A stretch of 64,000 bases of DNA from Mesorhizobium sp. CA14 (GTDB lineage Bacteria; Pseudomonadota; Alphaproteobacteria; Rhizobiales; Rhizobiaceae): NCBI RefSeq assembly GCF_020165195.1, contig NZ_JAIUHR010000014.1, positions 62,001 to 126,000 on the forward strand. The letters are read 5' to 3'. Of this stretch, positions 1 through 64,000 are shown one piece after another. The position numbers were made by a program, and so were the translations under genes. Within the stretch, counting starts at the first letter, position 1. Each line of letters starts with the position of its first letter. The notes beneath the pieces were generated by a model that worked only from the letters and a program-made list of their open reading frames with translations, searched no databases and was not told the DNA's origin.

Positions 1-428
1 CAGATCGTCTCGCAGATGCCGACGAAGACATGGGCGTCGATGGTCGCCGGTTGGCCAGGCGAAGACACCGTAAAGGTCACCGGCAGCGACACCGGACGAT
101 CGTAGCCTGCCCATTTGCCGTAGCCGTCGTCATGCCGCTGCGGCGGCGGGAACGACAATTGCGCGTCGGCGATGTTGGTGCTGCCGGATATGTCGAGCTG
201 CGGCGGCACGCCGGCATCGCCCGGATCGCGCCAATAGGTCTTCCAGCCGGGCTTCAACGCGATATCGAGCACGCCGTGGATCTTGCCGGCCTCGTCGGGC
301 TTACCGGTGGTCACCAGCCGAACCTTGCCGCCTTCACTGTTGTACCAGTTCGAGGAGGAGGCCTCGGCCGGGAGGCTTGCAGCCCACCCGAAAACCACGC
401 CGAGAACCAGTATTTTCATATATCGCAT
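1..428 (-). CDS. DsbD N-terminal-domain protein (N-terminal part; runs off the window)
   Basis: Reading the minus strand from 428 gives a continuous frame to the window edge, about 142 codons. It opens with [12 protein letters not shown] and a hydrophobic stretch ending in an A-x-A-type site, so a secretory signal peptide is likely and the product should be periplasmic. The mature part has [15 protein letters not shown] followed by a beta-rich segment reaching a VFVGICE stretch, which resembles the N-terminal domain of DsbD-type thiol-disulfide reductases (DsbD_N/DsbC family). Such proteins commonly sit divergent to yqgE in rhizobia. A second in-frame ATG at 419 is possible. The C-terminal half is outside the window, so it is unknown whether transmembrane or thioredoxin domains follow. 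Confidence 0.65.
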
Positions 429-554
429 AGCGGTGATTTGACCGTCCGTTCTTGGCCGCGCAATGACTTCGTCACCTTCCCGGTATCATATTTGCGTGAC
501 ATCGGGGACCGGCACCATCTTTTCGGCGCTGCCGAAACGCGTTACGCTCAAGCC

Positions 555-1163
555 ATGGACTTGCTGCGCCACAAGAAGGCGGCCGCCGGCCGCGGCTTCC
601 TCGACGATCAGTTCCTGATTGCCATGCCAGGCATGAAGGACGACCGTTTCGCGCGCTCCGTCATCTACGTCTGCGCCCATAGCGACGAGGGCGCGATGGG
701 CCTGATCATCAACCAGACGCAGCAGATGCTGTTTCCGGACCTGCTCGTGCAGCTCGGCATCATGGACGAGCAGGAAGTGATCCGCCTGCCGGCGCACACG
801 CGCGATTTCGTCGTGCGCAATGGCGGGCCGGTCGACCGCAGCCGCGGCTTCGTGCTGCATTCCGGCGACTATCGCGTGGAATCCTCGCTCAACGTCTCCG
901 ACGATATCTGCCTGACGGCAACCGTCGACATATTGCGCGCCATCTCCACGGGGCGCGGCCCGCGCCATGCGCTGATGGCGCTCGGCTATTCCGGCTGGGC
1001 CGCCGGCCAGCTCGAAACGGAGATCGCCGAGAATGGCTGGCTCACCTGTCCGGCGACGCCCGAGCTTCTCTTCGACACCGACATCGAGCGCAAATACGAC
1101 CGCATCCTCGCCTCGATCGGCATCGACCTTGCCCATCTGAGCGCCGCCGCCGGGCATGCCTAG
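555..1163 (+). CDS. YqgE/AlgH family protein (UPF0301)
   Basis: This encodes a 202-residue cytoplasmic protein of the YqgE/AlgH family, whose biochemical role is not settled. Family features are visible: [13 protein letters not shown] near the N-terminus, a [18 protein letters not shown] segment, NGGPV followed by RGFVLH, and a late [13 protein letters not shown] motif. The frame stays open far upstream, but similarity starts at [10 protein letters not shown], so ATG 555 was chosen. It is divergent from the DsbD_N-type gene and convergent with the GGDEF/EAL gene. Length is normal for the family. Confidence 0.9.
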
Positions 1164-1185
1164 CCTACCCTACCGAGCAGACGCA

Positions 1186-1327
1186 GAGGCCGTTTCGAAA
1201 CTCGCTCATGCGAGTCATATGGTGGTGATTTCGAGAATCGGAGCGGAGCGTGCTTAACGCACGTGGGCACCGGAAGCGCAGAAAGCGCCGCCAGACGGCC
1301 GCAGGAGCAGAGTTTCCAAACGGCCTC
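1186..1327. repeat. 142-bp element with near-perfect 18-bp terminal inverted repeats
   Basis: The segment 1186-1203 (GAGGCCGTTTCGAAACTC) is the reverse complement of 1310-1327 except for one base. Inside are smaller perfect stems: ACTCGC/GCGAGT around 1200-1215 and GTGC/GCAC around 1244-1261. It fills the gap between two convergent genes and its right end touches the last base of the GGDEF/EAL stop codon. It could be a small non-autonomous mobile element, a dispersed intergenic repeat or a two-way terminator. No coding potential was seen. Confidence 0.6.
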
Positions 1328-4215
1328 TAAGCCTGGGTCAGCGGATACTGCTCCCTCAGCGTCTTCAGCACCTGATCGCCGGGCATCGGCGCGCCGAACA
1401 TGAAGCTCTGGACATATTCGCAGCCCATCTGGCGCAGCTCCAGCGCATCGCTCTCGTCGGAGATGCCTTCCGCCACGACCGAAAGCCCGAGCTCATGCGC
1501 CATGTTGACCATGGATTTGAGCAGCACGGCGCGCTTCGGCGTTGCGTCGTCGACGAAGCTCTTGTCGATCTTGATCGTGTCGAATGGGAAGCGCGTCAGA
1601 TAGGAGAGCGAGGAATAGCCGGTGCCGAAATCGTCGAGCGACAGTCCGATGCCGAGCTGCTTCAGCTTGGTCAGAACATGTGCGGTCTGCTCGGGATTGT
1701 CCATCACCAGGGATTCGGTGAGCTCGAGCCGGAAGCAGCGCGGTTTCAGATTGGCGCGCGCGATGACCGAGCGGACGTCGCTGACCAGATCGCGGCGGAT
1801 GAGCTGGCGGCTGGACAGGTTGACCGAGACCGAGAGCGGCGCGTCGCCGATCTGCTTTTGCCAGCTCGCCAGGTCCTCGGCCGCCTGCTGCATGGCGAAC
1901 AGGCCGAGCTGCACGATCAGCCCGCAGTTCTCGGCGACCGGGATGAAGTCCCCCGGCGGGATCATGCCGCGGCGCGGATGGTCCCATCTCAGCAGCGCCT
2001 CGAAGCCGGCGACGCTGCCGTCCTCCAGCCGCACGATCGGCTGGTAGGCAAGCGTGAACTCGCGCCGCTCGATGGCGCGGCGAAGGTCGGATTCGAACTG
2101 CAGCCGGTCGGTGCCGACGGTGCGGAAGGCCGGCCGGAACGGCTCGATCCGGTCGCCGCCGAAGCGCTTGGCCTGGTGCATGGCAAGCTCGGCGTCCTTG
2201 ACCATGTCCTCGGCCGAAGTCTGTGCCGTCGTCCAGGTGATCAGGCCGATCGAAGCGGTCAGCACGATCTCGCGCTTGGCGAAGGTGATCGGATTGTTAA
2301 TCGCATGCTTGATGGCATCGGCGATCGCCGCGATGCGGGCCGGGTCCTGCTCCGAAAGCAGCATCAGCGCGAACTGGTCGCCGGCAAAGCGCGACAGCGA
2401 ATCCTTCGGCTTGAGCAGCCGGTGCAGCCGGCGCGCGACAGTGAGCAGAATGGTGTCGCCGGCGGAAATGCCCAGACCGTCATTGACCTGCTTGAAGCGA
2501 TCGATATCGATGATGAAGACCGTCGGGCGCACCTTCTCCTCGGTGCGGGCGATCGAGATGATCGCCTCCAGCCGGTTCATGAACAATTCGCGGTTCGGCA
2601 GGCCAGTCAGGTTGTCGTGCACGGCATCGTGCAGCAGCCTTTCCTCGGATTTCTTCTGTTCGGTAACGTCGACCATGGTGCCGACGCAGCGGATCACCTC
2701 GCCGTCGGAGCCGATAACCGGGCGGGCGCGCAGCGAGAACCAGTGGTAGTGGCCGTCGGCGCCGCGCAGGCGGAAATTCTGCGCCACCTTGCCGCGGCGA
2801 TGCTCCAGCACCACGTCGAGCGTGGTGCGGAACGTGTCGCGGTCGTCGGCATGCAGCACCGGCAGCCAGTTGCGGGCCGCACCCCCAAGGCTGTTCGGCG
2901 CTAGGCCGAGCTGCAGGCTGATGTCCGGCTTCGTCACAACGCGGTCGCGCAGCACGTCCCAGTCCCAGACGATGTCGCCGGAGCCGGCGACGGCCAGCGC
3001 CTGCCGCTCGAGGTCGGAGAACAGGCCCTGGTGCAGCGCGCCGCCGGCAAAGGCGTGCTGCATGACGGTGAAGCCGATCAAGAGGATGATCAGGATCAGC
3101 CCGCCGCCCAGCGCCGGCTGGGCGATGTCGTTGTCCAGCATGCCGGTGATCGCCATCCACGACCCGCATAGCCATAGGAGCACCATCACCCAGCTCGGCA
3201 CCAGCATGATGGCGCGGTCATAGCCGCGGATGCCGAGGAAGATGATGAGGCCGAGACCGGTGAGCGCGGTGGCGGCAAAGGAGAGGCGAGCGATGCCGGC
3301 GGCGACCGCCGGATCGACGATGGCGACGCCCGCGATCAGAAGCAGGCCCAGGATCCAGACCAGCGCGCCATAGCTGAAATGGCCGTGCCATCGGTTGAGG
3401 TTGAGATAGGCGAATAGGAACACCACGAAGGTTGCGGCCAGCGCCACCTCCGTGCCGGCCCGCCACATCTGCTCGTTGCCGGGCGATATCTCGATGATCT
3501 TGTTGAGGAAGCCGAAGTCGACGCAGATATAGGCCAGCACCGCCCAGGCGAGCGCCGCGGTGGCCGGGAACATCGAGGTTCCCTTGACCACGAACAGGAT
3601 GGTCAGGAACAGCGCCAGAAGGCCTGAGATGCCGATGACGATGCCGCGGAACAGCGTGTAGGAATTGACCGAGTCCTTGTAGGAATCCGGTTCCCAGAGA
3701 TAGACCTGCGGCAGCTTCGGCGAGGCGAGCTCCGCGATGAATGTCACCACCGTTCCGGGATTCAGCGTCACCCGGAACACGTCGGCGTCCGGGCTTGTCT
3801 GGCGGTCGAGCGCGAAGCCTTCGCTGGGCGTGATCGCGGCGATGCGCGTGGAGCCGAGGTCGGGCCAGAAGAGACCGGAATTCACCAGGCGGAAATGCGG
3901 CGCGACGATCAGCCGGTCGAGCTGCTGGTCGGTGGAGTTGGCGAGCGCGAAGACAGCCCAGTCGCCGCTCGAGCGCGCGTCATTGGCCTCTACCTCGATG
4001 CGCCGCACGATGCCGTCGGGCCCGGGCGCGGTCGAGACCTGGAAATTCTCGCCCTGGTTCCGGTAGATCTCCACCGCGCCGGAGAGGTCCAGCGCCTTGT
4101 CGTCGCGCGCGATCTTGATCGGCTCGACGGCGAAAGCCGGCATGGCCGAAAAAAGCGTGACGACGACCGTCATGATGAGGGCGAACAGCGACGCTAATCG
4201 CGGAGAATTCGTCAC
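1327..4215 (-). CDS. Membrane 7TMR-type PAS-GGDEF-EAL protein, probable c-di-GMP phosphodiesterase
   Basis: This 962-residue membrane signalling protein has a signal peptide, a periplasmic beta-rich sensor (about 30-185), a block of hydrophobic helices (about 185-395, 7TMR-DISM-like), a PAS/PAC domain (about 405-520), GGDEF (about 530-690) and EAL (about 700-950). The GGDEF active-site loop reads RFAGDQF instead of GGDEF, so diguanylate cyclase activity is doubtful. The EAL part keeps EALLRW, NLSSRQL, DDFGTGYSSL, KIDKSFV, an AEG glutamate and a QSFMFG glutamine, so c-di-GMP hydrolysis is plausible. It starts 2 bp after the acetyltransferase stop and is probably last in the thrC-M16-acetyltransferase run. 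Confidence 0.9.
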   Translation of the reverse strand: MTNSPRLASLFALIMTVVVTLFSAMPAFAVEPIKIARDDKALDLSGAVEIYRNQGENFQVSTAPGPDGIVRRIEVEANDARSSGDWAVFALANSTDQQLDRLIVAPHFRLVNSGLFWPDLGSTRIAAITPSEGFALDRQTSPDADVFRVTLNPGTVVTFIAELASPKLPQVYLWEPDSYKDSVNSYTLFRGIVIGISGLLALFLTILFVVKGTSMFPATAALAWAVLAYICVDFGFLNKIIEISPGNEQMWRAGTEVALAATFVVFLFAYLNLNRWHGHFSYGALVWILGLLLIAGVAIVDPAVAAGIARLSFAATALTGLGLIIFLGIRGYDRAIMLVPSWVMVLLWLCGSWMAITGMLDNDIAQPALGGGLILIILLIGFTVMQHAFAGGALHQGLFSDLERQALAVAGSGDIVWDWDVLRDRVVTKPDISLQLGLAPNSLGGAARNWLPVLHADDRDTFRTTLDVVLEHRRGKVAQNFRLRGADGHYHWFSLRARPVIGSDGEVIRCVGTMVDVTEQKKSEERLLHDAVHDNLTGLPNRELFMNRLEAIISIARTEEKVRPTVFIIDIDRFKQVNDGLGISAGDTILLTVARRLHRLLKPKDSLSRFAGDQFALMLLSEQDPARIAAIADAIKHAINNPITFAKREIVLTASIGLITWTTAQTSAEDMVKDAELAMHQAKRFGGDRIEPFRPAFRTVGTDRLQFESDLRRAIERREFTLAYQPIVRLEDGSVAGFEALLRWDHPRRGMIPPGDFIPVAENCGLIVQLGLFAMQQAAEDLASWQKQIGDAPLSVSVNLSSRQLIRRDLVSDVRSVIARANLKPRCFRLELTESLVMDNPEQTAHVLTKLKQLGIGLSLDDFGTGYSSLSYLTRFPFDTIKIDKSFVDDATPKRAVLLKSMVNMAHELGLSVVAEGISDESDALELRQMGCEYVQSFMFGAPMPGDQVLKTLREQYPLTQA

Positions 4216-4217
4216 AA

Positions 4218-4814
4218 TCAGCCCTTCGTTCCTTCGCCCGGCGGATCGTCCGCGATCCGGGCGTAGAGGTAGTGATCCTGCCAGATGCCGTTGATCCTGA
4301 GATAGGATCGCAGAAGTCCTTCGCGCCGGAATCCGGCTTTTTCAAGCACGCGGATCGACCGGGCGTTTTCGGGAATACAGGCAGCTTCGATCCGGTGCAA
4401 CCTGAGCGTATCGAAGGCGAAGCGCGACACCAGCTTGACCGCCTCGGTCATCAGACCGCGGCCGCCGAAGCGTTCGCCGATCCAGTAGCCGATATGGCCG
4501 CTCTGCGCGACGCCATGGCGGATGTTGCCGAGCGTGATGCCGCCGGCAAGCTTGCCGCTCGATTTTTCGAAGATGAAGAAGGCGATGGCCGTGCCTTGCG
4601 CGTAATCCTCGCGGTAGCGGCTGATGCGCAGTCGCCAGGCGGTGCGGTCAAGCTCGTCCGGCTGCCAGCGCGGCTCCCACGGCTCCAGGAAAGCACGGCT
4701 TTCGCCCCGTAGCGTCGACCATTCGCGATAGTCGTTGGTCAAGGGCACGCGCAGCGTGACCTTGTCGCCCTTCAATGCCGGCAGGTCGCGGCGAAAGAAA
4801 GGAAGCGCGAACAC
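4218..4814 (-). CDS. GNAT-family N-acetyltransferase, RimJ/RimL-like
   Basis: A 198-residue cytoplasmic acetyltransferase of the GNAT fold, nearest in character to RimJ, the ribosomal-protein alanine N-acetyltransferase. The start FRRDLPALKGDKVTLR and the acetyl-CoA segment GYWIGERFGGRGLMTEAVK, followed by LHRIEAACIPENARSIRVLEKAGF, are characteristic. The real substrate cannot be read from sequence. It lies 15 bp after the M16 peptidase gene and 2 bp before the GGDEF/EAL gene, so it is probably cotranscribed with both. Confidence 0.85.
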   Translation of the reverse strand: MFALPFFRRDLPALKGDKVTLRVPLTNDYREWSTLRGESRAFLEPWEPRWQPDELDRTAWRLRISRYREDYAQGTAIAFFIFEKSSGKLAGGITLGNIRHGVAQSGHIGYWIGERFGGRGLMTEAVKLVSRFAFDTLRLHRIEAACIPENARSIRVLEKAGFRREGLLRSYLRINGIWQDHYLYARIADDPPGEGTKG

Positions 4815-4829
4815 GGTTTTGGTCGAAGA

Positions 4830-6122
4830 TCAGACGGCGAGCCGGCGGGCCGTCGTCTGCGGGCCCGCAAGCGATTCGAGGATCGCCTCGTAAGGCGCAA
4901 GCGTGCCCACAGGGCCGACCGCGGTGAGCGTGGGCTTGGTCGAAAACAGCCGCGAGGAGAGGTCGGTCAGCCGCTCGACGGTCAGCGCCGAAAGCCGCTC
5001 CATCAATTCCTCCTTGGCGATCGGCCGCCCGAACAGAAGCAGCTGCCTTGCGATCTGCGAGGCGCGGCTGGCTGGGCTCTCGGCCGACATGATGAGGCCG
5101 GCGCGATATTGCGCGCGCGCCCGGTCGAGCTCGTCCTGCTGGATGCTCTCGCCGGCCTTCTGCAATTCGTCAATGATCACCGGCACCAGCTTGGCGATGT
5201 CGCTCTGCCCGGTCGCGGCATGCACGCCGAAAATGCCGGTGTCGGAAAATCCCCAGTGGAAGGCATAGACCGAGTAGCAGAGGCCGCGCTTCTCGCGCAC
5301 CTCCTGGAACAGCCGCGACGACATGCCGCCGCCCAGGATCATCGAAAGCACCTGCGAGGCGTAGAAATCGCGCACATGATAGGCGCGGCCCTCGAAGCCC
5401 AGCACGATCTGCGCATCCATCAGGTCGCGGTCCTCGCGAAAGTCGCCGCCGACATATTGCGCATATTGCGGGATGTTGCCCGCTGCCTTGGAACGAAAGC
5501 CGCCGAGCTGTTTTTCCACCTCGCGCACGAAATTGTCATGCTTGACGTCGCCGGCGGCCACGATGACCATCCGCTCTGCGTCATATTGCCGTTCGATGAA
5601 GTTGTGCAGCTGCTTGGAGGTGAAGGATTTGACCGTCTCCGGCGTGCCCAGGATCGAGCGGCCGATGGTCTGATGGCGGAAGGCCGTTTCGGTGAAGCGG
5701 TCGAAGACGATGTCGTCGGGCGTGTCGTGGGCGGCGCCGATCTCCTGCAGGATCACATGCTGCTCCCGTTCGAGCTCGTCGGGATCGAATTCGGACTCCT
5801 GCAGGATGTCGGCCAGGATATCTACCGCCAGCGGCACGTCGTCGGAAAGCACCCTGGCATAGTATGAGGTCGTCTCGACGCTGGTGGCGGCGTTGATCTC
5901 ACCACCGACATTCTCGATTTCCGAGGCGATCTCGAAGGCGCTGCGGCGCTTGGTGCCCTTGAACGCCATGTGCTCGAGCAGATGGGCCATGCCATGCTCG
6001 TCGTCCCGCTCATTGCGGGCGCCTGACTTGACCCAGGCCCCTAGGGCAACCGATTCGATGCTTGGAAGGGTTTCGGTGGCGACTGTCAGGCCGTTCGACA
6101 GACGGCTTACCTCAACACCCAT
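4830..6122 (-). CDS. M16-family zinc metallopeptidase (mitochondrial processing peptidase-like)
   Basis: This 430-residue protein has the inverted zinc motif HLLEH (HxxEH) near residue 60 and a downstream ELEREQHVILQEI helix that should give the third zinc ligand, as in bacterial PqqL/MPP-like M16B peptidases. Other family marks are GGEINAATSVETTSYYARV and GGGMSSRLFQEVREKRGLCYSV. The frame extends 40 codons upstream into thrC, but the domain starts at MGVEVSRLSNGL, so ATG 6122 is used. The gap to thrC is 14 bp. thrC next to an M16 gene is a common alphaproteobacterial arrangement. Confidence 0.93.
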   Translation of the reverse strand: MGVEVSRLSNGLTVATETLPSIESVALGAWVKSGARNERDDEHGMAHLLEHMAFKGTKRRSAFEIASEIENVGGEINAATSVETTSYYARVLSDDVPLAVDILADILQESEFDPDELEREQHVILQEIGAAHDTPDDIVFDRFTETAFRHQTIGRSILGTPETVKSFTSKQLHNFIERQYDAERMVIVAAGDVKHDNFVREVEKQLGGFRSKAAGNIPQYAQYVGGDFREDRDLMDAQIVLGFEGRAYHVRDFYASQVLSMILGGGMSSRLFQEVREKRGLCYSVYAFHWGFSDTGIFGVHAATGQSDIAKLVPVIIDELQKAGESIQQDELDRARAQYRAGLIMSAESPASRASQIARQLLLFGRPIAKEELMERLSALTVERLTDLSSRLFSTKPTLTAVGPVGTLAPYEAILESLAGPQTTARRLAV

Positions 6123-6136
6123 ATGGCAAGTACTCC

Positions 6137-7534
6137 CTAACGCGCCGCCCGCGAGTGGCGGCTCACGTAATCTTCCACCATTTTCAAGTCGGATGGAAGT
6201 ATCGTGTATTTTTCGTCGGCTGTCATCAAGCCGCCTAGCCATGCGGGCAGGGCAGGGCCGATGCCGCTCGCAGCCTCCACCGCCGCCGGGAATTTCGCCG
6301 GATGCGCGGTGCCGAGCACCACCATGGGCACCGGACCGGAGGCATGGGCGGCCGCGACATGAACGGCCGCCGCCGTATGCGGATCGAGCAGGTAGTTGCT
6401 TTTCTCCAGCATCGTGCGGATGGTGGCGGCGACCTCGTCGACGGTAGCGCGACCGGCGTCGAACTCGGCGCGGATGCGCTTGAGCTCGCCTTGCTCGATG
6501 GTGAAGGCGCCCGATTGCCTCAGCCCGTTCATGTACCGCCTGACCGTCTCGGGGCTGCGGTCCGCAGCCTCGAACAGCAGCCGCTCGAAATTCGACGACA
6601 CCTGGATGTCCATCGACGGCGAGGTCGTGGCGAAAACGCCCCTGGTTCGGTATTCGCCGCTCGCCAGCGTGCGCGCCAGGATGTCGTTGTCGTTGGTGGC
6701 GATGATCAGCCGCTCGATCGGCAGCCCCATGCGCTTGGCGGCGTAGCCGGCGAAAATATCGCCGAAATTGCCGGTGGGCACGGTGAAGGAGACTGGACGG
6801 TCGGGCGCGCCGAGCGACAACGCCGACGAGAAATAATAGACGATCTGGGCCATGATGCGGGCCCAGTTGATCGAATTGACGCCCGAAAGCGATACCCGGT
6901 CGCGAAAGCCGTGGTCGTTGAACATGTCCTTCACCAGGCCTTGGCAGTCGTCGAAATTGCCCTCGACCGACAGCGCATGGACGTTGGCGGCGCTCGACGT
7001 CGTCATCTGGCGCTGCTGCACCGGCGAAACCTTGCCGTGCGGGAAAAGGATGAAGATGTCGGTGCGGTCGCGGCCGGCGAAGGCGTCGATCGCAGCACCC
7101 CCGGTGTCGCCCGAGGTCGCGCCGACGATGGTGGCGCGCTGGCCGCGTTCGGCAAGCACGTGGTCCATCAGCCGCGCCAGCAACTGCATGGCCACATCCT
7201 TGAAGGCCAGCGTCGGGCCGTGGAACAGCTCGAGGATGAAGGTGTTTTTCCCGGTCTGCACCAGCGGGCAGACAGCCTCATGCCGGAAAGTCGCATAGGC
7301 TTCCCGCACCAGCCGCTCGAACACGGGCGCCGCGATCTCGCCGCCGAGGAATGGCGTCAAGACGCGAATGGCAAGGTCGGGATAGGCAAGCCCGCGCATG
7401 GCGCGGATGTCGGCGGCCGAAAACTGCGGCCATTCGCGCGGCACGTAAAGCCCGCCGTCGCGCGCGAGGCCGGCCAGCACCGCGTCCGAAAATCCAAGCG
7501 CGGGCGCATCCCCGCGGGTACTCACATATTGCAT
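6137..7534 (-). CDS. thrC: Threonine synthase
   Basis: This 465-residue PLP enzyme converts O-phospho-L-homoserine to threonine. The start MQYVSTRGDAPALGF is typical for the long class of threonine synthase. The PLP lysine lies in FHGPTLAFKDVAMQ, and the phosphate-binding loop region reads VGATSGDTGGAAIDAF. The frame continues 43 codons upstream without similarity, so ATG 7534 is chosen. It heads a minus-strand run with the M16 peptidase, acetyltransferase and GGDEF/EAL genes and is divergent from the lipoprotein gene at 7662. Confidence 0.96.
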   Translation of the reverse strand: MQYVSTRGDAPALGFSDAVLAGLARDGGLYVPREWPQFSAADIRAMRGLAYPDLAIRVLTPFLGGEIAAPVFERLVREAYATFRHEAVCPLVQTGKNTFILELFHGPTLAFKDVAMQLLARLMDHVLAERGQRATIVGATSGDTGGAAIDAFAGRDRTDIFILFPHGKVSPVQQRQMTTSSAANVHALSVEGNFDDCQGLVKDMFNDHGFRDRVSLSGVNSINWARIMAQIVYYFSSALSLGAPDRPVSFTVPTGNFGDIFAGYAAKRMGLPIERLIIATNDNDILARTLASGEYRTRGVFATTSPSMDIQVSSNFERLLFEAADRSPETVRRYMNGLRQSGAFTIEQGELKRIRAEFDAGRATVDEVAATIRTMLEKSNYLLDPHTAAAVHVAAAHASGPVPMVVLGTAHPAKFPAAVEAASGIGPALPAWLGGLMTADEKYTILPSDLKMVEDYVSRHSRAAR

Positions 7535-7661
7535 CGTCAAAGGCCCATTGCTGCCGGTCGCGTCATCCACGGCAATTGTTAATTTTCCGAGCCGGCTCAG
7601 TCGCATTTTTGCCGCGCGGTTGCTATACGTCACCGGCTTTGTGAGAGGGAAGTGCAGTTTC

Positions 7662-8405
7662 ATGGCGTTTTATTCGGTCAACCGTCGATTTGTCGCGGGT
7701 CTGGCGCTTACCGGCTTTATGCTTGCCGCCGCCGGCTGCCAATCGGGCGACAATGGCATTCTTAACTTTGGTTTGACCAAGAAGGATCCGACCGCGCCGC
7801 CGCCGCCGCAGGATCCCAAGATACTCGCCAGCCAGCTGCGCGCCTATTGCCCGAAAGTGACGCTGCGCGACGGCACCGCCTATTTCAACACCTATGCCAA
7901 GGGCGCAACGGCGAAGCCCAAGAAAAAGAAGCTTGACCCCGCGGCGCAAGCCGAGGCCGAGGCAGCAGCCGCGGCCGCCCAGACCGGCCCCAATGGCCAG
8001 CCCATCGATCCCGCTCACGATCCGTCCAAGATCATCTACCAGGCCTCGATCACCGATGTGACGCGTGATTGCACCCATGCCAATGGTCAGATGTCGATGA
8101 AGATAGCCGTCGCCGGCAAGGTCGTGCCGGGGCCAATGTTCGCGCCCGGCACCATCACCATGCCGATCCGCATCGCGGTTCAGCACGGCGACGAGGTGCT
8201 TTATTCGCAGCTGCATCCTTACCAGGTGCAGGTTACCGACCCGTCAGCCGCTACCCAGTTCGTCTTCGTCGACAACAACGTCGTGGTGCCGGAGCCGACC
8301 GCGCGCGACTACCAGGCCTATGCCGGCTATGACGAGAACACGCCGGCCGCGGCGGCGGACAAGTCGAAAGGCAAGCGGAAGAAGCGCGCGCCGGCGACGA
8401 ACTGA
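7662..8405 (+). CDS. Hypothetical lipoprotein with Pro- and Lys-rich segments
   Basis: This 247-residue protein begins with a hydrophobic signal and a lipobox LAAAGC near residue 25, so it should be lipid-anchored to the cell envelope. After a PTAPPPPQDP linker comes a conserved-looking segment (ASQLRAYCPKVTLRDGTAYFNTYAKG), then a KPKKKK plus Ala/Glu-rich linker, a second beta-rich domain (SIITDVTR-like through VFVDNN), and a basic tail KGKRKKR. I do not recognise a function. Start ATG 7662 was chosen because it begins the signal peptide. An extended -10-like TGCTATACG lies at 7621-7629. Confidence 0.8.
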   Translation: MAFYSVNRRFVAGLALTGFMLAAAGCQSGDNGILNFGLTKKDPTAPPPPQDPKILASQLRAYCPKVTLRDGTAYFNTYAKGATAKPKKKKLDPAAQAEAEAAAAAAQTGPNGQPIDPAHDPSKIIYQASITDVTRDCTHANGQMSMKIAVAGKVVPGPMFAPGTITMPIRIAVQHGDEVLYSQLHPYQVQVTDPSAATQFVFVDNNVVVPEPTARDYQAYAGYDENTPAAAADKSKGKRKKRAPATN

Positions 8406-8430
8406 GCGAGGGCAGGAAACAACAACGGCG

Positions 8431-8450
8431 TCTCGCTGGCCAACGAGACA
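8431..8450. terminator. Near-perfect 20-bp palindrome after the lipoprotein gene
   Basis: GTCTCGCTGG followed by CCAACGAGAC forms a palindrome with a single mismatched pair. It lies 25 bp after the lipoprotein stop and 16 bp before the end of the convergent regulator gene. Position suggests a two-way terminator hairpin, although no T-run follows; a protein-binding site is an alternative. Confidence 0.4.
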
Positions 8451-8465
8451 CGCGCTGTTCGTCAT

Positions 8466-10028
8466 CTACTCAGGTAATCCGGCTGCCCGTAATGCGCTGC
8501 CAAGAGCCTGCGCGAGCGCAGGCGCGCAATTCACGCCTGCAAACTGGCGGCTGTAGCGAAAGCCGGGCTGAAGCTCGATCACGCGGGCGGCCGCCGCCCT
8601 CGCTTCGTCCAATCGGCCAAGCTTGGCCAGCGCTGCGGCCAATTGCACATAGGTGATACTGTGCGCCGGATTGGCTTGGACGGACTTGTAGGCAGCACGG
8701 CAAGCCTCTTCGTAATGGCCGCGCAGCAAATGGCTCATCGCCTGCGCGTCAAATGCGGCCCAGGCCCATGAATCGAACGGGCTCAGCCGCATGCCCTGCT
8801 CGCTCCACTCTATCGCGCGCTCCGCTTCACCGCTCCATCCGAGCATGACGCTGCCGAGGATGTAGGTCAGCGCCGACGACGGGCTGATGGCAAGCGCGGC
8901 TTCCAATGCCGCGAACGCACCGGCGCGATCATGCGCATCCATTCCGATGGAAAAGCCCGCCCATGTGAGGGCGAGCGCATCATCCTGCCCGTGGACGATG
9001 GCCGACCGCGCGTGGCGGATCGAAGACGCACGGTTGATCTCCTGCAGGCCGGCGCGAAGGAACAGGCAATGATGGCACATCGCGGCATTGCCATGCGCCA
9101 GCGCATAGGCTGGTTCGAGCGCGAGCGCCCGCTCGAGCAGCACCAGCGCCCTGGTCACCTGCTCCGGCATGCCTGAATCCACGTCAGGCTGGGCCTGCAG
9201 CACGAGATCGTAGGCATCGAGACTGTCGGGGCGCTTGCGCCTGACTCGTTCGATTTCGGCTTTCCGCACGCTTGGCGCGATCGCTCCTACTGCTGCGAGT
9301 GCGATCTCGTCTTGGAGCGCGAAGATGTCTTCGGAGTTGCGATCGTAGCGCTCGGCCCAGACATGAGCGCCGGTCGAAGCATCGATCATCTGCGCGGCGA
9401 CACGCACGTTGCCGCCGGCCTTGCGCACGCTGCCTTCGAGGACATAGCGAACGCCAAGCTCGCGGCCGACCTGCTTCACGTCGACGGCACGACCCTTGTA
9501 GCTGAAGGTCGAGTTTCGCGCGATGACGAACAGCCACTTGATGCGCGCCAGGCCTGTGATGATGTCGTCGACCATCCCATCGGCAAAATACTCCTGTTGC
9601 GGGTCGCCGCTCAAATTCGAGAAGGGCAGGACCGCGATCGAGGGCTTCTCAGGCAAGCTCGGCGCCGACGCGGCGCGGGTGGCGGCCGAGGTGTCGGGAA
9701 CATTGGTGGCGACGGCTGGTCCGACATAGCGGTAGCCGCGGCGCGGCAACGTCTCGATCCAACTCGCGACGTTCGCCGCGTCTGCCAGAGTCCGGCGCAA
9801 GGCTGCGATCTGAACCGTCAGATTGTTGTCGGCAACCGCCGATCCGCCCCAGCCGGCATCGATCAGCGCGTCCTTCGACACGGGTTGGCCCGCATTCTGG
9901 ATCAGCAGCCGCAGCAGCGCCACGGCGCGCCGCCCGAGCATGGTCGGCTCGGCCCCGTAAAAGAGAATGCCCACCTCGGGATCGAGGCGGAACGGGCCGA
10001 ACTGGTAGGCGTCGCCCCTAGCTGTCAT
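8466..10028 (-). CDS. CadC/ToxR-like transcriptional regulator with TolB-like and TPR domains
   Basis: This 520-residue protein has an N-terminal OmpR/PhoB-type winged helix (about 1-105; FGPFRLDPEVGILFYG ... NNLTVQIAALRRTL ... RRGYRYVG), a linker, a TolB-like/adenylate-cyclase-associated region (about 130-250; PSIAVLPFSNLSGDP, YFADGMVDDIITGL, YVLEGSVRKAGGNVRV) and a C-terminal TPR solenoid (about 270-500). No transmembrane segment is obvious, unlike CadC. Regulators of this layout are common in rhizobia with unknown signals. It is divergent from the cupin gene, 109 bp apart, so the cupin is the first target to test. Confidence 0.85.
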   Translation of the reverse strand: MTARGDAYQFGPFRLDPEVGILFYGAEPTMLGRRAVALLRLLIQNAGQPVSKDALIDAGWGGSAVADNNLTVQIAALRRTLADAANVASWIETLPRRGYRYVGPAVATNVPDTSAATRAASAPSLPEKPSIAVLPFSNLSGDPQQEYFADGMVDDIITGLARIKWLFVIARNSTFSYKGRAVDVKQVGRELGVRYVLEGSVRKAGGNVRVAAQMIDASTGAHVWAERYDRNSEDIFALQDEIALAAVGAIAPSVRKAEIERVRRKRPDSLDAYDLVLQAQPDVDSGMPEQVTRALVLLERALALEPAYALAHGNAAMCHHCLFLRAGLQEINRASSIRHARSAIVHGQDDALALTWAGFSIGMDAHDRAGAFAALEAALAISPSSALTYILGSVMLGWSGEAERAIEWSEQGMRLSPFDSWAWAAFDAQAMSHLLRGHYEEACRAAYKSVQANPAHSITYVQLAAALAKLGRLDEARAAAARVIELQPGFRYSRQFAGVNCAPALAQALGSALRAAGLPE

Positions 10029-10137
10029 TCGAGTCTTTTAGCAAATTTTTGGCAACGGATTCACGACTTTCCGGCGTCAGCGGCCGATGTTGCGCGAACG
10101 CTTGTCGGAAACAAGCGCCCTGTCAGAGGAGGATCAT

Positions 10138-10599
10138 ATGAGCGCCGATGCCGTCATCCGCATGCCCGACGAGAAGAAAGGCGTCATGTTGCGTGGCCAT
10201 CCAATGGCTTTCCTCGTTACCGATCAAAATACCAGGCATACGAGCATGTTCGACTGGACGATCCCGCCGGAGTTCGCCACCGGGCGGCATGTTCACCGGG
10301 TGCAGGAGGAGACCTTTTATCTGCTTGAGGGCGAGTGTGAATGGCATGTCGGCGACAGGACGATCCGGGCAACGCCCGGCACCTTTCTGTTCATCCCGCC
10401 GGGAATGCCGCACAACATCACGAATATCAGCGAGAAGCCGGCGCGCGTGCTGATGACCGTCTCTCCGCCCGGTCACGAGCATTATTTCGAAGAGCTTGCC
10501 GAACTCACGGCGCGGGGCGCGCCGGATCCGAAAGCGCTCGCCGATCTGCGAAACCGCTACGACACCGACCAGCTGTCGACGCTGACGACGCGCTCGTAG
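10138..10599 (+). CDS. Small cupin-domain protein
   Basis: This 153-residue single-domain cupin shows the two cupin motifs: HVHRVQEETFYLLEGECEWHVG (metal ligands from the two His and the Glu) and PGTFLFIPPGMPHNITN (final His). It is probably a metal-binding oxygenase, isomerase or sugar-binding protein; the substrate is unknown. ATG 10138 is preceded by AGAGGAGGAT, a strong ribosome binding site. It is divergent from the winged-helix/TPR regulator and convergent with the HAD phosphatase. Confidence 0.85.
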   Translation: MSADAVIRMPDEKKGVMLRGHPMAFLVTDQNTRHTSMFDWTIPPEFATGRHVHRVQEETFYLLEGECEWHVGDRTIRATPGTFLFIPPGMPHNITNISEKPARVLMTVSPPGHEHYFEELAELTARGAPDPKALADLRNRYDTDQLSTLTTRS

Positions 10600-10616
10600 C
10601 CGGGTCCCTTGGGTGT

Positions 10617-11306
10617 CTAGGCGTCTTCCGACCACTCCGACAGTGCCGCGATCGTGCCGTTGAGCTCCGCCCAGCGCCGGATGACCGTTTCGGCGCCGGC
10701 CTCGGTCAGCGCATCGGCGTGGCCCGGATAGCTGTGCCCTGCGCCGGTGAAGCCAATGACGCGCATGCCGGCCGCCCTGGCGCCGGCAATGCCGTGCACG
10801 GAATCCTCGATGACGAAGGTGTTCTTCGGGTTGGCGCCGAGCTTTTCGGCAGCGTAGAGGAACACGTCCGGCGCCGGCTTGGTCTTCCTGCTGGGTATAT
10901 CCAGCCCTGAAAAGATACGGCCGGCGAAGAACGGCAGCAGCCGCACCTTCTCCAGCATGAATTCGACCCGCTCGGTGCGCGAATTGGAGCAGACGGCGCG
11001 TGGCGCGGTGACGGCGGCGACCGCCTCGCGGGCGCCGTCGATGATGCGTACGTCGCTGCGCAGCTTGCGATCGACGAGTTCCTCGGCGCGGTCGATCAGT
11101 GAGGCCTGGAACGGGATCTCCGACTTTTCCTCGACCCGCAGCATGATGTCCTTGAAGGTCAGGCCGGCATAGGTCTCGGCAAGCTCGTCGGCCGATATCT
11201 CGAAACCGGCCGACGTCAAAAGCTCGGCCTCGACGCGCGCGGCGATGATCTCGGAATCGACGAGCACGCCGTCGCAATCGAAAATGACAAGATCTGGCTG
11301 GGGCAT
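10617..11306 (-). CDS. HAD-family phosphatase, beta-phosphoglucomutase/phosphoglycolate phosphatase-like
   Basis: This 229-residue HAD subfamily IA enzyme has the nucleophile motif FDCDGVLVDSE at residues 8-18, motif II in AVCSNSRTERV, the lysine in SRKTKPAPDVFLYAA, and the acidic motif FVIEDSVHGIAGARAAGM. These match small-molecule phosphatases acting on sugar phosphates or phosphoglycolate. The frame runs about 100 codons further upstream, but the HAD fold starts at MPQPDLVIFD, so ATG 11306 is used. It is divergent from ccrM across 175 bp. Confidence 0.9.
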   Translation of the reverse strand: MPQPDLVIFDCDGVLVDSEIIAARVEAELLTSAGFEISADELAETYAGLTFKDIMLRVEEKSEIPFQASLIDRAEELVDRKLRSDVRIIDGAREAVAAVTAPRAVCSNSRTERVEFMLEKVRLLPFFAGRIFSGLDIPSRKTKPAPDVFLYAAEKLGANPKNTFVIEDSVHGIAGARAAGMRVIGFTGAGHSYPGHADALTEAGAETVIRRWAELNGTIAALSEWSEDA

Positions 11307-11460
11307 CGCAATCCGCAAACGTTGGGGGAGGGGGCCTAACGGGCTCAAGCGGCGCGGCATACACCAATGGGCCGGCCTTCGCAAACCGTCGAGGGTCAGG
11401 CGGCGAGCCTTCACCGAATGTTTACGCCGATCGGTAACCATAACAGCCAGTAAACCGTAA

Positions 11461-12615
<1,155 letters not shown>

Positions 12616-12651
12616 TTCAACACTTGAACGGATTGCTGCAAGCGATTCAGA

Positions 12652-13263
12652 TCAGATCGCAATCCCCAGCCGTTCAAGGTCCGCTTTAAGCGTCCCGGCA
12701 TCGGTGAACAGCACCGCCTGCCAGCCGGCGGCCCTGGCGCCCTCGACATTCTTCTGGCTGTCGTCGATGAACAGCGTAGCGGCAGGCTCGAGACCGAACG
12801 ATGCGACATGGTGTTCGTATATGGCCTGATCCGGCTTGATCTGGCGGATGTCGCCCGAGACGGTCACGCCGCGCGGGCTGTTGAGGAAGTCGAAACGCTC
12901 GCGGGCCTCGGCAAACGTGTCGGAGGCGAAATTGGTCAGCATGGTCACGTCGTAGCCGCTGGCGATAAGGCTCTCCATGATGGCGACACTGTCGTCATAG
13001 GCGTGCGGCACCATGTCGTGCCAGTGCCGGCGAAAATTGCGGATGTTCTCCGCGTGGCCGGGATGCTCGGCAATCAGCAGCGCCTCCGCCTCTTCCCAGG
13101 TCCGGCCGCGGTCCTGCTCGATGTTCCAATCGCTGGTGCAGACATTGTCGAAGAACCATTTCCGCTCTTGCGCATCGGGGATCAGGCGGCTGAACGCAAG
13201 GTTCGGATCGTAATGCAGCAGCACCTTGCCGATGTCGAACACGATATGGCGAATTTCAGTCAT
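12652..13263 (-). CDS. HAD-family hydrolase, YihX-like
   Basis: This 203-residue HAD IA protein has a modified nucleophile motif, FDIGKVLLHYD: the second aspartate of DxD is replaced by glycine, as in YihX-like and epoxide-hydrolase-N-domain HADs. Motif II (MLTNFASDTF), the KPD lysine (IKPDQAIYEHH) and the acidic motif FIDDSQKNVEGARAAGW are present. It probably dephosphorylates a small metabolite. Its ATG overlaps the mutY stop by 4 bp, so it is translationally coupled behind mutY. Confidence 0.85.
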   Translation of the reverse strand: MTEIRHIVFDIGKVLLHYDPNLAFSRLIPDAQERKWFFDNVCTSDWNIEQDRGRTWEEAEALLIAEHPGHAENIRNFRRHWHDMVPHAYDDSVAIMESLIASGYDVTMLTNFASDTFAEARERFDFLNSPRGVTVSGDIRQIKPDQAIYEHHVASFGLEPAATLFIDDSQKNVEGARAAGWQAVLFTDAGTLKADLERLGIAI

Positions 13264-14399
13264 GCGGGCCTCTTTGCACTGTGCGACGAGGGTTTTTTCG
13301 TCGCGCCCGGTATCGCCGCTTCAATTGCCTTTTTCATGACAGTCGGCAGCGCTTCCCCGGAAATTTCATGGGCCAGCGACCAGAAATGCCCCGCGGGCGC
13401 ATCGCCTTTGATGTGGGCATGGAAGATGTCGAGTTCGAGCGCGAAATGGGTGAAGACGTGCGCGATCTGCCCAGCGCGACGCCAATCGGCTGGAAAGGGC
13501 GCGGCGTCGGCCGTCGTGGCGCCGTCGACCCGCGCGGTCCAGCCTGTGGTCGGCACCTCGGTCATGCCGCCGAGCAAGCCCTTCGCCGGCCGCTTGCCCA
13601 ACAGGATGGCGCCGTCGTCACGCTCGGCGACGAAGGCAGCACCCTTGCGCAGCGGCTTGTCGTCCTTCGGCAGGCGGACCGGGAAGCGTTCCGGATCGCC
13701 GGTGAGGATGGCGCTGCAATCCTCGCGCACCGGGCAGAGCATGCAGCGCGGCCGCTTTGGCGTGCAGATTGTTGCGCCGAGATCCATCATCGCCTGGGCG
13801 AAATCGCCGGGCCGCGTCCGCGGCACCTGCTTCTCGACCAGCGCGCGGATTTCGGGTTTCGCTTCGCTGAGCGGCGTTTCGATTGAATAGAGCCGGGTCA
13901 TCACCCGCTCGACATTGCCGTCGACGACCGCCGCCGGCCGGTCGAAGGCGATCGCCGCGATCGCCGCCGCGGTGTAGGCACCGATGCCGGGCAATTCGCG
14001 CAAGCCCGCCTCGGTGTCGGGAAAGCGTCCGCCCCGCAGCGCCACGAGGTCGGCGCAGGCCTTCAGGTTGCGCGCCCTGGAATAATAGCCGAGCCCGGCC
14101 CAGGCCTTCATCACGTCCTCGGCGGGCGCCGCCGCCAGCGCCTCGACCGTCGGCCATTTCTCGACGAAATTGCGGAAATAGGCCTTCACCGCTTCGACCG
14201 TGGTCTGCTGCAGCATCACCTCGGACATCCAGACGCGATAGGGATCGGCCCTCACGCCGCGCGCAAACGCGCCCGGGGCGACGCGCCAGGGCAAGTCGCG
14301 GTGGTGGGCGTCATACCAAGCGAGCAGGCGGGACGCGATGCCCGTATCGCCGGACGTAGCCTGCTGTGATGCCTTGCGGGTCTGGTTTAGTGGTGCCAT
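13260..14399 (-). CDS. mutY: A/G-specific adenine glycosylase MutY
   Basis: This 379-residue base-excision repair enzyme removes adenine mispaired with 8-oxoguanine. It shows DLPWR, the helical segment VMLQQTTVEAVKAYF, the helix-hairpin-helix LPGIGAYTAAAI with the catalytic-region aspartate in VVDGNVERVMTRL, and the four-cysteine 4Fe-4S loop CTPKRPRCMLCPVREDC (spacing 6-2-5). The C-terminal Nudix-like domain for 8-oxoG recognition spans about 240-365. ATG 14399 is chosen from the domain start; the divergent DUF721 gene begins only 33 bp away. Confidence 0.95.
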   Translation of the reverse strand: MAPLNQTRKASQQATSGDTGIASRLLAWYDAHHRDLPWRVAPGAFARGVRADPYRVWMSEVMLQQTTVEAVKAYFRNFVEKWPTVEALAAAPAEDVMKAWAGLGYYSRARNLKACADLVALRGGRFPDTEAGLRELPGIGAYTAAAIAAIAFDRPAAVVDGNVERVMTRLYSIETPLSEAKPEIRALVEKQVPRTRPGDFAQAMMDLGATICTPKRPRCMLCPVREDCSAILTGDPERFPVRLPKDDKPLRKGAAFVAERDDGAILLGKRPAKGLLGGMTEVPTTGWTARVDGATTADAAPFPADWRRAGQIAHVFTHFALELDIFHAHIKGDAPAGHFWSLAHEISGEALPTVMKKAIEAAIPGATKKPSSHSAKRPA

Positions 14400-14432
14400 T
14401 GATCGGATGAACTGGGGACTTGGAGAACGCAC

Positions 14433-14942
14433 ATGGCAGGGAAAAGGCCCTTCGGCAATCCCGTTCCGGTCAGCGATCTCGCGACCGAGATCCTCGATCC
14501 GGTGCTGAAGAAGCGCGCCGGCATCTCGATCGGGCTGGTACAGTCCTGGGAAGAGATCGCCGGGCCGCGGCTCGCCAGCCATTCGCGGCCGGAGAAGATC
14601 CAGTGGCCGCGTCGTCTGCATGAAGACGATCCGTTCGAGCCGGCGACACTGATTATCGCCTGCGAAGGCATGGCGGCGCTGCATCTGCAGCATGAGGCCG
14701 GCGAGGTCATCAACCGCGTCAACGCCTTCCTGGGCTTCAACGCGGTCGGCCGCATCAAAATCCTGCAAAAACCGGTGCTTTCGCAAAAGGCGCGGCCGAA
14801 GCCGGCGCCGCGGCCTTTGAGCGAGGCCGAGAAATCGAAGCTTTCGCATCTGGTCGGCAAGATCGAGGATGACGGCCTGCGCGCGTCGCTGGAGCGGCTT
14901 GGTGCCACAATTATGGGTGAAAGGAAGCCGAAAGGGTCGTAA
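14433..14942 (+). CDS. DUF721/DciA-like protein
   Basis: This 169-residue protein belongs to the DUF721 group, which includes DciA, a helicase-loading factor in bacteria lacking DnaC. The domain is at about 10-125, with VQSWEEIAGPRLASHSRPEKI and a core ending in LNAFLGFNAVG-like sequence. The C-terminal segment is basic and proline-rich. Its place beside mutY and before the DsbA-like gene and smc fits a conserved rhizobial neighbourhood. A replication role is inferred from family only. Confidence 0.75.
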   Translation: MAGKRPFGNPVPVSDLATEILDPVLKKRAGISIGLVQSWEEIAGPRLASHSRPEKIQWPRRLHEDDPFEPATLIIACEGMAALHLQHEAGEVINRVNAFLGFNAVGRIKILQKPVLSQKARPKPAPRPLSEAEKSKLSHLVGKIEDDGLRASLERLGATIMGERKPKGS

Positions 14943-15096
14943 GAAGCGTCATGAGTGCGTCACCAATCTCGCGCATTCGTGATGCTTACGATCGAGTTTC
15001 GCGATTGGATTGGGGATCGCGATGCCTTAATTCGCGCCAACTCTCGCCTTTTCTAGCCCTTGCATTGCAAAATCCAACCGATATCAGGTGATTCGC

Positions 15097-15858
15097 ATGA
15101 ACCGTGCCCCGTTTGGCAAAAGCCCGTTTGGCAATAGCTTGTCTCGCAGAAACCTTCTGACCACGCTGGCTGCTGTTCCTGCGGTGGCGCTGCTTGCGGC
15201 ATGCAGCGACTCCGGCGAGGAGGCCAAGGCCGCCGATGTGAAGCCGGCCAACCCGTCGACGCCTGCCAAGCCGGCCGCCACGCCGGCGGCGGCCCAGGTA
15301 CCCGAGGCGCAGGGCACCGTAGACATGGCGGAGTTGCTCAAGCCCGGCGCGCTGCCCGACAAGCAGCTCGGCAAGGACGACGCCAAGGTCACTATCGTCG
15401 AATACGCATCCATGACCTGCCCGCATTGCGCGCATTTCAACGACACCACCTTCCCGCAGTTGAAGTCGAAATACATCGACACCGGCAAGGTCCGTTACAT
15501 CCTGCGCGAATTCCCCTTCGACCCGAGCGCCGAGGCCGGCTTCATGCTGGCGCGCTGCTCCAAGGACAACTACTTCGCCATGGTCGACGTGCTGTTCAAG
15601 CAGCAACCGAGCTGGGTCGGCGTCAGCAACACCAAGGAAGCGCTGCTGCAGATCTCCAAGCTGGCCGGTTTTACACAGGAGTCCTTCGAGGCCTGCTTGA
15701 CGGACCAGAAGCTTCTAGACGATGTGAGAGCAGTCCAGAAACGCGGAGCGGACGAGTTCAAGGTCGACTCGACGCCGACCTTCTTCATCAACGGAAAGAC
15801 CTACAAAGGGGCGATGTCGATTGAGGAAATGTCGGCCATCATCGACCCTCTGCTCTGA
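15097..15858 (+). CDS. DsbA-like thioredoxin-fold lipoprotein
   Basis: This 253-residue protein begins with an SRRNLLTTLAA segment (twin-arginine-like) followed by a lipobox LLAAC at about residue 38-42, then a long Ala/Pro-rich spacer to about residue 75. The DsbA-like thioredoxin fold follows, with active site CPHC (MTCPHCAHF) and a cis-proline loop in VDSTPTFFINGK. It should act as a periplasmic, membrane-tethered thiol oxidase or isomerase. ATG 15097 is preferred over GTG 15088. It ends 63 bp before smc. Confidence 0.9.
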   Translation: MNRAPFGKSPFGNSLSRRNLLTTLAAVPAVALLAACSDSGEEAKAADVKPANPSTPAKPAATPAAAQVPEAQGTVDMAELLKPGALPDKQLGKDDAKVTIVEYASMTCPHCAHFNDTTFPQLKSKYIDTGKVRYILREFPFDPSAEAGFMLARCSKDNYFAMVDVLFKQQPSWVGVSNTKEALLQISKLAGFTQESFEACLTDQKLLDDVRAVQKRGADEFKVDSTPTFFINGKTYKGAMSIEEMSAIIDPLL

Positions 15859-15921
15859 CATCCAGGCCGCGCCGAAGCGGTCCGGCTTCGGCGCGCACGC
15901 CTGTAGTGTTGGGCGGCGCGA

Positions 15922-18900
15922 ATGAAGTTTTCGCGCCTTCGCCTCCTCGGTTTCAAGTCCTTCGTCGAGCCCGGCGAGTTCGTCATCGAACGCGGGTTGA
16001 CCGGCATTGTCGGGCCGAATGGCTGCGGCAAGTCGAATCTCGTCGAAGCTTTGCGCTGGGTGATGGGCGAAAGCTCCTACAAGAACATGCGCGCGTCCGG
16101 CATGGACGACGTGATCTTCTCCGGCTCCGGTGCGCGGCCGGCGCGCAACACCGCCGAAGTCACGCTTTTCCTCGACAATACAGACCGCACCGCGCCTGCC
16201 GCCTTCAACGATGCCGATGAGTTGCAGGTCTCGCGCCGCATCGAGCGCGAGGCGGGCTCGCTCTACCGCATCAACGGCAAGGAAGCGCGCGCCAAGGACG
16301 TGCAGCTTCTGTTCGCCGACCAGTCGACCGGCGCGCGCTCGCCTTCCATGGTCGGCCAGGGCCGCATCGGCGAGCTGATCCAGGCAAAGCCGCAGGCACG
16401 CCGCGCGCTGCTCGAAGAAGCAGCCGGCATTTCCGGCCTGCATACGCGCCGCCATGAGGCGGAGCTGAGGCTGAAAGGGGCCGAGCAGAATCTCGAGCGG
16501 CTGGACGACGTCGTCGGCGAGTTGGAAGGCCAGATCGACAGCCTGAAGCGTCAGGCGCGCCAGGCCTCGCGCTTCAAGAACCTGTCGGCCGACATCCGCA
16601 AGGCGGAAGCGACGCTTCTGCATCTGCGCTGGACGCTCGCCAAGACCCAGGAAGGCGAGGCGCGTTCGGCGCTCGCCGTCGCCACCACGCTGGTCGGCGA
16701 CCGCGCCGCCGCCCAGATGGCGGCCGCCAGGGAGCAGGGCATCGCCGCGCATCGATTGCCGGATCTTCGCGACGCGGAGGCCGCCGCCGCGGCCGCCTTC
16801 CAGCGCCTGTCGATCGCCAAGACCCAGCTCGAGGAAGAGGCCGGCCGCATCCGCGCGCGCCAGACCGAACTCGAACGCCGCCTGCAGCAGCTCGACGCCG
16901 ACATCGCCCGCGAGGAACGGATGGTGCGCGACAATGCCGACATCCTCGAGCGCCTGCGCGCCGAGGAGGCTGAGCTCAACTCGGACAATGCAGGCGCCGC
17001 CGAGCGCGAGGCGACCACGCGCGCCGCCTTCGAGCAGGCCGGCGCGACGCTGTCGCAGAGCGAGGCAAAACTTGCCGCGCTGACCGCCGAGCGCGCCGAG
17101 GCCGCAGCCTCGCGCCACCAGATCGAGCGCAGTTTGCGCGAGACCGCCGAGCGCCGCGGCCGCTTCGCCCGCCAGCTCGCCGAGGTCGACCGCGAGCTTT
17201 CCGACATCGTCGCGCGGATTTCCGGCTTGCCCGATCCGGCCGAAAAGCGGCTTCTGGTCGAGGATGCGCTTGCCCGGCTGGAAGAGAGCGAGGCCGGCGC
17301 CATTTCCGCCGAACAGGCCGTCGCCGAGGCGCGCGCCGCCGAAAGCGCCGCTCGCCCGCCGCTGCAGGACGCCAGGGCGGAACTGGCGCGCATCGAGACC
17401 GAGGCGCGCACGCTGGCGAAGATCCTCAACGCCACCAGCGGCGGCGATCTTTTCCCTTCGGTGCTTGAGCAGATCAGCGTCGAGCGCGGCTATGAGACGG
17501 CGCTGGGTGCGGCGTTGGGCGAGGACCTCGATGTCCCGCTCGACCGCAGCGCACCGGTGCATTGGGGCGAAAGCGCGATCCAGCCAGGCGATGCGTCACT
17601 GCCCGAAGGCGTGAAAAGCCTTGCCAGCGTGGTGCGCGCGCCGGCGCAGCTCGCCCGCCGTTTGGCGCAGATAGGCATCGTCGATACCGCGGACGGGCGC
17701 CACCTCCAGGCGCAGCTTTCGCCCGGCCAGCGGCTGGTCAGCCGCGACGGCGCGCTCTGGCGCTGGGACGGCCTGACCGCGAGCGCCGACGCCCCGACCG
17801 CCGCCGCGCTGCGGCTGGCGCAGAAGAACCGTCTGGCCGAGCTCGATGCCGAAGCCGTGCAGGCGACGCGCGTCGTGCGCGAGGCCGAGGAAGCGCTGGC
17901 GCGCGCCGAGCAGGCGATGCGCCAGGCAAGCGAGGCCGAACGCAATGCGCGTCAGGCCGGCCGCGACGCCCAGCATGCGCTGGATGCCGCCCGCAACGCC
18001 TTGGCCGAGGCCGAGAAGGCCGGCGGCGAGCTGGTGAGCCGGCGCGCTGCTCTGGATGAAGCCCGTGCCCGCATCGTCGACAGCCATGAGGAGACGCAGG
18101 CCGCCTTCCTCGAGGCAGAGGAGATGCTGAAGGACGCGCCCGATCTCGGCGATCTCCAGCTGCAGCTCGAACAGGCTTCCGCCAACGTCTCGCGCGACCG
18201 CGCCACGCTTGCCGATGCGCGCGCCGTGCATGAAGGGCTGCGGCGCGAGGCCGAGGCGCGCATGCGCCGGCTCGATGCCATCGGCGCCGAGCGCAAGAAC
18301 TGGCTGGAGCGTGCCGAAAATGCCTCGACGCAGATCGCCGCGCTTGGCGAGCGCAAGGCGGAGGCCGAAGCCGAACGCGAGCGGCTGGCCGATGCGCCGG
18401 ATGAGATCGACGCAAAGCGCCGCGCGCTCTTGACGCAACTTTCCGAGGCGGAGGCGCTGCGCCAGGCAGCAAGCGACCGCTTGCAGGAGGCGGAGAACAA
18501 GCAGGCGGAGCTCGACAAGGCGGCGACCGCCGCCATCCAGTCGCTGGCCGAGGCGCGCGAGACCCGCGTCCGCGCCGAGGAGCGGCTGACAGCGGCCGAC
18601 GAGCGCCGCGCCGAGGTCGAGGCGCGCATCCAGGAAGCGCTGAACACACCGCCGCATCTGGTCATCAAGCATACCGGCCTCGAAGCCGACGATCCGATGC
18701 CCGACATGGCCGAGATCGAACGCCAGCTCGACCGGCTGAAGATCGAGCGCGAGCGGCTTGGCGCCGTCAACCTGCGCGCCGAGGAAGAGCAGAAGGAGCT
18801 ATCCGACAGGCTGGAGACCATCGTCTCCGAGCGCGAGGACATCATCGAGGCGATCCGCAAGCTGAGGCAGGCGATCCAGAGCCTCAACCGCGAAGGGCGC

Positions 18901-19383
18901 GAACGGCTGCTGTCGGCCTTCGAGGTCGTCAACGGCCATTTCCAGCGGCTGTTCTCGCACCTGTTCGGCGGCGGCACGGCCGAATTGCAGCTGATCGAGT
19001 CGGAAGATCCGCTGGAAGCGGGGCTGGAAATCCTCGCCCGCCCACCGGGCAAGAAGCCGCAGACCATGACGCTGCTGTCGGGCGGCGAGCAGGCGCTGAC
19101 GGCGATGTCGCTGATCTTCGCCGTCTTCCTCACCAATCCGGCGCCGATCTGCGTGCTCGACGAGGTCGACGCGCCGCTCGACGACCACAATGTCGAGCGC
19201 TTCTGCAACCTCATGGACGAGATGTCGAAGACCACCGAGACGCGCTTCGTCATCATCACCCACAACCCCATCACCATGGCGCGCATGGACCGGCTGTTCG
19301 GCGTCACCATGGCCGAGCAGGGCGTCAGCCAGCTGGTCTCCGTCGACCTGCAGGCCGCCGAGGCGATGCGCGAGGCGAGCTGA
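15922..19383 (+). CDS. smc: Chromosome segregation protein SMC
   Basis: This 1153-residue condensin ATPase has an N-terminal Walker A (GPNGCGKSN, residues 31-39), a Q-loop region, long Glu/Ala/Arg-rich coiled coils (about 170-500 and 660-1000), a hinge (about 510-640), and the C-terminal signature LLSGGEQALTAM (about 1050) with Walker B CVLDEVDAPLD (about 1075). It organises and compacts the chromosome with ScpA/ScpB, which are not in the window. It follows the DUF721 and DsbA-like genes on the same strand. Confidence 0.96.
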   Translation: MKFSRLRLLGFKSFVEPGEFVIERGLTGIVGPNGCGKSNLVEALRWVMGESSYKNMRASGMDDVIFSGSGARPARNTAEVTLFLDNTDRTAPAAFNDADELQVSRRIEREAGSLYRINGKEARAKDVQLLFADQSTGARSPSMVGQGRIGELIQAKPQARRALLEEAAGISGLHTRRHEAELRLKGAEQNLERLDDVVGELEGQIDSLKRQARQASRFKNLSADIRKAEATLLHLRWTLAKTQEGEARSALAVATTLVGDRAAAQMAAAREQGIAAHRLPDLRDAEAAAAAAFQRLSIAKTQLEEEAGRIRARQTELERRLQQLDADIAREERMVRDNADILERLRAEEAELNSDNAGAAEREATTRAAFEQAGATLSQSEAKLAALTAERAEAAASRHQIERSLRETAERRGRFARQLAEVDRELSDIVARISGLPDPAEKRLLVEDALARLEESEAGAISAEQAVAEARAAESAARPPLQDARAELARIETEARTLAKILNATSGGDLFPSVLEQISVERGYETALGAALGEDLDVPLDRSAPVHWGESAIQPGDASLPEGVKSLASVVRAPAQLARRLAQIGIVDTADGRHLQAQLSPGQRLVSRDGALWRWDGLTASADAPTAAALRLAQKNRLAELDAEAVQATRVVREAEEALARAEQAMRQASEAERNARQAGRDAQHALDAARNALAEAEKAGGELVSRRAALDEARARIVDSHEETQAAFLEAEEMLKDAPDLGDLQLQLEQASANVSRDRATLADARAVHEGLRREAEARMRRLDAIGAERKNWLERAENASTQIAALGERKAEAEAERERLADAPDEIDAKRRALLTQLSEAEALRQAASDRLQEAENKQAELDKAATAAIQSLAEARETRVRAEERLTAADERRAEVEARIQEALNTPPHLVIKHTGLEADDPMPDMAEIERQLDRLKIERERLGAVNLRAEEEQKELSDRLETIVSEREDIIEAIRKLRQAIQSLNREGRERLLSAFEVVNGHFQRLFSHLFGGGTAELQLIESEDPLEAGLEILARPPGKKPQTMTLLSGGEQALTAMSLIFAVFLTNPAPICVLDEVDAPLDDHNVERFCNLMDEMSKTTETRFVIITHNPITMARMDRLFGVTMAEQGVSQLVSVDLQAAEAMREAS

Positions 19384-19860
19384 GGCAGTTCCCCAGGGCT
19401 CTGCCAAGGCTATCGCCTCGAGATCGTTTCCGAAGGCATGAAGCGGACGCTTGCCGACCGGCTCTCGCTAGGCGCGAGCACCATACTGCCGGTGCCTTCC
19501 CTCTGGACCGGTTGAAGGCGTCGGTGAGGCCGCATTGGCAACTCGATGGTCCCGCCCGGCGAAGGTGAAGCGGCCGCCTCTTATACGATTGGGAGTAGGG
19601 GACAAGCGGAAAGCAGGCCATCGCGTCCGCACCGCGGCTGTCGAGCGCGGCGGGTCCGGCGGGACGTAGCCAGTCGACGGCAGCCCGTTTTTCTGCCACC
19701 GGTGCGACGCCATCGCGCGGCGACGGTCGGGGCGATCCCGACCGTCGCCAGACCATCCCGCGATCGTGACCAGCCCACCCGCGCCCCTTGTCTCAAAATT
19801 CCCGTCCATCCTCTCCCCAGCGGCTTGACTCTCATCGTCGTCTGAATAAAGACATATCAT
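19384..19860. other. 477-bp gene-free gap with one strong hairpin
   Basis: No reading frame here looks coding: the open frames lack recognisable domains and run in several frames. The main landmark is the perfect hairpin at 19719-19749. The last 60 bases are more AT-rich and should hold the promoter of the GntR-type gene. The gap separates the housekeeping smc block from the catabolic cassette. Confidence 0.5.
19719..19749. repeat. Perfect 13-bp inverted repeat with 5-nt loop
   Basis: GGCGACGGTCGGG at 19719-19731 pairs perfectly with CCCGACCGTCGCC at 19737-19749 around the loop GCGAT. It is a very stable hairpin about 335 bp after smc. No T-run follows, so it is not a textbook intrinsic terminator; it could be a regulator site or a repeat element. 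Confidence 0.5.
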
Positions 19861-19863
19861 ATG
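19853..19863. promoter_or_regulatory. Candidate autoregulatory operator at the gntR start
   Basis: CATATCATATG is a perfect inverted repeat around a central C and overlaps the ATG of the GntR/FCD regulator. FCD-type regulators often bind short palindromes near their own promoters. The assignment rests only on symmetry and position. Confidence 0.3.
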
Positions 19864-20655
19864 AATAGTATGAAGAACACAAAATCCTTCAGCACCGCCC
19901 GCACGTCGCGGGTCGTAGCGGCAGTCGCCAGCGGCTCGACGGCGCTGCATGCGACAGTCGTCGAGCAGATAGGGTTGCGTATCGTGCAGGGCGATTTCCT
20001 GCCGGGCGAGGCGCTCCCCAATGCCGACGATTCCAGTGAGATGCTGGGCGTCAGCCGCACCGTGCTGCGCGAAGCGATCAAGGTCCTGGCGGGCAAGGGG
20101 CTGGTCGAGTCGCGGCCGAAGATCGGCACACGGGTGCGCCCGCGCTCCGACTGGAACTTCCTCGATCCTGACGTCCTTTCATGGCGCTACGCGGCGGGCG
20201 TCAGCGCCGAGGACGTCACGGCGCTTTTCGAGCTGCGCCGGGCGATCGAGCCGATGTCGGCTGCGCTCGCGGCCAAGCGCGCGACGCCGTCGCAGCTTGC
20301 CGAGCTGAATGCAGCTCTCGCCGAGATGGAAGCCGTGGGCGACGACGGCGACCGCTTTGCCAAGCCCGACCTCGTCTTTCATCAGACCATCCTGCGCATG
20401 ACGGGCAATGAACTGATCGGCTCGCTGGCGGCGCTGGTGGAAACGGCACTGATGATGAGCTTCCGTCTCTCCAACGACAATCCGGAAGGGCAGCGCCACT
20501 CGCTGCCGCTGCATCGCGAGGTGGCCGAGAAGATTGCGGCCGGCGATGGAGGCGACGCGCAGCAGGCTCTTCTCGTGCTCATCGACAACGCCGAGGAAGA
20601 TGTTCGCCGCAGTGTCGAGAACCGCAACAGGCGCCGTAAGGAACAGAGTTCGTGA
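19861..20655 (+). CDS. GntR-family (FadR/FCD subfamily) transcriptional regulator
   Basis: This 264-residue regulator has an N-terminal winged helix (about 28-95; LRIVQGDFLPGEALPNADD, GVSRTVLREAIKVLAGKGLVESRPKIGTRV split over the motif) and a C-terminal all-helical FCD domain (about 120-250) with the metal-site pattern of an early Asp, FHQTILRMTGN and a late LHREV histidine. It resembles sugar-acid responsive regulators such as DgoR. The next gene starts inside its stop codon (GTGA overlap), so it is probably the cotranscribed local repressor of the cassette. Confidence 0.92.
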   Translation: MNSMKNTKSFSTARTSRVVAAVASGSTALHATVVEQIGLRIVQGDFLPGEALPNADDSSEMLGVSRTVLREAIKVLAGKGLVESRPKIGTRVRPRSDWNFLDPDVLSWRYAAGVSAEDVTALFELRRAIEPMSAALAAKRATPSQLAELNAALAEMEAVGDDGDRFAKPDLVFHQTILRMTGNELIGSLAALVETALMMSFRLSNDNPEGQRHSLPLHREVAEKIAAGDGGDAQQALLVLIDNAEEDVRRSVENRNRRRKEQSS

Positions 20656-22379
20656 GCCAGCAAAAGCGAAACCTGCGGTCGACGGCATGGTTCGGCGGCG
20701 AGGGCAAGAACGCCTTCATGCACCGCAGCTGGATGAAGAACCAGGGCATTCCGGCCGACGCGTTCGACGGCCGCCCGGTAATCGGCATCTGCAACACCTG
20801 GTCGGAGCTGACCCCATGCAACGCGCATTTGCGGGCGCTCGCCGATCACGTCAAGCGCGGCGTCTATGAGGCCGGCGGCCTGCCTGTGGAATTCCCCGTC
20901 ATGTCGCTCGGCGAAAGCAATATGCGACCCACGGCCATGCTGTTCCGCAACCTGGCGAGTATGGATGTCGAGGAGTCCATCCGCGGCAACCCGATCGATG
21001 GCGTCGTGCTTCTGGTCGGATGTGACAAGACCACGCCGGCCCTGCTGATGGGCGCGGCCTCGTGCAACCTGCCGACCATCGCGGTGTCCGGCGGGCCGAT
21101 GCTCAACGGCAAGTTCCGCGGCCAGGACATCGGTTCCGGCACCCATGTCTGGAAATTCGCCGAGGAGGTGAAGGCCGGCCGCATGAAGGTAGAGGATTTC
21201 CTGGCGGCCGAGCAGGGCCAGAGTCGTTCCGCCGGGAGCTGCATGACCATGGGCACCGCTTCCACCATGGCCAGCATGGTCGAGGCGCTCGGCATTGGCA
21301 TGCCGCACAATGCCGCCATACCGGCGGTCGACTCGCGCCGTGGCGTGCTTGCACAGCTTGCAGGACGGCAGATCGTCGACATGGTGCACAAGGACGTGAC
21401 GATTTCGCAAATCCTCACCCGGCAGGCCTTCGAGAACGCTATCCGGGTCAATGGCGCCATCGGCGGATCGACCAATGCGGTGCTGCACCTTATCGCGATC
21501 GCGCATCGCGTCGGTGTCGATCTAAGCCTCGACGACTGGGATCGCCTCGGCCGCGATGTGCCGACCATCGTCGATCTGATGCCATCGGGACGGTTCCTGA
21601 TGGAAGATTTCTACTACGCCGGGGGGCTGGCTGCGGTCATGGCGTCGCTGGATGGGGCGGGGTTTCTCCACCGCGATGCCATGACCGTCAGTGGAAAGAC
21701 GATCGGCGAACTGGTCGACGGCGCGCCGAATTATAACAGCGAGGTGATCCGGCCGCTCGACCGACCGCTGACCAGCGAAGGCGGCATATCGGTGCTGCGC
21801 GGCAACCTCGCACCCAACGGAGCCGTCATAAAGCCTTCGGCGGCGACGCCGGCGCTGATGCAGCACCGGGGCAGGGCGGTCGTCTTCGAGAATATCGAGC
21901 ACTATTACGCCCGCATCGACGATCCCGACCTCGATATCGACGCCTCCTCCGTGATGGTGCTCAAGAATTGCGGGCCACGCGGCTATCCCGGCATGGCCGA
22001 GGTAGGCAACATGCCGCTGCCGGCGAAGCTCCTGAAGCAGGGTGTGTCCGACATGGTGCGCATCTCCGATGCGCGCATGAGCGGCACCGCCTACGGCACT
22101 GTGGTCCTGCACGTCGCGCCGGAAGCGGCGGCGGGCGGCGCGCTTGCCCTGGTTCGCGATGGCGACCTCGTCGAGCTCGACGTAGCGGGCCGGCGTCTCG
22201 AATTGCTGGTTTCCGAGGAGGAGCTTGCTGCCCGCAGGGGCGACTGGAAGCCGCCGGCGTCACCCCAAGGCGGCTACCAGAGCCTTTACGTCGAACGTGT
22301 CCTGCAGGCCGACAGGGGCTGCGATTTCGATTTCCTCGTCGGCCGCCGCGATGCCGGCATTCCTCGCCATTCGCATTAG
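20652..22379 (+). CDS. IlvD/Edd-family sugar-acid dehydratase (L-arabonate dehydratase-like)
   Basis: This 575-residue [Fe-S] dehydratase shows the three cluster cysteines of the IlvD/Edd family: C47 in GICNTWSE, C124 in LVGCDKTTPA and C197 in SAGSCMTMGTASTM. The start RSTAWFGG and SWMKNQG resemble sugar-acid dehydratases (L-arabonate, D-xylonate, L-fuconate) more than IlvD itself. The reaction would convert an aldonate to a 2-keto-3-deoxy acid. The GTG start overlaps the regulator stop by 4 bp. Exact substrate is uncertain. Confidence 0.9.
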   Translation: MSQQKRNLRSTAWFGGEGKNAFMHRSWMKNQGIPADAFDGRPVIGICNTWSELTPCNAHLRALADHVKRGVYEAGGLPVEFPVMSLGESNMRPTAMLFRNLASMDVEESIRGNPIDGVVLLVGCDKTTPALLMGAASCNLPTIAVSGGPMLNGKFRGQDIGSGTHVWKFAEEVKAGRMKVEDFLAAEQGQSRSAGSCMTMGTASTMASMVEALGIGMPHNAAIPAVDSRRGVLAQLAGRQIVDMVHKDVTISQILTRQAFENAIRVNGAIGGSTNAVLHLIAIAHRVGVDLSLDDWDRLGRDVPTIVDLMPSGRFLMEDFYYAGGLAAVMASLDGAGFLHRDAMTVSGKTIGELVDGAPNYNSEVIRPLDRPLTSEGGISVLRGNLAPNGAVIKPSAATPALMQHRGRAVVFENIEHYYARIDDPDLDIDASSVMVLKNCGPRGYPGMAEVGNMPLPAKLLKQGVSDMVRISDARMSGTAYGTVVLHVAPEAAAGGALALVRDGDLVELDVAGRRLELLVSEEELAARRGDWKPPASPQGGYQSLYVERVLQADRGCDFDFLVGRRDAGIPRHSH

Positions 22380-22387
22380 GTGCCGCG

Positions 22388-23167
22388 ATGACCACCGAGA
22401 CCAGCAGCTATGCCATCTACCCCAGTCTCAAAGGCTGCAGCGTCTTCGTCACCGGCGGCGGCAGCGGTATCGGCGAAAGCCTGGTGCGCCATTTCTGCGC
22501 GCAGGGGAGCCGCGTCGCCTTCGTCGATCTGGCGGTCGAGCCTTCCCGAGAACTGGTCGCTACGATCGCCGCTCAAGGCCATCCGGAGCCGCTTTTCATT
22601 CCGTGCGACCTGCGCAATGTCGAGGCCCTGCAGGCGGCCGTCGAGCAGGCGAAGGAGCATAACGGCCCGATCCAGGCTCTGTGCAACAATGCTGGCAATG
22701 ACGACCGCCACCAGACCGCAGATGTGAGTGTCGCCTATTGGGACGACCGCATGGCGGTCAACCTGCGCCACCAGTTCTTCGCCGCGCAAGCCGTGCGCCC
22801 TCAGATGAAGGCGCTTGGCGGCGGCTCGATCATCAATTTCGGCTCCATCACCTGGATGGTCGGCGATCCGGACTGCCCCGCCTATGTGACGGCGAAGGCG
22901 GCCGTCTACGGCATGACGCGGGCGCTCGCCCGCGAACTCGGCCCCGAGCGCATCCGTGTCAACTGCATGGTGCCCGGCTGGGTGATGACGGAGCGCCAGA
23001 TGCGCCTGTGGCTGACGCCGGCCGGCGAGCGCCAGATCGAGGAAAGGCAATGCCTGCCGGACCGCCTTCAGCCCTCGGATGTCGCCCGCATGGCGCTGTT
23101 TCTTGCCGCCGATGACAGCCGCATGTGCTCAAGCCAGCAATTTATCGTCGATGGCGGCTGGGTGTGA
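22388..23167 (+). CDS. Short-chain dehydrogenase/reductase
   Basis: This 259-residue SDR has the NAD(P) motif TGGGSGIGES near residue 20, NNAGN, and the catalytic Ser (NFGSITWM) and YVTAK Tyr/Lys pair; the C-terminus reads FIVDGGWV. VDLAVEP after the second strand has an acidic residue, which fits NAD preference. It lies 8 bp after the dehydratase. Sitting between a sugar-acid dehydratase and an FAH-family protein, it probably oxidises a 2-keto-3-deoxy sugar acid at C4. Confidence 0.88.
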   Translation: MTTETSSYAIYPSLKGCSVFVTGGGSGIGESLVRHFCAQGSRVAFVDLAVEPSRELVATIAAQGHPEPLFIPCDLRNVEALQAAVEQAKEHNGPIQALCNNAGNDDRHQTADVSVAYWDDRMAVNLRHQFFAAQAVRPQMKALGGGSIINFGSITWMVGDPDCPAYVTAKAAVYGMTRALARELGPERIRVNCMVPGWVMTERQMRLWLTPAGERQIEERQCLPDRLQPSDVARMALFLAADDSRMCSSQQFIVDGGWV

Positions 23168-23192
23168 CCCGGCGAGAAGGAAAGATAGGTTC

Positions 23193-24191
23193 ATGCGTCT
23201 CGTTCAGTTCAACTTGCCCGATCGCACCCGTCACGTAGGCCGCGTCAGCGCCGACGGCGATCAACTCCACCTCCTTCTCGGCACGGGCACGGTTCTCGAA
23301 CTTGCCACGGCGGCTATCGCCGAGGGCAAGCCCATCGCGTCGCTTGTCGAGGAGCGGACCGGCAGCGAAAAAGTCGATTACGATCAGCTGCTGCGCGAAG
23401 CCCGCGTGCTTGTCCCGGTCGATCATCCGGAGCCGGCGCGTTTCCTCATCACCGGCACCGGCCTGACACATACGGGAAGCGCTGCCGCGCGCGACAAGAT
23501 GCATGTGCTGACCCACGGCAAGGATGCTACCGAGTCCGACTCGCTCAAGATCTTCCGCATGGGACTGGAAGGCGGTAAGCCCGCGCTAGGTAAGCTCGGC
23601 GTCCAACCCGAATGGTTCTTCAAAGGCGTCGGCACCTGCGTCGTCCCGCCTGGTGCTGCGCTGCCGCTGCCGGCCTTCGCCAAGGCGGGCGCCGAGGAGG
23701 CCGAGATCGTCGGCCTCTACCTCAACGGACCAGACGGCCGCCCCTATCGCATCGGCTATGCGCTGGGCAACGAGTATTCCGACCACGTGACCGAGGCCGA
23801 GAATTATCTCTACCTAGCGCACTCGAAACTCCGCTCGTGTTCGATCGGTCCCGAGCTGCTGATCGGCGAGCTGCCGCGGGAGGTGCGCGGCTCTTCCCTC
23901 ATCCGCCGCGACGGCGCGGTCATCTGGGAGCAGGAATTCCTCTCGGGCGAGGAGCACATGTCGCACTCGATCGCCAATCTTGAGCATTATCATTTCCGCT
24001 ACCCGATGCACCGCCGGCCAGGCGACTTGCACGCCTATTTTTTCGGCGCGGCGGTGATGAGCTACGCCTCTGGCATCAAGACGGCGCCAGGCGACGAATA
24101 CGAAATCCAGGCCCCGCAATTCGGCAAGCCGCTGCGCAACCGGATGCAGGCTGTGCCGGACGAGGGGCTGGTGGCCGTCACCCCGCTGTAA
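23193..24191 (+). CDS. AraD1/fumarylacetoacetate-hydrolase-family protein (GguC-like)
   Basis: This 332-residue protein falls in the FAH superfamily, AraD1 branch. Visible features are FLITGTGLTHTGSA, a GAEEAEIVGLYLN acidic metal site, and GYALGNEYSDH. The family cleaves or dehydrates 2-keto-3-deoxy or 2,4-diketo-3-deoxy sugar acids. After an IlvD-type dehydratase and an SDR, hydrolysis of a 2,4-diketo-3-deoxy acid to pyruvate plus glycolate or lactate is plausible; dehydration of 2-keto-3-deoxy-arabonate is the alternative. ATG 23193 starts the domain. Confidence 0.85.
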   Translation: MRLVQFNLPDRTRHVGRVSADGDQLHLLLGTGTVLELATAAIAEGKPIASLVEERTGSEKVDYDQLLREARVLVPVDHPEPARFLITGTGLTHTGSAAARDKMHVLTHGKDATESDSLKIFRMGLEGGKPALGKLGVQPEWFFKGVGTCVVPPGAALPLPAFAKAGAEEAEIVGLYLNGPDGRPYRIGYALGNEYSDHVTEAENYLYLAHSKLRSCSIGPELLIGELPREVRGSSLIRRDGAVIWEQEFLSGEEHMSHSIANLEHYHFRYPMHRRPGDLHAYFFGAAVMSYASGIKTAPGDEYEIQAPQFGKPLRNRMQAVPDEGLVAVTPL

Positions 24192-24241
24192 CGGCAAGAC
24201 CCGCAGACTGAGATCAACAGAACAACAATGGGAGAATGATC

Positions 24242-25267
24242 ATGCTGTTGAAGAGACTGCTTTTAGGGATAGCGAGTGTCGGCCTGGGCATCGGCCTGAT
24301 GGCTTCGTCGGCGCTCGCCGCAAACCTGCGCGTGCTGGCCTGGGACGGCTATGCCGACGCCGACTGGGTCAAGCAATTCACCGCCGAGAGCGGCATCGGC
24401 GTCGATGTCGTCTTCATCGGCAGCGACGACGAGATCTGGGCCAAGATCAAGGGCAGCGAAGGCCAGGACTTCGATGTCTTCGCCGTCAACACCGCGCAGT
24501 TGCAGCGCTACATCAAGGCTGATCTGGTAAGCCCGATCGACCTCGCCAAGCTGCCCAACCAAAAGGAGGTGCTGCCGCGCTTCCGCGACCTCACCCAGGT
24601 CAGCGGCGTCACCAAGGACGGCAACGTCTATGGCATCCCGTTCTGCTTCGATTCCATCGGCCTGATCTACGACACCGACAAGGTGAAGCCGGCACCGACC
24701 TCGATGTCGGTGCTGTGGGATCCGGCCTACAAGGGCAAGGTGCTGGCCTATGACAATGGCGAGCACAATTTCTCCTTCACCGCGCTGACGCTGGGCTACA
24801 AGGACCCGTTCAATCTCAGTGCCGAGCAGATGGCGGCGGTCAAGGCCAAGCTGGTCGAACTGAAGCGCAACGTGCTCAGCTTCTACACCACCGCCGACGA
24901 GGCCCAGCAGATCTACCAGAACAACGACGTCGCCCTGATCTGGGCCAATTACGGCCAGCAGCAGGTCAAGGCCTTGCAGAAGATCGGCGCCCACGTCGCC
25001 TACATCAATCCGAGCGAGGGCGCGCTCGCCTGGCTCGACAACTGGGTCATCTCAAAAGGCGCCCGCGACAAGGACGCGGCCGAGAAATGGATCAACTTCA
25101 TGGTTAGCAAGAAGGTCAGCGGTGCGTTGTCCGAGCGCACCGGCTTCGGCAACACCGTGGTCGAGTCGAGCAGCGCCGGCAGCAACGACAAGCTGGTCTG
25201 GCTCAACAATGTCGAGGATCCGACCAAGCGCTCCGATCAGTGGAACGAGATCAAGGCGACGCCCTGA
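24242..25267 (+). CDS. Periplasmic binding protein, PotD/PotF type
   Basis: This protein of about 341 residues has an N-terminal signal peptide (ASVGLGIGLMASSALAA) and the type II binding-protein fold of the spermidine/putrescine group: NLRVLAWDGYAD near the start, FDVFAVNTAQLQRYI, YGIPFCFDSIGLIYDTDKV, and ALIWANYGQQQ. ATG 24242 has GGAG seven bases upstream; ATG 24236 is less likely. It should present a ligand to the permease pair downstream. Given the upstream sugar-acid enzymes, the ligand may not be a polyamine. Confidence 0.9.
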   Translation: MLLKRLLLGIASVGLGIGLMASSALAANLRVLAWDGYADADWVKQFTAESGIGVDVVFIGSDDEIWAKIKGSEGQDFDVFAVNTAQLQRYIKADLVSPIDLAKLPNQKEVLPRFRDLTQVSGVTKDGNVYGIPFCFDSIGLIYDTDKVKPAPTSMSVLWDPAYKGKVLAYDNGEHNFSFTALTLGYKDPFNLSAEQMAAVKAKLVELKRNVLSFYTTADEAQQIYQNNDVALIWANYGQQQVKALQKIGAHVAYINPSEGALAWLDNWVISKGARDKDAAEKWINFMVSKKVSGALSERTGFGNTVVESSSAGSNDKLVWLNNVEDPTKRSDQWNEIKATP

Positions 25268-25343
25268 TATCCTTCCGCCGAGCTTTGAAGGACCTGGCGG
25301 TCCGGGCACCGGGCCGCCAGCATTGTGTTTCTGGAAGTTTGTG

Positions 25344-26444
25344 ATGAACCAGAACTGCGACCTGCTCACGCTGCGCTCCGTCTCGAAGTCCTACGGCACG
25401 GTTCCCGTGCTCTACGACATCGATCTCGCGATCCGCGATGGCGAGTTCCTGACCGTGCTCGGGCCGTCCGGTTCGGGCAAGACCACGGTGCTCAGGCTGA
25501 TCGGCGGTCTCGAACCGCTGACCTCGGGCGAAATCCGGCTCGATGGCCAGGACATCAGCGACATGCCGATCAACCGGCGGCCCTTCAACACCGTCTTCCA
25601 GGACTATGCGCTGTTCCCGCACCTTACCGTCGCCGGCAATGTCGGCTACGGCCTGTCGGTTCGCCACGTGGCGCGCAAGGAGATCGCGGAACGCGTGGCC
25701 AAGGCGTTGGAACTGGTGCAACTAGGGCGCTTTACCGAACGCTTTCCGGCCCAGTTGTCGGGCGGCCAACGGCAGCGCGTGGCACTCGCGCGTGCGCTGA
25801 TCTGTCAGCCGCGTCTCGTCCTGCTCGATGAGCCGCTCGCAGCGCTCGATCTCGAACTGCGCCGGCAGATGCAGGAATTCCTCAAGTCCATCCAGCGTGA
25901 GGTCAAGACCACCTTCCTGTTCGTGACCCACGACCAGGAGGAGGCCATCGGCATGGCCGACCGGATCTGCGTGATGGAGGCCGGCCACATCCGCCAACTA
26001 GGCACGCCCCATGAGCTCTACTACAAGCCGAACTGCGAGTTCGTGGCGCGGTTCTTCGGCGAGAACAATCTTGTGGCGGGCACGCTCGGCGAGACGCGAG
26101 GCGAATTCCGCGCGATCGAGACGGCGCTCGGCCGGCTCGTCTGTTCGGTCGCCGACCAGCCGCATCTCAAGGCTGCAGCCACCGGCGCCCGCGGCTTCGC
26201 CGCCTTCCGCCCCGAGGCACTGCACCTTGCCGGTGACGGCGATGCCGGGAACCGTTTTTCCGGCGCCATCGCCGATCTTGCCTTTGCCGGTTCCTCGACG
26301 GTCGCCACCATCACGGCTGGCGGCGATGCCGCGCAGCGCCTCAGGCTGCGCTTCCCGAGCCGGATGGACGGCAGCGTCCTGAGGGCTGGCGAGACCGTGG
26401 CGCTTTCCTTCGCGCCGCATGAAGGCCATCTGGTGCTGGCATGA
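25344..26444 (+). CDS. ABC transporter ATPase, PotA/PotG type
   Basis: This 366-residue ATPase has Walker A GPSGSGKTT, Q-loop FQDYALFPHLTV, signature LSGGQRQRVALARAL, Walker B LVLLDEPLAALD and switch His in VTHDQEEA. A C-terminal TOBE-like regulatory region (about 240-366) follows FGENNLVAGTL. It powers the importer formed by the two following permeases. The stop overlaps the next start by 4 bp. Confidence 0.95.
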   Translation: MNQNCDLLTLRSVSKSYGTVPVLYDIDLAIRDGEFLTVLGPSGSGKTTVLRLIGGLEPLTSGEIRLDGQDISDMPINRRPFNTVFQDYALFPHLTVAGNVGYGLSVRHVARKEIAERVAKALELVQLGRFTERFPAQLSGGQRQRVALARALICQPRLVLLDEPLAALDLELRRQMQEFLKSIQREVKTTFLFVTHDQEEAIGMADRICVMEAGHIRQLGTPHELYYKPNCEFVARFFGENNLVAGTLGETRGEFRAIETALGRLVCSVADQPHLKAAATGARGFAAFRPEALHLAGDGDAGNRFSGAIADLAFAGSSTVATITAGGDAAQRLRLRFPSRMDGSVLRAGETVALSFAPHEGHLVLA

Positions 26445-27313
26445 GCAGCGCTGGCCTGGGGCGTCCCATCGCCTTCCGCTGGTCGCCGCTGGTCACCGCG
26501 CTTGCCTTTGCGCTACCGGTGGTATTCGTCCTTGCGCCGCTCGCGATCTTCCTCGTCTACAGCTTCTTCAGCGTGGACCAGGGCCAGATCGTCTACGCGC
26601 CGACCCTTGCCAATTATCTCCGCTTCTTCACCGACCCGGTCTTCCTCCCGGTGTTCTGGCGCACGATCGTGCTCTGCCTCTCAGTGGCGGCGATCTCGAT
26701 CCTGCTCGCCTATCCGACAGCCTATTTCCTGACCACGCTGCACGGCCGCTGGCGTTACGTGCTGCTGATGCTGCTCATGGTCCCGCTCTTAATGAGCTAC
26801 GTCATCAAGATCTACGCGATCCGCAGCATCCTCGGTCTCAATGGCTTTCTCAACAAGGCGCTGGTGGGGCTGGGCATCATCGCGGAGCCGTCGACGCTGT
26901 TCGTCTTCAACATGAACGCCATCCTGCTTACGCTCACGCTGCTCTTGATCCCCTTCGCGATCCTGCCGATCTTCCTGGCGTTGGAGCGCATACCGCAGGT
27001 GTTGCTGAGCGCCTCCCACGACCTTGGCGCGAGCAACCTGCAGACTTTCCTGAGGATCACCCTGCCGCTTTCCTTGCCGGGTGTCGCCTCGGCGGCGAGC
27101 TTCGTCTTCGTGCTGGCGATCGGCGACTTCCTCACGCCGCAGATGGTCGGCGGGATCAGCGGCTTCACTTTCGGCCGTATCCTCTACAGCCAGTTCGGCA
27201 CCGCCTTCAACTGGCCCTTCGGCGCCGCCCTCTCGGTGGCGCTGGCCATGGTGGTCATCGCCGCGATCCTTGCCGGCGAGCGCTTCGGGCGCAATCGGGG
27301 GGCTTCGCTGTGA
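26441..27313 (+). CDS. ABC transporter permease, PotB/PotH type
   Basis: This 290-residue inner-membrane protein has about six hydrophobic helices and the ATPase-contact EAA loop variant LSASHDLGASNLQTFLRITLP split at the usual place. It pairs with the second permease to form the channel. It overlaps the ATPase and the next gene by 4 bp each. Confidence 0.93.
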   Translation: MSSAGLGRPIAFRWSPLVTALAFALPVVFVLAPLAIFLVYSFFSVDQGQIVYAPTLANYLRFFTDPVFLPVFWRTIVLCLSVAAISILLAYPTAYFLTTLHGRWRYVLLMLLMVPLLMSYVIKIYAIRSILGLNGFLNKALVGLGIIAEPSTLFVFNMNAILLTLTLLLIPFAILPIFLALERIPQVLLSASHDLGASNLQTFLRITLPLSLPGVASAASFVFVLAIGDFLTPQMVGGISGFTFGRILYSQFGTAFNWPFGAALSVALAMVVIAAILAGERFGRNRGASL

Positions 27314-28110
27314 TCGTCGTGCCTCGCCTGTCCACGATCCTTCTGGCCGCTGTCACCGGGGTGGTCGCCGTGCTGCTCTACAGCCCGCTCTTCGTCCCGA
27401 TCGTCTCTTCCTTCTTTCCGGTGGCGCGCGGTGAGGTCGACTGGTCCTCGCCCACCGTTTCGACCTATGTCGCTCTGGCCGGAAATCACGAGATACTTGC
27501 GGCCTTGCGTGCCACGCTTGTCGTCGGGCTCTGCACGGTCGTGCTTGCGGTGGTCAGCGGCACGCTGCTTGCCCTCTATTATCACGGCCGCCGCGCCGGC
27601 CGCTCGCTGCTGCAGTTCATCGTTTTCCTGCCGTTCCTGACGCCGCCCATCATCAGCGGCCTGGCGCTGTTGATCTTCTTCCGCGAAATCGGGCTCGAAC
27701 GCTCGCTGCTGACGGTCATCGTCGGTCATACGGTCTTCGTGCTCGCCATCGTCTACCGCACGGTGCTGACGCGCTTGCAGTCGATGAGCCGCACGCTGGT
27801 CGAGGCCTCCTACGACCTCGGCGCGACCAAATGGCAGACTTTCTGGCGCGTCATCCTGCCCAACTTGTCGAGCGCGATGGCCGGCGGCGCCATCCTGGCC
27901 TTCGCCCTTTCATTCGACGAGACCATGATCACCATTCTGGTCACCGGCACCCAGACAACGCTGCCGGTGCGCCTGTGGGCGATGATGCGACTCGGTTTCT
28001 CGCCGGATATCAACGCGCTGGTGGCGTTGATCCTGATGTTTACCGTCTTGCTCTGCGCTCTTGCGGCCAGGTTCCTTGTTCCGAGGCAGATCGCCACGCA
28101 GCGCAGTTGA
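27310..28110 (+). CDS. ABC transporter permease, PotC/PotI type
   Basis: This 266-residue inner-membrane protein has about six helices and the EAA loop EASYDLGATKWQTFWRVILP. GTG 27310 overlaps the preceding stop; the longer frame upstream in the other permease gene is a shadow. It is the last gene of the catabolic/transport cassette and is convergent with the HAD/ATPase gene, 51 bp away. Confidence 0.93.
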   Translation: MIVVPRLSTILLAAVTGVVAVLLYSPLFVPIVSSFFPVARGEVDWSSPTVSTYVALAGNHEILAALRATLVVGLCTVVLAVVSGTLLALYYHGRRAGRSLLQFIVFLPFLTPPIISGLALLIFFREIGLERSLLTVIVGHTVFVLAIVYRTVLTRLQSMSRTLVEASYDLGATKWQTFWRVILPNLSSAMAGGAILAFALSFDETMITILVTGTQTTLPVRLWAMMRLGFSPDINALVALILMFTVLLCALAARFLVPRQIATQRS

Positions 28111-28161
28111 AACGGGACTCACCGGGCAGCGGAGCCGGCGGAGATCCGGCCAATGCAAAGG

Positions 28162-29877
28162 TCAGTCCCTCTCCGGAGCGGTGGCAGGCGCGGTATAGCG
28201 GCGGCGCACGGCGTCGATCACCAGCTTGCGGCTCTCGTCGGCTGACAATGTCTTGTCCTTCTCGGCTTCGGCCGTCTCTCGCGCGAGCTCCTTGTCCCTG
28301 ATCTGCTGGCGGAACCATTTGGAATAGTCGCCGGCGCGCAGATGGTATTCCCATGTCTTGTCGTCGATGCCTTCTGCCATCTGCGCGAAGATGATGAGAT
28401 TATGGGCTCTGAGGTTCATCGCCTTCTTCGGCCCGGTGAAATAGAAGCTGCCCGCCTCATCGAGCTCGCCCTCGGCATATTTGCGGCTGTGCCGCTTCAG
28501 CGACTGGTCGGGCTCGATCGCCTTGACCGTGAACGGTTTCTTGCCGCCGTGCGGCCGCCAGAACAGCACCCGGTCGCCCTTGGGCAATGGAATGTCCTTT
28601 GGCGCCTGGAGCCCTGTCTCTTTGCAGAAGGTCTTGATCACGCCCTTCGCCTTGGGCCCAAGCGCGATTACCGCTGTCACCAGGCCGAGCGCATCCGTCG
28701 AGATTGCCTCGGGATGGACAGTGATCAGCACGGTGCCGGGCAGCTCGACCGAAAGTACGGATCGCGTATCTCCGCGTCGCTTCGGCATCAAATGATGCGC
28801 CTCGTCGATGATCAGCCAGTGCGGCCTTGCCGTGCGATAGCGGACATTGCCGAGGCCGGGCAGCAATTCGGCGAAGAAGTCGGGCCGCTCATCGACCTTC
28901 AGCGCCAGGCCGTTGACCACGACATTGGTCTGCGGTTTCTCGATCAGTTCCAGCAACTGTTCCTTGTTCGGCGCGGTCGAGCCGTTGCCGAGCGGCACCG
29001 CGCCTTTCAGTCCGTCATAGTCGCCCTCGGGGTCGAAAATACAGAATTGCAGCCCCTTTTCGACCAGCCCTTCCGTGAGCGCCGTCGCCAAAGTCGATTT
29101 GCCGATGCCCGAGCTCCCGGCGATCAGCACCGTTTCCATCGGCGAGAGATAGATATTTTTCCCGCGCGAGGTCCCGAGCAGCGCGCCGCGCAAGCGTTTC
29201 TTAGCCAGCAGGTGATCGTGCTTGATCAGCTTGGCGATCAGCTCCTCGACGCCCTTGCCGCGCGCCTCCTTGGTGACGAGGTCGGCGGTTTCCTTGACGG
29301 CGGGCAGCGCGTTGGCCACCGCGACGCTGCAGCCGGACGACCTGAGGAAGGCGTGGTCGTTTTCGGCGTCGCCAACGGCCACGACATTGTGCGGCGACAG
29401 CTTCAGGTCCTCGAGCGCCGCCGCCATCCCGGTCGCCTTGTTGATGCCGGAAGGCAGGATCATCACCGCGCCCTTGTTGAAGATGATCTCCAGCTCCAGC
29501 CCAAGCTGCTTGATGACGTCGAGCACGGTGGCCTGATGCGGCTCCCAGGTGGCGACGATCGAGCGGCCGACCGACAGCGGCTTCACGCCGCGCTTCTTGA
29601 GCCTGTCGACGAGATCCGCGGAAGGCGAGGGCGAGATCGTGCGCTCTTCCTCGCTGGCCGGCGTGTAGATCAGCGCGCCGTTTTCGGCGACCACCTTGTC
29701 GAACAGGGAAAGTTCGGGAAATACCTCCTTGAGATCGGGCAGTTCCCGCCCGGTGACCAGGATCAGCTTGCGCCCGGATTTCTTCAGCCTCTCCACAGCC
29801 GAGATCGTGCTGGCCGCGACCAGGCCATCATGCGCCAGCGTGCCGTCATAGTCGGTGGCCAATGCCATGAAATACAT
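28162..29877 (-). CDS. HAD-IIB phosphatase fused to a HerA/DUF87-like ATPase
   Basis: This 571-residue two-part protein starts with a Cof-type HAD domain (about 1-215): nucleophile DYDGTLA at 9-15, LVTGRELPDLKEVF, the lysine in INKATGMAAAL, and GDAENDHAFL. An ATPase domain follows (about 235-480): Walker A AGSSGIGKST near 252, FDPEGDY, Walker B HWLIIDEAHHLMP near 354. The FDPEGDYD and DEAHH patterns recall HerA/FtsK-like DUF87 ATPases. The tail (about 480-571) is charged. The frame runs 42 codons further upstream without similarity; ATG 29877 or 29868 is likely. I do not know a described function for this fusion. Confidence 0.85.
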   Translation of the reverse strand: MYFMALATDYDGTLAHDGLVAASTISAVERLKKSGRKLILVTGRELPDLKEVFPELSLFDKVVAENGALIYTPASEEERTISPSPSADLVDRLKKRGVKPLSVGRSIVATWEPHQATVLDVIKQLGLELEIIFNKGAVMILPSGINKATGMAAALEDLKLSPHNVVAVGDAENDHAFLRSSGCSVAVANALPAVKETADLVTKEARGKGVEELIAKLIKHDHLLAKKRLRGALLGTSRGKNIYLSPMETVLIAGSSGIGKSTLATALTEGLVEKGLQFCIFDPEGDYDGLKGAVPLGNGSTAPNKEQLLELIEKPQTNVVVNGLALKVDERPDFFAELLPGLGNVRYRTARPHWLIIDEAHHLMPKRRGDTRSVLSVELPGTVLITVHPEAISTDALGLVTAVIALGPKAKGVIKTFCKETGLQAPKDIPLPKGDRVLFWRPHGGKKPFTVKAIEPDQSLKRHSRKYAEGELDEAGSFYFTGPKKAMNLRAHNLIIFAQMAEGIDDKTWEYHLRAGDYSKWFRQQIRDKELARETAEAEKDKTLSADESRKLVIDAVRRRYTAPATAPERD

Positions 29878-30125
29878 CGGTTGAACCTCTCCGCGGGCCG
29901 TTTTGTCGGTTTGTCTGGAACGAACAACGCCTGTCGGCGGAAAAGGTTTAGGCCGACGTTGGCGTCGAAACGATCGCGGCGTTTCGCCCAGCTCACGGCG
30001 CATCCAGCGCGCCGCCCAGCGGAATTGAAGCGTACGCCGATGGGAACCCGGTCAGCAGGATCACGTTCGGTCTTGACGAGGTTGCTTCTGCACAAGCGCT
30101 CAAGCTGGAGTGAGAGGCCGATCCG

Positions 30126-30635
30126 ATGTATGTCTTTCTGGAGGTCCTGACCGTCATCCTTGTGGCGGGGGCGATGGCTATGGCGCTCGCCCACGCGCTG
30201 GAGCTGCCGGGCAAGTTGCGACTCGGTAGGCAAGAGTATTTCGTTGTCCAACGCATCTACTATCCGGGTTTCACGATTGGAGGCGGCGTCGCGGAAGTCG
30301 GTGGGATCCTTGCGACGTTTGCACTGATGCTGACGTCGAGCGGTCCGCTCCAAATCTGGCTGATCGCCGGCGCCTTGATCGCGCTCCTCGCCATGCAGCT
30401 TGTCTTCTGGTTCATGACCCAGCCGATCAACAAACACTGGCTGCAGGACGTGGAATTGAACGCGCCGGCTAAGCGCTTTTTCGCCAGCGAGGGCAGCGAC
30501 GGAGCCACGCTTGCGCCAGCGCAGGAGTGGACGGCGCTGCGCAACCGCTGGGAACTGTCGCACGTTATCCGCGCGGCACTGGCGTTGCTGAGCCTTATCC
30601 TGCTCACCACCGCAATCGCCATTCAAGGCGCCTGA
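30126..30635 (+). CDS. Small membrane protein, DUF1772-like
   Basis: This 169-residue protein has four hydrophobic helices (about 3-25, 55-75, 78-98, 148-166). The segment WTALRNRWELSHVIRA before the last helix matches my memory of DUF1772 (anthrone-oxygenase-like) membrane proteins, but the family call is tentative. GAGAGGCC lies just before the start. It stands alone, divergent from the HAD/ATPase gene across 248 bp in which I see no further gene. Confidence 0.65.
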   Translation: MYVFLEVLTVILVAGAMAMALAHALELPGKLRLGRQEYFVVQRIYYPGFTIGGGVAEVGGILATFALMLTSSGPLQIWLIAGALIALLAMQLVFWFMTQPINKHWLQDVELNAPAKRFFASEGSDGATLAPAQEWTALRNRWELSHVIRAALALLSLILLTTAIAIQGA

Positions 30636-30724
30636 TGTCCGACCGGCTTTCCGGTCAAACCACGCGATGCTGCTTCAAAGGCGTTGGCCGATCATCCGTT
30701 CGAATTCGGCGTTCAGGTGGAGGA

Positions 30725-30799
30725 TGGCTGGGGCGCCAGGATTCGAACCTGGGAATGTCGGTACCAAAAACCGATGCCTTACCGCTTGGCGACGCCCCA
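30725..30799 (-). tRNA. tRNA-Gln (anticodon TTG)
   Basis: The minus strand folds as a complete tRNA of 75 nt including an encoded CCA: acceptor TGGGGCG paired with CGCCCCA, D arm GCCAAGCGGTAAGGC, anticodon stem TCGGT/ACCGA with loop TTTTGGT giving anticodon TTG, and T arm CCAGG TTCGAAT CCTGG. The anticodon reads CAA and, with wobble, CAG. Confidence 0.97.
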
Positions 30800-30829
30800 G
30801 CAGGCGGGGCATGCCGCGCTGCGCGCGGC

Positions 30830-30858
30830 CTTATAGGACGAGGCGGAGCAAAGCTCAA
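30830..30858 (-). promoter_or_regulatory. Promoter of tRNA-Gln
   Basis: On the minus strand a -35 box TTGAGC (30853-30858) and a -10 box TATAAG (30830-30835) are separated by 17 bp. The -10 lies 30 bp before the mature 5' end of the tRNA, which suits a stable-RNA promoter of housekeeping type. Confidence 0.6.
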
Positions 30859-30944
30859 TGCCGGAAATCAACTAAAGCGACAGCGGCGGGGCCACGGCAG
30901 CGGTCAGCTCACGCTCTCCGGGAAACAAACGATGCGTCCTCTGC

Positions 30945-31901
30945 CTACGCCTGGGCCACGCGCGCGCGGCAATCCCCCAGGACGGCCGCAAGCGTTTCTT
31001 CGAAGGGATGCTCGGGCGCCCAGCCAAGCAAGGTCCGAGCGCGGGTCGCATCGCCGACGATGCATGGCAGATCGCTCGGTCGCAATCGCAGGCGATCCTG
31101 CTCCGTGACGATCTTGGCGCTGCTTTGCGCGAGCAGCAGATCGAGGATGTCTCCCATCCGCCAGGACACGCCGGATGCAATGTTGAAAATGGTGTTCGGG
31201 GCAAGGTCGCGGCTGGTCAAGACCGCGCGGGCATAGGCATTGGCGATGTCGCGCACATCCAGGAAATCGCGCCTCGTATCGAGATTGCCGACGCGGATGA
31301 CCGGCTGAGCCAGGCCTGCTTCGATCCGCGCGATCTGCATGGCGAAGGCCGGGACCGCAAAGGCTTCCGTCTGACCCGGACCCGTATGGTTGAAGGGACG
31401 CATCCGAACGCACTTTAATCCCTGGCGTGAAAGTGCGCCGAGCGCGAGGTCGGCCGCGGCCTTGGTCACGGCGTAGTCGTCGACCGGAGCAAGCAGCGTG
31501 TTTTCGTCGAGCGGTCGTCCGGTCTTTGCGCTTTCGCCATAGATCAAGCCGGATCCGACATGGATCAGCCAGCAGTCCGGAGCCTTGTCGAGGATGGCAT
31601 TGGCCAGGTTGAGCGCGCCGTCCACATGAATGCGCCACGTTTTTCGCGGGTCGGCCTGGGCGGCACCCAGTGCCGCGACCGCCGCTAGGTGAACGATATG
31701 GGTGGGCCGGTGACGGGCCACGGCATCCTGCACGGCCGTCGCGTCCGTCACGTCCAACTCTTCGACCAGGCCGAAAGCGGGATGCGGACCACCATCCTTG
31801 GAGGTCGCGGCAACGGCAATTTCGTGGCCGCAAATCCTGCGCAGCGCGTCCAGCACATAGGGACCGACGAAACCGTTGGCGCCGGTTATCAAAACCCGCA
31901 T
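30945..31901 (-). CDS. rmd: GDP-6-deoxy-D-lyxo-4-hexulose reductase (Rmd), GDP-D-rhamnose synthesis
   Basis: This 318-residue extended SDR has TGANGFVG at the N-terminus, HLAAVAALG, and the catalytic YAVTK Tyr/Lys. The segment RMRPFNHTGPGQTEAFAVPA followed by RRDFLDVRDI closely resembles Pseudomonas Rmd. The enzyme would reduce GDP-4-keto-6-deoxy-mannose to GDP-D-rhamnose. ATG 31901 begins the Rossmann fold; the frame extends 6 codons earlier. It follows gmd on the same strand, which supports the call. Confidence 0.83.
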   Translation of the reverse strand: MRVLITGANGFVGPYVLDALRRICGHEIAVAATSKDGGPHPAFGLVEELDVTDATAVQDAVARHRPTHIVHLAAVAALGAAQADPRKTWRIHVDGALNLANAILDKAPDCWLIHVGSGLIYGESAKTGRPLDENTLLAPVDDYAVTKAAADLALGALSRQGLKCVRMRPFNHTGPGQTEAFAVPAFAMQIARIEAGLAQPVIRVGNLDTRRDFLDVRDIANAYARAVLTSRDLAPNTIFNIASGVSWRMGDILDLLLAQSSAKIVTEQDRLRLRPSDLPCIVGDATRARTLLGWAPEHPFEETLAAVLGDCRARVAQA

Positions 31902-31917
31902 GCCGGCCTCACGAACC

Positions 31918-31939
31918 ACGATGCATCGTCCGCATGCGG
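31918..31939. repeat. Two adjacent perfect palindromes between gmd and rmd
   Basis: ACGATGCATCGT (31918-31929) and CCGCATGCGG (31930-31939) are back-to-back perfect palindromes. They lie in the 95-bp spacer just upstream of rmd. They may be a hairpin in the gmd-rmd transcript or a binding site; no function is known to me. Confidence 0.4.
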
Positions 31940-31996
31940 ATGCGTGGCGAAAGACAGTGTGTCAAGTCATCGACCCGCAAATGCAAGAGCTTCCTT

Positions 31997-33079
<1,083 letters not shown>

Positions 33080-33091
33080 TTATACGGCATC

Positions 33092-34504
33092 TCAATCATC
33101 TGCCAGTGTGGCGTCCCGCGCCCGTTCCAGCGCCATTGCCACGATTTCGCTCGCCCTGTCATGACTGGCGGCCTCGGCATAGCAGCGAAATTCGGGAGCG
33201 TTGCCGGAAGGCCGCAGATGGACGATCTCGTCGCTGGTCATCCGTGCCCTGAGACCGTCGGTCTCATCGATATCTACAACGGTGCCGAAGGGGGCAAGGA
33301 ATTGCCGCAACGCGTCGCGGTCGGCTAGCTTGCGCATCAGGCTGCGCGATGCCTCGACAGGGAAGTTCTCGAGCCGCTCGCTGGCGCAGACCGGAAGATT
33401 CCAGGTTTCGCGCAGGCCGGACAGCGATTTGCCCGTCGACGCCATCGTGCCCAGCACCGCCAGGATGGGCAAAAATGAGTCCCGCGTCGGCAGCGCGGAC
33501 AAGGTCCTGCCGTTCACTAGGCAATCCGATCCCAGAAGAACCCCGCCATTGGCCTCGAAGCCGACGACGATGCCGCCTGCCTTCTGCGCGGCGTCCATTC
33601 CCTCTATGACGAAGGGGGACCCGACCTTCGTTCTCCTGACGCTGAATCCGAAAGCCTCGGAGATGCCTGAATTGGAGGTGACCGGCGTCACTACGATTTC
33701 GGCCTTGAGGAAGAGCGCCGTAGCCAGCCCGATCAGGTCGCCTCGAAACAGCTCACCCTTGTCGTCAATAACGAGAGGACGATCGGCATCGGCGTCGGCA
33801 GAGAGCACGGCGTCGAATTTGAATTCGCGCACCCAGTCCTTCACCTTCGCCATCGTTTCCCGGCCAACGGCCTCCGTGTCGACGGGCACGAAAACCTCCG
33901 TTTTGCCGACGGCGATCACATCCGCGCCAAAAGATCGCAGGACCTCGACCAGCAACTCCCTCGCCACGGTGCTGTGCTGGTAGACGCCGAGCTTCATTCC
34001 GGAAAGGGCGCCAGGGGGCAGTATGCCGTCGACACGATCTCGAAAGACCGCGAGCGCCTGTTCATGGCCGTCTTGCCAATCCGCATGGGCCGGCGGCCAG
34101 GGATATCGGTCCGACAGCTCCGCGACATGAGCGGTGATCGCGGCCTCGTCCGCCTTGTCGATCTCGCCCTTCGGCCCGTAGAACTTGATGCCGTTGCGGT
34201 CGGCGGGAATATGCGAGCCCGTCACCATGAGCGCCGCGGCGCCGTGCAGGCGCGCGTAGAAGGCAAGCGCGGGTGTGGGGATGGGGCCGCAATCGACCGG
34301 CTGGAAGCCGCTTGCGGCCAGCGCCGCCATGCAGTCTTCGGCTATCGTTTGACTGCTGTCGCGCAGGTCGCGCCCGACGAAGACCTCGCCTTGCCGAAAG
34401 CCGGTCGACCGCAAGCGCCGGGCAAAACCCTCGGTATAGAGTCCGCTCGGCCGTCCGACCAATTCGGAAGCCAGACCCCGAACACCGCTTGAGCCGAATT
34501 TCAT
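33092..34504 (-). CDS. Phosphomannomutase
   Basis: This 470-residue alpha-D-phosphohexomutase supplies mannose-1-phosphate for GDP-mannose. The phosphoserine loop reads TGSHIPADRNG, the metal loop DADADRP, the sugar-specificity loop GFEANGGVLLGSD (EANGG), and the phosphate-binding loop RPSGNAPEFR. TGSHIP has Ile where many family members have Asn (TASHNP), and the metal loop has Ala for Gly; both look like subfamily traits, since Ser and the Asp residues remain. It precedes gmd by about 110 bp on the same strand. Confidence 0.92.
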   Translation of the reverse strand: MKFGSSGVRGLASELVGRPSGLYTEGFARRLRSTGFRQGEVFVGRDLRDSSQTIAEDCMAALAASGFQPVDCGPIPTPALAFYARLHGAAALMVTGSHIPADRNGIKFYGPKGEIDKADEAAITAHVAELSDRYPWPPAHADWQDGHEQALAVFRDRVDGILPPGALSGMKLGVYQHSTVARELLVEVLRSFGADVIAVGKTEVFVPVDTEAVGRETMAKVKDWVREFKFDAVLSADADADRPLVIDDKGELFRGDLIGLATALFLKAEIVVTPVTSNSGISEAFGFSVRRTKVGSPFVIEGMDAAQKAGGIVVGFEANGGVLLGSDCLVNGRTLSALPTRDSFLPILAVLGTMASTGKSLSGLRETWNLPVCASERLENFPVEASRSLMRKLADRDALRQFLAPFGTVVDIDETDGLRARMTSDEIVHLRPSGNAPEFRCYAEAASHDRASEIVAMALERARDATLADD

Positions 34505-34513
34505 CAGTCTGCT

Positions 34514-34581
34514 TTTGCTGTTGAAGGTTTGCCGCCGTTCATTGGAATGAGCCCGGCTGCCCCCCGGCTGTCAACAGCAAA
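34514..34581. repeat. Perfect 11-bp inverted repeat (46-bp spacer)
   Basis: TTTGCTGTTGA (34514-34524) and TCAACAGCAAA (34571-34581) are exact reverse complements in the gap upstream of the phosphomannomutase start. The arms could form a long stem around a GC-rich loop or act as paired binding sites. Confidence 0.35.
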
Positions 34582-34601
34582 CAACCCGAAATTGCGACTC
34601 C

Positions 34602-34946
34602 CTAATGTCCCCAAACGGCCAGTTCGTTGCCGGCCGGATCGGTGAAGTGGAACCGCCTGCCGCCCGGGAAGGAAAAGATCGGCTTGACGATGGTGCCGCC
34701 GGCACTCTCGACCGCGTCCAGCGTTTCCTCGAGATTTTCGGAGTAGATGACCGGAAGCGGCTTGGCCGGCGCTTCGTCGGCATCTGCCTGGAAGCCGCCG
34801 TCGAGGCCTTCGGCAAAGGCGGAATAGGTCGGGCCGTAGTCGGTGAACGACCATGAAAAGGCTGCGCTGTAGAAGGATTTGACGCTGTCCAGCGTGCCGC
34901 CCGTCGCCGGCAGTTCAAGATAGTCGAGTTTTCCGTTGAGTTTCAT
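34602..34946 (-). CDS. VOC/glyoxalase-family protein
   Basis: This 114-residue single-domain protein has the VOC layout: LDYLELPATGG with a first half ending in the YSAFAEGLDGGF segment and a second half YSENLEETLDAVESAGG ... FPGGRRFHFTDPAGNELAVW. The C-terminal FTDPAGNELAVW signature is typical. It may be an isomerase, dioxygenase or antibiotic-binding homologue; no substrate can be read. It is divergent from ppdK across 213 bp. Confidence 0.85.
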   Translation of the reverse strand: MKLNGKLDYLELPATGGTLDSVKSFYSAAFSWSFTDYGPTYSAFAEGLDGGFQADADEAPAKPLPVIYSENLEETLDAVESAGGTIVKPIFSFPGGRRFHFTDPAGNELAVWGH

Positions 34947-35159
34947 CGCACTACTCCACTATGTTCCTGTTATGTTCTATATCGCGCCATACCCTCCGGC
35001 AAGTCTTTTGACGCAGCTTTTGCTTAATCGATTGTAGTTGCGGCGAGCGCCCGGCCGGTGCTTGCCTTTCGCACTGCAGCATCCTATCGCTCGGATCGCG
35101 AAGGCGGGGAACCGGGCCGTGGTCCGGCTGTTTCTATCTTCCACGAACGGAGGGCAAGC

Positions 35160-37844
<2,685 letters not shown>

Positions 37845-37892
37845 CGGGCTTCGGCCGGCGGCGTCCCGATATCTTACGGTTTTGTATGCAAT

Positions 37893-37914
37893 GTCACGCG
37901 AACGTGCGCGTGAC
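37893..37914. terminator. Perfect 8-bp hairpin after ppdK
   Basis: GTCACGCG and CGCGTGAC pair perfectly around the loop AACGTG, 48 bp after the ppdK stop. No T-run follows. Its position suggests ppdK transcript termination or 3'-end protection. Confidence 0.4.
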
Positions 37915-37940
37915 GGCCCTGAATCTCGCTTGGGCCTTCC

Positions 37941-38090
37941 ATGCCTTGTGACTGCGTCGGCGGCGACCTGTGCCGCCGGATCGATCCGAGCAAGGCATGC
38001 TGCGTCTGGCGCCTGGAGGTCGATCCGGTCGTCGAGGCCGCGCTGGAGCTTCTGGCATGGACGGAGATGTCCCTGGAGGCCGCGGTCTGA
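37941..38090 (+). pseudogene. Orphan C-terminal fragment of a GT9 glycosyltransferase
   Basis: A 49-codon frame from ATG 37941 to TGA 38090 matches the C-terminal 50 residues of the intact GT9 gene at 38283-39443. The first 35 nt (37939-37973) are identical to 39292-39326, and the protein identity continues with the same Cys-rich pattern (CDCVGGDLC...DPxKACCVWRLE) and length to the stop. No upstream GT9 sequence remains in the 96 bp after ppdK. It looks like the residue of a tandem duplication that lost its N-terminal part. Confidence 0.8.
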
Positions 38091-38130
38091 CATTCGCGGG
38101 AAGCCGCCCGTCGGCCGCGTCGCGCCTTCT

Positions 38131-38200
38131 GGAGCAATTCCAGCAAAGGTCTGAAACGTCGGGCTCGGCGCCTTCGTCTTCCGTGAAACGGGAGGTCCCT
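38131..38200. repeat. Diverged copy of a GCAATTCC-type intergenic repeat (tentative)
   Basis: GGAGCAATTCCAG at 38131-38143 matches the left end of the repeats at 40752 and 43986, and CTTCCGTGAAACGG near 38178 resembles their right part. The middle is not conserved. Together with the GT9 fragment it fills the 438-bp space between ppdK and the GT9 gene. Confidence 0.35.
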
Positions 38201-38282
38201 ATGGGCGCGCGAGTCACTCTGGTCCACAACCTTGCCGTCTTGTATGAGAGGCCCACGTGAAACACACGCATGGCGGTTCCAA

Positions 38283-39443
38283 ATGTCTACGTCTCAGCCC
38301 AACTTCGTGGACTTCGATCCGTCCGGTGCCCGGACACGGATGTCGCGGCTTCGCTCCGGCCCTCTGCGGTCGATCCTGATCCTGCAAACGAAGCAGATTG
38401 GCGATCTCGTTCTTTCGTCCGCGCTGGCGAGGAATCTGCAGCTCGAATATCCCGGCGTCCGTATCGTCTTCCTCTGCGATGGCCGCTTTGCCAGCTTCCT
38501 CACGGCCAACGACGTCGCCTCGGAGGTCGTGACATTTCGCCGTTCGCATATGCGTGGCACGCCGCTGCGGCGCGCGCAGGAGCTCATTCTCACGCTCCTT
38601 AGGTTGCGCCGGAGCCATTTCGATATGGTCGTCGACATCACCGATACGAGGACGTCGCGGTTCATCTCGGGGCTGATTGGTGCACCGGTTCGCGTCGGAT
38701 ATCATCCGTCCGAAAGGCCGCTGAGTCGGCTAGAGCGCCAACCTGCCAACGTCAAGGCAAAGCCGTTCGGCTATGGCGGGCAGCACTTTCTCTATCGTTA
38801 TCTTTCGCCGCTGGAGGCGCTTGGCATAGAGTTGCGCGTGCGGGATCCCGACATCCGGCCGCTGCCGCTGGAGACGACGAAAGCCTTGGCGCTGCTGGAC
38901 AAGTTCCATCTTCGGCCGAACGCCTTCATCGCGGTGCATGTTGGGGCAAGCTTCCCCGGGCGCCGCTGGCAGCCCGAGCGCTTTGCCGCCGCAATCGACC
39001 GGATATCGGTCGAAACCGGTCTGGACGTCGCTCTGGTCGGCAGCCCGGACGAGAACGAGCTGGTCAAAAAGGTCCTGGCGGCTGCGAAGGCTCGGATCGT
39101 CAACCTTGTCGGAGTGCTCCCGCTTGAGACCTTGCCGGCGTTGTTCAAACAGGCGCGGCTGTTTCTCGGCAACGACAGCGGCCCCATGCACATGGCTGCC
39201 GCGGTCGGCACTCCCGTCGTCGGCCTGTTCGGCCTGCAGAGCCCGGTCCACTGGGGACCGGTCGGCGTGCCGAGCATCGCGGTGCGCCCGGCCATGCCTT
39301 GTGACTGCGTCGGCGGCGACCTGTGCGAACGGCCTGACCCCAACAAGGCGTGTTGCGTCTGGCGTCTGGAGGCCGCCACGGTCGTCGATGCCGTGCTCCA
39401 ACTGCTGGCACGAACCGGGATGGCCCCGGAGGCCGTGGTGTAA
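38283..39443 (+). CDS. GT9-family (heptosyltransferase-like) glycosyltransferase
   Basis: This 386-residue GT-B enzyme resembles ADP-heptose:LPS heptosyltransferases. The start RSILILQTKQIGDLVLSSAL, the middle VHVGASFPGRRW and the donor-site motif LFLGNDSGPMHMAAAVGTP are characteristic of GT9. It should act on lipopolysaccharide core or another glycolipid at the inner membrane. The C-terminus carries a five-cysteine cluster (CDCVGGDLC...ACC). ATG 38283 is selected over upstream in-frame starts because similarity begins shortly after. A truncated copy of its C-terminus lies upstream. Confidence 0.88.
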   Translation: MSTSQPNFVDFDPSGARTRMSRLRSGPLRSILILQTKQIGDLVLSSALARNLQLEYPGVRIVFLCDGRFASFLTANDVASEVVTFRRSHMRGTPLRRAQELILTLLRLRRSHFDMVVDITDTRTSRFISGLIGAPVRVGYHPSERPLSRLERQPANVKAKPFGYGGQHFLYRYLSPLEALGIELRVRDPDIRPLPLETTKALALLDKFHLRPNAFIAVHVGASFPGRRWQPERFAAAIDRISVETGLDVALVGSPDENELVKKVLAAAKARIVNLVGVLPLETLPALFKQARLFLGNDSGPMHMAAAVGTPVVGLFGLQSPVHWGPVGVPSIAVRPAMPCDCVGGDLCERPDPNKACCVWRLEAATVVDAVLQLLARTGMAPEAVV

Positions 39444-39574
39444 GGCGAAAGCAAATTTTCGCGACTGGCACTTTTTGCGCTGTTTGCCGTCCCGATTTTC
39501 GCCTAGATGCCGGTTTTGTAGGGACAAGTTTTGGCGCGGCGCGGAGAATGCCCGGCCGTGCCGGTTTGGAACGA

Positions 39575-40324
39575 ATGATGAGCCTGTTTCGAAACTCCCT
39601 TTGCGCGATGGCGCTGTCGCTGTTCGCGGCGTCGGCGGGCAATGCCGCCACGCTGCTCGAGCCGACGCTGCATCTGAAGCCGCAGGGCGTTGAAGGCGGC
39701 GGCGGTCGCGTCGCCCTGACGCTCGATGCCTGCGGCGGCAAGACCGACACAAGGATACTTTCGGCGCTTGTCGACAACAGGATACCGGCGACGATCTTCG
39801 TTACCGGCATCTGGCTGAAGCGCAATGCCGAAGCCGTCGAGATCATGCGGGCGCATCCCGATCTGTTTGAATTGGAGAACCATGGCGGCCGCCACATTCC
39901 GGCGGTCGATACGCCGCAGAAGATCTACGGCATCCGCAGCGCCGGCAGCCCGGACGCCGTGCAGGCCGAGGTTGAATCCGGCGCCGCCGCCCTTGCCGGG
40001 GCGGGCGGGCCGGCGCCAAGATGGTTCCGCGGCGCCACGGCCGAATACAGCCCCTCAGCGATCGCCATGATCCGCAGGCTGGGCTTCAAGATCGCAGGCT
40101 TCTCGGTCAATGGCGACGGCGGCTCGCTGCTCGGCGCCAAGGAAACGGCGCGCCGCATCGGCGCCGCCAAGGACGGCGACGTCATCATCGCCCACATCAA
40201 CCAGCCGACCCATGCCGCCGGCGAGGGCGTGGTTCAGGGCCTGCTCGCCTTGAAGCAGAAGGGTATGACCTTCGTACGCCTCGACGATGCCGAGGGTGTA
40301 GGCAACGACGGCACGACCGACTGA
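39575..40324 (+). CDS. Secreted polysaccharide deacetylase-family protein
   Basis: This 249-residue protein has a signal peptide (MALSLFAASAGNAA) and a NodB-like deacetylase fold. The first motif reads RVALTLDACGGKTD (variant of TFDDGP), the metal histidines are in ENHGGRHIP, the third motif is PRWFRGATAEY (RPP variant) and a C-terminal VIIAHINQPTH supplies the last His. It probably deacetylates a periplasmic or extracellular glycan. Two tandem ATGs at 39575 and 39578 are possible starts. It follows the GT9 gene by 131 bp. Confidence 0.85.
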   Translation: MMSLFRNSLCAMALSLFAASAGNAATLLEPTLHLKPQGVEGGGGRVALTLDACGGKTDTRILSALVDNRIPATIFVTGIWLKRNAEAVEIMRAHPDLFELENHGGRHIPAVDTPQKIYGIRSAGSPDAVQAEVESGAAALAGAGGPAPRWFRGATAEYSPSAIAMIRRLGFKIAGFSVNGDGGSLLGAKETARRIGAAKDGDVIIAHINQPTHAAGEGVVQGLLALKQKGMTFVRLDDAEGVGNDGTTD

Positions 40325-40351
40325 GGTGCCGTCTGGCGGGCCAACGGAGGC

Positions 40352-40741
40352 TCAGCCCGGTTCGGCTTCGACCGTCACCTTGTTGTTATAGAACGCGCCG
40401 TGATTGCGGATTTCGGCCATTTCGTCGAATGGCGTCTCGTAAGCCCACATCGCGTTTTTGCCTGCCTCGCTGGCCGGCTGGACGCTCCAGTAGTTGGCAT
40501 CGCCCTTGTACGGGCAATGCGTCGAGTGCTCGGTGCCGGCGAGCTTGCTGAAGTCGATGTCGTCGAAGGGGATGTAGAAGGCGGCCGGATAGGGCGGTTC
40601 CGAAAGCACCTTGGCCCTTGTCGACCGCGCGATGATGATGTCGCCCGCGCGCACGGTGACGCTGCCGCGATAGGGTTCGACCGTGATCACCTTGTCGGGG
40701 TTGCGCTGAAAGCCGGGGGCTGGGTTGGCGGGCTTGTCCAT
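40352..40741 (-). CDS. DUF427 protein
   Basis: This 129-residue protein matches DUF427: ITVEPYRGSVTVRAGDIIIARSTRAKVL, YIPFDDIDFSKL and the core THCPYKGDANYWS. The function is not established. It is convergent with the polysaccharide deacetylase gene and has a palindromic repeat directly upstream of its start. Confidence 0.9.
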   Translation of the reverse strand: MDKPANPAPGFQRNPDKVITVEPYRGSVTVRAGDIIIARSTRAKVLSEPPYPAAFYIPFDDIDFSKLAGTEHSTHCPYKGDANYWSVQPASEAGKNAMWAYETPFDEMAEIRNHGAFYNNKVTVEAEPG

Positions 40742-40751
40742 GAATGGTCTC

Positions 40752-40854
40752 CTGGAGCAATTCCAGGAAAAGTGCGAAGCGGTTTTCCGTCCGGAATTGC
40801 GTCAAAACAGAGAGAGCGTTTCGTCGTTTCCCTGAAATGGTGAAACGTTCTCGG
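40752..40854. repeat. Rhizobial-type palindromic intergenic repeat, copy A
   Basis: Two stem-loops: GCAATTCC (40757-40764) pairs with GGAATTGC (40793-40800), with inner GGAAAA/TTTTCC, then a second imperfect stem from GAGCGTTTC to GAAACGTTCTC (about 40813-40852). The same arrangement recurs at 43986-44086, with GAAGCGGTTTTCCGTCCGGAAT shared in two parts. Confidence 0.75.
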
Positions 40855-40945
40855 GGAAGACTTAGATGTGTCGGCCAGACGCATCGCGCAAGCGCGCGTC
40901 CCGCCTGACGTCATCACCATTCATTGAACGTCTGTTTTCCAGTCG

Positions 40946-41302
40946 TCAGGCGGCTGTCTTGAAGGCATCCATAAGGCCGGCATAGGCGGCGGCAATGCCT
41001 GCGACAGGATTGGTGCTCCGCGCCGCGGTTTCGACTTTGAGCGCGCCGCCGCTGGTCGGCAGCGTCAGCAGCAGAAACTGGCGGTTGCCGGCGTCGCCGA
41101 TGCAGGCGGCGGCGACATGTTCGCCGTCGGCGCCGTTTTCGACGCGCATCTTGAATAGCAACGTCCCGCCGACGGCCTCCAGCGCGCCGCCGACGACTTC
41201 GGCAAATTCATCTTCGGAAACGGTTTTGATGTCCGGCGTCAGATCGTCCAGACTTTCGGCAAGCGTGCTTTCGAGGGCTTTTTCGTCGAGCTGCGCGTCC
41301 AT
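40946..41302 (-). CDS. Hypothetical protein, 118 residues
   Basis: I do not recognise a family. The protein is acidic, begins MDAQLDEKALE, has a central beta-rich part (VGGTLLFKMRVENG, RQFLLLTLPT) and a small helical C-terminus. GGAGAGATTCGC precedes ATG 41302 on the minus strand, giving a good ribosome binding site and deciding the start against a 9-codon longer form. It is divergent from the acyl-CoA ligase gene. Confidence 0.65.
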   Translation of the reverse strand: MDAQLDEKALESTLAESLDDLTPDIKTVSEDEFAEVVGGALEAVGGTLLFKMRVENGADGEHVAAACIGDAGNRQFLLLTLPTSGGALKVETAARSTNPVAGIAAAYAGLMDAFKTAA

Positions 41303-41441
41303 GCGAATCTCTCCATTCGCCAATCTCACCCAGCCCGTTAACGAAGCTTAACGGCGAGGATGGCCGGATTATGGCGGTCTTCCCGGTCCTTCGATCCATC
41401 CACTGGCTTCGACTTATGGCGGCTGGACAAACCGCCGGTTC

Positions 41442-41460
41442 GTTTCACAATGCGTGAAAC
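41442..41460. promoter_or_regulatory. Candidate operator upstream of the acyl-CoA ligase
   Basis: GTTTCAC and GTGAAAC form a perfect 7-bp inverted repeat around AATGC, 31 bp before the ligase start. It may be a transcription-factor site or a small hairpin in the leader. Confidence 0.35.
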
Positions 41461-41491
41461 AAATGACGCGAATGCGCAAAGGGAGGAATTG

Positions 41492-43120
<1,629 letters not shown>

Positions 43121-43190
43121 CGAAAAATGTTCGATCTTTCGGCTTCAAGCCCGCGCTAAAAACCTCTAAGTCTCGGTTCGGACTGGGGTA

Positions 43191-43988
43191 ATGCGGCAGA
43201 CAATGGCTACAATTCCTGAACGGCAGACGTCGAGGGCGGCCGGCTGGTCGCGGCGGATCGGCGCATTTTCGCTCGTCCTTCTGCTGACCGTCGTTGCCGG
43301 CTATCGGCTCGATCTCCTCGATACGCCCCCTTTCCTGTGGGTGCTTGCGGTCGCGGCACTGCTGGCGGCGCTTGCCCTGTTGCTGGCAGGCCTTGCCCTG
43401 TCGCGGGTCTGGAGCTTCGGCGATCGCGGCGGCCGCGATCTCTCCATCGGCGCGCTGCTGGCGCTTCTGGTGCTGGCACCCTACGGCGTTGCGGTCTATT
43501 GGGCGACGATCTATCCGCCGCTGCGTGACATCTCGACCGATCTCGACGATCCGCCGGCGTTGGACACCAGCGACCGCACCGCCGACATGAACCAGCTGTC
43601 GCCGCCGACGCCGGGCGAACAGGCCCTGCAGGCGGAGGCCTATCCGCTGGTCAGCGGGCGCAGCTACAATCTGCCTTTCGAAACCGTCGTCGATGCTGTC
43701 GAAACCGTGCTCGACCGCCGCGACTGGCAGTTGACGGCGCCTTATCCCGACATCAACGGCCAGAGCGAAGCCACGATCAACGCGCTGGCCAAGGGCTTCG
43801 TGCTCGGATTGCCGGCCGACGTCGCCATCCGCATCACCGATGACGGTGAGCAGGTCATCGTCGACATGCGCTCGGCCTCACGCTACGGCCGCTACGACCT
43901 CGGCGACAACGCCGCCCGCATCACGGCTTTCCTTGGCGAGCTCGACCAGGAAGTTGCCGGGCAGGTCGGCGCGGCGCCGGCCGAGTAG
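43191..43988 (+). CDS. DUF1499 membrane protein
   Basis: This protein of up to 265 residues has three hydrophobic helices (about 23-42, 48-70, 86-106) and a soluble C-terminal DUF1499 domain (about 150-255) with SYNLPFETVVDAVETVLDRR and the ending part VIVDMRSASRYGRYDLGDN. Function unknown. ATG 43191 or 43203 can start it. A palindromic repeat begins right at its stop codon. Confidence 0.8.
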   Translation: MRQTMATIPERQTSRAAGWSRRIGAFSLVLLLTVVAGYRLDLLDTPPFLWVLAVAALLAALALLLAGLALSRVWSFGDRGGRDLSIGALLALLVLAPYGVAVYWATIYPPLRDISTDLDDPPALDTSDRTADMNQLSPPTPGEQALQAEAYPLVSGRSYNLPFETVVDAVETVLDRRDWQLTAPYPDINGQSEATINALAKGFVLGLPADVAIRITDDGEQVIVDMRSASRYGRYDLGDNAARITAFLGELDQEVAGQVGAAPAE

Positions 43989-44086
43989 AGCAATTCCAGG
44001 AAAAGAATGAAGCGGTTTTCCGTCCGGAATCGCGCCAATAAGGAAGGGAGCGCTTCGCCGTTTCCGTGAAACGGTAAAGCGCCCCG
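43986..44086. repeat. Rhizobial-type palindromic intergenic repeat, copy B
   Basis: The same two-hairpin element as at 40752-40854: GCAATTCCAGGAAAA, then GAAGCGGTTTTCCGTCC and GGAATCGC, then a second stem with CCGTTTC/GAAACGG and outer GGGAGCGCTT/AAAGCGCCCC. It fills the convergent gap between the DUF1499 gene and the metallo-beta-lactamase-fold gene, overlapping the first stop, so it may serve as the terminator for both. Confidence 0.75.
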
Positions 44087-44089
44087 GAC

Positions 44090-44998
44090 CTACGCGGCGG
44101 GCGCGAAAACGCCATCTATGGCCGGATCGCCGTCGGTGACGACCAAGCCGCGCGCAACGAGATCCTCGAGATGGGCAAGCACCGACAGGCCGGCAGCGCC
44201 GTGCAGCCGCGGGTCGGTGTCGCGATAGATCGCCGCGACCATTTCCGTGATCGTGCGGTCTCCGGCGCGGATGCGTTCCAGGATCGCCCTTTCGCGCATC
44301 TTGCGATGCGTCTTCAGGCCGCGCATGAAGCTTTGGGGCGCGGCCACAGCTCCGCCATGGCCAGGCAAAAGCAAGCGATCGTCGCGCGTCAAAAGCTTGT
44401 CGAGGGAGCTCATATAGTCGGCCATGGCGCCATCGGGCGGCGCGACGATCGAGGTCGACCAAGCCATGACGTGGTCGGCTGAAAACAGGGTTCCGGTCCC
44501 CTCTAGCGCAAACACGGCATGGTTGGCGGTGTGGCCGGGCGTCAGCACGGTGCGGATAGCCCAGCCGTCGCCCTTGGTCAGCGCATTGTCGGTCAGCACG
44601 ACATCGGGAACGAAGGCAAGGTCGGCGCTGGCGTCGAGCGGATTGACCTCGCCGATGCGCAAGGCACGCGCCGGCCGATGCGGGCCTTCGGCAAGCGTCG
44701 GAGCGCCGGTCAGCTCCTTCAATCGCGCCGCGAGCGGCGAATGGTCGCGATGGGTGTGGCTGACGAAGATGTGGCTGACAGGTCGGCCAGCGATCGCCGC
44801 AAGCAGCGTCTCGAGATGGGCGTCGTCTTCCGGCCCTGGATCGATCACCGCCAGCGTGTCGCTGCCGACGAGATAGCTGTTGGTGCCGTGGAAGGTGAAA
44901 GGGCCCGGGTTTCTTGCGGTGACGCGCAGCACACCCGGCGCAACCGCAATCGCCTGGCCATAGGCGGGATCGAAGCTGGTGTCGAACTCAAGGGCCAT
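44090..44998 (-). CDS. Metallo-beta-lactamase-fold hydrolase, LACTB2-like
   Basis: This 302-residue protein has the metal motif SHTHRDHSPLAARL, then TPGHTANHAVF, SADHVMAW and LLPGHGGAV in the usual order. A C-terminal helical winged part (about 220-300; RAILERIRAGDRTITEMV) follows, as in LACTB2-like enzymes. It may be a nuclease or thioester hydrolase. It is divergent from bioY across a 221-bp gap containing a repeat. Confidence 0.9.
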   Translation of the reverse strand: MALEFDTSFDPAYGQAIAVAPGVLRVTARNPGPFTFHGTNSYLVGSDTLAVIDPGPEDDAHLETLLAAIAGRPVSHIFVSHTHRDHSPLAARLKELTGAPTLAEGPHRPARALRIGEVNPLDASADLAFVPDVVLTDNALTKGDGWAIRTVLTPGHTANHAVFALEGTGTLFSADHVMAWSTSIVAPPDGAMADYMSSLDKLLTRDDRLLLPGHGGAVAAPQSFMRGLKTHRKMRERAILERIRAGDRTITEMVAAIYRDTDPRLHGAAGLSVLAHLEDLVARGLVVTDGDPAIDGVFAPAA

Positions 44999-45069
44999 GC
45001 CGGCGTGCTCCGTTGCAATGCGGCAAAATGATTGCCGGCCGATACGGAAGCCAATATAGGAAAATCAAT

Positions 45070-45173
45070 GCATGTCGCCCAAAACTGCGCCGCGGTTTTG
45101 GGAGAACGACATGCACCAAGACGAATTTTTAAAGCGCGCCACCTGGATCCGTTTCTGCGCGATGCGCTTTAAA
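45070..45173. repeat. Two-hairpin intergenic repeat upstream of bioY
   Basis: Hairpin one pairs GCATGTCG (45070-45077) with CGACATGC (45107-45114) and CCCAAAAC with GTTTTGGG inside. Hairpin two pairs TTTAAAGCGC (45128-45137) with GCGCTTTAAA (45164-45173). Both arms are perfect. A relative of the first hairpin lies at 63738-63782. Confidence 0.7.
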
Positions 45174-45219
45174 GCCAACAAATCAGCCGCTCAACAAATC
45201 AGCCAGAACGGGGAAGGCC

Positions 45220-45810
45220 ATGGCAACTGCAACCACGATGCGCCCGCTTGTTTCTCTCACCCTGCCGGATCGCGGCGCTGCCCGGCTCGCGACCCAACTC
45301 TTTCTGGCGCTTGCCGGAACCCTGCTGCTGACGCTTTCGGCCAAGACCAAAGTGGTGCTCGGCCCGGTCGATATCTCGCTGCAGACGCTGGCCGTGCTGT
45401 TGATCGCCTCCGCCTTCGGCCTGCGGCTGGCCGTCGCGACGCTTCTTCTCTACCTCGCCGAGGGCGCTTTTGGCTTGCCGGTCTTTCAGGGCACGCCGGA
45501 AAAGGGCATCGGCATCGCCTATATGCTGGGCTCGACCGGCGGCTACCTCGCCGGCTTCGTGGTCATGGCGGCGATCGCCGGCTGGGCCGCCGATCGCGGC
45601 TGGGACCGCAATCCCGTCAAGCTGTTCGGCGCCATGCTGACGGCGGAGGTGGTCATGATGGCCATGGGCTTTGCCTGGCTGGCGATGCTCATCGGACCGG
45701 AAAAGTCCTGGCAGTTCGGCGTCCTGCCCTTCATCGTCGGCGACCTGATCAAGGTGGCTTTGGCCGCCAGCCTGGTGCCGGCCGTGTGGACGTTGCTCAA
45801 GCGCGGCTGA
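45220..45810 (+). CDS. bioY: Biotin transporter BioY (ECF S-component)
   Basis: This 196-residue membrane protein has six hydrophobic helices and BioY marks: LGPVDISLQTLAVLL, YLAEGAFGLPVFQGT and GSTGGYLAGF. It binds biotin and works alone or with an ECF ATPase/T-component, neither of which is present here. A strong terminator follows. No BioR-type TTATAGATAA-like site was seen in its leader. Confidence 0.92.
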   Translation: MATATTMRPLVSLTLPDRGAARLATQLFLALAGTLLLTLSAKTKVVLGPVDISLQTLAVLLIASAFGLRLAVATLLLYLAEGAFGLPVFQGTPEKGIGIAYMLGSTGGYLAGFVVMAAIAGWAADRGWDRNPVKLFGAMLTAEVVMMAMGFAWLAMLIGPEKSWQFGVLPFIVGDLIKVALAASLVPAVWTLLKRG

Positions 45811-45822
45811 GCCAGATCGACG

Positions 45823-45865
45823 AAAAAAAGGGCCGGCGGGCGACAAGCGCCCGCCGGCCCTTTTT
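45823..45865. terminator. Strong intrinsic terminator after bioY (two-way)
   Basis: A perfect 13-bp stem GGGCCGGCGGGCG/CGCCCGCCGGCCC with loop ACAAG is followed by TTTTT and preceded by AAAAAAA, so it can terminate on both strands. It starts 13 bp after the bioY stop. Confidence 0.9.
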
Positions 45866-46031
45866 CATTGTGTAGTCGGATTTCGCTCGAAATCATCGCA
45901 TGCCGGATGGTAGAAGGGGGAGAAGTAACGTCGGGAAGCAGTCAAGCCGACATTGACAAGCAAGCGTCCGAAACCTAAGCACGGGCAACTTGGCGTCGAG
46001 GCGGGGGCCGCGGTAGTTCAAGGAGAGCTTG

Positions 46032-46922
46032 TTGAAAGGAATTATCCTTGCGGGTGGGAGCGGGACACGCCTTTATCCGCTTACATTAGCGGTTTCTAAG
46101 CAGATACTGCCGATCTACGACAAGCCGATGATCTATTACCCGCTGAGCGTGCTGATGCTCGCTGGGATTCGCCAGATTCTGATCATTTCAACTCCGCGCG
46201 ACTTGCCGGTTTTCCAGGCGTTGCTGGGCGACGGTTCCGAATTCGGGCTGGAACTGTCCTATGCCGAGCAGCCGCAGCCCAACGGCCTCGCCGAGGCCTT
46301 CATCATCGGCCGCGACTTCATCGGCAAGGACAGCGTGTCGATGATTCTCGGCGACAACATCTATTTCGGCGGCGGCCTGTCGCAGCTCTGCCGCGAGGCG
46401 GCGACGCGCGATGGCGGCGCCTCGGTCTTCGCCTATTATGTCGACGATCCGGAGCGTTATGGCGTGGTCTCCTTCGACAAGGCCACCGGCAAGGCGCTGA
46501 CGATCGAGGAGAAGCCGCAAAAGCCGAAGTCAAACTGGGCCGTGACCGGTCTCTACTTCTACGACAACGATGTGGTCGACATCGCCTCGACGATCCGCCC
46601 TTCGGCGCGCGGCGAGCTCGAGATCACGACGGTCAACAATGTCTATCTCGAGCGTGGCGAATTGCATGTCCACCGCCTCGGCCGCGGCTATGCCTGGCTG
46701 GATACAGGCACGCATGACAGCCTGCTCGAGGCATCGTCTTTCGTGCGCACGATCGAGCATCGCCAGGGCATCAAGATCGCGTGCCCGGAAGAGATTGCGC
46801 TGGAGCAGCACTGGATCAGCGCCGACAAGGTTCTGGATCGCGCCGCGCGGCTCGGCAAGAACGAATATGCCGCCTATCTGCGCCGGCGCGTGGCCGATCT
46901 GATGGAGGAACGGGGTGCTTGA
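46032..46922 (+). CDS. rfbA: Glucose-1-phosphate thymidylyltransferase
   Basis: This 296-residue enzyme makes dTDP-glucose. It shows [17 protein letters not shown] at the start, then [27 protein letters not shown] and the VTGLYFYD and [10 protein letters not shown] segments. No ATG fits; TTG 46032 gives the usual beginning and has AAGGAGAG upstream (TTG 46029 is the alternative). A TTGACA at 45953-45958 with a weak -10 17 bp later could be the operon promoter. It is first of four overlapping rfb genes. Confidence 0.95.
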
Positions 46923-47469
46923 GGTCAGGCCGCTCGGCCTCGACGGCGTGCTGGAGATCGTGCCGAAGCGGCATGGCGACGCGCGCGGTTTTTTCAGCGA
47001 GACCTGGAATGCGGAACGCTTCGCCGAAGCCGGCATCGATCTCGCCTTCGTACAGGACAATCATTCCTATTCCGCCGCGGCCGGCGTGCTGCGCGGGCTG
47101 CACTACCAGCTGCCGCCGCGCGCTCAGGACAAGCTGCTGCGCGTCATCAGGGGCAGCGTGCTCGATGTCGCGGTCGACATCCGCCGTTCCTCGCCCACTT
47201 TCGGCAGATGGGAAGCGCTGGAGATATCGGCCGAGAAGGGCAACCAGGTGCTGGTGCCGAAAGGCTTCGCGCATGGCTTCGTCACGCTCGTGCCGGATAC
47301 CGAGGTGCTCTATAAGGTGACCGACACCTACTCGCCCGGGCACGACCGCTCGATCCGCTTCGACGATCCGGCGATCGGCATAAAATGGCCGGAGATCGCG
47401 GGCGGCTTCCAGCTGTCGGACAAGGACCGCAGCGCGCCGCTGCTCGGAGCGGCGGAGGTGTTCGCGTGA
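46915..47469 (+). CDS. rfbC: dTDP-4-dehydrorhamnose 3,5-epimerase
   Basis: This 184-residue cupin-fold epimerase has [33 protein letters not shown] with the catalytic His, [14 protein letters not shown] and [13 protein letters not shown] 46915 overlaps the rfbA stop by 8 bp. It makes dTDP-4-keto-L-rhamnose for RfbD. Confidence 0.95.
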
Positions 47470-47483
47470 GGAGGGACGGCGGC

Positions 47484-48614
47484 ATGAATTTTCTGGTCAC
47501 CGGCGGCGCCGGTTTCATCGGCTCGGCCGTGTGCCGGCATCTGTGCGCCAATCCGGCCTACCGCGTCACCAATCTCGACAAGCTCACCTATGCCGGCAAC
47601 CTCGCTTCGCTGCGGCCGATCGAGAACGCGCATAATTACCGCTTCGAGCAGGCCGACATCTGCGACGAGCGCGCGGTGCTGGAGATCTTGCGCCGCGACG
47701 ACATCGACATCGTCATGAACTTAGCCGCCGAGAGTCATGTCGACCGCTCGATCGACGGGCCGGGCGCGTTCATCGAGACCAACATCGTCGGCACCTACCG
47801 CATCCTGAATGCCGCGCTGGAATATTGGCGCGGCCTGTCCGAGGAGCGCAAAGCGGGCTTCCGCTTCCACCATGTCTCGACCGACGAGGTGTTCGGCGAC
47901 CTGCCTTTCGACGGCGGCATGTTCGTGGAGGAAACGCCCTATGCGCCGTCCTCGCCCTATTCGGCCTCGAAGGCGGCCTCCGACCATCTGGTGCGGGCCT
48001 GGCACGAGACCTACGGCCTGCCGGTGGTGCTTTCCAACTGCTCCAACAATTACGGGCCGTACCATTTTCCGGAAAAGCTGATCCCGCTGGTCATCCTCAA
48101 CGCGCTCGACGAGAAGCCGCTGCCGGTCTACGGCGCCGGCGCCAATGTGCGCGACTGGCTGTTCGTCGAGGATCACGCGCGCGCCCTGGAGCTGGTGGCC
48201 ACCAGGGGGCGGCCGGGCGAGAGCTACAATGTCGGCGGCAATTCCGAGCGCACCAATCTCGGCGTCGTCGAGGCGATCTGCGATCTTCTCGACCTCAGGC
48301 GGCCGCGCGCCGGCGGCAAGCGCCATCGCGAGCTGATCGCCTTCGTCACCGACCGCCCCGGCCATGACCGGCGCTATGCGATCGACGCCTCCAAGATCGC
48401 GCGCGACCTCGGCTGGGCGCCGCGGGAGGATTTCGACAGCGGCCTGGCCCGGACCGTCGACTGGTATCTCGACAACAAATGGTGGTGGGGGCCGATCCGC
48501 GAGCAGCGCTATGCCGGCGAACGGCTGGGCCACGGTTCGGTCGCAAAGAGCCAACACAGTCCGATCGAAAGCAGCCCGGCCGGGAACGCGGCCGAGAGCA
48601 GGGTGACCACGTGA
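47484..48614 (+). CDS. rfbB: dTDP-glucose 4,6-dehydratase
   Basis: This 376-residue extended SDR has [25 protein letters not shown], the catalytic STDEVFGDL and [11 protein letters not shown] (YxxxK). The C-terminus after about 335 ([13 protein letters not shown]...) is a non-conserved tail. The product, dTDP-4-keto-6-deoxyglucose, serves both RfbC/RfbD here and, by inference, the Fdt enzymes at 58-61 kb. It ends inside the rfbD start. Confidence 0.96.
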
Positions 48615-49519
48615 GGCTTGCCGTCACCGGGCGCGAGGGCCAGGTTGCCGCAAGCCTGGTCGAGGCAGCGCGGGGCCGCGACGATGTCGAGGTCATCGCT
48701 GTCGGCCGGCCGGCGCTCGACCTTGCGCGGCCCGACACGGTGTTCGCAGCCCTTGAAGCGGCGAGGCCCGACATCGTCGTTTCCGCCGCCGCCTACACCG
48801 CCGTCGACCAGGCCGAGGACGACAAGGACCTGGCCTTCGCCGTGAACGCAACCGGCGCCGGCAAGGTGGCGCAAGCCGCTGCAAGGCTCGGCGTCCCCGT
48901 CATCCATCTGTCGACCGACTATGTCTTCGACGGCGCCAAGGACGGCGCCTATGTCGAGACCGACCCGACCGCCCCGCTCGGCATCTACGGCGCCTCCAAG
49001 CTCGCCGGCGAAGAGGCGGTCGCCGCGGCCAATCCGCGCCATCTCATCCTGCGCACGGCCTGGGTCTACAGCCCCTTCGGCAGAAACTTCGTCAAGACCA
49101 TGCTGCGGCTGGCCGCCGAACGCGACGAGATATCGGTCGTCGCCGACCAATGGGGCAATCCGACATCGGCGCTCGACATCGCCGACGCGATCCTGCATGC
49201 GGCGGCGAGGCTGGTCGGCGACGGCAATTTCGCCGCCTTCGGCGTCTATCACCTGGCGGGCGAGGGCGACACCAACTGGAGCGGCTTTGCCCGTCACATC
49301 CTCGACACAAGCCGGGCGTTTGGTGGCCCCCACGCGAGCGTGCGCGATATCGCGACGGCGGATTATCCGACCAAGGCCAGGCGTCCGCAAAACTCGCGGC
49401 TTTTGAGTGCCAAGTTTGCGGGGGCGTTTGGGTGGCAGACGCCGGGGTGGCGGGAGTCGGCGGAGAAGGTGGTTCGGCGGCTGGGGGGCGGCGAGACGAA
49501 ACAGGCATTGAGTGCATGA
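48611..49519 (+). CDS. rfbD: dTDP-4-dehydrorhamnose reductase
   Basis: This 302-residue SDR completes dTDP-L-rhamnose. It shows [34 protein letters not shown] and the catalytic [12 protein letters not shown] 48611 overlaps the rfbB stop by 4 bp, and its stop overlaps the ATG of the next gene by 4 bp, tying the large glycosyltransferase to the rhamnose operon. Confidence 0.95.
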
Positions 49520-52500
49520 ACAAGCATCCAGCACCGGAGCAACTGCGCGAAGCGAGCGCGCAGTCGGCCGATCAAGCGGCGCCGAAGAAGGGCGCGAAGG
49601 CTAAGTCATCGAAGACCAGACCGGCGAAGCGCACCTGCATCATGGTGCTCGGCATGCACCGCTCGGGGACGAGCGCGCTGACGAGGGCAATCAGCCTGCT
49701 TGGAGCGGAGCTGCCGAAGAATTTGCTGGGGGCCAATCCGTCGAATCCGACCGGACATTGGGAACCACAGCGTCTCATCGAGTTGAACGACCAGATGCTT
49801 GCCGAGTGTGGCAGCCGTTGGGACGACTGGCGCGCGTTTGACCCCAACGACCTTGGAACCGCGCGCCTGCAATTCTACAAGGCCGAGATCGCCAAAATAA
49901 TCGACGAGGAGTATGACGGCGCCTCGCTCTTTGTTCTCAAGGAGCCGCGCATCTCGCGCTTCGTGCCGCTCTATGCGGAAGTTCTCGAACGGATGCATAT
50001 CGATGTCCGGTACACGCTGGTCTCGCGCAATCCGTTGGCCGTGATCGCTTCGTTGAAAAACCGGGACGGATTTACGGCAGGCTTCAGTTCCCTTCTTTGG
50101 TTGCGACATGAACTGGATGCCGAGCGTGCGACGCGGAAACGGCCACGCATCTTCTTGTCCTATGAAGGTCTGCTCGACGATTGGCGGCAGGGTATTGAAA
50201 GCATTGCGAACACCCTCGGGATCGATTGGCCGCAACCGGAGATGGACTGGCATTCCTTGTTGGGCACGCATTTTTCAGCTGACAGTCAGCACTTTACGGC
50301 CAGTGCCGATTTGCTCGACGCGGACCCGCGCATCACTGGTTGGGTCAAGGTTGCTTACGCGGCACTGACGGCGCTTGAAAAAAACGCTCATGACGAACGC
50401 GCTTTGACGCGGATTGATGCGGTGAGCCTGGCTTTCGATGAAGCGAGTTCAATCTTCGGTGATGCGTGCTTCCCCGAAATGAACGTTCGCATCAAGGCTA
50501 TGTCGGAAGTTCAAGCCGAAACCGCGAGGGTGGCTGAAAGTCGTTCCGTCGAAATGAAAGAGCTGGAAGTCACAGTCGCAAAGATGCGTGCGGAAGCAAC
50601 TGAACGTGATGAGCGTGACGCTAAATTCGCAAGTGATCTAGCGAAGACGAAGCGAAAATTTCAGGCGGAAATGGATAGGCAAGCGGCGGAAGCTGGGGTT
50701 CGAGAAACAACGATCGCCACGTTGCGTGTCCAATTGAACGAAAAAGACTCTGCTGTCGAAGAAGAAAAAAATAGGCTACTTCATGCTTTGCAGACGATAT
50801 CTGCCATAAAGGAGAGTAGATCTTGGAAGATTACACGTCCTTTACGGGCAACAAAAACAGTTGCTCGAAATTTTTCTCTGTTTAGCTTTGCCAAAGCATT
50901 TGCCAGTTCAGCTTTTCGTAGCGTTGGGGTGGGAAAATCTTCTGCAAAAAGGGCGATACATCTCACGGGCCACGCCTTGAAACTTGTTAGAAGCGAAGGA
51001 TTTTATGTAACCTTCGAAAGGGCGAAACGCTTTGCCGCCAGAAGACAGCATGTTCTCCCAGGTCGTCCCCTCAATAGTTATACAAATTTTTCCTCGTTTT
51101 CCCTAGTTCGTGATGACGGTGCGACGAACGCAAGGCGCCTGACGCCGGAGCATGACCTGGCCGTTCGTATACCGCTACCTCGAGTCTCTAGGGTGGCATT
51201 ACCCCGCGACATCGCGGTCATCGTCCATGTTTTCTACACAGAAGTATTTCCTGAAATACTTGCTGCGCTTAAAAATGTCGGAAAAGATTTCAAGCTATAC
51301 GTGTCAACAACTGAGGATGTTAAGGCTGCCGTTGTAAGAAGAATGTGTGAAGAGAACGGGTTCGAGCACATCGAAATCCGCGTTTTCGAGAATAAAGGGC
51401 GAGATATCGCACCGAAGATTGTAGGTTTTCGTGATATATATGACAAGCACGAATTCTTTCTGCATCTTCACACAAAAAAATCTCCCCATCTGTCTGATCT
51501 TGAGGGTTGGAGGTCATATCTGATCGACAATCTGATTGGGTCAAAGGAGATAGTCAGGTCAATATTTTCAATTTTTATGTCGAATCCAGAGATCGGCATA
51601 ATTTATCCGCAGCACTACGCCCCCGTCCGGACTATGTTGAATTGGGGTTTTGATTTCAATATGGCGAAGAGCCTGCTTCGGCGCGCCAATTGGGACCTCA
51701 GCAAAGACAGTGTCCTGGAGTTCCCGTCTGGGTCGATGTTTTGGGGGCGGTCGGCCGCTCTGAAGCCGCTTCTCGACTTAGGGCTATCGTTCGACGACTT
51801 CCCGGACGAGGCTGGTCAGGTCGACGGCACCTTGGCTCATGCCATCGAACGTAGCTATCTGCATTTTGCAGAATGTGCCGGGTTTTATTGGCTCAAGATT
51901 CAAAAGAGTGCCGAGCCTGCATCGTCAACGTTGCTGGCTTTGGAGCAGCCAGGCGACGCCAGGCTGTCGGAGAAGGCTTACGCGCCGCTTTTTGAGGAAC
52001 CAGGGCGATTTGACCTTTCGCTTAGCCGGGACTATGGCGAACTTCGCCCGCTAAAAATGGCCAGGTCGAGTAGTAGGAAGCGAAGGATCAACCTACTTCT
52101 GCCAACGATAGACCCGCTTTGGATATTTGGAGGAATATCGACTGCGATAAAGGTCTTCGACGAAGTCGCTGCTGAATTGCCCGATTTCGACAAGAGAATT
52201 GTCGTGCTGGATTCTCCCGTAGAGCGGAGTCACCTGCATAATTTTCCTGGATACGTTATGAACTCAACCGCGGGTCGTACTGTGGTTTTCGAGGCCTTTG
52301 ATCGAACGCAGGGTTTGGACGTGCGCGAGGACGACGTCTACATCTCAACGGCTTGGTGGTCGGAGTATCTGCGAAGGTCGATCGCCCGTTTTCAAAAGAA
52401 GGCATTCGGCCACAGTTCAGGCGCGGTCTATTTTATACAAGATTATGAGTCGAATTTCGTGCAGTGGTCCTCGCGGTGGGCAATCGCGGAGTCAACCTAC

Positions 52501-53169
52501 GAACTGGGCCGAGGCGTAATCCCGCTCGTGAATTCGGAAGAGCTTTCGTCCTTCATGCGCGATCGATTTGATCTTAAAAATCCGGTAGTTGTTCCGTTTC
52601 GGATTAATAAAACCATCGAGCGAAGGATTGAGGCAGCTCCTAAAGAGAGGATTATTCTGTGCTACGGACGACCTACAGCTGCTAGGAATTGTTTCGAGAT
52701 AATTGTTGACGGTCTGTCGCTGTGGCAGCAACGAAATCCTACGGACGCTGTCAAATGGCAAGTGGTCTTCCTGGGAGAGAATTTCCATGCAGCGAAGGCA
52801 TGGCCCGTTCAGAATTGCACCGTTCCTGGGAAAGTCAGTCTTGAGGAATATGCAAAATATTTAAGCAGGGCGAGTGTCGGGATCTCCCTGATGATTTCCC
52901 CACACCCTAGCTATCCTCCGCTGGAAATGGCCCATGCCGGCCTAGTCACTGTCTCCAATAACTACGATACGAAGAATATATCGGCACGAAGCGAGAATCT
53001 TGTCGGACTTGATCAGGTAACACCAGATGCGGTCGCTGCTGCTCTTGAGAGCTGCATCGAATTGGCCGAGCACAATATTGGTCGCGTGATCGGGCGGGGA
53101 GAAATCAAAGCAATCCCGTTTGTTGGAAGCAGATACGATCCTGCAGAACTGGCAGCGGCGTTGAGATAG
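49516..53169 (+). CDS. 1217-residue sulfotransferase-like / rhamnan-synthesis-F-like / GT4-like fusion
   Basis: Three recognisable parts. Residues about 38-300 look like a PAPS sulfotransferase: phosphosulfate loop GMHRSGTSALTRAI at 46-59, then NPTGHWEP and LVSRNPLAVIASL for the 3'-phosphate site. Residues about 320-440 form a charged coiled coil. Residues about 560-840 resemble RgpF/rhamnan synthesis F glycosyltransferases (RDIAVIVHVFYTEVFPEIL, RVFENKGRDIAPKI, FFLHLHTKKSPH). Residues about 850-1217 resemble WsaF/GT4-type transferases (LLLPTIDPLWIFGGISTA, YFIQDYES, ISPHPSYPPLEMA). Its ATG overlaps the rfbD stop, which fits an L-rhamnose polymer assembly role at the inner membrane. Confidence 0.85.
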   Translation: MNKHPAPEQLREASAQSADQAAPKKGAKAKSSKTRPAKRTCIMVLGMHRSGTSALTRAISLLGAELPKNLLGANPSNPTGHWEPQRLIELNDQMLAECGSRWDDWRAFDPNDLGTARLQFYKAEIAKIIDEEYDGASLFVLKEPRISRFVPLYAEVLERMHIDVRYTLVSRNPLAVIASLKNRDGFTAGFSSLLWLRHELDAERATRKRPRIFLSYEGLLDDWRQGIESIANTLGIDWPQPEMDWHSLLGTHFSADSQHFTASADLLDADPRITGWVKVAYAALTALEKNAHDERALTRIDAVSLAFDEASSIFGDACFPEMNVRIKAMSEVQAETARVAESRSVEMKELEVTVAKMRAEATERDERDAKFASDLAKTKRKFQAEMDRQAAEAGVRETTIATLRVQLNEKDSAVEEEKNRLLHALQTISAIKESRSWKITRPLRATKTVARNFSLFSFAKAFASSAFRSVGVGKSSAKRAIHLTGHALKLVRSEGFYVTFERAKRFAARRQHVLPGRPLNSYTNFSSFSLVRDDGATNARRLTPEHDLAVRIPLPRVSRVALPRDIAVIVHVFYTEVFPEILAALKNVGKDFKLYVSTTEDVKAAVVRRMCEENGFEHIEIRVFENKGRDIAPKIVGFRDIYDKHEFFLHLHTKKSPHLSDLEGWRSYLIDNLIGSKEIVRSIFSIFMSNPEIGIIYPQHYAPVRTMLNWGFDFNMAKSLLRRANWDLSKDSVLEFPSGSMFWGRSAALKPLLDLGLSFDDFPDEAGQVDGTLAHAIERSYLHFAECAGFYWLKIQKSAEPASSTLLALEQPGDARLSEKAYAPLFEEPGRFDLSLSRDYGELRPLKMARSSSRKRRINLLLPTIDPLWIFGGISTAIKVFDEVAAELPDFDKRIVVLDSPVERSHLHNFPGYVMNSTAGRTVVFEAFDRTQGLDVREDDVYISTAWWSEYLRRSIARFQKKAFGHSSGAVYFIQDYESNFVQWSSRWAIAESTYELGRGVIPLVNSEELSSFMRDRFDLKNPVVVPFRINKTIERRIEAAPKERIILCYGRPTAARNCFEIIVDGLSLWQQRNPTDAVKWQVVFLGENFHAAKAWPVQNCTVPGKVSLEEYAKYLSRASVGISLMISPHPSYPPLEMAHAGLVTVSNNYDTKNISARSENLVGLDQVTPDAVAAALESCIELAEHNIGRVIGRGEIKAIPFVGSRYDPAELAAALR

Positions 53170-53225
53170 TCGGCATGAGCGGGTATCGTCTCGTGGTGTT
53201 TAATTGTCGCGGGTGCGGCTAAAAG

Positions 53226-54026
53226 ATGTTTACGGGTGTGCCGTTGCCAGCGCTGATACTTTCACTCATTCGCCGAGAAATTGCCGGTCGCTATCGCGGC
53301 TCGGTATTTGGCCTTCTTTGGTCGTTCCTCAATCCACTATTTATGCTGGCGATTTACACTTTTGTTTTCGGCGTAGTTATGAAGTCCCGGTGGACTGTTC
53401 CCGGCGACGAAGCTGCTGCGCATTCTACCGGTGAATTTGCAGTCATTCTCTTCTGCGGCCTTATTGTGTTCCAATTTTTCGCGGAGGTGATTTCGCACTC
53501 TCCGAGTTTGATCGTGGCCAATGTCAATTACGTTAAAAAGATAGTCTTTCCGATTCAAATTCTGCCCATAGTGTCGGCGGGAGCGGCGTTGTTTCACGCC
53601 ACGGTCAGTCTGTTGGTGCTTTTAGTCTTTGCATTCGGCGTCTTCGGCAGGGTACCATCTACAGTTATTTTGGCGCCCATAGTTTTCGTGCCGCTTGCCG
53701 TACTTGTGCTAGGCATCGCGTGGATGTTAGCTTCGATAGGCGTCTATTTTCGGGATAGCAGTCAGATCGTGGCACCTTTCGTCACGGCGACAATGTTCCT
53801 TTCGCCGGTGTTCTTCCAAAGAACTGCACTGCCAGTCTGGCTGCAACCCTGGCTTTCACTCAACCCACTTTCGATTCCAGTCGAGAGTTTTCGCAATGTG
53901 GTCCTCTTTGGCGTGCAGCCAGACTGGCTGGCGCTTGGCTACTATTCCATGGCAGCGTTTATGACTGCATTTCTTGGATATCAGTTTTTCCAAAAGACCC
54001 GCAGGGGATTTGCCGATGTCCTCTAG
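53226..54026 (+). CDS. O-antigen/polysaccharide ABC exporter permease (Wzm-like)
   Basis: This 266-residue inner-membrane protein has about six helices and the ABC-2 export layout: LIRREIAGRYRGSVFGLLWSFLNPL near the N-terminus and a late FLSPVFFQRTALPVWLQP followed by LNPLSIPVESFR. It forms the channel for a lipid-linked glycan. It overlaps the Wzt-like gene by 11 bp. The 56-bp gap from the previous gene is short enough for one transcript. Confidence 0.9.
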   Translation: MFTGVPLPALILSLIRREIAGRYRGSVFGLLWSFLNPLFMLAIYTFVFGVVMKSRWTVPGDEAAAHSTGEFAVILFCGLIVFQFFAEVISHSPSLIVANVNYVKKIVFPIQILPIVSAGAALFHATVSLLVLLVFAFGVFGRVPSTVILAPIVFVPLAVLVLGIAWMLASIGVYFRDSSQIVAPFVTATMFLSPVFFQRTALPVWLQPWLSLNPLSIPVESFRNVVLFGVQPDWLALGYYSMAAFMTAFLGYQFFQKTRRGFADVL

Positions 54027-55440
54027 CGGATCCGAGGCCGGCAACGGCGGCTCAGATGTCGCCATCCGTGTGCGCGACGTGTCGAAGCACTACGTGATGT
54101 TCGAGCGACCTGAGGACCGCTTCAAGCAGATGACCGTACCGCGGCTGCAACGTCTGGTCGGCCGTCCGCCACGTCGCTATTTTCGCGACTTCGCGGCCTT
54201 GTCCGGCGTTTCTTTCGAGATTGGCCGGGGCGAGACAGTTGGTATCATCGGCCGCAACGGTTCCGGCAAATCGACCCTGCTGCAGATCGTTTGCGGCACG
54301 CTACAGCCAACCAGCGGCTCAGTGGAGGTTAACGGCCGCATCGCCGCTCTTCTTGAACTTGGCGCGGGGTTCAATCCCGAATTCACCGGCCGTGAAAATG
54401 TTTTCCTCAACGCAACGATCCTTGGCGTTCCTCGTAAGGAAATGGAGTGGCGGTTTGATGATATCGCGCGCTTTGCCGACATCGGTCCATTCATCGACCA
54501 GCCGGTAAAAACCTACTCGTCGGGCATGTATGTTCGGCTCGCCTTCGCCACCGCGATCAACGTTGATCCGGACATCCTCGTGGTGGATGAGGCCCTTTCA
54601 GTTGGCGATGAGGCATTCCAACGCAAGTGCTTCGCCCGCATTGAAGACATTAAGGACAAGGGTGGCACCATCCTGTTCGTTAGCCACGGCGCCCAGACCA
54701 TTGTGCAGCTATGCACACGAGCGATGTTGATCGACGGCGGTGAGAAAATCCTGGAGGGTCGACCGAAGAGGGTGGTTAGCCAATACCAGCGATTGGTGAA
54801 CTTAACTGGGGAGGAGGCGCGTAGCGTCCGCAAGCAAATTGTCGAAATGGATGAAGCAGCAATGAGGAGCCCTGATGGGTCTCATCTAAGCCGGGTAGCC
54901 GATCAACAAGTTTCCCAATTGCAGCATGAAGTGGTTCAATCCGGTGACGAAAGTTGGTTCGATCCGTCGTTGATTTCGCATTCGAGAGTTGAATACGAGA
55001 GTCAGGGAGCTGAAATAAGCCAACTGCGGATTATTGATTCGACCGGAAAAGAAGTAAATGTGCTTGTACATGGTCGGAGATATACATACAAATATGATGT
55101 AAATTTTACGGATGATATATATAATTTTGGATTTGGAATGATGATAAATACCAAGTCAGGAATGGGAATATCCGGTATAGGAAAGGGCACGAGTGGGAGA
55201 CCTGCAGTTAAAAAGGTAAGTAAAGGATCGAAGGTCAAGGTATCTATCGATTTCGTGGCGGATTTGTTGCCGGATGTTTATTTTTTCAATGCGGGAATAA
55301 CCGGAACAACGTCTGGAGGAGGCGGTTTTGTTCACCGTATTATCGATGGCTTAGCATTTCGAATTGCGCCAGTTGCGGATTTGGAGGCGACCGGACTCGT
55401 CGATCTTGGCGTTGCAGGCAGTTATGAGTTGATAGATTGA
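54016..55440 (+). CDS. O-antigen ABC exporter ATPase with C-terminal glycan-binding domain (Wzt-like)
   Basis: This 474-residue protein has an ATPase domain (about 10-260): Walker A GRNGSGKSTLLQ, signature YSSGMYVRLAFA, Walker B ILVVDEALSVGDEAF, His in VSHGAQ. A linker precedes a C-terminal beta-sandwich (about 320-474; VEYESQGAEISQLRI, VDFVADLLPDVYFFNAG-type), as in Wzt proteins that recognise the capped end of an O-antigen chain. Its second half is visibly AT-rich compared with the ATPase part, a possible sign of domain exchange. Confidence 0.92.
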   Translation: MSSSGSEAGNGGSDVAIRVRDVSKHYVMFERPEDRFKQMTVPRLQRLVGRPPRRYFRDFAALSGVSFEIGRGETVGIIGRNGSGKSTLLQIVCGTLQPTSGSVEVNGRIAALLELGAGFNPEFTGRENVFLNATILGVPRKEMEWRFDDIARFADIGPFIDQPVKTYSSGMYVRLAFATAINVDPDILVVDEALSVGDEAFQRKCFARIEDIKDKGGTILFVSHGAQTIVQLCTRAMLIDGGEKILEGRPKRVVSQYQRLVNLTGEEARSVRKQIVEMDEAAMRSPDGSHLSRVADQQVSQLQHEVVQSGDESWFDPSLISHSRVEYESQGAEISQLRIIDSTGKEVNVLVHGRRYTYKYDVNFTDDIYNFGFGMMINTKSGMGISGIGKGTSGRPAVKKVSKGSKVKVSIDFVADLLPDVYFFNAGITGTTSGGGGFVHRIIDGLAFRIAPVADLEATGLVDLGVAGSYELID

Positions 55441-55451
55441 TGGGAGTTGCG

Positions 55452-56180
55452 ATGCGCTCATTCAGTTCTGATGTCGATCCCGCAAAGAGCCTTCCCGCCG
55501 GATCGCCCGACCACTACACGGCCTTTGTTGGTCCTCCCGATCAATATGATTTCATGGGCGCCACTCAATTCCGTCTATTGTGCGCGCTTGGCCTTCGCGA
55601 GGATCACACGCTCTTGGACTTCGGGTGCGGTAGCCTCCGGGCCGGGCGTCTTTTCATCCCATATCTACAACAGGGCGGTTATTTTGGTATAGATCCAAAT
55701 AAATGGTTGATAGATGAAGCCATAAAAAGCGAAGTCGGAGAGTGGTTGATTGGAATAAAAAGATGCAGATTTGATTATAATAAAAATTTTGACTCCTCTG
55801 TTTTTGGGATGAAGTTCGATTTTATTATTGCTCAATCCATATTCTCGCACGCCGGAAGGGAGCAGGTCGTGAGAGCTTTTGACGGATTTAGTGAAAATAT
55901 CAAAGATGACGGTATTATAGCTGCAACTTTCGTAGTATCAGGAGACAAAGAATCGGAGCATGTTGGAGACGAATGGGTTTATCCAGCTTGCGTGTCATAC
56001 TCCCAAGATACAATTGCTAATTTTGCCTCGAAATGTTCGCTGAAATATATAAAGATTCCTTGGTATCACCCCCGGCAATCGTGGTTTTTGTTTTCAAGGG
56101 ATTCAAAGAATCTTCCGGATGCTGAAACCGCTGCGAGCTATCTTCAGGGCCGAGTTTTAAAAAACCAGCCGATCGCGTAG
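55452..56180 (+). CDS. SAM-dependent methyltransferase
   Basis: This protein of about 242 residues has the class I motif LLDFGCGSLRAGRLF, then GGYFGIDPN (acidic loop after strand 2) and FDFIIAQSIFSH. The frame opens at 55437, but GGGAG at 55442-55446 sits five bases before ATG 55452, so that start is preferred; ATG 55440 would overlap the Wzt stop. It directly follows the Wzt-like gene and is AT-rich. A chain-capping O-antigen methyltransferase is a plausible role. Confidence 0.8.
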   Translation: MRSFSSDVDPAKSLPAGSPDHYTAFVGPPDQYDFMGATQFRLLCALGLREDHTLLDFGCGSLRAGRLFIPYLQQGGYFGIDPNKWLIDEAIKSEVGEWLIGIKRCRFDYNKNFDSSVFGMKFDFIIAQSIFSHAGREQVVRAFDGFSENIKDDGIIAATFVVSGDKESEHVGDEWVYPACVSYSQDTIANFASKCSLKYIKIPWYHPRQSWFLFSRDSKNLPDAETAASYLQGRVLKNQPIA

Positions 56181-56252
56181 CATGTCGCTTGAAATCTTTT
56201 CCATCCCTGAGGCCTATTCCAAGATGTCAGAATTGTCGCCAGCCCGCGCAAT

Positions 56253-57782
56253 TTAGCGGTTGGCTACCTTTGCGAGTGCCTGTTGATTCGCGTAGCTCGG
56301 GGTCTCGCCAAGCCGGATTAATACAATGTCGCCTTGTGTTTCCAGGCTGCCTGGCGCAGGCCATACAGGCATCGTCGAAAGCCGGACAATTGTTTGATCG
56401 ACTTGCTGCTCCGTCGGGTCATTGAGATTGAAATAGCCAAGCAATTTCATGTAGTAGGCAATGCGCTTGGCATTGCCGCCGTCCCACTCGAAGAACGAAT
56501 ATCCGACGGTTGAACTCGGGGGCCTGGGATAGTTGGTGGCAAACGGCAGTCCCCCAAACACGCTCAGAGCGTATGAACGCTTGGCGTCAAAGGCAGGCAT
56601 CGCCGCCAGCCTGTCGTAGATAGCGGCGGCCAGGAGCGTGTCGTGCTTGTCGACAAGATAGCTGGACGCCTGCCGATAGTTTTGGATCACCTGGATCTGG
56701 AAGATTACCACTCCAAGCAGGATCGACGACACGATGCTGATCCTCGCATTGCTGCTTGTCACCGCAAGGTAGACGAAGAGCCAGACCGCTATCGGCAGAC
56801 CTACGAGACTTCTGACGGGCATGATGCCAGCCGCCAGAACGTGGACGCCGAAAGGAATGAACAGGCAAACCAAAGCGGCCGCGAGCAGCAGCAACCTTGT
56901 GCGTGACAACTCCTTGAAAAGCGTCCAGCCGCCGAGGATTAACAGCAGCGGAACTGCCCACAAAATGACACCATAAGTGCCACGGTCCAGGCCAAGTGCC
57001 CCTCCTATCGCTTCCAGCACCCGGCCGGTCACCATCACCGGATGTTGAAAGAAAAAAACCGGCTGGAAAAGCGACTCGAAATACTCACTTCTTTTGGAAG
57101 TGAACGATTTGAAAATTGCATTGCCGACGGCGTAGAAAATCGCGGAGCCCGCTACCAGGACGCCGACGCGGATCAGGTCTTTCGGCAGTGATCTTTCAAT
57201 GCCGGCCCGTGCCTGCAGAACGCAGACAGCAATGCCCAACACCAGAATTGCCGGTGCGAAACTCTGATAGATTGAGATCGCAAAACCGCCGGCAGCGACC
57301 GCAACGAGGAAGCGCGAACCAACTGCCGGGATATCTCTCTTGTTGATCAGCCAAATCGCAAAGGCACCGGCAGCCATGCCGATTCCTACCGCAGCAATGT
57401 TGGAGTAGAACTCTACGATAAAGAACCAGGTCGGGAAGGCACAGAAGATCGCGAAGCAAGCATATTCGGCGATGGAAAGCTCGTGCTTGGCGATGGCGTC
57501 CATAACGAGCAGATAAGCGGCAACACAGCCGACGCCAAAGATTGCCGGCGCCAGTAATGGCATTACTGGATTTGGGATAAGGAACCTCTCGATCAGGTAG
57601 GCCCCCCAACGCCCCTGGGCAATCCAGATCGAAGAATCGGTTCTGAGGGCGGCTAGCTCTTCGTCAATGGACAGCGAAAAGGAGGCCAGCTCGGAAAAGT
57701 ACATTGCGACAAAGATCGCAAAGAGGTTGATAGCCGCCCGGATCGAGGAGGGGCGTGTCAGCATCGTCTGCGGAGTATCCAT
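56253..57782 (-). CDS. GtrII-type membrane glycosyltransferase (Glucos_trans_II family)
   Basis: This 509-residue integral membrane protein has about ten hydrophobic helices and a soluble C-terminal portion (about 400-509). The N-terminal part has SIDEELAALRTD and WIAQGRWGAYLIERFLIP, the acidic loop and GRWG element typical of the GtrII/Glucos_trans_II family that uses undecaprenyl-phosphate sugars to decorate O-antigen outside the membrane. It overlaps gtrA by 25 bp and ends the minus-strand operon. The sugar specificity is unknown. Confidence 0.85.
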   Translation of the reverse strand: MDTPQTMLTRPSSIRAAINLFAIFVAMYFSELASFSLSIDEELAALRTDSSIWIAQGRWGAYLIERFLIPNPVMPLLAPAIFGVGCVAAYLLVMDAIAKHELSIAEYACFAIFCAFPTWFFIVEFYSNIAAVGIGMAAGAFAIWLINKRDIPAVGSRFLVAVAAGGFAISIYQSFAPAILVLGIAVCVLQARAGIERSLPKDLIRVGVLVAGSAIFYAVGNAIFKSFTSKRSEYFESLFQPVFFFQHPVMVTGRVLEAIGGALGLDRGTYGVILWAVPLLLILGGWTLFKELSRTRLLLLAAALVCLFIPFGVHVLAAGIMPVRSLVGLPIAVWLFVYLAVTSSNARISIVSSILLGVVIFQIQVIQNYRQASSYLVDKHDTLLAAAIYDRLAAMPAFDAKRSYALSVFGGLPFATNYPRPPSSTVGYSFFEWDGGNAKRIAYYMKLLGYFNLNDPTEQQVDQTIVRLSTMPVWPAPGSLETQGDIVLIRLGETPSYANQQALAKVANR

Positions 57783-58138
57783 CGGGAAACCAGGAAATTG
57801 AGCATCGTCGTGACGACAAGCGTTGCAAAGAACGCCGCCGCTCGGCTCTGCAGCGCTCGCTCGAGAAGATGAAGGCTTACCAAGCCCGCCACAAACACCG
57901 CGGCGACCGAGCCGCCGACTGCCAGCCGATCCGTCAAGCCGGTGCGCCCGCCGGGAAAGACGCGGTCCGGATAGAACACCATCACGAATGCCAGGCCCGC
58001 CAGCCAGGCAATGGTGTAGGAAATGCCCGACGACAGGACCGTCAGGCCGGCAAAGTAGACGGCACTCGTCAGCGCGGTGTTCAGTCCTCCCGCCGCAAGA
58101 AAACGGATTGCATCCGAGCCTATCCGGTCAGCGGCCAT
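57758..58138 (-). CDS. GtrA-type small membrane protein (undecaprenyl-phosphate-sugar flippase)
   Basis: This 126-residue protein has four hydrophobic helices. The start IRFLAAGGLNTALTSAVYFAGL and the ending LNFLVSRWILRRR are characteristic of the GtrA family, thought to flip polyprenyl-phosphate monosaccharides. ATG 58138 overlaps the Fdt fusion gene by 11 bp. It sits between that gene and the GtrII-type transferase. Confidence 0.88.
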   Translation of the reverse strand: MAADRIGSDAIRFLAAGGLNTALTSAVYFAGLTVLSSGISYTIAWLAGLAFVMVFYPDRVFPGGRTGLTDRLAVGGSVAAVFVAGLVSLHLLERALQSRAAAFFATLVVTTMLNFLVSRWILRRRC

Positions 58139-59078
58139 CCGGCCCGACCGTCGCGAGGAAATCCGAATAGTCCCTGATATAATCGCTTGCGTCATACGGA
58201 TGCGAGGCCATGACGAGCAAGACCGTATCCGGCTGGAACTTGTACTGGATGCCCCACACGCCGGGCGGCAGATAGAGCCCGACCGAGGGGTCTGCCAGTG
58301 ACACTTCCTTTCTGTCGTGACCGTCATCGACGACCACCGACAAGCGGCCATGGGTGGCAATCAGGAACTGGTGGCACTGGCGGTGGGCATGCTCGCCCCT
58401 GACCTTGTCGGAACGAACGCCGTAAACCAGAAACGAGCGCAAGGGCTTGAAAGGCAGGTTGTGTCCGAACTCGAGCGGGGCCAGCTCGCCGCGCAGGTCG
58501 CTGAAGTGCGGCAGCCGCCAGAGCTCACATCCGCCGACGCCCAGCGCCATCCTTTCGCCTGCAGCGCCGGGGGCCGCGTGCGTCATCACAGGCTCGACCT
58601 GCGGGCCGGTCTGATAGCCAATGATGACGGCGGGGTTTCCGACCACGACGGCATTGGCCGGCACGTTCTTGGTCACCACGGCACCGGCGCCGATCATCGC
58701 CTGGCGGCCAATCGTTATGCCCGGCAGGATCGTTGCGTTGGCGCCGATCGACGCGCCGTCCTCGACGATCGTCTGGAGAAACTGCTCCGGATAGTGTTTC
58801 GAACGCGGGAAGCGGTCGTTGGTGAAGGTCGCATTCGGACCGACGAACACGCGATTGCCCAGCCGAACGCCGTCCCATAGCTGAACGCCGCTTTTTATCG
58901 TGACGTCATCGCCGACGGTCACGTCGTTTTCGATGAAGACATGATCGCAGATGTTGCAGTTCGCGCCGAGCACGGCCCCTGGGAGGACATGGGCAAACGC
59001 CCATATGCGCGTTCCATTGCCGACGCGCGTGCTTTCGCAGATACCGCGATCATGGACAAAAAATGGTTTGTCGTTCAT
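58128..59078 (-). CDS. Fused hexapeptide N-acetyltransferase / dTDP-sugar 3,4-ketoisomerase (FdtC+FdtA, FdtD-like)
   Basis: This 316-residue bifunctional protein has an N-terminal left-handed beta-helix acetyltransferase (about 1-165; repeated hexapeptides such as IGANATILPGITIG, and the loop NATFTNDRFPRS) and a C-terminal WxcM/FdtA-like cupin (about 185-310; GEHAHRQCHQFLIATHG with the catalytic His pair near 230). FdtA converts dTDP-4-keto-6-deoxyglucose to the 3-keto sugar; FdtC acetylates the 3-amino product. It overlaps the GtrB-like gene by 4 bp. A similar fusion, FdtD, is described in Shewanella. Confidence 0.87.
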   Translation of the reverse strand: MNDKPFFVHDRGICESTRVGNGTRIWAFAHVLPGAVLGANCNICDHVFIENDVTVGDDVTIKSGVQLWDGVRLGNRVFVGPNATFTNDRFPRSKHYPEQFLQTIVEDGASIGANATILPGITIGRQAMIGAGAVVTKNVPANAVVVGNPAVIIGYQTGPQVEPVMTHAAPGAAGERMALGVGGCELWRLPHFSDLRGELAPLEFGHNLPFKPLRSFLVYGVRSDKVRGEHAHRQCHQFLIATHGRLSVVVDDGHDRKEVSLADPSVGLYLPPGVWGIQYKFQPDTVLLVMASHPYDASDYIRDYSDFLATVGPDGR

Positions 59079-60013
59079 GCGGACGTCCCGTCAACAATGC
59101 GGCTTATTATCCGCAATGGGCGCGATTTGGTGTTTTCAACCGCCCGCCAAAGATAACAGCCAAGAATGCCTTGCACCGCGAGGATCGCTGATCCAAATCC
59201 CACAATCAGCAACACCAGCGTCGTGTATCCGGCCGCGTCGATTTTGCCGAGCAAGCGGGCGACGACGGTGATCGCGGCAAACACAAGGCTGAGCACGCAG
59301 CCCGCAATCCCTACCCAGAGTGTGAAAACGATCGGAAAATCGGAAAACGAGAAGATCGAATCCATCATATATCTGAGCCGGCGCCCGATACCCCAGGCAC
59401 TCTTCCCATGCTCCCGCTCGCGCCGCCGGTAAGGCACGAACTCCCGCCTGAACCCAACCCAGAACAGCTGAACCACAAGCGAGCTGTTTGGCTCCTCGAT
59501 TGACAGGATCGCTTCGAGCGCCTGGCGGTTGCAGGCGAATATATCGACGCCGCCGCTAGGCATGCTGGGCAAAATCAGCCTGCGGTAAACGCTCCAGAAG
59601 GCTCGGGACAGGAAGCGCGTCAAAAGGGGGTCGTCGCGGCCGGTTCTGCGGCCAAACACGACGTCGGCCGTATCCTTTTCCAGTATCGAAAAGAATTCGA
59701 CAATGAGTTCGGGCGGCTCTTGCAGGTCGGCAGCCATCGCGGCCACATGTTTGCCGGATGAATGCTCAAGCCCTGTCCGAATGGCCGTGAAGGAACCAAA
59801 ATTCCGGCTGTGGAAGATGATCTTGTACCTGTATCTGGCGTCCTTCAAAGCCCCAACCAGCAGGCCGCCCGACTGGTCGGGCGAACCATCGATGACGAAG
59901 ACAAACTCGATGTCGCCCTCATACATGGCGTCGAATTTGGCGACAGCCTGCAACAGGGAAGGGATGTTCGGCTCATTGCGGTAAATGGGAAAAACAAGAG
60001 AGCGCGCAGTCAC
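59075..60013 (-). CDS. GtrB/DPM1-like GT2 glycosyltransferase (polyprenyl-phosphate sugar transferase)
   Basis: This 312-residue protein has a cytoplasmic GT2 domain (about 1-220; VFPIYRNEPNIPSLL, FVIDGSPDQSGG, MAADLQEPPE, VVFGRRTGRDDP) and two C-terminal transmembrane helices (about 230-255 and 265-290), the arrangement of GtrB/ArnC/DPM1 enzymes that put one sugar onto undecaprenyl phosphate. GTG 60013 overlaps the FdtB stop and has GGGAGG five bases upstream; ATG 60025 is the alternative start. Confidence 0.87.
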   Translation of the reverse strand: MTARSLVFPIYRNEPNIPSLLQAVAKFDAMYEGDIEFVFVIDGSPDQSGGLLVGALKDARYRYKIIFHSRNFGSFTAIRTGLEHSSGKHVAAMAADLQEPPELIVEFFSILEKDTADVVFGRRTGRDDPLLTRFLSRAFWSVYRRLILPSMPSGGVDIFACNRQALEAILSIEEPNSSLVVQLFWVGFRREFVPYRRREREHGKSAWGIGRRLRYMMDSIFSFSDFPIVFTLWVGIAGCVLSLVFAAITVVARLLGKIDAAGYTTLVLLIVGFGSAILAVQGILGCYLWRAVENTKSRPLRIISRIVDGTSA

Positions 60014-61140
60014 ATTGCCTCCCATTCGCTGAGGGCCCCGCACACTTGCTCGATCTCGTCATTCGTCATGTCCGGGTAGCACGGGACGGAACAGAGACGA
60101 CTGATGCTTGCCCGGGAGATCGCGAGATTTTCGGTCCCTTTCATGGGCAGGGCAGCCCAACCAACCTGATCGCAATCGAGCACGGGATAGTGGACATCCG
60201 TATCGATGCCGCGCTCTTTCATGAAGGTGCGGAATGCGTCCCGGTCGTCACACAGCAGAACCGCGAGGTGTGCGACGGCGCCGTTGCCGCCGTCGAGGAA
60301 TTTGAGCCGGCGTCCGCTAACAGCCTTAAATCGGCCAAGGATGGCCCGGCGTTGTTCGTTGCGGCTGTTCAAGTCCGGAAGAAGCACATCCAAAATCGCG
60401 GCCTGGACCTCGTCCATGCGAGAGTTGCGCCCTCCCGGCAGGGCCACATGGTATTTGGAACTCCAGCCATATTGATGAAGCTGACGAACGCGGTCCGCCA
60501 GTTTTGGGTTGGAGGTGAGGACTGCGCCACCGTCACCCATCGCGCCGAGATTTTTGGTCGGATAGAAGCTGAAAGTGGCGATGTCTCCAAGTGATCCAGC
60601 CGTTTCACCCCTGATGCGAGCACCGTGTGCCTGGGCGCAATCCTCGACGAGCGGTATGTGCGACAAGCCGGCATTGACAAGTCCTGCCCGGATAGCGGGA
60701 ACATCGACCACGCCGCCGTACAGATGGGTAACGACAATCGCAGCCGTGTCGGTACTCACCGCGTCCAGCACCGATTGGACGCTTACAAGTTGGCTAGCTG
60801 GTTCGATGTCGACGTAGTGTGGAATGAGGCCGTTGTGCCAGCACGCACAACTGGCATATCCCCCGGCATTCGCCGCCACGATCACCTCGCGTCCATGCGC
60901 ATCGTCAAGCCCGACGATAGAGCGTAAGGCGAGCTCAAGGGCGTCCGTTCCGTTTGCGACGAGGATGCAATCCGAGGCTCCTACAAACGTCGCAAAGTTC
61001 GCTGCGAATCGCTTCCCTGCCGCGCCATTGAGCCACCATCCAGACCGCAGCGTGCTCGCTACCTCGCGTGCGATTTCAACCTCATAGCGCTGGTACAGAC
61101 GCTTGAGATCATTCATCGGAACGGCATTCGGCTTCGTCAT
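60010..61140 (-). CDS. DegT/DnrJ/EryC1 sugar aminotransferase (FdtB-like)
   Basis: This 376-residue PLP enzyme transfers an amino group to a keto-sugar nucleotide. It has MNDLKRLYQRYEVEI, GTDALELAL, EDCAQAHGARIRG, and the PLP lysine in SFYPTKNLGAMGDGGAV near residue 195. Next to the FdtA/FdtC fusion it is best read as dTDP-3-keto-6-deoxyhexose 3-aminotransferase (FdtB or QdtB). ATG 61140 is chosen over two upstream TTG codons. It is first in the minus-strand operon. Confidence 0.88.
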   Translation of the reverse strand: MTKPNAVPMNDLKRLYQRYEVEIAREVASTLRSGWWLNGAAGKRFAANFATFVGASDCILVANGTDALELALRSIVGLDDAHGREVIVAANAGGYASCACWHNGLIPHYVDIEPASQLVSVQSVLDAVSTDTAAIVVTHLYGGVVDVPAIRAGLVNAGLSHIPLVEDCAQAHGARIRGETAGSLGDIATFSFYPTKNLGAMGDGGAVLTSNPKLADRVRQLHQYGWSSKYHVALPGGRNSRMDEVQAAILDVLLPDLNSRNEQRRAILGRFKAVSGRRLKFLDGGNGAVAHLAVLLCDDRDAFRTFMKERGIDTDVHYPVLDCDQVGWAALPMKGTENLAISRASISRLCSVPCYPDMTNDEIEQVCGALSEWEAM

Positions 61141-61705
61141 CAACAACTCAACAGCGTGTTTATTTCATTCCGGAGTGTCGTCTGCAAACATCCGGAAATT
61201 CAGATGAATCTGACATGACTCAGTTAAGAATACTTGCATCGCGGAAACAGCGGAGAGCCAGAACGACATGCACAACTATTGAGATTCCGGCTCGGTCGCA
61301 ACAGGCTGGCGTCATTTTGGGGAACGCTGTGAGCCTAGGGGCTGGCCAAAACCGCTTCGGCAGACCTGATCGGCACCGCCGTCAGCGACTCATAGCCATT
61401 GCGACAAGCTTATGGCAGCGCGCTGCGGCTTAGTGAAGTCGGATCGTCACATTTATTAGCTTTCCCTATTGGGCGCCCGACAGTTCCTCTGAACGACTGA
61501 CAGTCCGTTCTGAGTTATTGCCGTTCATATTCAAATCATTCGCACAATCAAATATCCCCAAAAAACCTCTGGCCCTCCCGTCCTCTCCGCGCTAAGGCGG
61601 TAACGGGCGACGGGGTCGGGGAATTGCAATCTGAAGTGGCGGTGGACGGTGTTTTGTCCGCGGCCGTTCTGATAGTATCCCCGCGCCTGGAGTCAGTACT
61701 GCCCA
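61141..61705. other. 565-bp divergent promoter region between fdtB-like and capD-like genes
   Basis: No convincing coding frame is present. The middle (about 61440-61565) is AT-rich and should carry promoters for the two divergent genes. Landmarks are an imperfect inverted repeat at 61491-61510 and GGCGGTAACGGG at 61596-61607, which shares GGCGGTA with the enterobacterial ops element, probably by chance. Confidence 0.5.
61491..61510. promoter_or_regulatory. Imperfect inverted repeat in the divergent promoter region
   Basis: GAACGACTG and CAGTCCGTTC are complementary around a central A with one extra C. It sits in the AT-rich part of the intergenic region and is a candidate binding site shared by both divergent genes. 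Confidence 0.3.
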
Positions 61706-63736
61706 ATGACCGCATACGTAGAAGCCGTATCGGAACTCAGACCGAGGATGCGGCGCGCCATCATCATGGTCCAGGACCTCGTCATGGTCCTGGTCGCGGT
61801 CGCTCTTAGCCTCATCCTGTCGCAGTCGCGGCTTTCTTTCGAGGCGCTCTCCGCCGGCGGACTGGCCTGCTGGGCGCTCATCGTGCTCATCGCCCATCTG
61901 CTGTTCCGATCCAGCGGCCTCTACAACACCGTCTGGCGCTTTGCCTCCACGCCCGACTTCTTCAACATCCTTAAGGGCTGCGGCAGCCTGACGGTGGTCC
62001 TCTATCTGGCCTCGCTCGCCTTCCGCTTCTTCTTCCAGCCGGTCGCCGGGCTCAACGAGCGCCAGTTCATCGTCTTCTTCCTGGTCTCCTTCACCATCAT
62101 CTCGGCGCCCAGGCTCTATTATCGCTTCCTGCGCGACGGCGCGAGCTGGCGCATCCTGCGCCGCGCGGCGGGGGATGCCTCGACCAAGCAGGCGCTGTTC
62201 ATCGGCCGGCTGGGCGAGGCGGATCTGATCGTGCGCTTCACCCGCACGGCTCAGCCCGCCGAATACGCCATCGCCGGCATCATGGCCACCGAGAGCGACG
62301 CGCCACTCGGCACGCGGATCCAGGGCGTTCCGGTCGTGGCGCTCAGGCCGCGCCTGGTCGAGGTGCTGGAAGACTATGTCAAGGGCACGCAAAGCCTCGA
62401 CCTTCTGATCTTCGGCCAGGGGGTCGAGCGCGAGATCGAGGACTATGCCGAGCTGGTGCGCGTCGCCCGCCACAGCGGCATCGCCGTCGTCCAGTTTGCC
62501 GGCCTGTCGGAACTGGGGCAGGGCGGCAAGCTGGTTCTCGATGCCGTCGAGATGGAAACCATCATGCGCCGTTCGGCGGTCGCCACCGATACCACGCGCA
62601 TCGGCACCTTCGTCGGCGGCAAGCGGGTGATGGTCACCGGCGGCGCCGGCTCCATCGGCCGCGTGCTCGTCAAGCGCGCGCTGGAGCTGGGCGCCGAGGC
62701 GGTGCTGGTGGCCGACAATTCCGAGTTCGGCATTTTCCAGCTCGATCAGCAGACCGACGACGCCGACCGCGATCGGCTGACCAGCCGCATCGTCGACGTC
62801 ACCGACCGGCCTCACATGACGCGCCTCGTCAACGAGTTCAAACCAGCGATCATCTTTCATGCCGCGGCCCTGAAGCACGTGCCGTTGCTCGAGGAGAACT
62901 GGGAAGCGGCGATCGAGACGAATGTCTTCGGCACGCTCGCCTGCGCCGAGATCGCCGCCGAATGCGGCGTGCCGCAATTCCTGCTGATATCCAGCGACAA
63001 GGCCGTCGATCCGACCTCGGTGCTGGGCGTCACCAAACGGGCGGCCGAGCAGATCGTCTCCTCGCTGCACGAGGCCCAGGCAGCGTCGCCGCCGCGTGCC
63101 GGCGCGGCGAACGGCCATGCCGGCGCCGCCGATCTGCGTCGTTCGGGCACGAAATTCATCGCCGTGCGCTTCGGCAATGTCTTCGGCTCCAACGGTTCGG
63201 TGGCGACGGTCTTCCAGGCGCAGATCGAGGCCGGCGGGCCGGTCACCATCACCGACCGGCGTATGACCCGCTATTTCATGACCATGGCCGAGGCCGTCGA
63301 CCTCGTCATCATGTCGGCTGCCGATGCCGAGCAGCGCCGGGGCGCGGACGACTATGCCATCTACATGCTCGACATGGGCAAACCCGTGCCGATCCTCGAA
63401 GTCGCCGAAACCATGATCCGCATGGCCGGCAAAAGCCCCTACACCGATGTTCCGATCCGCTTCACCGGCATCAGGCCCGGCGAGAAGCTGCACGAGACGC
63501 TGCACGCCGAGAACGAGGAGGTGGTCAAGCTCGCCACCGCCAAGATCTTTGGCCTCAGGACAGGCGTCGTCGAATGGCCGAAGATCGAGGCGGCTCTGCC
63601 GGGGCTGGTGGCCGCCATGCACGATCGCGACAAGGGCGCCGCGCTTGCGATCTTGGCCGGTTTCTACAGGGCGGAAGAAGACATTGGCGGCCTGCGCGAA
63701 GAGGCGGCGCCGAAAGCTGCCGGACAGGTCGGTTAG
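61706..63736 (+). CDS. CapD/WbpM-type UDP-GlcNAc 4,6-dehydratase (membrane)
   Basis: This 676-residue protein has four N-terminal transmembrane helices (about 17-115), a cytoplasmic linker Rossmann domain (about 165-290) and a C-terminal SDR domain (about 310-640) with MVTGGAGSIGRVLVKRAL, AAALKHVPLLE and SSDKAVDPTSVLGVTKRAAE. WbpM-type enzymes form UDP-4-keto-6-deoxy-GlcNAc for amino-sugar glycans. At the usual Tyr/Met position before GxxK the residue is Leu. An Ala/Gly-rich insert lies at about 460-480. It starts a plus-strand unit divergent from fdtB. Confidence 0.92.
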   Translation: MTAYVEAVSELRPRMRRAIIMVQDLVMVLVAVALSLILSQSRLSFEALSAGGLACWALIVLIAHLLFRSSGLYNTVWRFASTPDFFNILKGCGSLTVVLYLASLAFRFFFQPVAGLNERQFIVFFLVSFTIISAPRLYYRFLRDGASWRILRRAAGDASTKQALFIGRLGEADLIVRFTRTAQPAEYAIAGIMATESDAPLGTRIQGVPVVALRPRLVEVLEDYVKGTQSLDLLIFGQGVEREIEDYAELVRVARHSGIAVVQFAGLSELGQGGKLVLDAVEMETIMRRSAVATDTTRIGTFVGGKRVMVTGGAGSIGRVLVKRALELGAEAVLVADNSEFGIFQLDQQTDDADRDRLTSRIVDVTDRPHMTRLVNEFKPAIIFHAAALKHVPLLEENWEAAIETNVFGTLACAEIAAECGVPQFLLISSDKAVDPTSVLGVTKRAAEQIVSSLHEAQAASPPRAGAANGHAGAADLRRSGTKFIAVRFGNVFGSNGSVATVFQAQIEAGGPVTITDRRMTRYFMTMAEAVDLVIMSAADAEQRRGADDYAIYMLDMGKPVPILEVAETMIRMAGKSPYTDVPIRFTGIRPGEKLHETLHAENEEVVKLATAKIFGLRTGVVEWPKIEAALPGLVAAMHDRDKGAALAILAGFYRAEEDIGGLREEAAPKAAGQVG

Positions 63737-63737
63737 A

Positions 63738-63782
63738 GCATGTCTCCCGAAAGTGGGAACCGGTTTCGGGACAAAGAATGCA
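63738..63782. repeat. Palindromic intergenic repeat after capD
   Basis: GCATGTCTCCCGAAA pairs imperfectly with TTTCGGGACAAAGAATGC; the inner CCCGAAA/TTTCGGG arms are perfect. It begins 2 bp after the capD stop and resembles the first hairpin of the repeat at 45070. Confidence 0.55.
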
Positions 63783-63890
63783 TAAAATCCAAAATCTAAA
63801 ACGGGCTATGCGCTTTATACCTGTGCCGCGCGCCCGCAATTGGCTATTGAAACCCGTTCAAACACCCTGCGGGCAAGCGATTCCACAGCC

Positions 63891-64000
63891 GTGACCAGAA
63901 AAGATCAACGCGTGGCCGTTCTCATGGGCACGAAGGATGGCGCGGCCTATATCGGCGAACAATTGGAGTCCTTGCTGGCGCAGTCCTGGCCGCTCGTCGA
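63891..64000 (+). CDS. GT2-family glycosyltransferase (N-terminal fragment, runs off the window)
   Basis: From GTG 63891 the frame reads VTRKDQRVAVLMGTKDGAAY and continues IGEQLESLLAQSWPLV to the edge, about 36 residues. This is the opening beta-strand and helix of a rhamnosyltransferase-like GT2 domain. Its position after capD supports a surface-glycan role. The rest is outside the window. Confidence 0.7.
   Translation, partial: MTRKDQRVAVLMGTKDGAAYIGEQLESLLAQSWPLV

Follow-up and report, generated by a model that had tools for sequence, protein, structure and literature searches.

The window analysed here is a 64,000-nucleotide stretch of Mesorhizobium sp. CA14 (contig NZ_JAIUHR010000014.1, positions 62,001 to 126,000), numbered from its first base. 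Between positions 56253 and 61140 it carries a cassette of five minus-strand genes, with overlaps at all four junctions between adjacent genes (16, 4, 11, and 25 bases in cassette order, read from the sequence). In that order, the products are an FdtB-like aminotransferase, a GtrB-like GT2 enzyme, a fused FdtC/FdtA protein (FdtC/A), a GtrA-like small membrane protein, and a GtrII-type glycosyltransferase (Table 1). ATG starts lie at 61140, 60025, 59078, 58138, and 57782, the second gene having an alternative GTG at 60043. The first-pass annotation had described five minus-strand genes overlapping end to start. They are present where it placed them, with families assigned by Pfam (the GtrA-like protein just under the cutoff), and the four overlaps uphold its view of a coupled set. 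A scan of the cassette returned one promoter-like site, on the opposite strand (1.9 in shuffled sequences), and 11 terminator-like sites (6.7 in shuffled sequences; sd, 2.4), nine of which are on the minus strand inside genes. Because these sites are consensus matches only, a single transcript is neither shown nor excluded.

The cassette adjoins a rhamnan O-antigen locus comprising rmlA, rmlC, rmlB, rmlD, an RgpF/WsaF-type gene, wzm, and wzt, with RmlA and RmlB encoded roughly 8 to 12 kb away. The RmlB protein is the only one of 20 matches in the genome to score above the TIGR01181 cutoff, and the RgpF/WsaF-type protein is the predicted maker of the acceptor chain. A methyltransferase gene that comes after wzt lies 72 bases from the cassette.

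Table 1. Genes of the cassette and of the adjoining O-antigen locus (window positions)
Feature	Positions	Strand	Basis
FdtB/WxcK-like PLP aminotransferase (DegT/DnrJ/EryC1 family)	60010..61140	-	Pfam PF01041, 265 bits
GtrB/WxcL-like GT2, predicted undecaprenyl-phosphate 3-acetamido-3,6-dideoxyhexosyltransferase	59075..60025	-	Glycos_transf_2 PF00535, 67.5 bits
Fused FdtC-like N-acetyltransferase and FdtA-like 3,4-ketoisomerase, FdtD/WxcM type	58128..59078	-	Pfam Hexapep and FdtA (155.5 bits)
GtrA/WxcN-like small membrane protein, predicted lipid-linked sugar flippase	57758..58138	-	PF04138, 25.8 bits (cutoff, 26.1)
GtrII-type GT-C glycosyltransferase, predicted periplasmic transferase	56253..57782	-	Glucos_trans_II PF14264, 100 bits
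RmlA-like nucleotidyltransferase (dTDP-glucose supply)	46029..46922	+	PF00483, 245 bits
RmlC, dTDP-4-dehydrorhamnose 3,5-epimerase	46915..47469	+	PF00908, 230 bits
RmlB, dTDP-glucose 4,6-dehydratase, precursor maker	47490..48614	+	TIGR01181, 484 bits
RmlD-like reductase (dTDP-L-rhamnose)	48479..49519	+	PF04321, 333 bits; true start probably within ORF
RgpF/WsaF-type rhamnan synthase, sulfotransferase-like N-terminal part	49150..53169	+	PF05045, PF21374, PF22772, PF13469; true start probably within ORF
Wzm-like ABC transporter permease	53226..54026	+	PF01061, 92 bits
Wzt-like ABC transporter ATPase with Wzt_C domain	53974..55440	+	PF00005 and PF14524

Structural relatives of the cassette proteins

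Among the 56 PDB matches of the FdtB homologue, QdtB (3frk) comes third and 5u1z fourth, and its PLP-lysine column is K in 85/85 aligned homologues. The best solved relative of the FdtC/A protein is the WxcM-like protein 4mzu (E value of 2.5e-104 over residues 8 to 307), which we take to be the Shewanella denitrificans FdtD, producer of dTDP-Fuc3NAc. WxcM-like/FdtD enzymes (PDB entries 4mzu and 4zu4) and the cassette protein have a common fused acetyltransferase/ketoisomerase architecture. As in the FdtD type, the cassette protein carries both domains on one chain, and its FdtA half conserves the His pair that is altered in FdtA entries 2pae and 2pak.

In Xanthomonas nasturtii, the positional counterpart of the GtrA-like protein scores 74.3 bits against the same Pfam family. 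For the GtrII-type protein, the AlphaFold model (pLDDT of 87.7) gave ArnT with undecaprenyl phosphate (UndP) as its best Foldseek match (E value of 2.8e-3; probability, 1.00) and no match at an E value of 0.001 or better. The best VIA-align Z score was 13.9, a value that is not rare among helical models; we take 47/50 of the aligned entries to be GT-C enzymes or OST complexes and the other three to be GPI transamidase subunit U. The predicted model has a GT-C-like fold.

Distribution of the module and the GtrB signature

A search of 61 genomes found the fused FdtC/A gene in five, namely, that of the window and four congeners; the other 56 had no match at an E value of 1e-40. In four of the five, all five cassette genes were matched in the order given by the first-pass annotation, and the remaining one has lost its GtrII gene. 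The cassette is thus not a chance arrangement. Beyond these genomes, we surveyed the 80 best FdtC/A loci. FdtB and GtrB flank FdtC/A in 53 of them (nine phyla), GtrA is also present in 40, and 34 of these 40 have the order FdtB-GtrB-FdtC/A-GtrA. Wzt lies within the flanks of 9/40 full modules. Six of the 40 are from Actinomycetota, in which the acceptor cannot be O-antigen. The large membrane partner differs from locus to locus: among 19 partners, Pfam gave no family for 14, GtrII for two, a PMT_2-like family for two (one over the cutoff), and an acyltransferase for one. With 14/19 lacking a Pfam family, GT-C identity is shown for few partners. The aminotransferases may also divide by GtrB neighborhood, although the split is suggestive only: FdtBs beside GtrB have N-A-x-x-Y in 46/53 cases (N-T-Y, n = 3; other, n = 4), and those with no GtrB neighbor have N-T-Y in 8/15 (N-A-x-x-Y, n = 6; other, n = 1).

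Mobile elements were also searched. Among 50,697 phage records, none matched the fused gene at an E value of 1e-20 except for one partial match (39%) to the FdtA half, and the reading as a phage-borne seroconversion cassette was rejected. Six of 72,556 plasmid records matched at an E value of 1e-40, three of them over at least 80% of the query. A Phyllobacterium plasmid has matches to FdtB, GtrB, FdtC/A, and GtrA together with a 708-amino-acid open reading frame; an Azospirillum plasmid carries the donor genes and an annotated EamA transporter, with no GtrA match. The third such record is from Sphingomonas.

The closest PDB match of the GtrB homologue is Synechocystis GtrB sll0501 (E value of 3.6e-41), followed by ArnC. 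In the cassette protein, Ala replaces the first Asp of the DXD motif, with the metal ligands and the putative catalytic Asp retained. The same position is Ala or Ser in 69/69 Fdt-associated GtrBs, all of which conserve the Asp and Gln that bind metal as well as the putative catalytic Asp, and the next sugar-contact position is changed from Asp to Glu in 64/69. The first Asp is kept in 51/60 background GtrBs, in all four phage GtrBs examined (P22 included), and in the two aligned ArnC sequences. A DegT aminotransferase neighbor was found for 4/9 background GtrBs lacking the Asp versus 0/51 having it (Fisher P value of 0.00026, with relatedness ignored); no DegT gene was found near the other five, and several of the nine lie on short contigs, and this association is not taken as proof.

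In a quick tree computed without bootstrap, 66/69 Fdt-associated GtrBs form one deep clade (branch length of 1.05; SH-aLRT of 100) covering eight phyla, Gram-positive ones among them. The remaining three, from Chloroflexota, sit apart next to a background GtrB. The gene neighbors of that background GtrB are a ketoisomerase and a DegT aminotransferase. Because the 51 Asp-bearing sequences form a single clade, loss of the Asp represents one or two events and not repeated independent evidence; the idea of independent origins of the DXD change is weakened accordingly. The first Asp is a sugar-contact residue in a solved relative. In the accessible text on Synechocystis GtrB, metal contact is assigned to the entire DXD motif, the first Asp included (PMC4728340), and DPMS lacking the first Asp keeps some residual activity. 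For these two reasons, a role of this residue in specificity is not established. We tentatively suggest, with our confidence falling just short of evenly balanced, that Fdt-associated GtrBs are an ancient subfamily dedicated to 3-acetamido-3,6-dideoxyhexoses, with the Asp loss and the Asp-to-Glu change fitting a C3 acetamido group. They would belong to a portable module for the donor UndP-Fuc3NAc (FdtB, GtrB, FdtC/A, and usually GtrA) that takes unrelated GT-C enzymes decorating different polymers.

A proposed branch-adding pathway and its precedents

Several known systems resemble the cassette. The arn pathway, whose genes are arranged as an operon, likewise pairs a DegT aminotransferase (ArnB) that makes an amino-sugar donor with a GtrB-like GT2 that loads UndP (ArnC) and a GT-C enzyme (ArnT). 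It differs in using a UDP-sugar and not a dTDP-sugar, in placing the amino group at C4, in having no ketoisomerase, in acting on lipid A, and in its EamA-type flippase; moreover, ArnC retains the first DXD Asp, while the cassette GtrB has Ala. Phage gtrA-gtrB-gtr(type) cassettes such as that of P22 encode, within a single operon, a GtrB-type GT2, a small membrane protein of GtrA type, and a large specific transferase. However, the P22 cassette is limited to three genes and lacks a donor pathway, and the Mesorhizobium cassette departs from the phage serotype-converting type in its five genes, the near-absence of its fused gene from the phage records, and its replaced Asp. The first-pass annotation had taken gtr cassettes to be three-gene units that usually add glucose, which proved too narrow. 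The available text of PMC11127046 describes periplasmic branching of ABC-transporter-exported O-antigen with galactose in Klebsiella and pentofuranose in Citrobacter youngae O1/O2, as well as extra donor-making genes in some three-component cassettes. Neither system, as described there, involves an amino sugar, and in Citrobacter the enzyme that makes the donor, which starts from PRPP, does not resemble GtrB (PMC11127046).

The closest precedent is in Xanthomonas, where the wxcK-L-M-N-O locus contains counterparts of the first four cassette genes, in matching order, and a membrane protein as its fifth product (PMC12573098 and PMC4878081, from the portions available). The first-pass remark that it knew of no described case is therefore not upheld. 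The genes are listed as wxcK (transaminase), wxcL (glycosyltransferase), wxcM (bifunctional acetyltransferase/isomerase), wxcN, and wxcO (PMC12573098), wxcN encoding a small membrane protein (PMC4878081). In X. campestris, FucNAc branches are carried on the rhamnan main chain of the O-antigen and are gone in wxcK and wxcN mutants, for which the authors could not exclude polar effects of Tn5 (PMC4878081). Proteins one to four of region 3 of the Xanthomonas wxc cluster match those of the Mesorhizobium cassette in order, and both loci have rmlA- and rmlB-like genes close by. Identities to X. nasturtii are 41% (FdtB), 47% (GtrB), 60% (FdtC/A), and 33% over 75 residues (GtrA).

The fifth gene is where the two loci part. 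Xanthomonas also has a large membrane protein here, of 753 amino acids in X. nasturtii and 750 in strain B100, and a different 730-amino-acid gene replaces wxcO in some strains (PMC2238763, available text, for the latter two). In contrast to the GtrII-type cassette protein, the X. nasturtii protein matches no Pfam family. Its predicted model, built from two sequences only, has a pLDDT of 37, and a profile search of the PDB found nothing at an E value of 1. Since hhalign gave a probability of only 35% for WxcO against GtrII, kinship is not shown and the fifth genes are analogous at most. The names GtrA and GtrB are not applied to the wxc locus in the two papers searched for them, and an earlier three-component naming elsewhere is possible. 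A GtrA-family protein has been noted in another Xanthomonas LPS locus (PMC2238763, available text). The five-part kit of wxc type was thus already known in plant-associated Xanthomonas. What appears new is the wide spread of the FdtB/GtrB/FdtC/A(/GtrA) module and a testable candidate GtrB signature of donor specificity.

Taken together, protein families, PDB relatives, and the locus survey support the first-pass proposal that a 3-acetamido-3,6-dideoxyhexose pathway is coupled to a GtrB/GtrA/GT-C system. We consider it likely that the cassette is a three-component glycosylation operon of WxcKLMNO type that encodes a donor pathway of its own. RmlA and RmlB would supply dTDP-4-keto-6-deoxyglucose. 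The FdtA half would relocate the keto group of this precursor to C3, where the FdtB homologue would introduce an amino group, and the FdtC half would N-acetylate the product, most likely to dTDP-Fuc3NAc (Qui3NAc being the alternative). The GtrB homologue would then transfer the sugar to UndP, and the GtrA homologue would flip the lipid-linked sugar. Finally, side branches of this sugar would be added by the GtrII-type enzyme to the rhamnan O-antigen exported via the adjacent Wzm/Wzt.

The same machinery might instead handle Qui3NAc (gluco and not galacto) or a 3-N-acyl variant, which we regard as distinctly unlikely. The PDB relatives include QdtA and QdtB as well, and the stereochemistry may hinge on a few residues of the ketoisomerase half. 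However, this half is nearer to the WxcM-like 4zu4 (142 bits) and FdtA (96 bits) than to the QdtA entries (80 to 87 bits), and it shares with 4zu4 and FdtA the arginine of a D-x-R-G motif, at which QdtA presumably has Tyr. A further possibility, that the GtrB homologue simply synthesizes UndP-glucose and the Fdt genes feed a cytoplasmic transferase, the adjacency being coincidental, strikes us as very improbable. The best solved relative of this homologue, Synechocystis GtrB, is a UndP-glucose synthase, but coincidence fits poorly with the recurrence of FdtB and GtrB beside FdtC/A in 53 of the 80 best loci, with the order preserved when GtrA is present, and with the deep clade of GtrBs uniformly lacking the Asp kept by the four phage GtrBs examined.

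It is also conceivable, though unlikely, that the donor is as proposed and the acceptor is another polysaccharide, lipid A/core, or a protein glycan. Actinomycetota and a cyanobacterium carry the module too, and several unrelated membrane proteins are encoded next to it; acceptors must therefore differ between hosts. Against another acceptor in Mesorhizobium, the cassette adjoins a complete rhamnan/Wzm/Wzt locus, and the Xanthomonas branch sits on rhamnan (PMC4878081, available text).

Branching of the rhamnan O-antigen by a lipid-linked amino sugar, the reading we favor, would tie an old and loosely read Xanthomonas locus to the gtr mechanism, in a combination that is widespread. A GT2 annotated generically next to WxcM would, in addition, come with definite predictions for its donor sugar and for the route of export. 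Phages of Xanthomonas hortorum are proposed to use the branch sugar as a receptor (PMC12573098, available text); an altered branch or transferase may thus alter phage sensitivity and antigenicity. In rhizobia, the cassette could by extension touch symbiosis and phage ecology.

Cassette genes and the adjoining O-antigen locus

The first-pass annotation described a Gtr-type O-antigen modification cassette of five overlapping minus-strand genes that carries its own amino-sugar pathway, and this observation was borne out in gene number, in the four overlaps, and in the families assigned by Pfam and PDB searches. Read on their own strand, consecutive genes overlap by 16, 4, 11, and 25 bases, with each start inside the end of the preceding gene, an arrangement that fits a single, translationally coupled transcript. 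The fused enzyme matches a WxcM-like protein (PDB entry 4mzu; E = 2.5e-104) and conserves the His pair altered in FdtA entries 2pae and 2pak. No other full-length match to it occurs in the window genome; the remaining matches (9/10) cover parts of the acetyltransferase half.

Features of the cassette and its surroundings in the window
Feature	Position	Strand	Family or placement
Cassette (five genes; gene calls and translations)	56253-61140	minus	
Cassette aminotransferase		minus	DegT family (Pfam, PDB searches)
Cassette GT2		minus	GtrB/ArnC type (Pfam, PDB searches)
Cassette fused enzyme		minus	Hexapeptide acetyltransferase plus FdtA ketoisomerase domain (Pfam, PDB searches)
Cassette GtrA-like protein		minus	25.8 bits versus cut-off of 26.1 (Pfam)
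Cassette fifth protein		minus	GtrII family (Pfam, PDB searches)
rmlA, rmlC, rmlB, rmlD		plus	Adjoin cassette
ORF of 1339 codons	49150-53169	plus	RgpF and WsaF domains
Wzm; Wzt with Wzt_C domain		plus	Adjoin cassette
Methyltransferase gene		plus	Ends 72 bases from cassette
Polysaccharide-biosynthesis epimerase/dehydratase gene	61706-63736		Opposite side of cassette

Together, the rml, RgpF-WsaF, Wzm, and Wzt genes have the layout expected for a rhamnan O-antigen with ABC-transporter export. The 1339-codon ORF, in which a sulfotransferase-like region (PF13469, weak) is joined to the RgpF and WsaF domains, probably encodes a multidomain rhamnan synthase. Because the rmlB beside the cassette is the sole one of 20 genome matches above the family cut-off, the rml genes of this same locus would supply the dTDP-4-keto-6-deoxyglucose required by the FdtA enzyme. 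The G+C content is 0.49 to 0.54 over the rhamnan/Wzm/Wzt genes (window 50000-57000) and 0.55 to 0.60 in the cassette itself, versus 0.62 to 0.71 in the first 49 kb, which suggests separate acquisition.

Distribution of the module

The fused gene was present in 5/61 genomes, all of one genus, and the complete five-gene set was retained in order in four of these five. In the fifth, Mesorhizobium sp. B2-7-2 (L014, 9849-10163), the GtrII-type gene is lost except for its first ∼17 to 20 residues, and the remnant continues into a stretch like the region upstream of a capD-like gene. Matches to the fused gene occurred in 7/240 genomes of the class sample (the six besides the window genome through the acetyltransferase half only) and, at E = 1e-60, in 15/398 of the phylum sample (three through that half only).

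From a scan of named genome contigs, we took the best 80 FdtC/A loci and classified their neighbors by profile searches. FdtB, GtrB, and GtrA adjoined FdtC/A in 40 (full modules), FdtB and GtrB in a further 13, FdtB without GtrB or GtrA in 15, and other or no combinations in 12; these loci are those nearest to the window's fused gene, and their proportions do not represent FdtC/A genes at large. Within this set, loci with FdtB and GtrB (n = 53) span nine phyla and full modules span three, with the order FdtB-GtrB-FdtC/A-GtrA in 34/40. The carriers of the full four-gene donor module include six Actinomycetota (L081, L097, L107, L120, L121, and L133). Because Actinomycetota lack LPS, the acceptor there must be another polymer.

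Two further arrangements were observed. In Mesorhizobium kowhaii (L108, 6980-12078), FdtC/A, GtrA, and a membrane protein lie on one strand and GtrB and FdtB on the opposite one; by its gene layout, this is a rearranged cassette. On an Azospirillum argentinense plasmid (L229), cassette-type donor genes have an EamA-family transporter annotated nearby and a search for a GtrA match found none, as if an arn-type flippase had taken GtrA's place.

GtrB signature and membrane partners

Among 69 Fdt-associated GtrBs (drawn from the best 80 loci plus 16 additional stretches, counting near-duplicates), the first Asp of the DXD motif is replaced by Ala (64/69) or Ser (5/69); Synechocystis GtrB and ArnC have Asp at this position. 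The second DXD Asp, the next Gln, and the putative catalytic Asp are unchanged in 69/69, as is the Arg that corresponds to R122 of GtrB, and the next sugar-contact position after the first Asp holds Glu (64/69) or Asp (5/69). In a solved relative, the first Asp contacts the sugar. The GtrB paper ascribes metal contact to the entire DXD motif (PMC4728340), and a DPMS study describes some activity remaining once the first Asp is gone.

The first Asp was kept in 4/4 phage GtrBs fetched, P22 among them, and in 51/60 background GtrBs. These 60 were the top-ranked listed places of the phylum sample once the Fdt-type ones and one skipped place had been set aside. A nearby DegT aminotransferase was detected for 4/9 background GtrBs without this Asp versus 0/51 with it. 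In a quick maximum-likelihood tree (129 rows), 66/69 Fdt-type GtrBs from eight phyla formed one clade (branch, 1.05; SH-aLRT, 100), the remaining three (Chloroflexota) were placed elsewhere, and the Asp-bearing rows formed a single clade. Judged from this uniformity and these clades, the signature is uniform and deep, but few evolutionary events lie behind it. Separately, a divergent GtrB with an Ala-Ala-Asp motif (L170, 2106-8307) lies beside a separate ketoisomerase and a DegT aminotransferase and is also adjoined by ORFs resembling RmlA and RmlB; it may belong to a second GtrB lineage for 3-amino sugars.

A model of the GtrII-type protein built with 15 homologues (pLDDT 87.7) had no Foldseek match at E = 0.001; the best match was ArnT in complex with undecaprenyl phosphate (E = 2.8e-3, probability 1.00), and the rows with probability >0.6 are GT-C enzymes. 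Of the VIA-align rows displayed, 47/50 are GT-C enzymes or OST complexes and the other three GPI transamidase subunit U. The highest Z was 13.9, with an rmsd of 4.3 across 292 residues; Z values of this size are not unusual for helical models. All 16 aligned sequences share Asp40 and Arg58.

At least one large membrane partner (same-strand ORF of at least 340 residues, at least six membrane segments by simple hydropathy count, within 2.5 kb) was found in 29/40 full modules, and in 10 a partner was labeled GtrII by profile. These candidates and the window protein sort into 15 groups that show no similarity to one another at E = 1e-5. A Pfam scan of 19 partners gave no family match for 14, with GtrII (n = 2), PMT_2-like (n = 2), and acyltransferase (n = 1) for the others, and few of the partners are established as GT-C. 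Thus, the donor module appears constant and its large membrane partner variable.

Correspondence with Xanthomonas wxcK-O

The first-pass annotation knew of no described case, a claim that does not stand, as the Xanthomonas wxcK-L-M-N-O locus contains corresponding parts. An X. hortorum Tn-seq study names wxcK a transaminase, wxcL a glycosyltransferase, wxcM a bifunctional acetyltransferase/isomerase, wxcN a sugar transferase, and wxcO a sugar translocase, places rmlD, C, A, and B a few genes ahead, and suggests that Fuc3NAc branches serve as a phage receptor (PMC12573098). Steffens 2016 reports X. campestris wxcK and wxcN Tn5 mutants without LPS FucNAc, with rhamnan persisting, mentions FucNAc traces once for the wxcN mutant, and cautions about polar effects; it terms wxcN a small membrane protein and cites a report that branch addition follows main-chain synthesis (PMC4878081). 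A review has the side chain made via a distinct mechanism (PMC8042644), and a 2007 comparison describes other strains with a different 730-residue gene in the place of wxcO (PMC2238763), which would fit a transferase exchange. The names GtrA and GtrB are absent for the wxc locus from the two papers checked for these words. In X. nasturtii (L095), the four genes shared with the window are 41 (FdtB), 47 (GtrB), 60 (FdtC/A), and 33% (GtrA) identical to their counterparts there, and genes resembling rmlA and rmlB lie upstream.

The window cassette is of the wxcK-O kind. This kind, in turn, is best understood as a three-component system of the gtr type that brings its own amino-sugar pathway. The glycosylation mechanism put forward earlier, with undecaprenyl-phosphate-linked Fuc3NAc or Qui3NAc as the donor from which the GtrII homologue adds the sugar in the periplasm, is probably right. 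What is new here is how broadly the module occurs, the separate subfamily that its GtrBs form, with a signature at the donor site, and how varied the membrane partners are.
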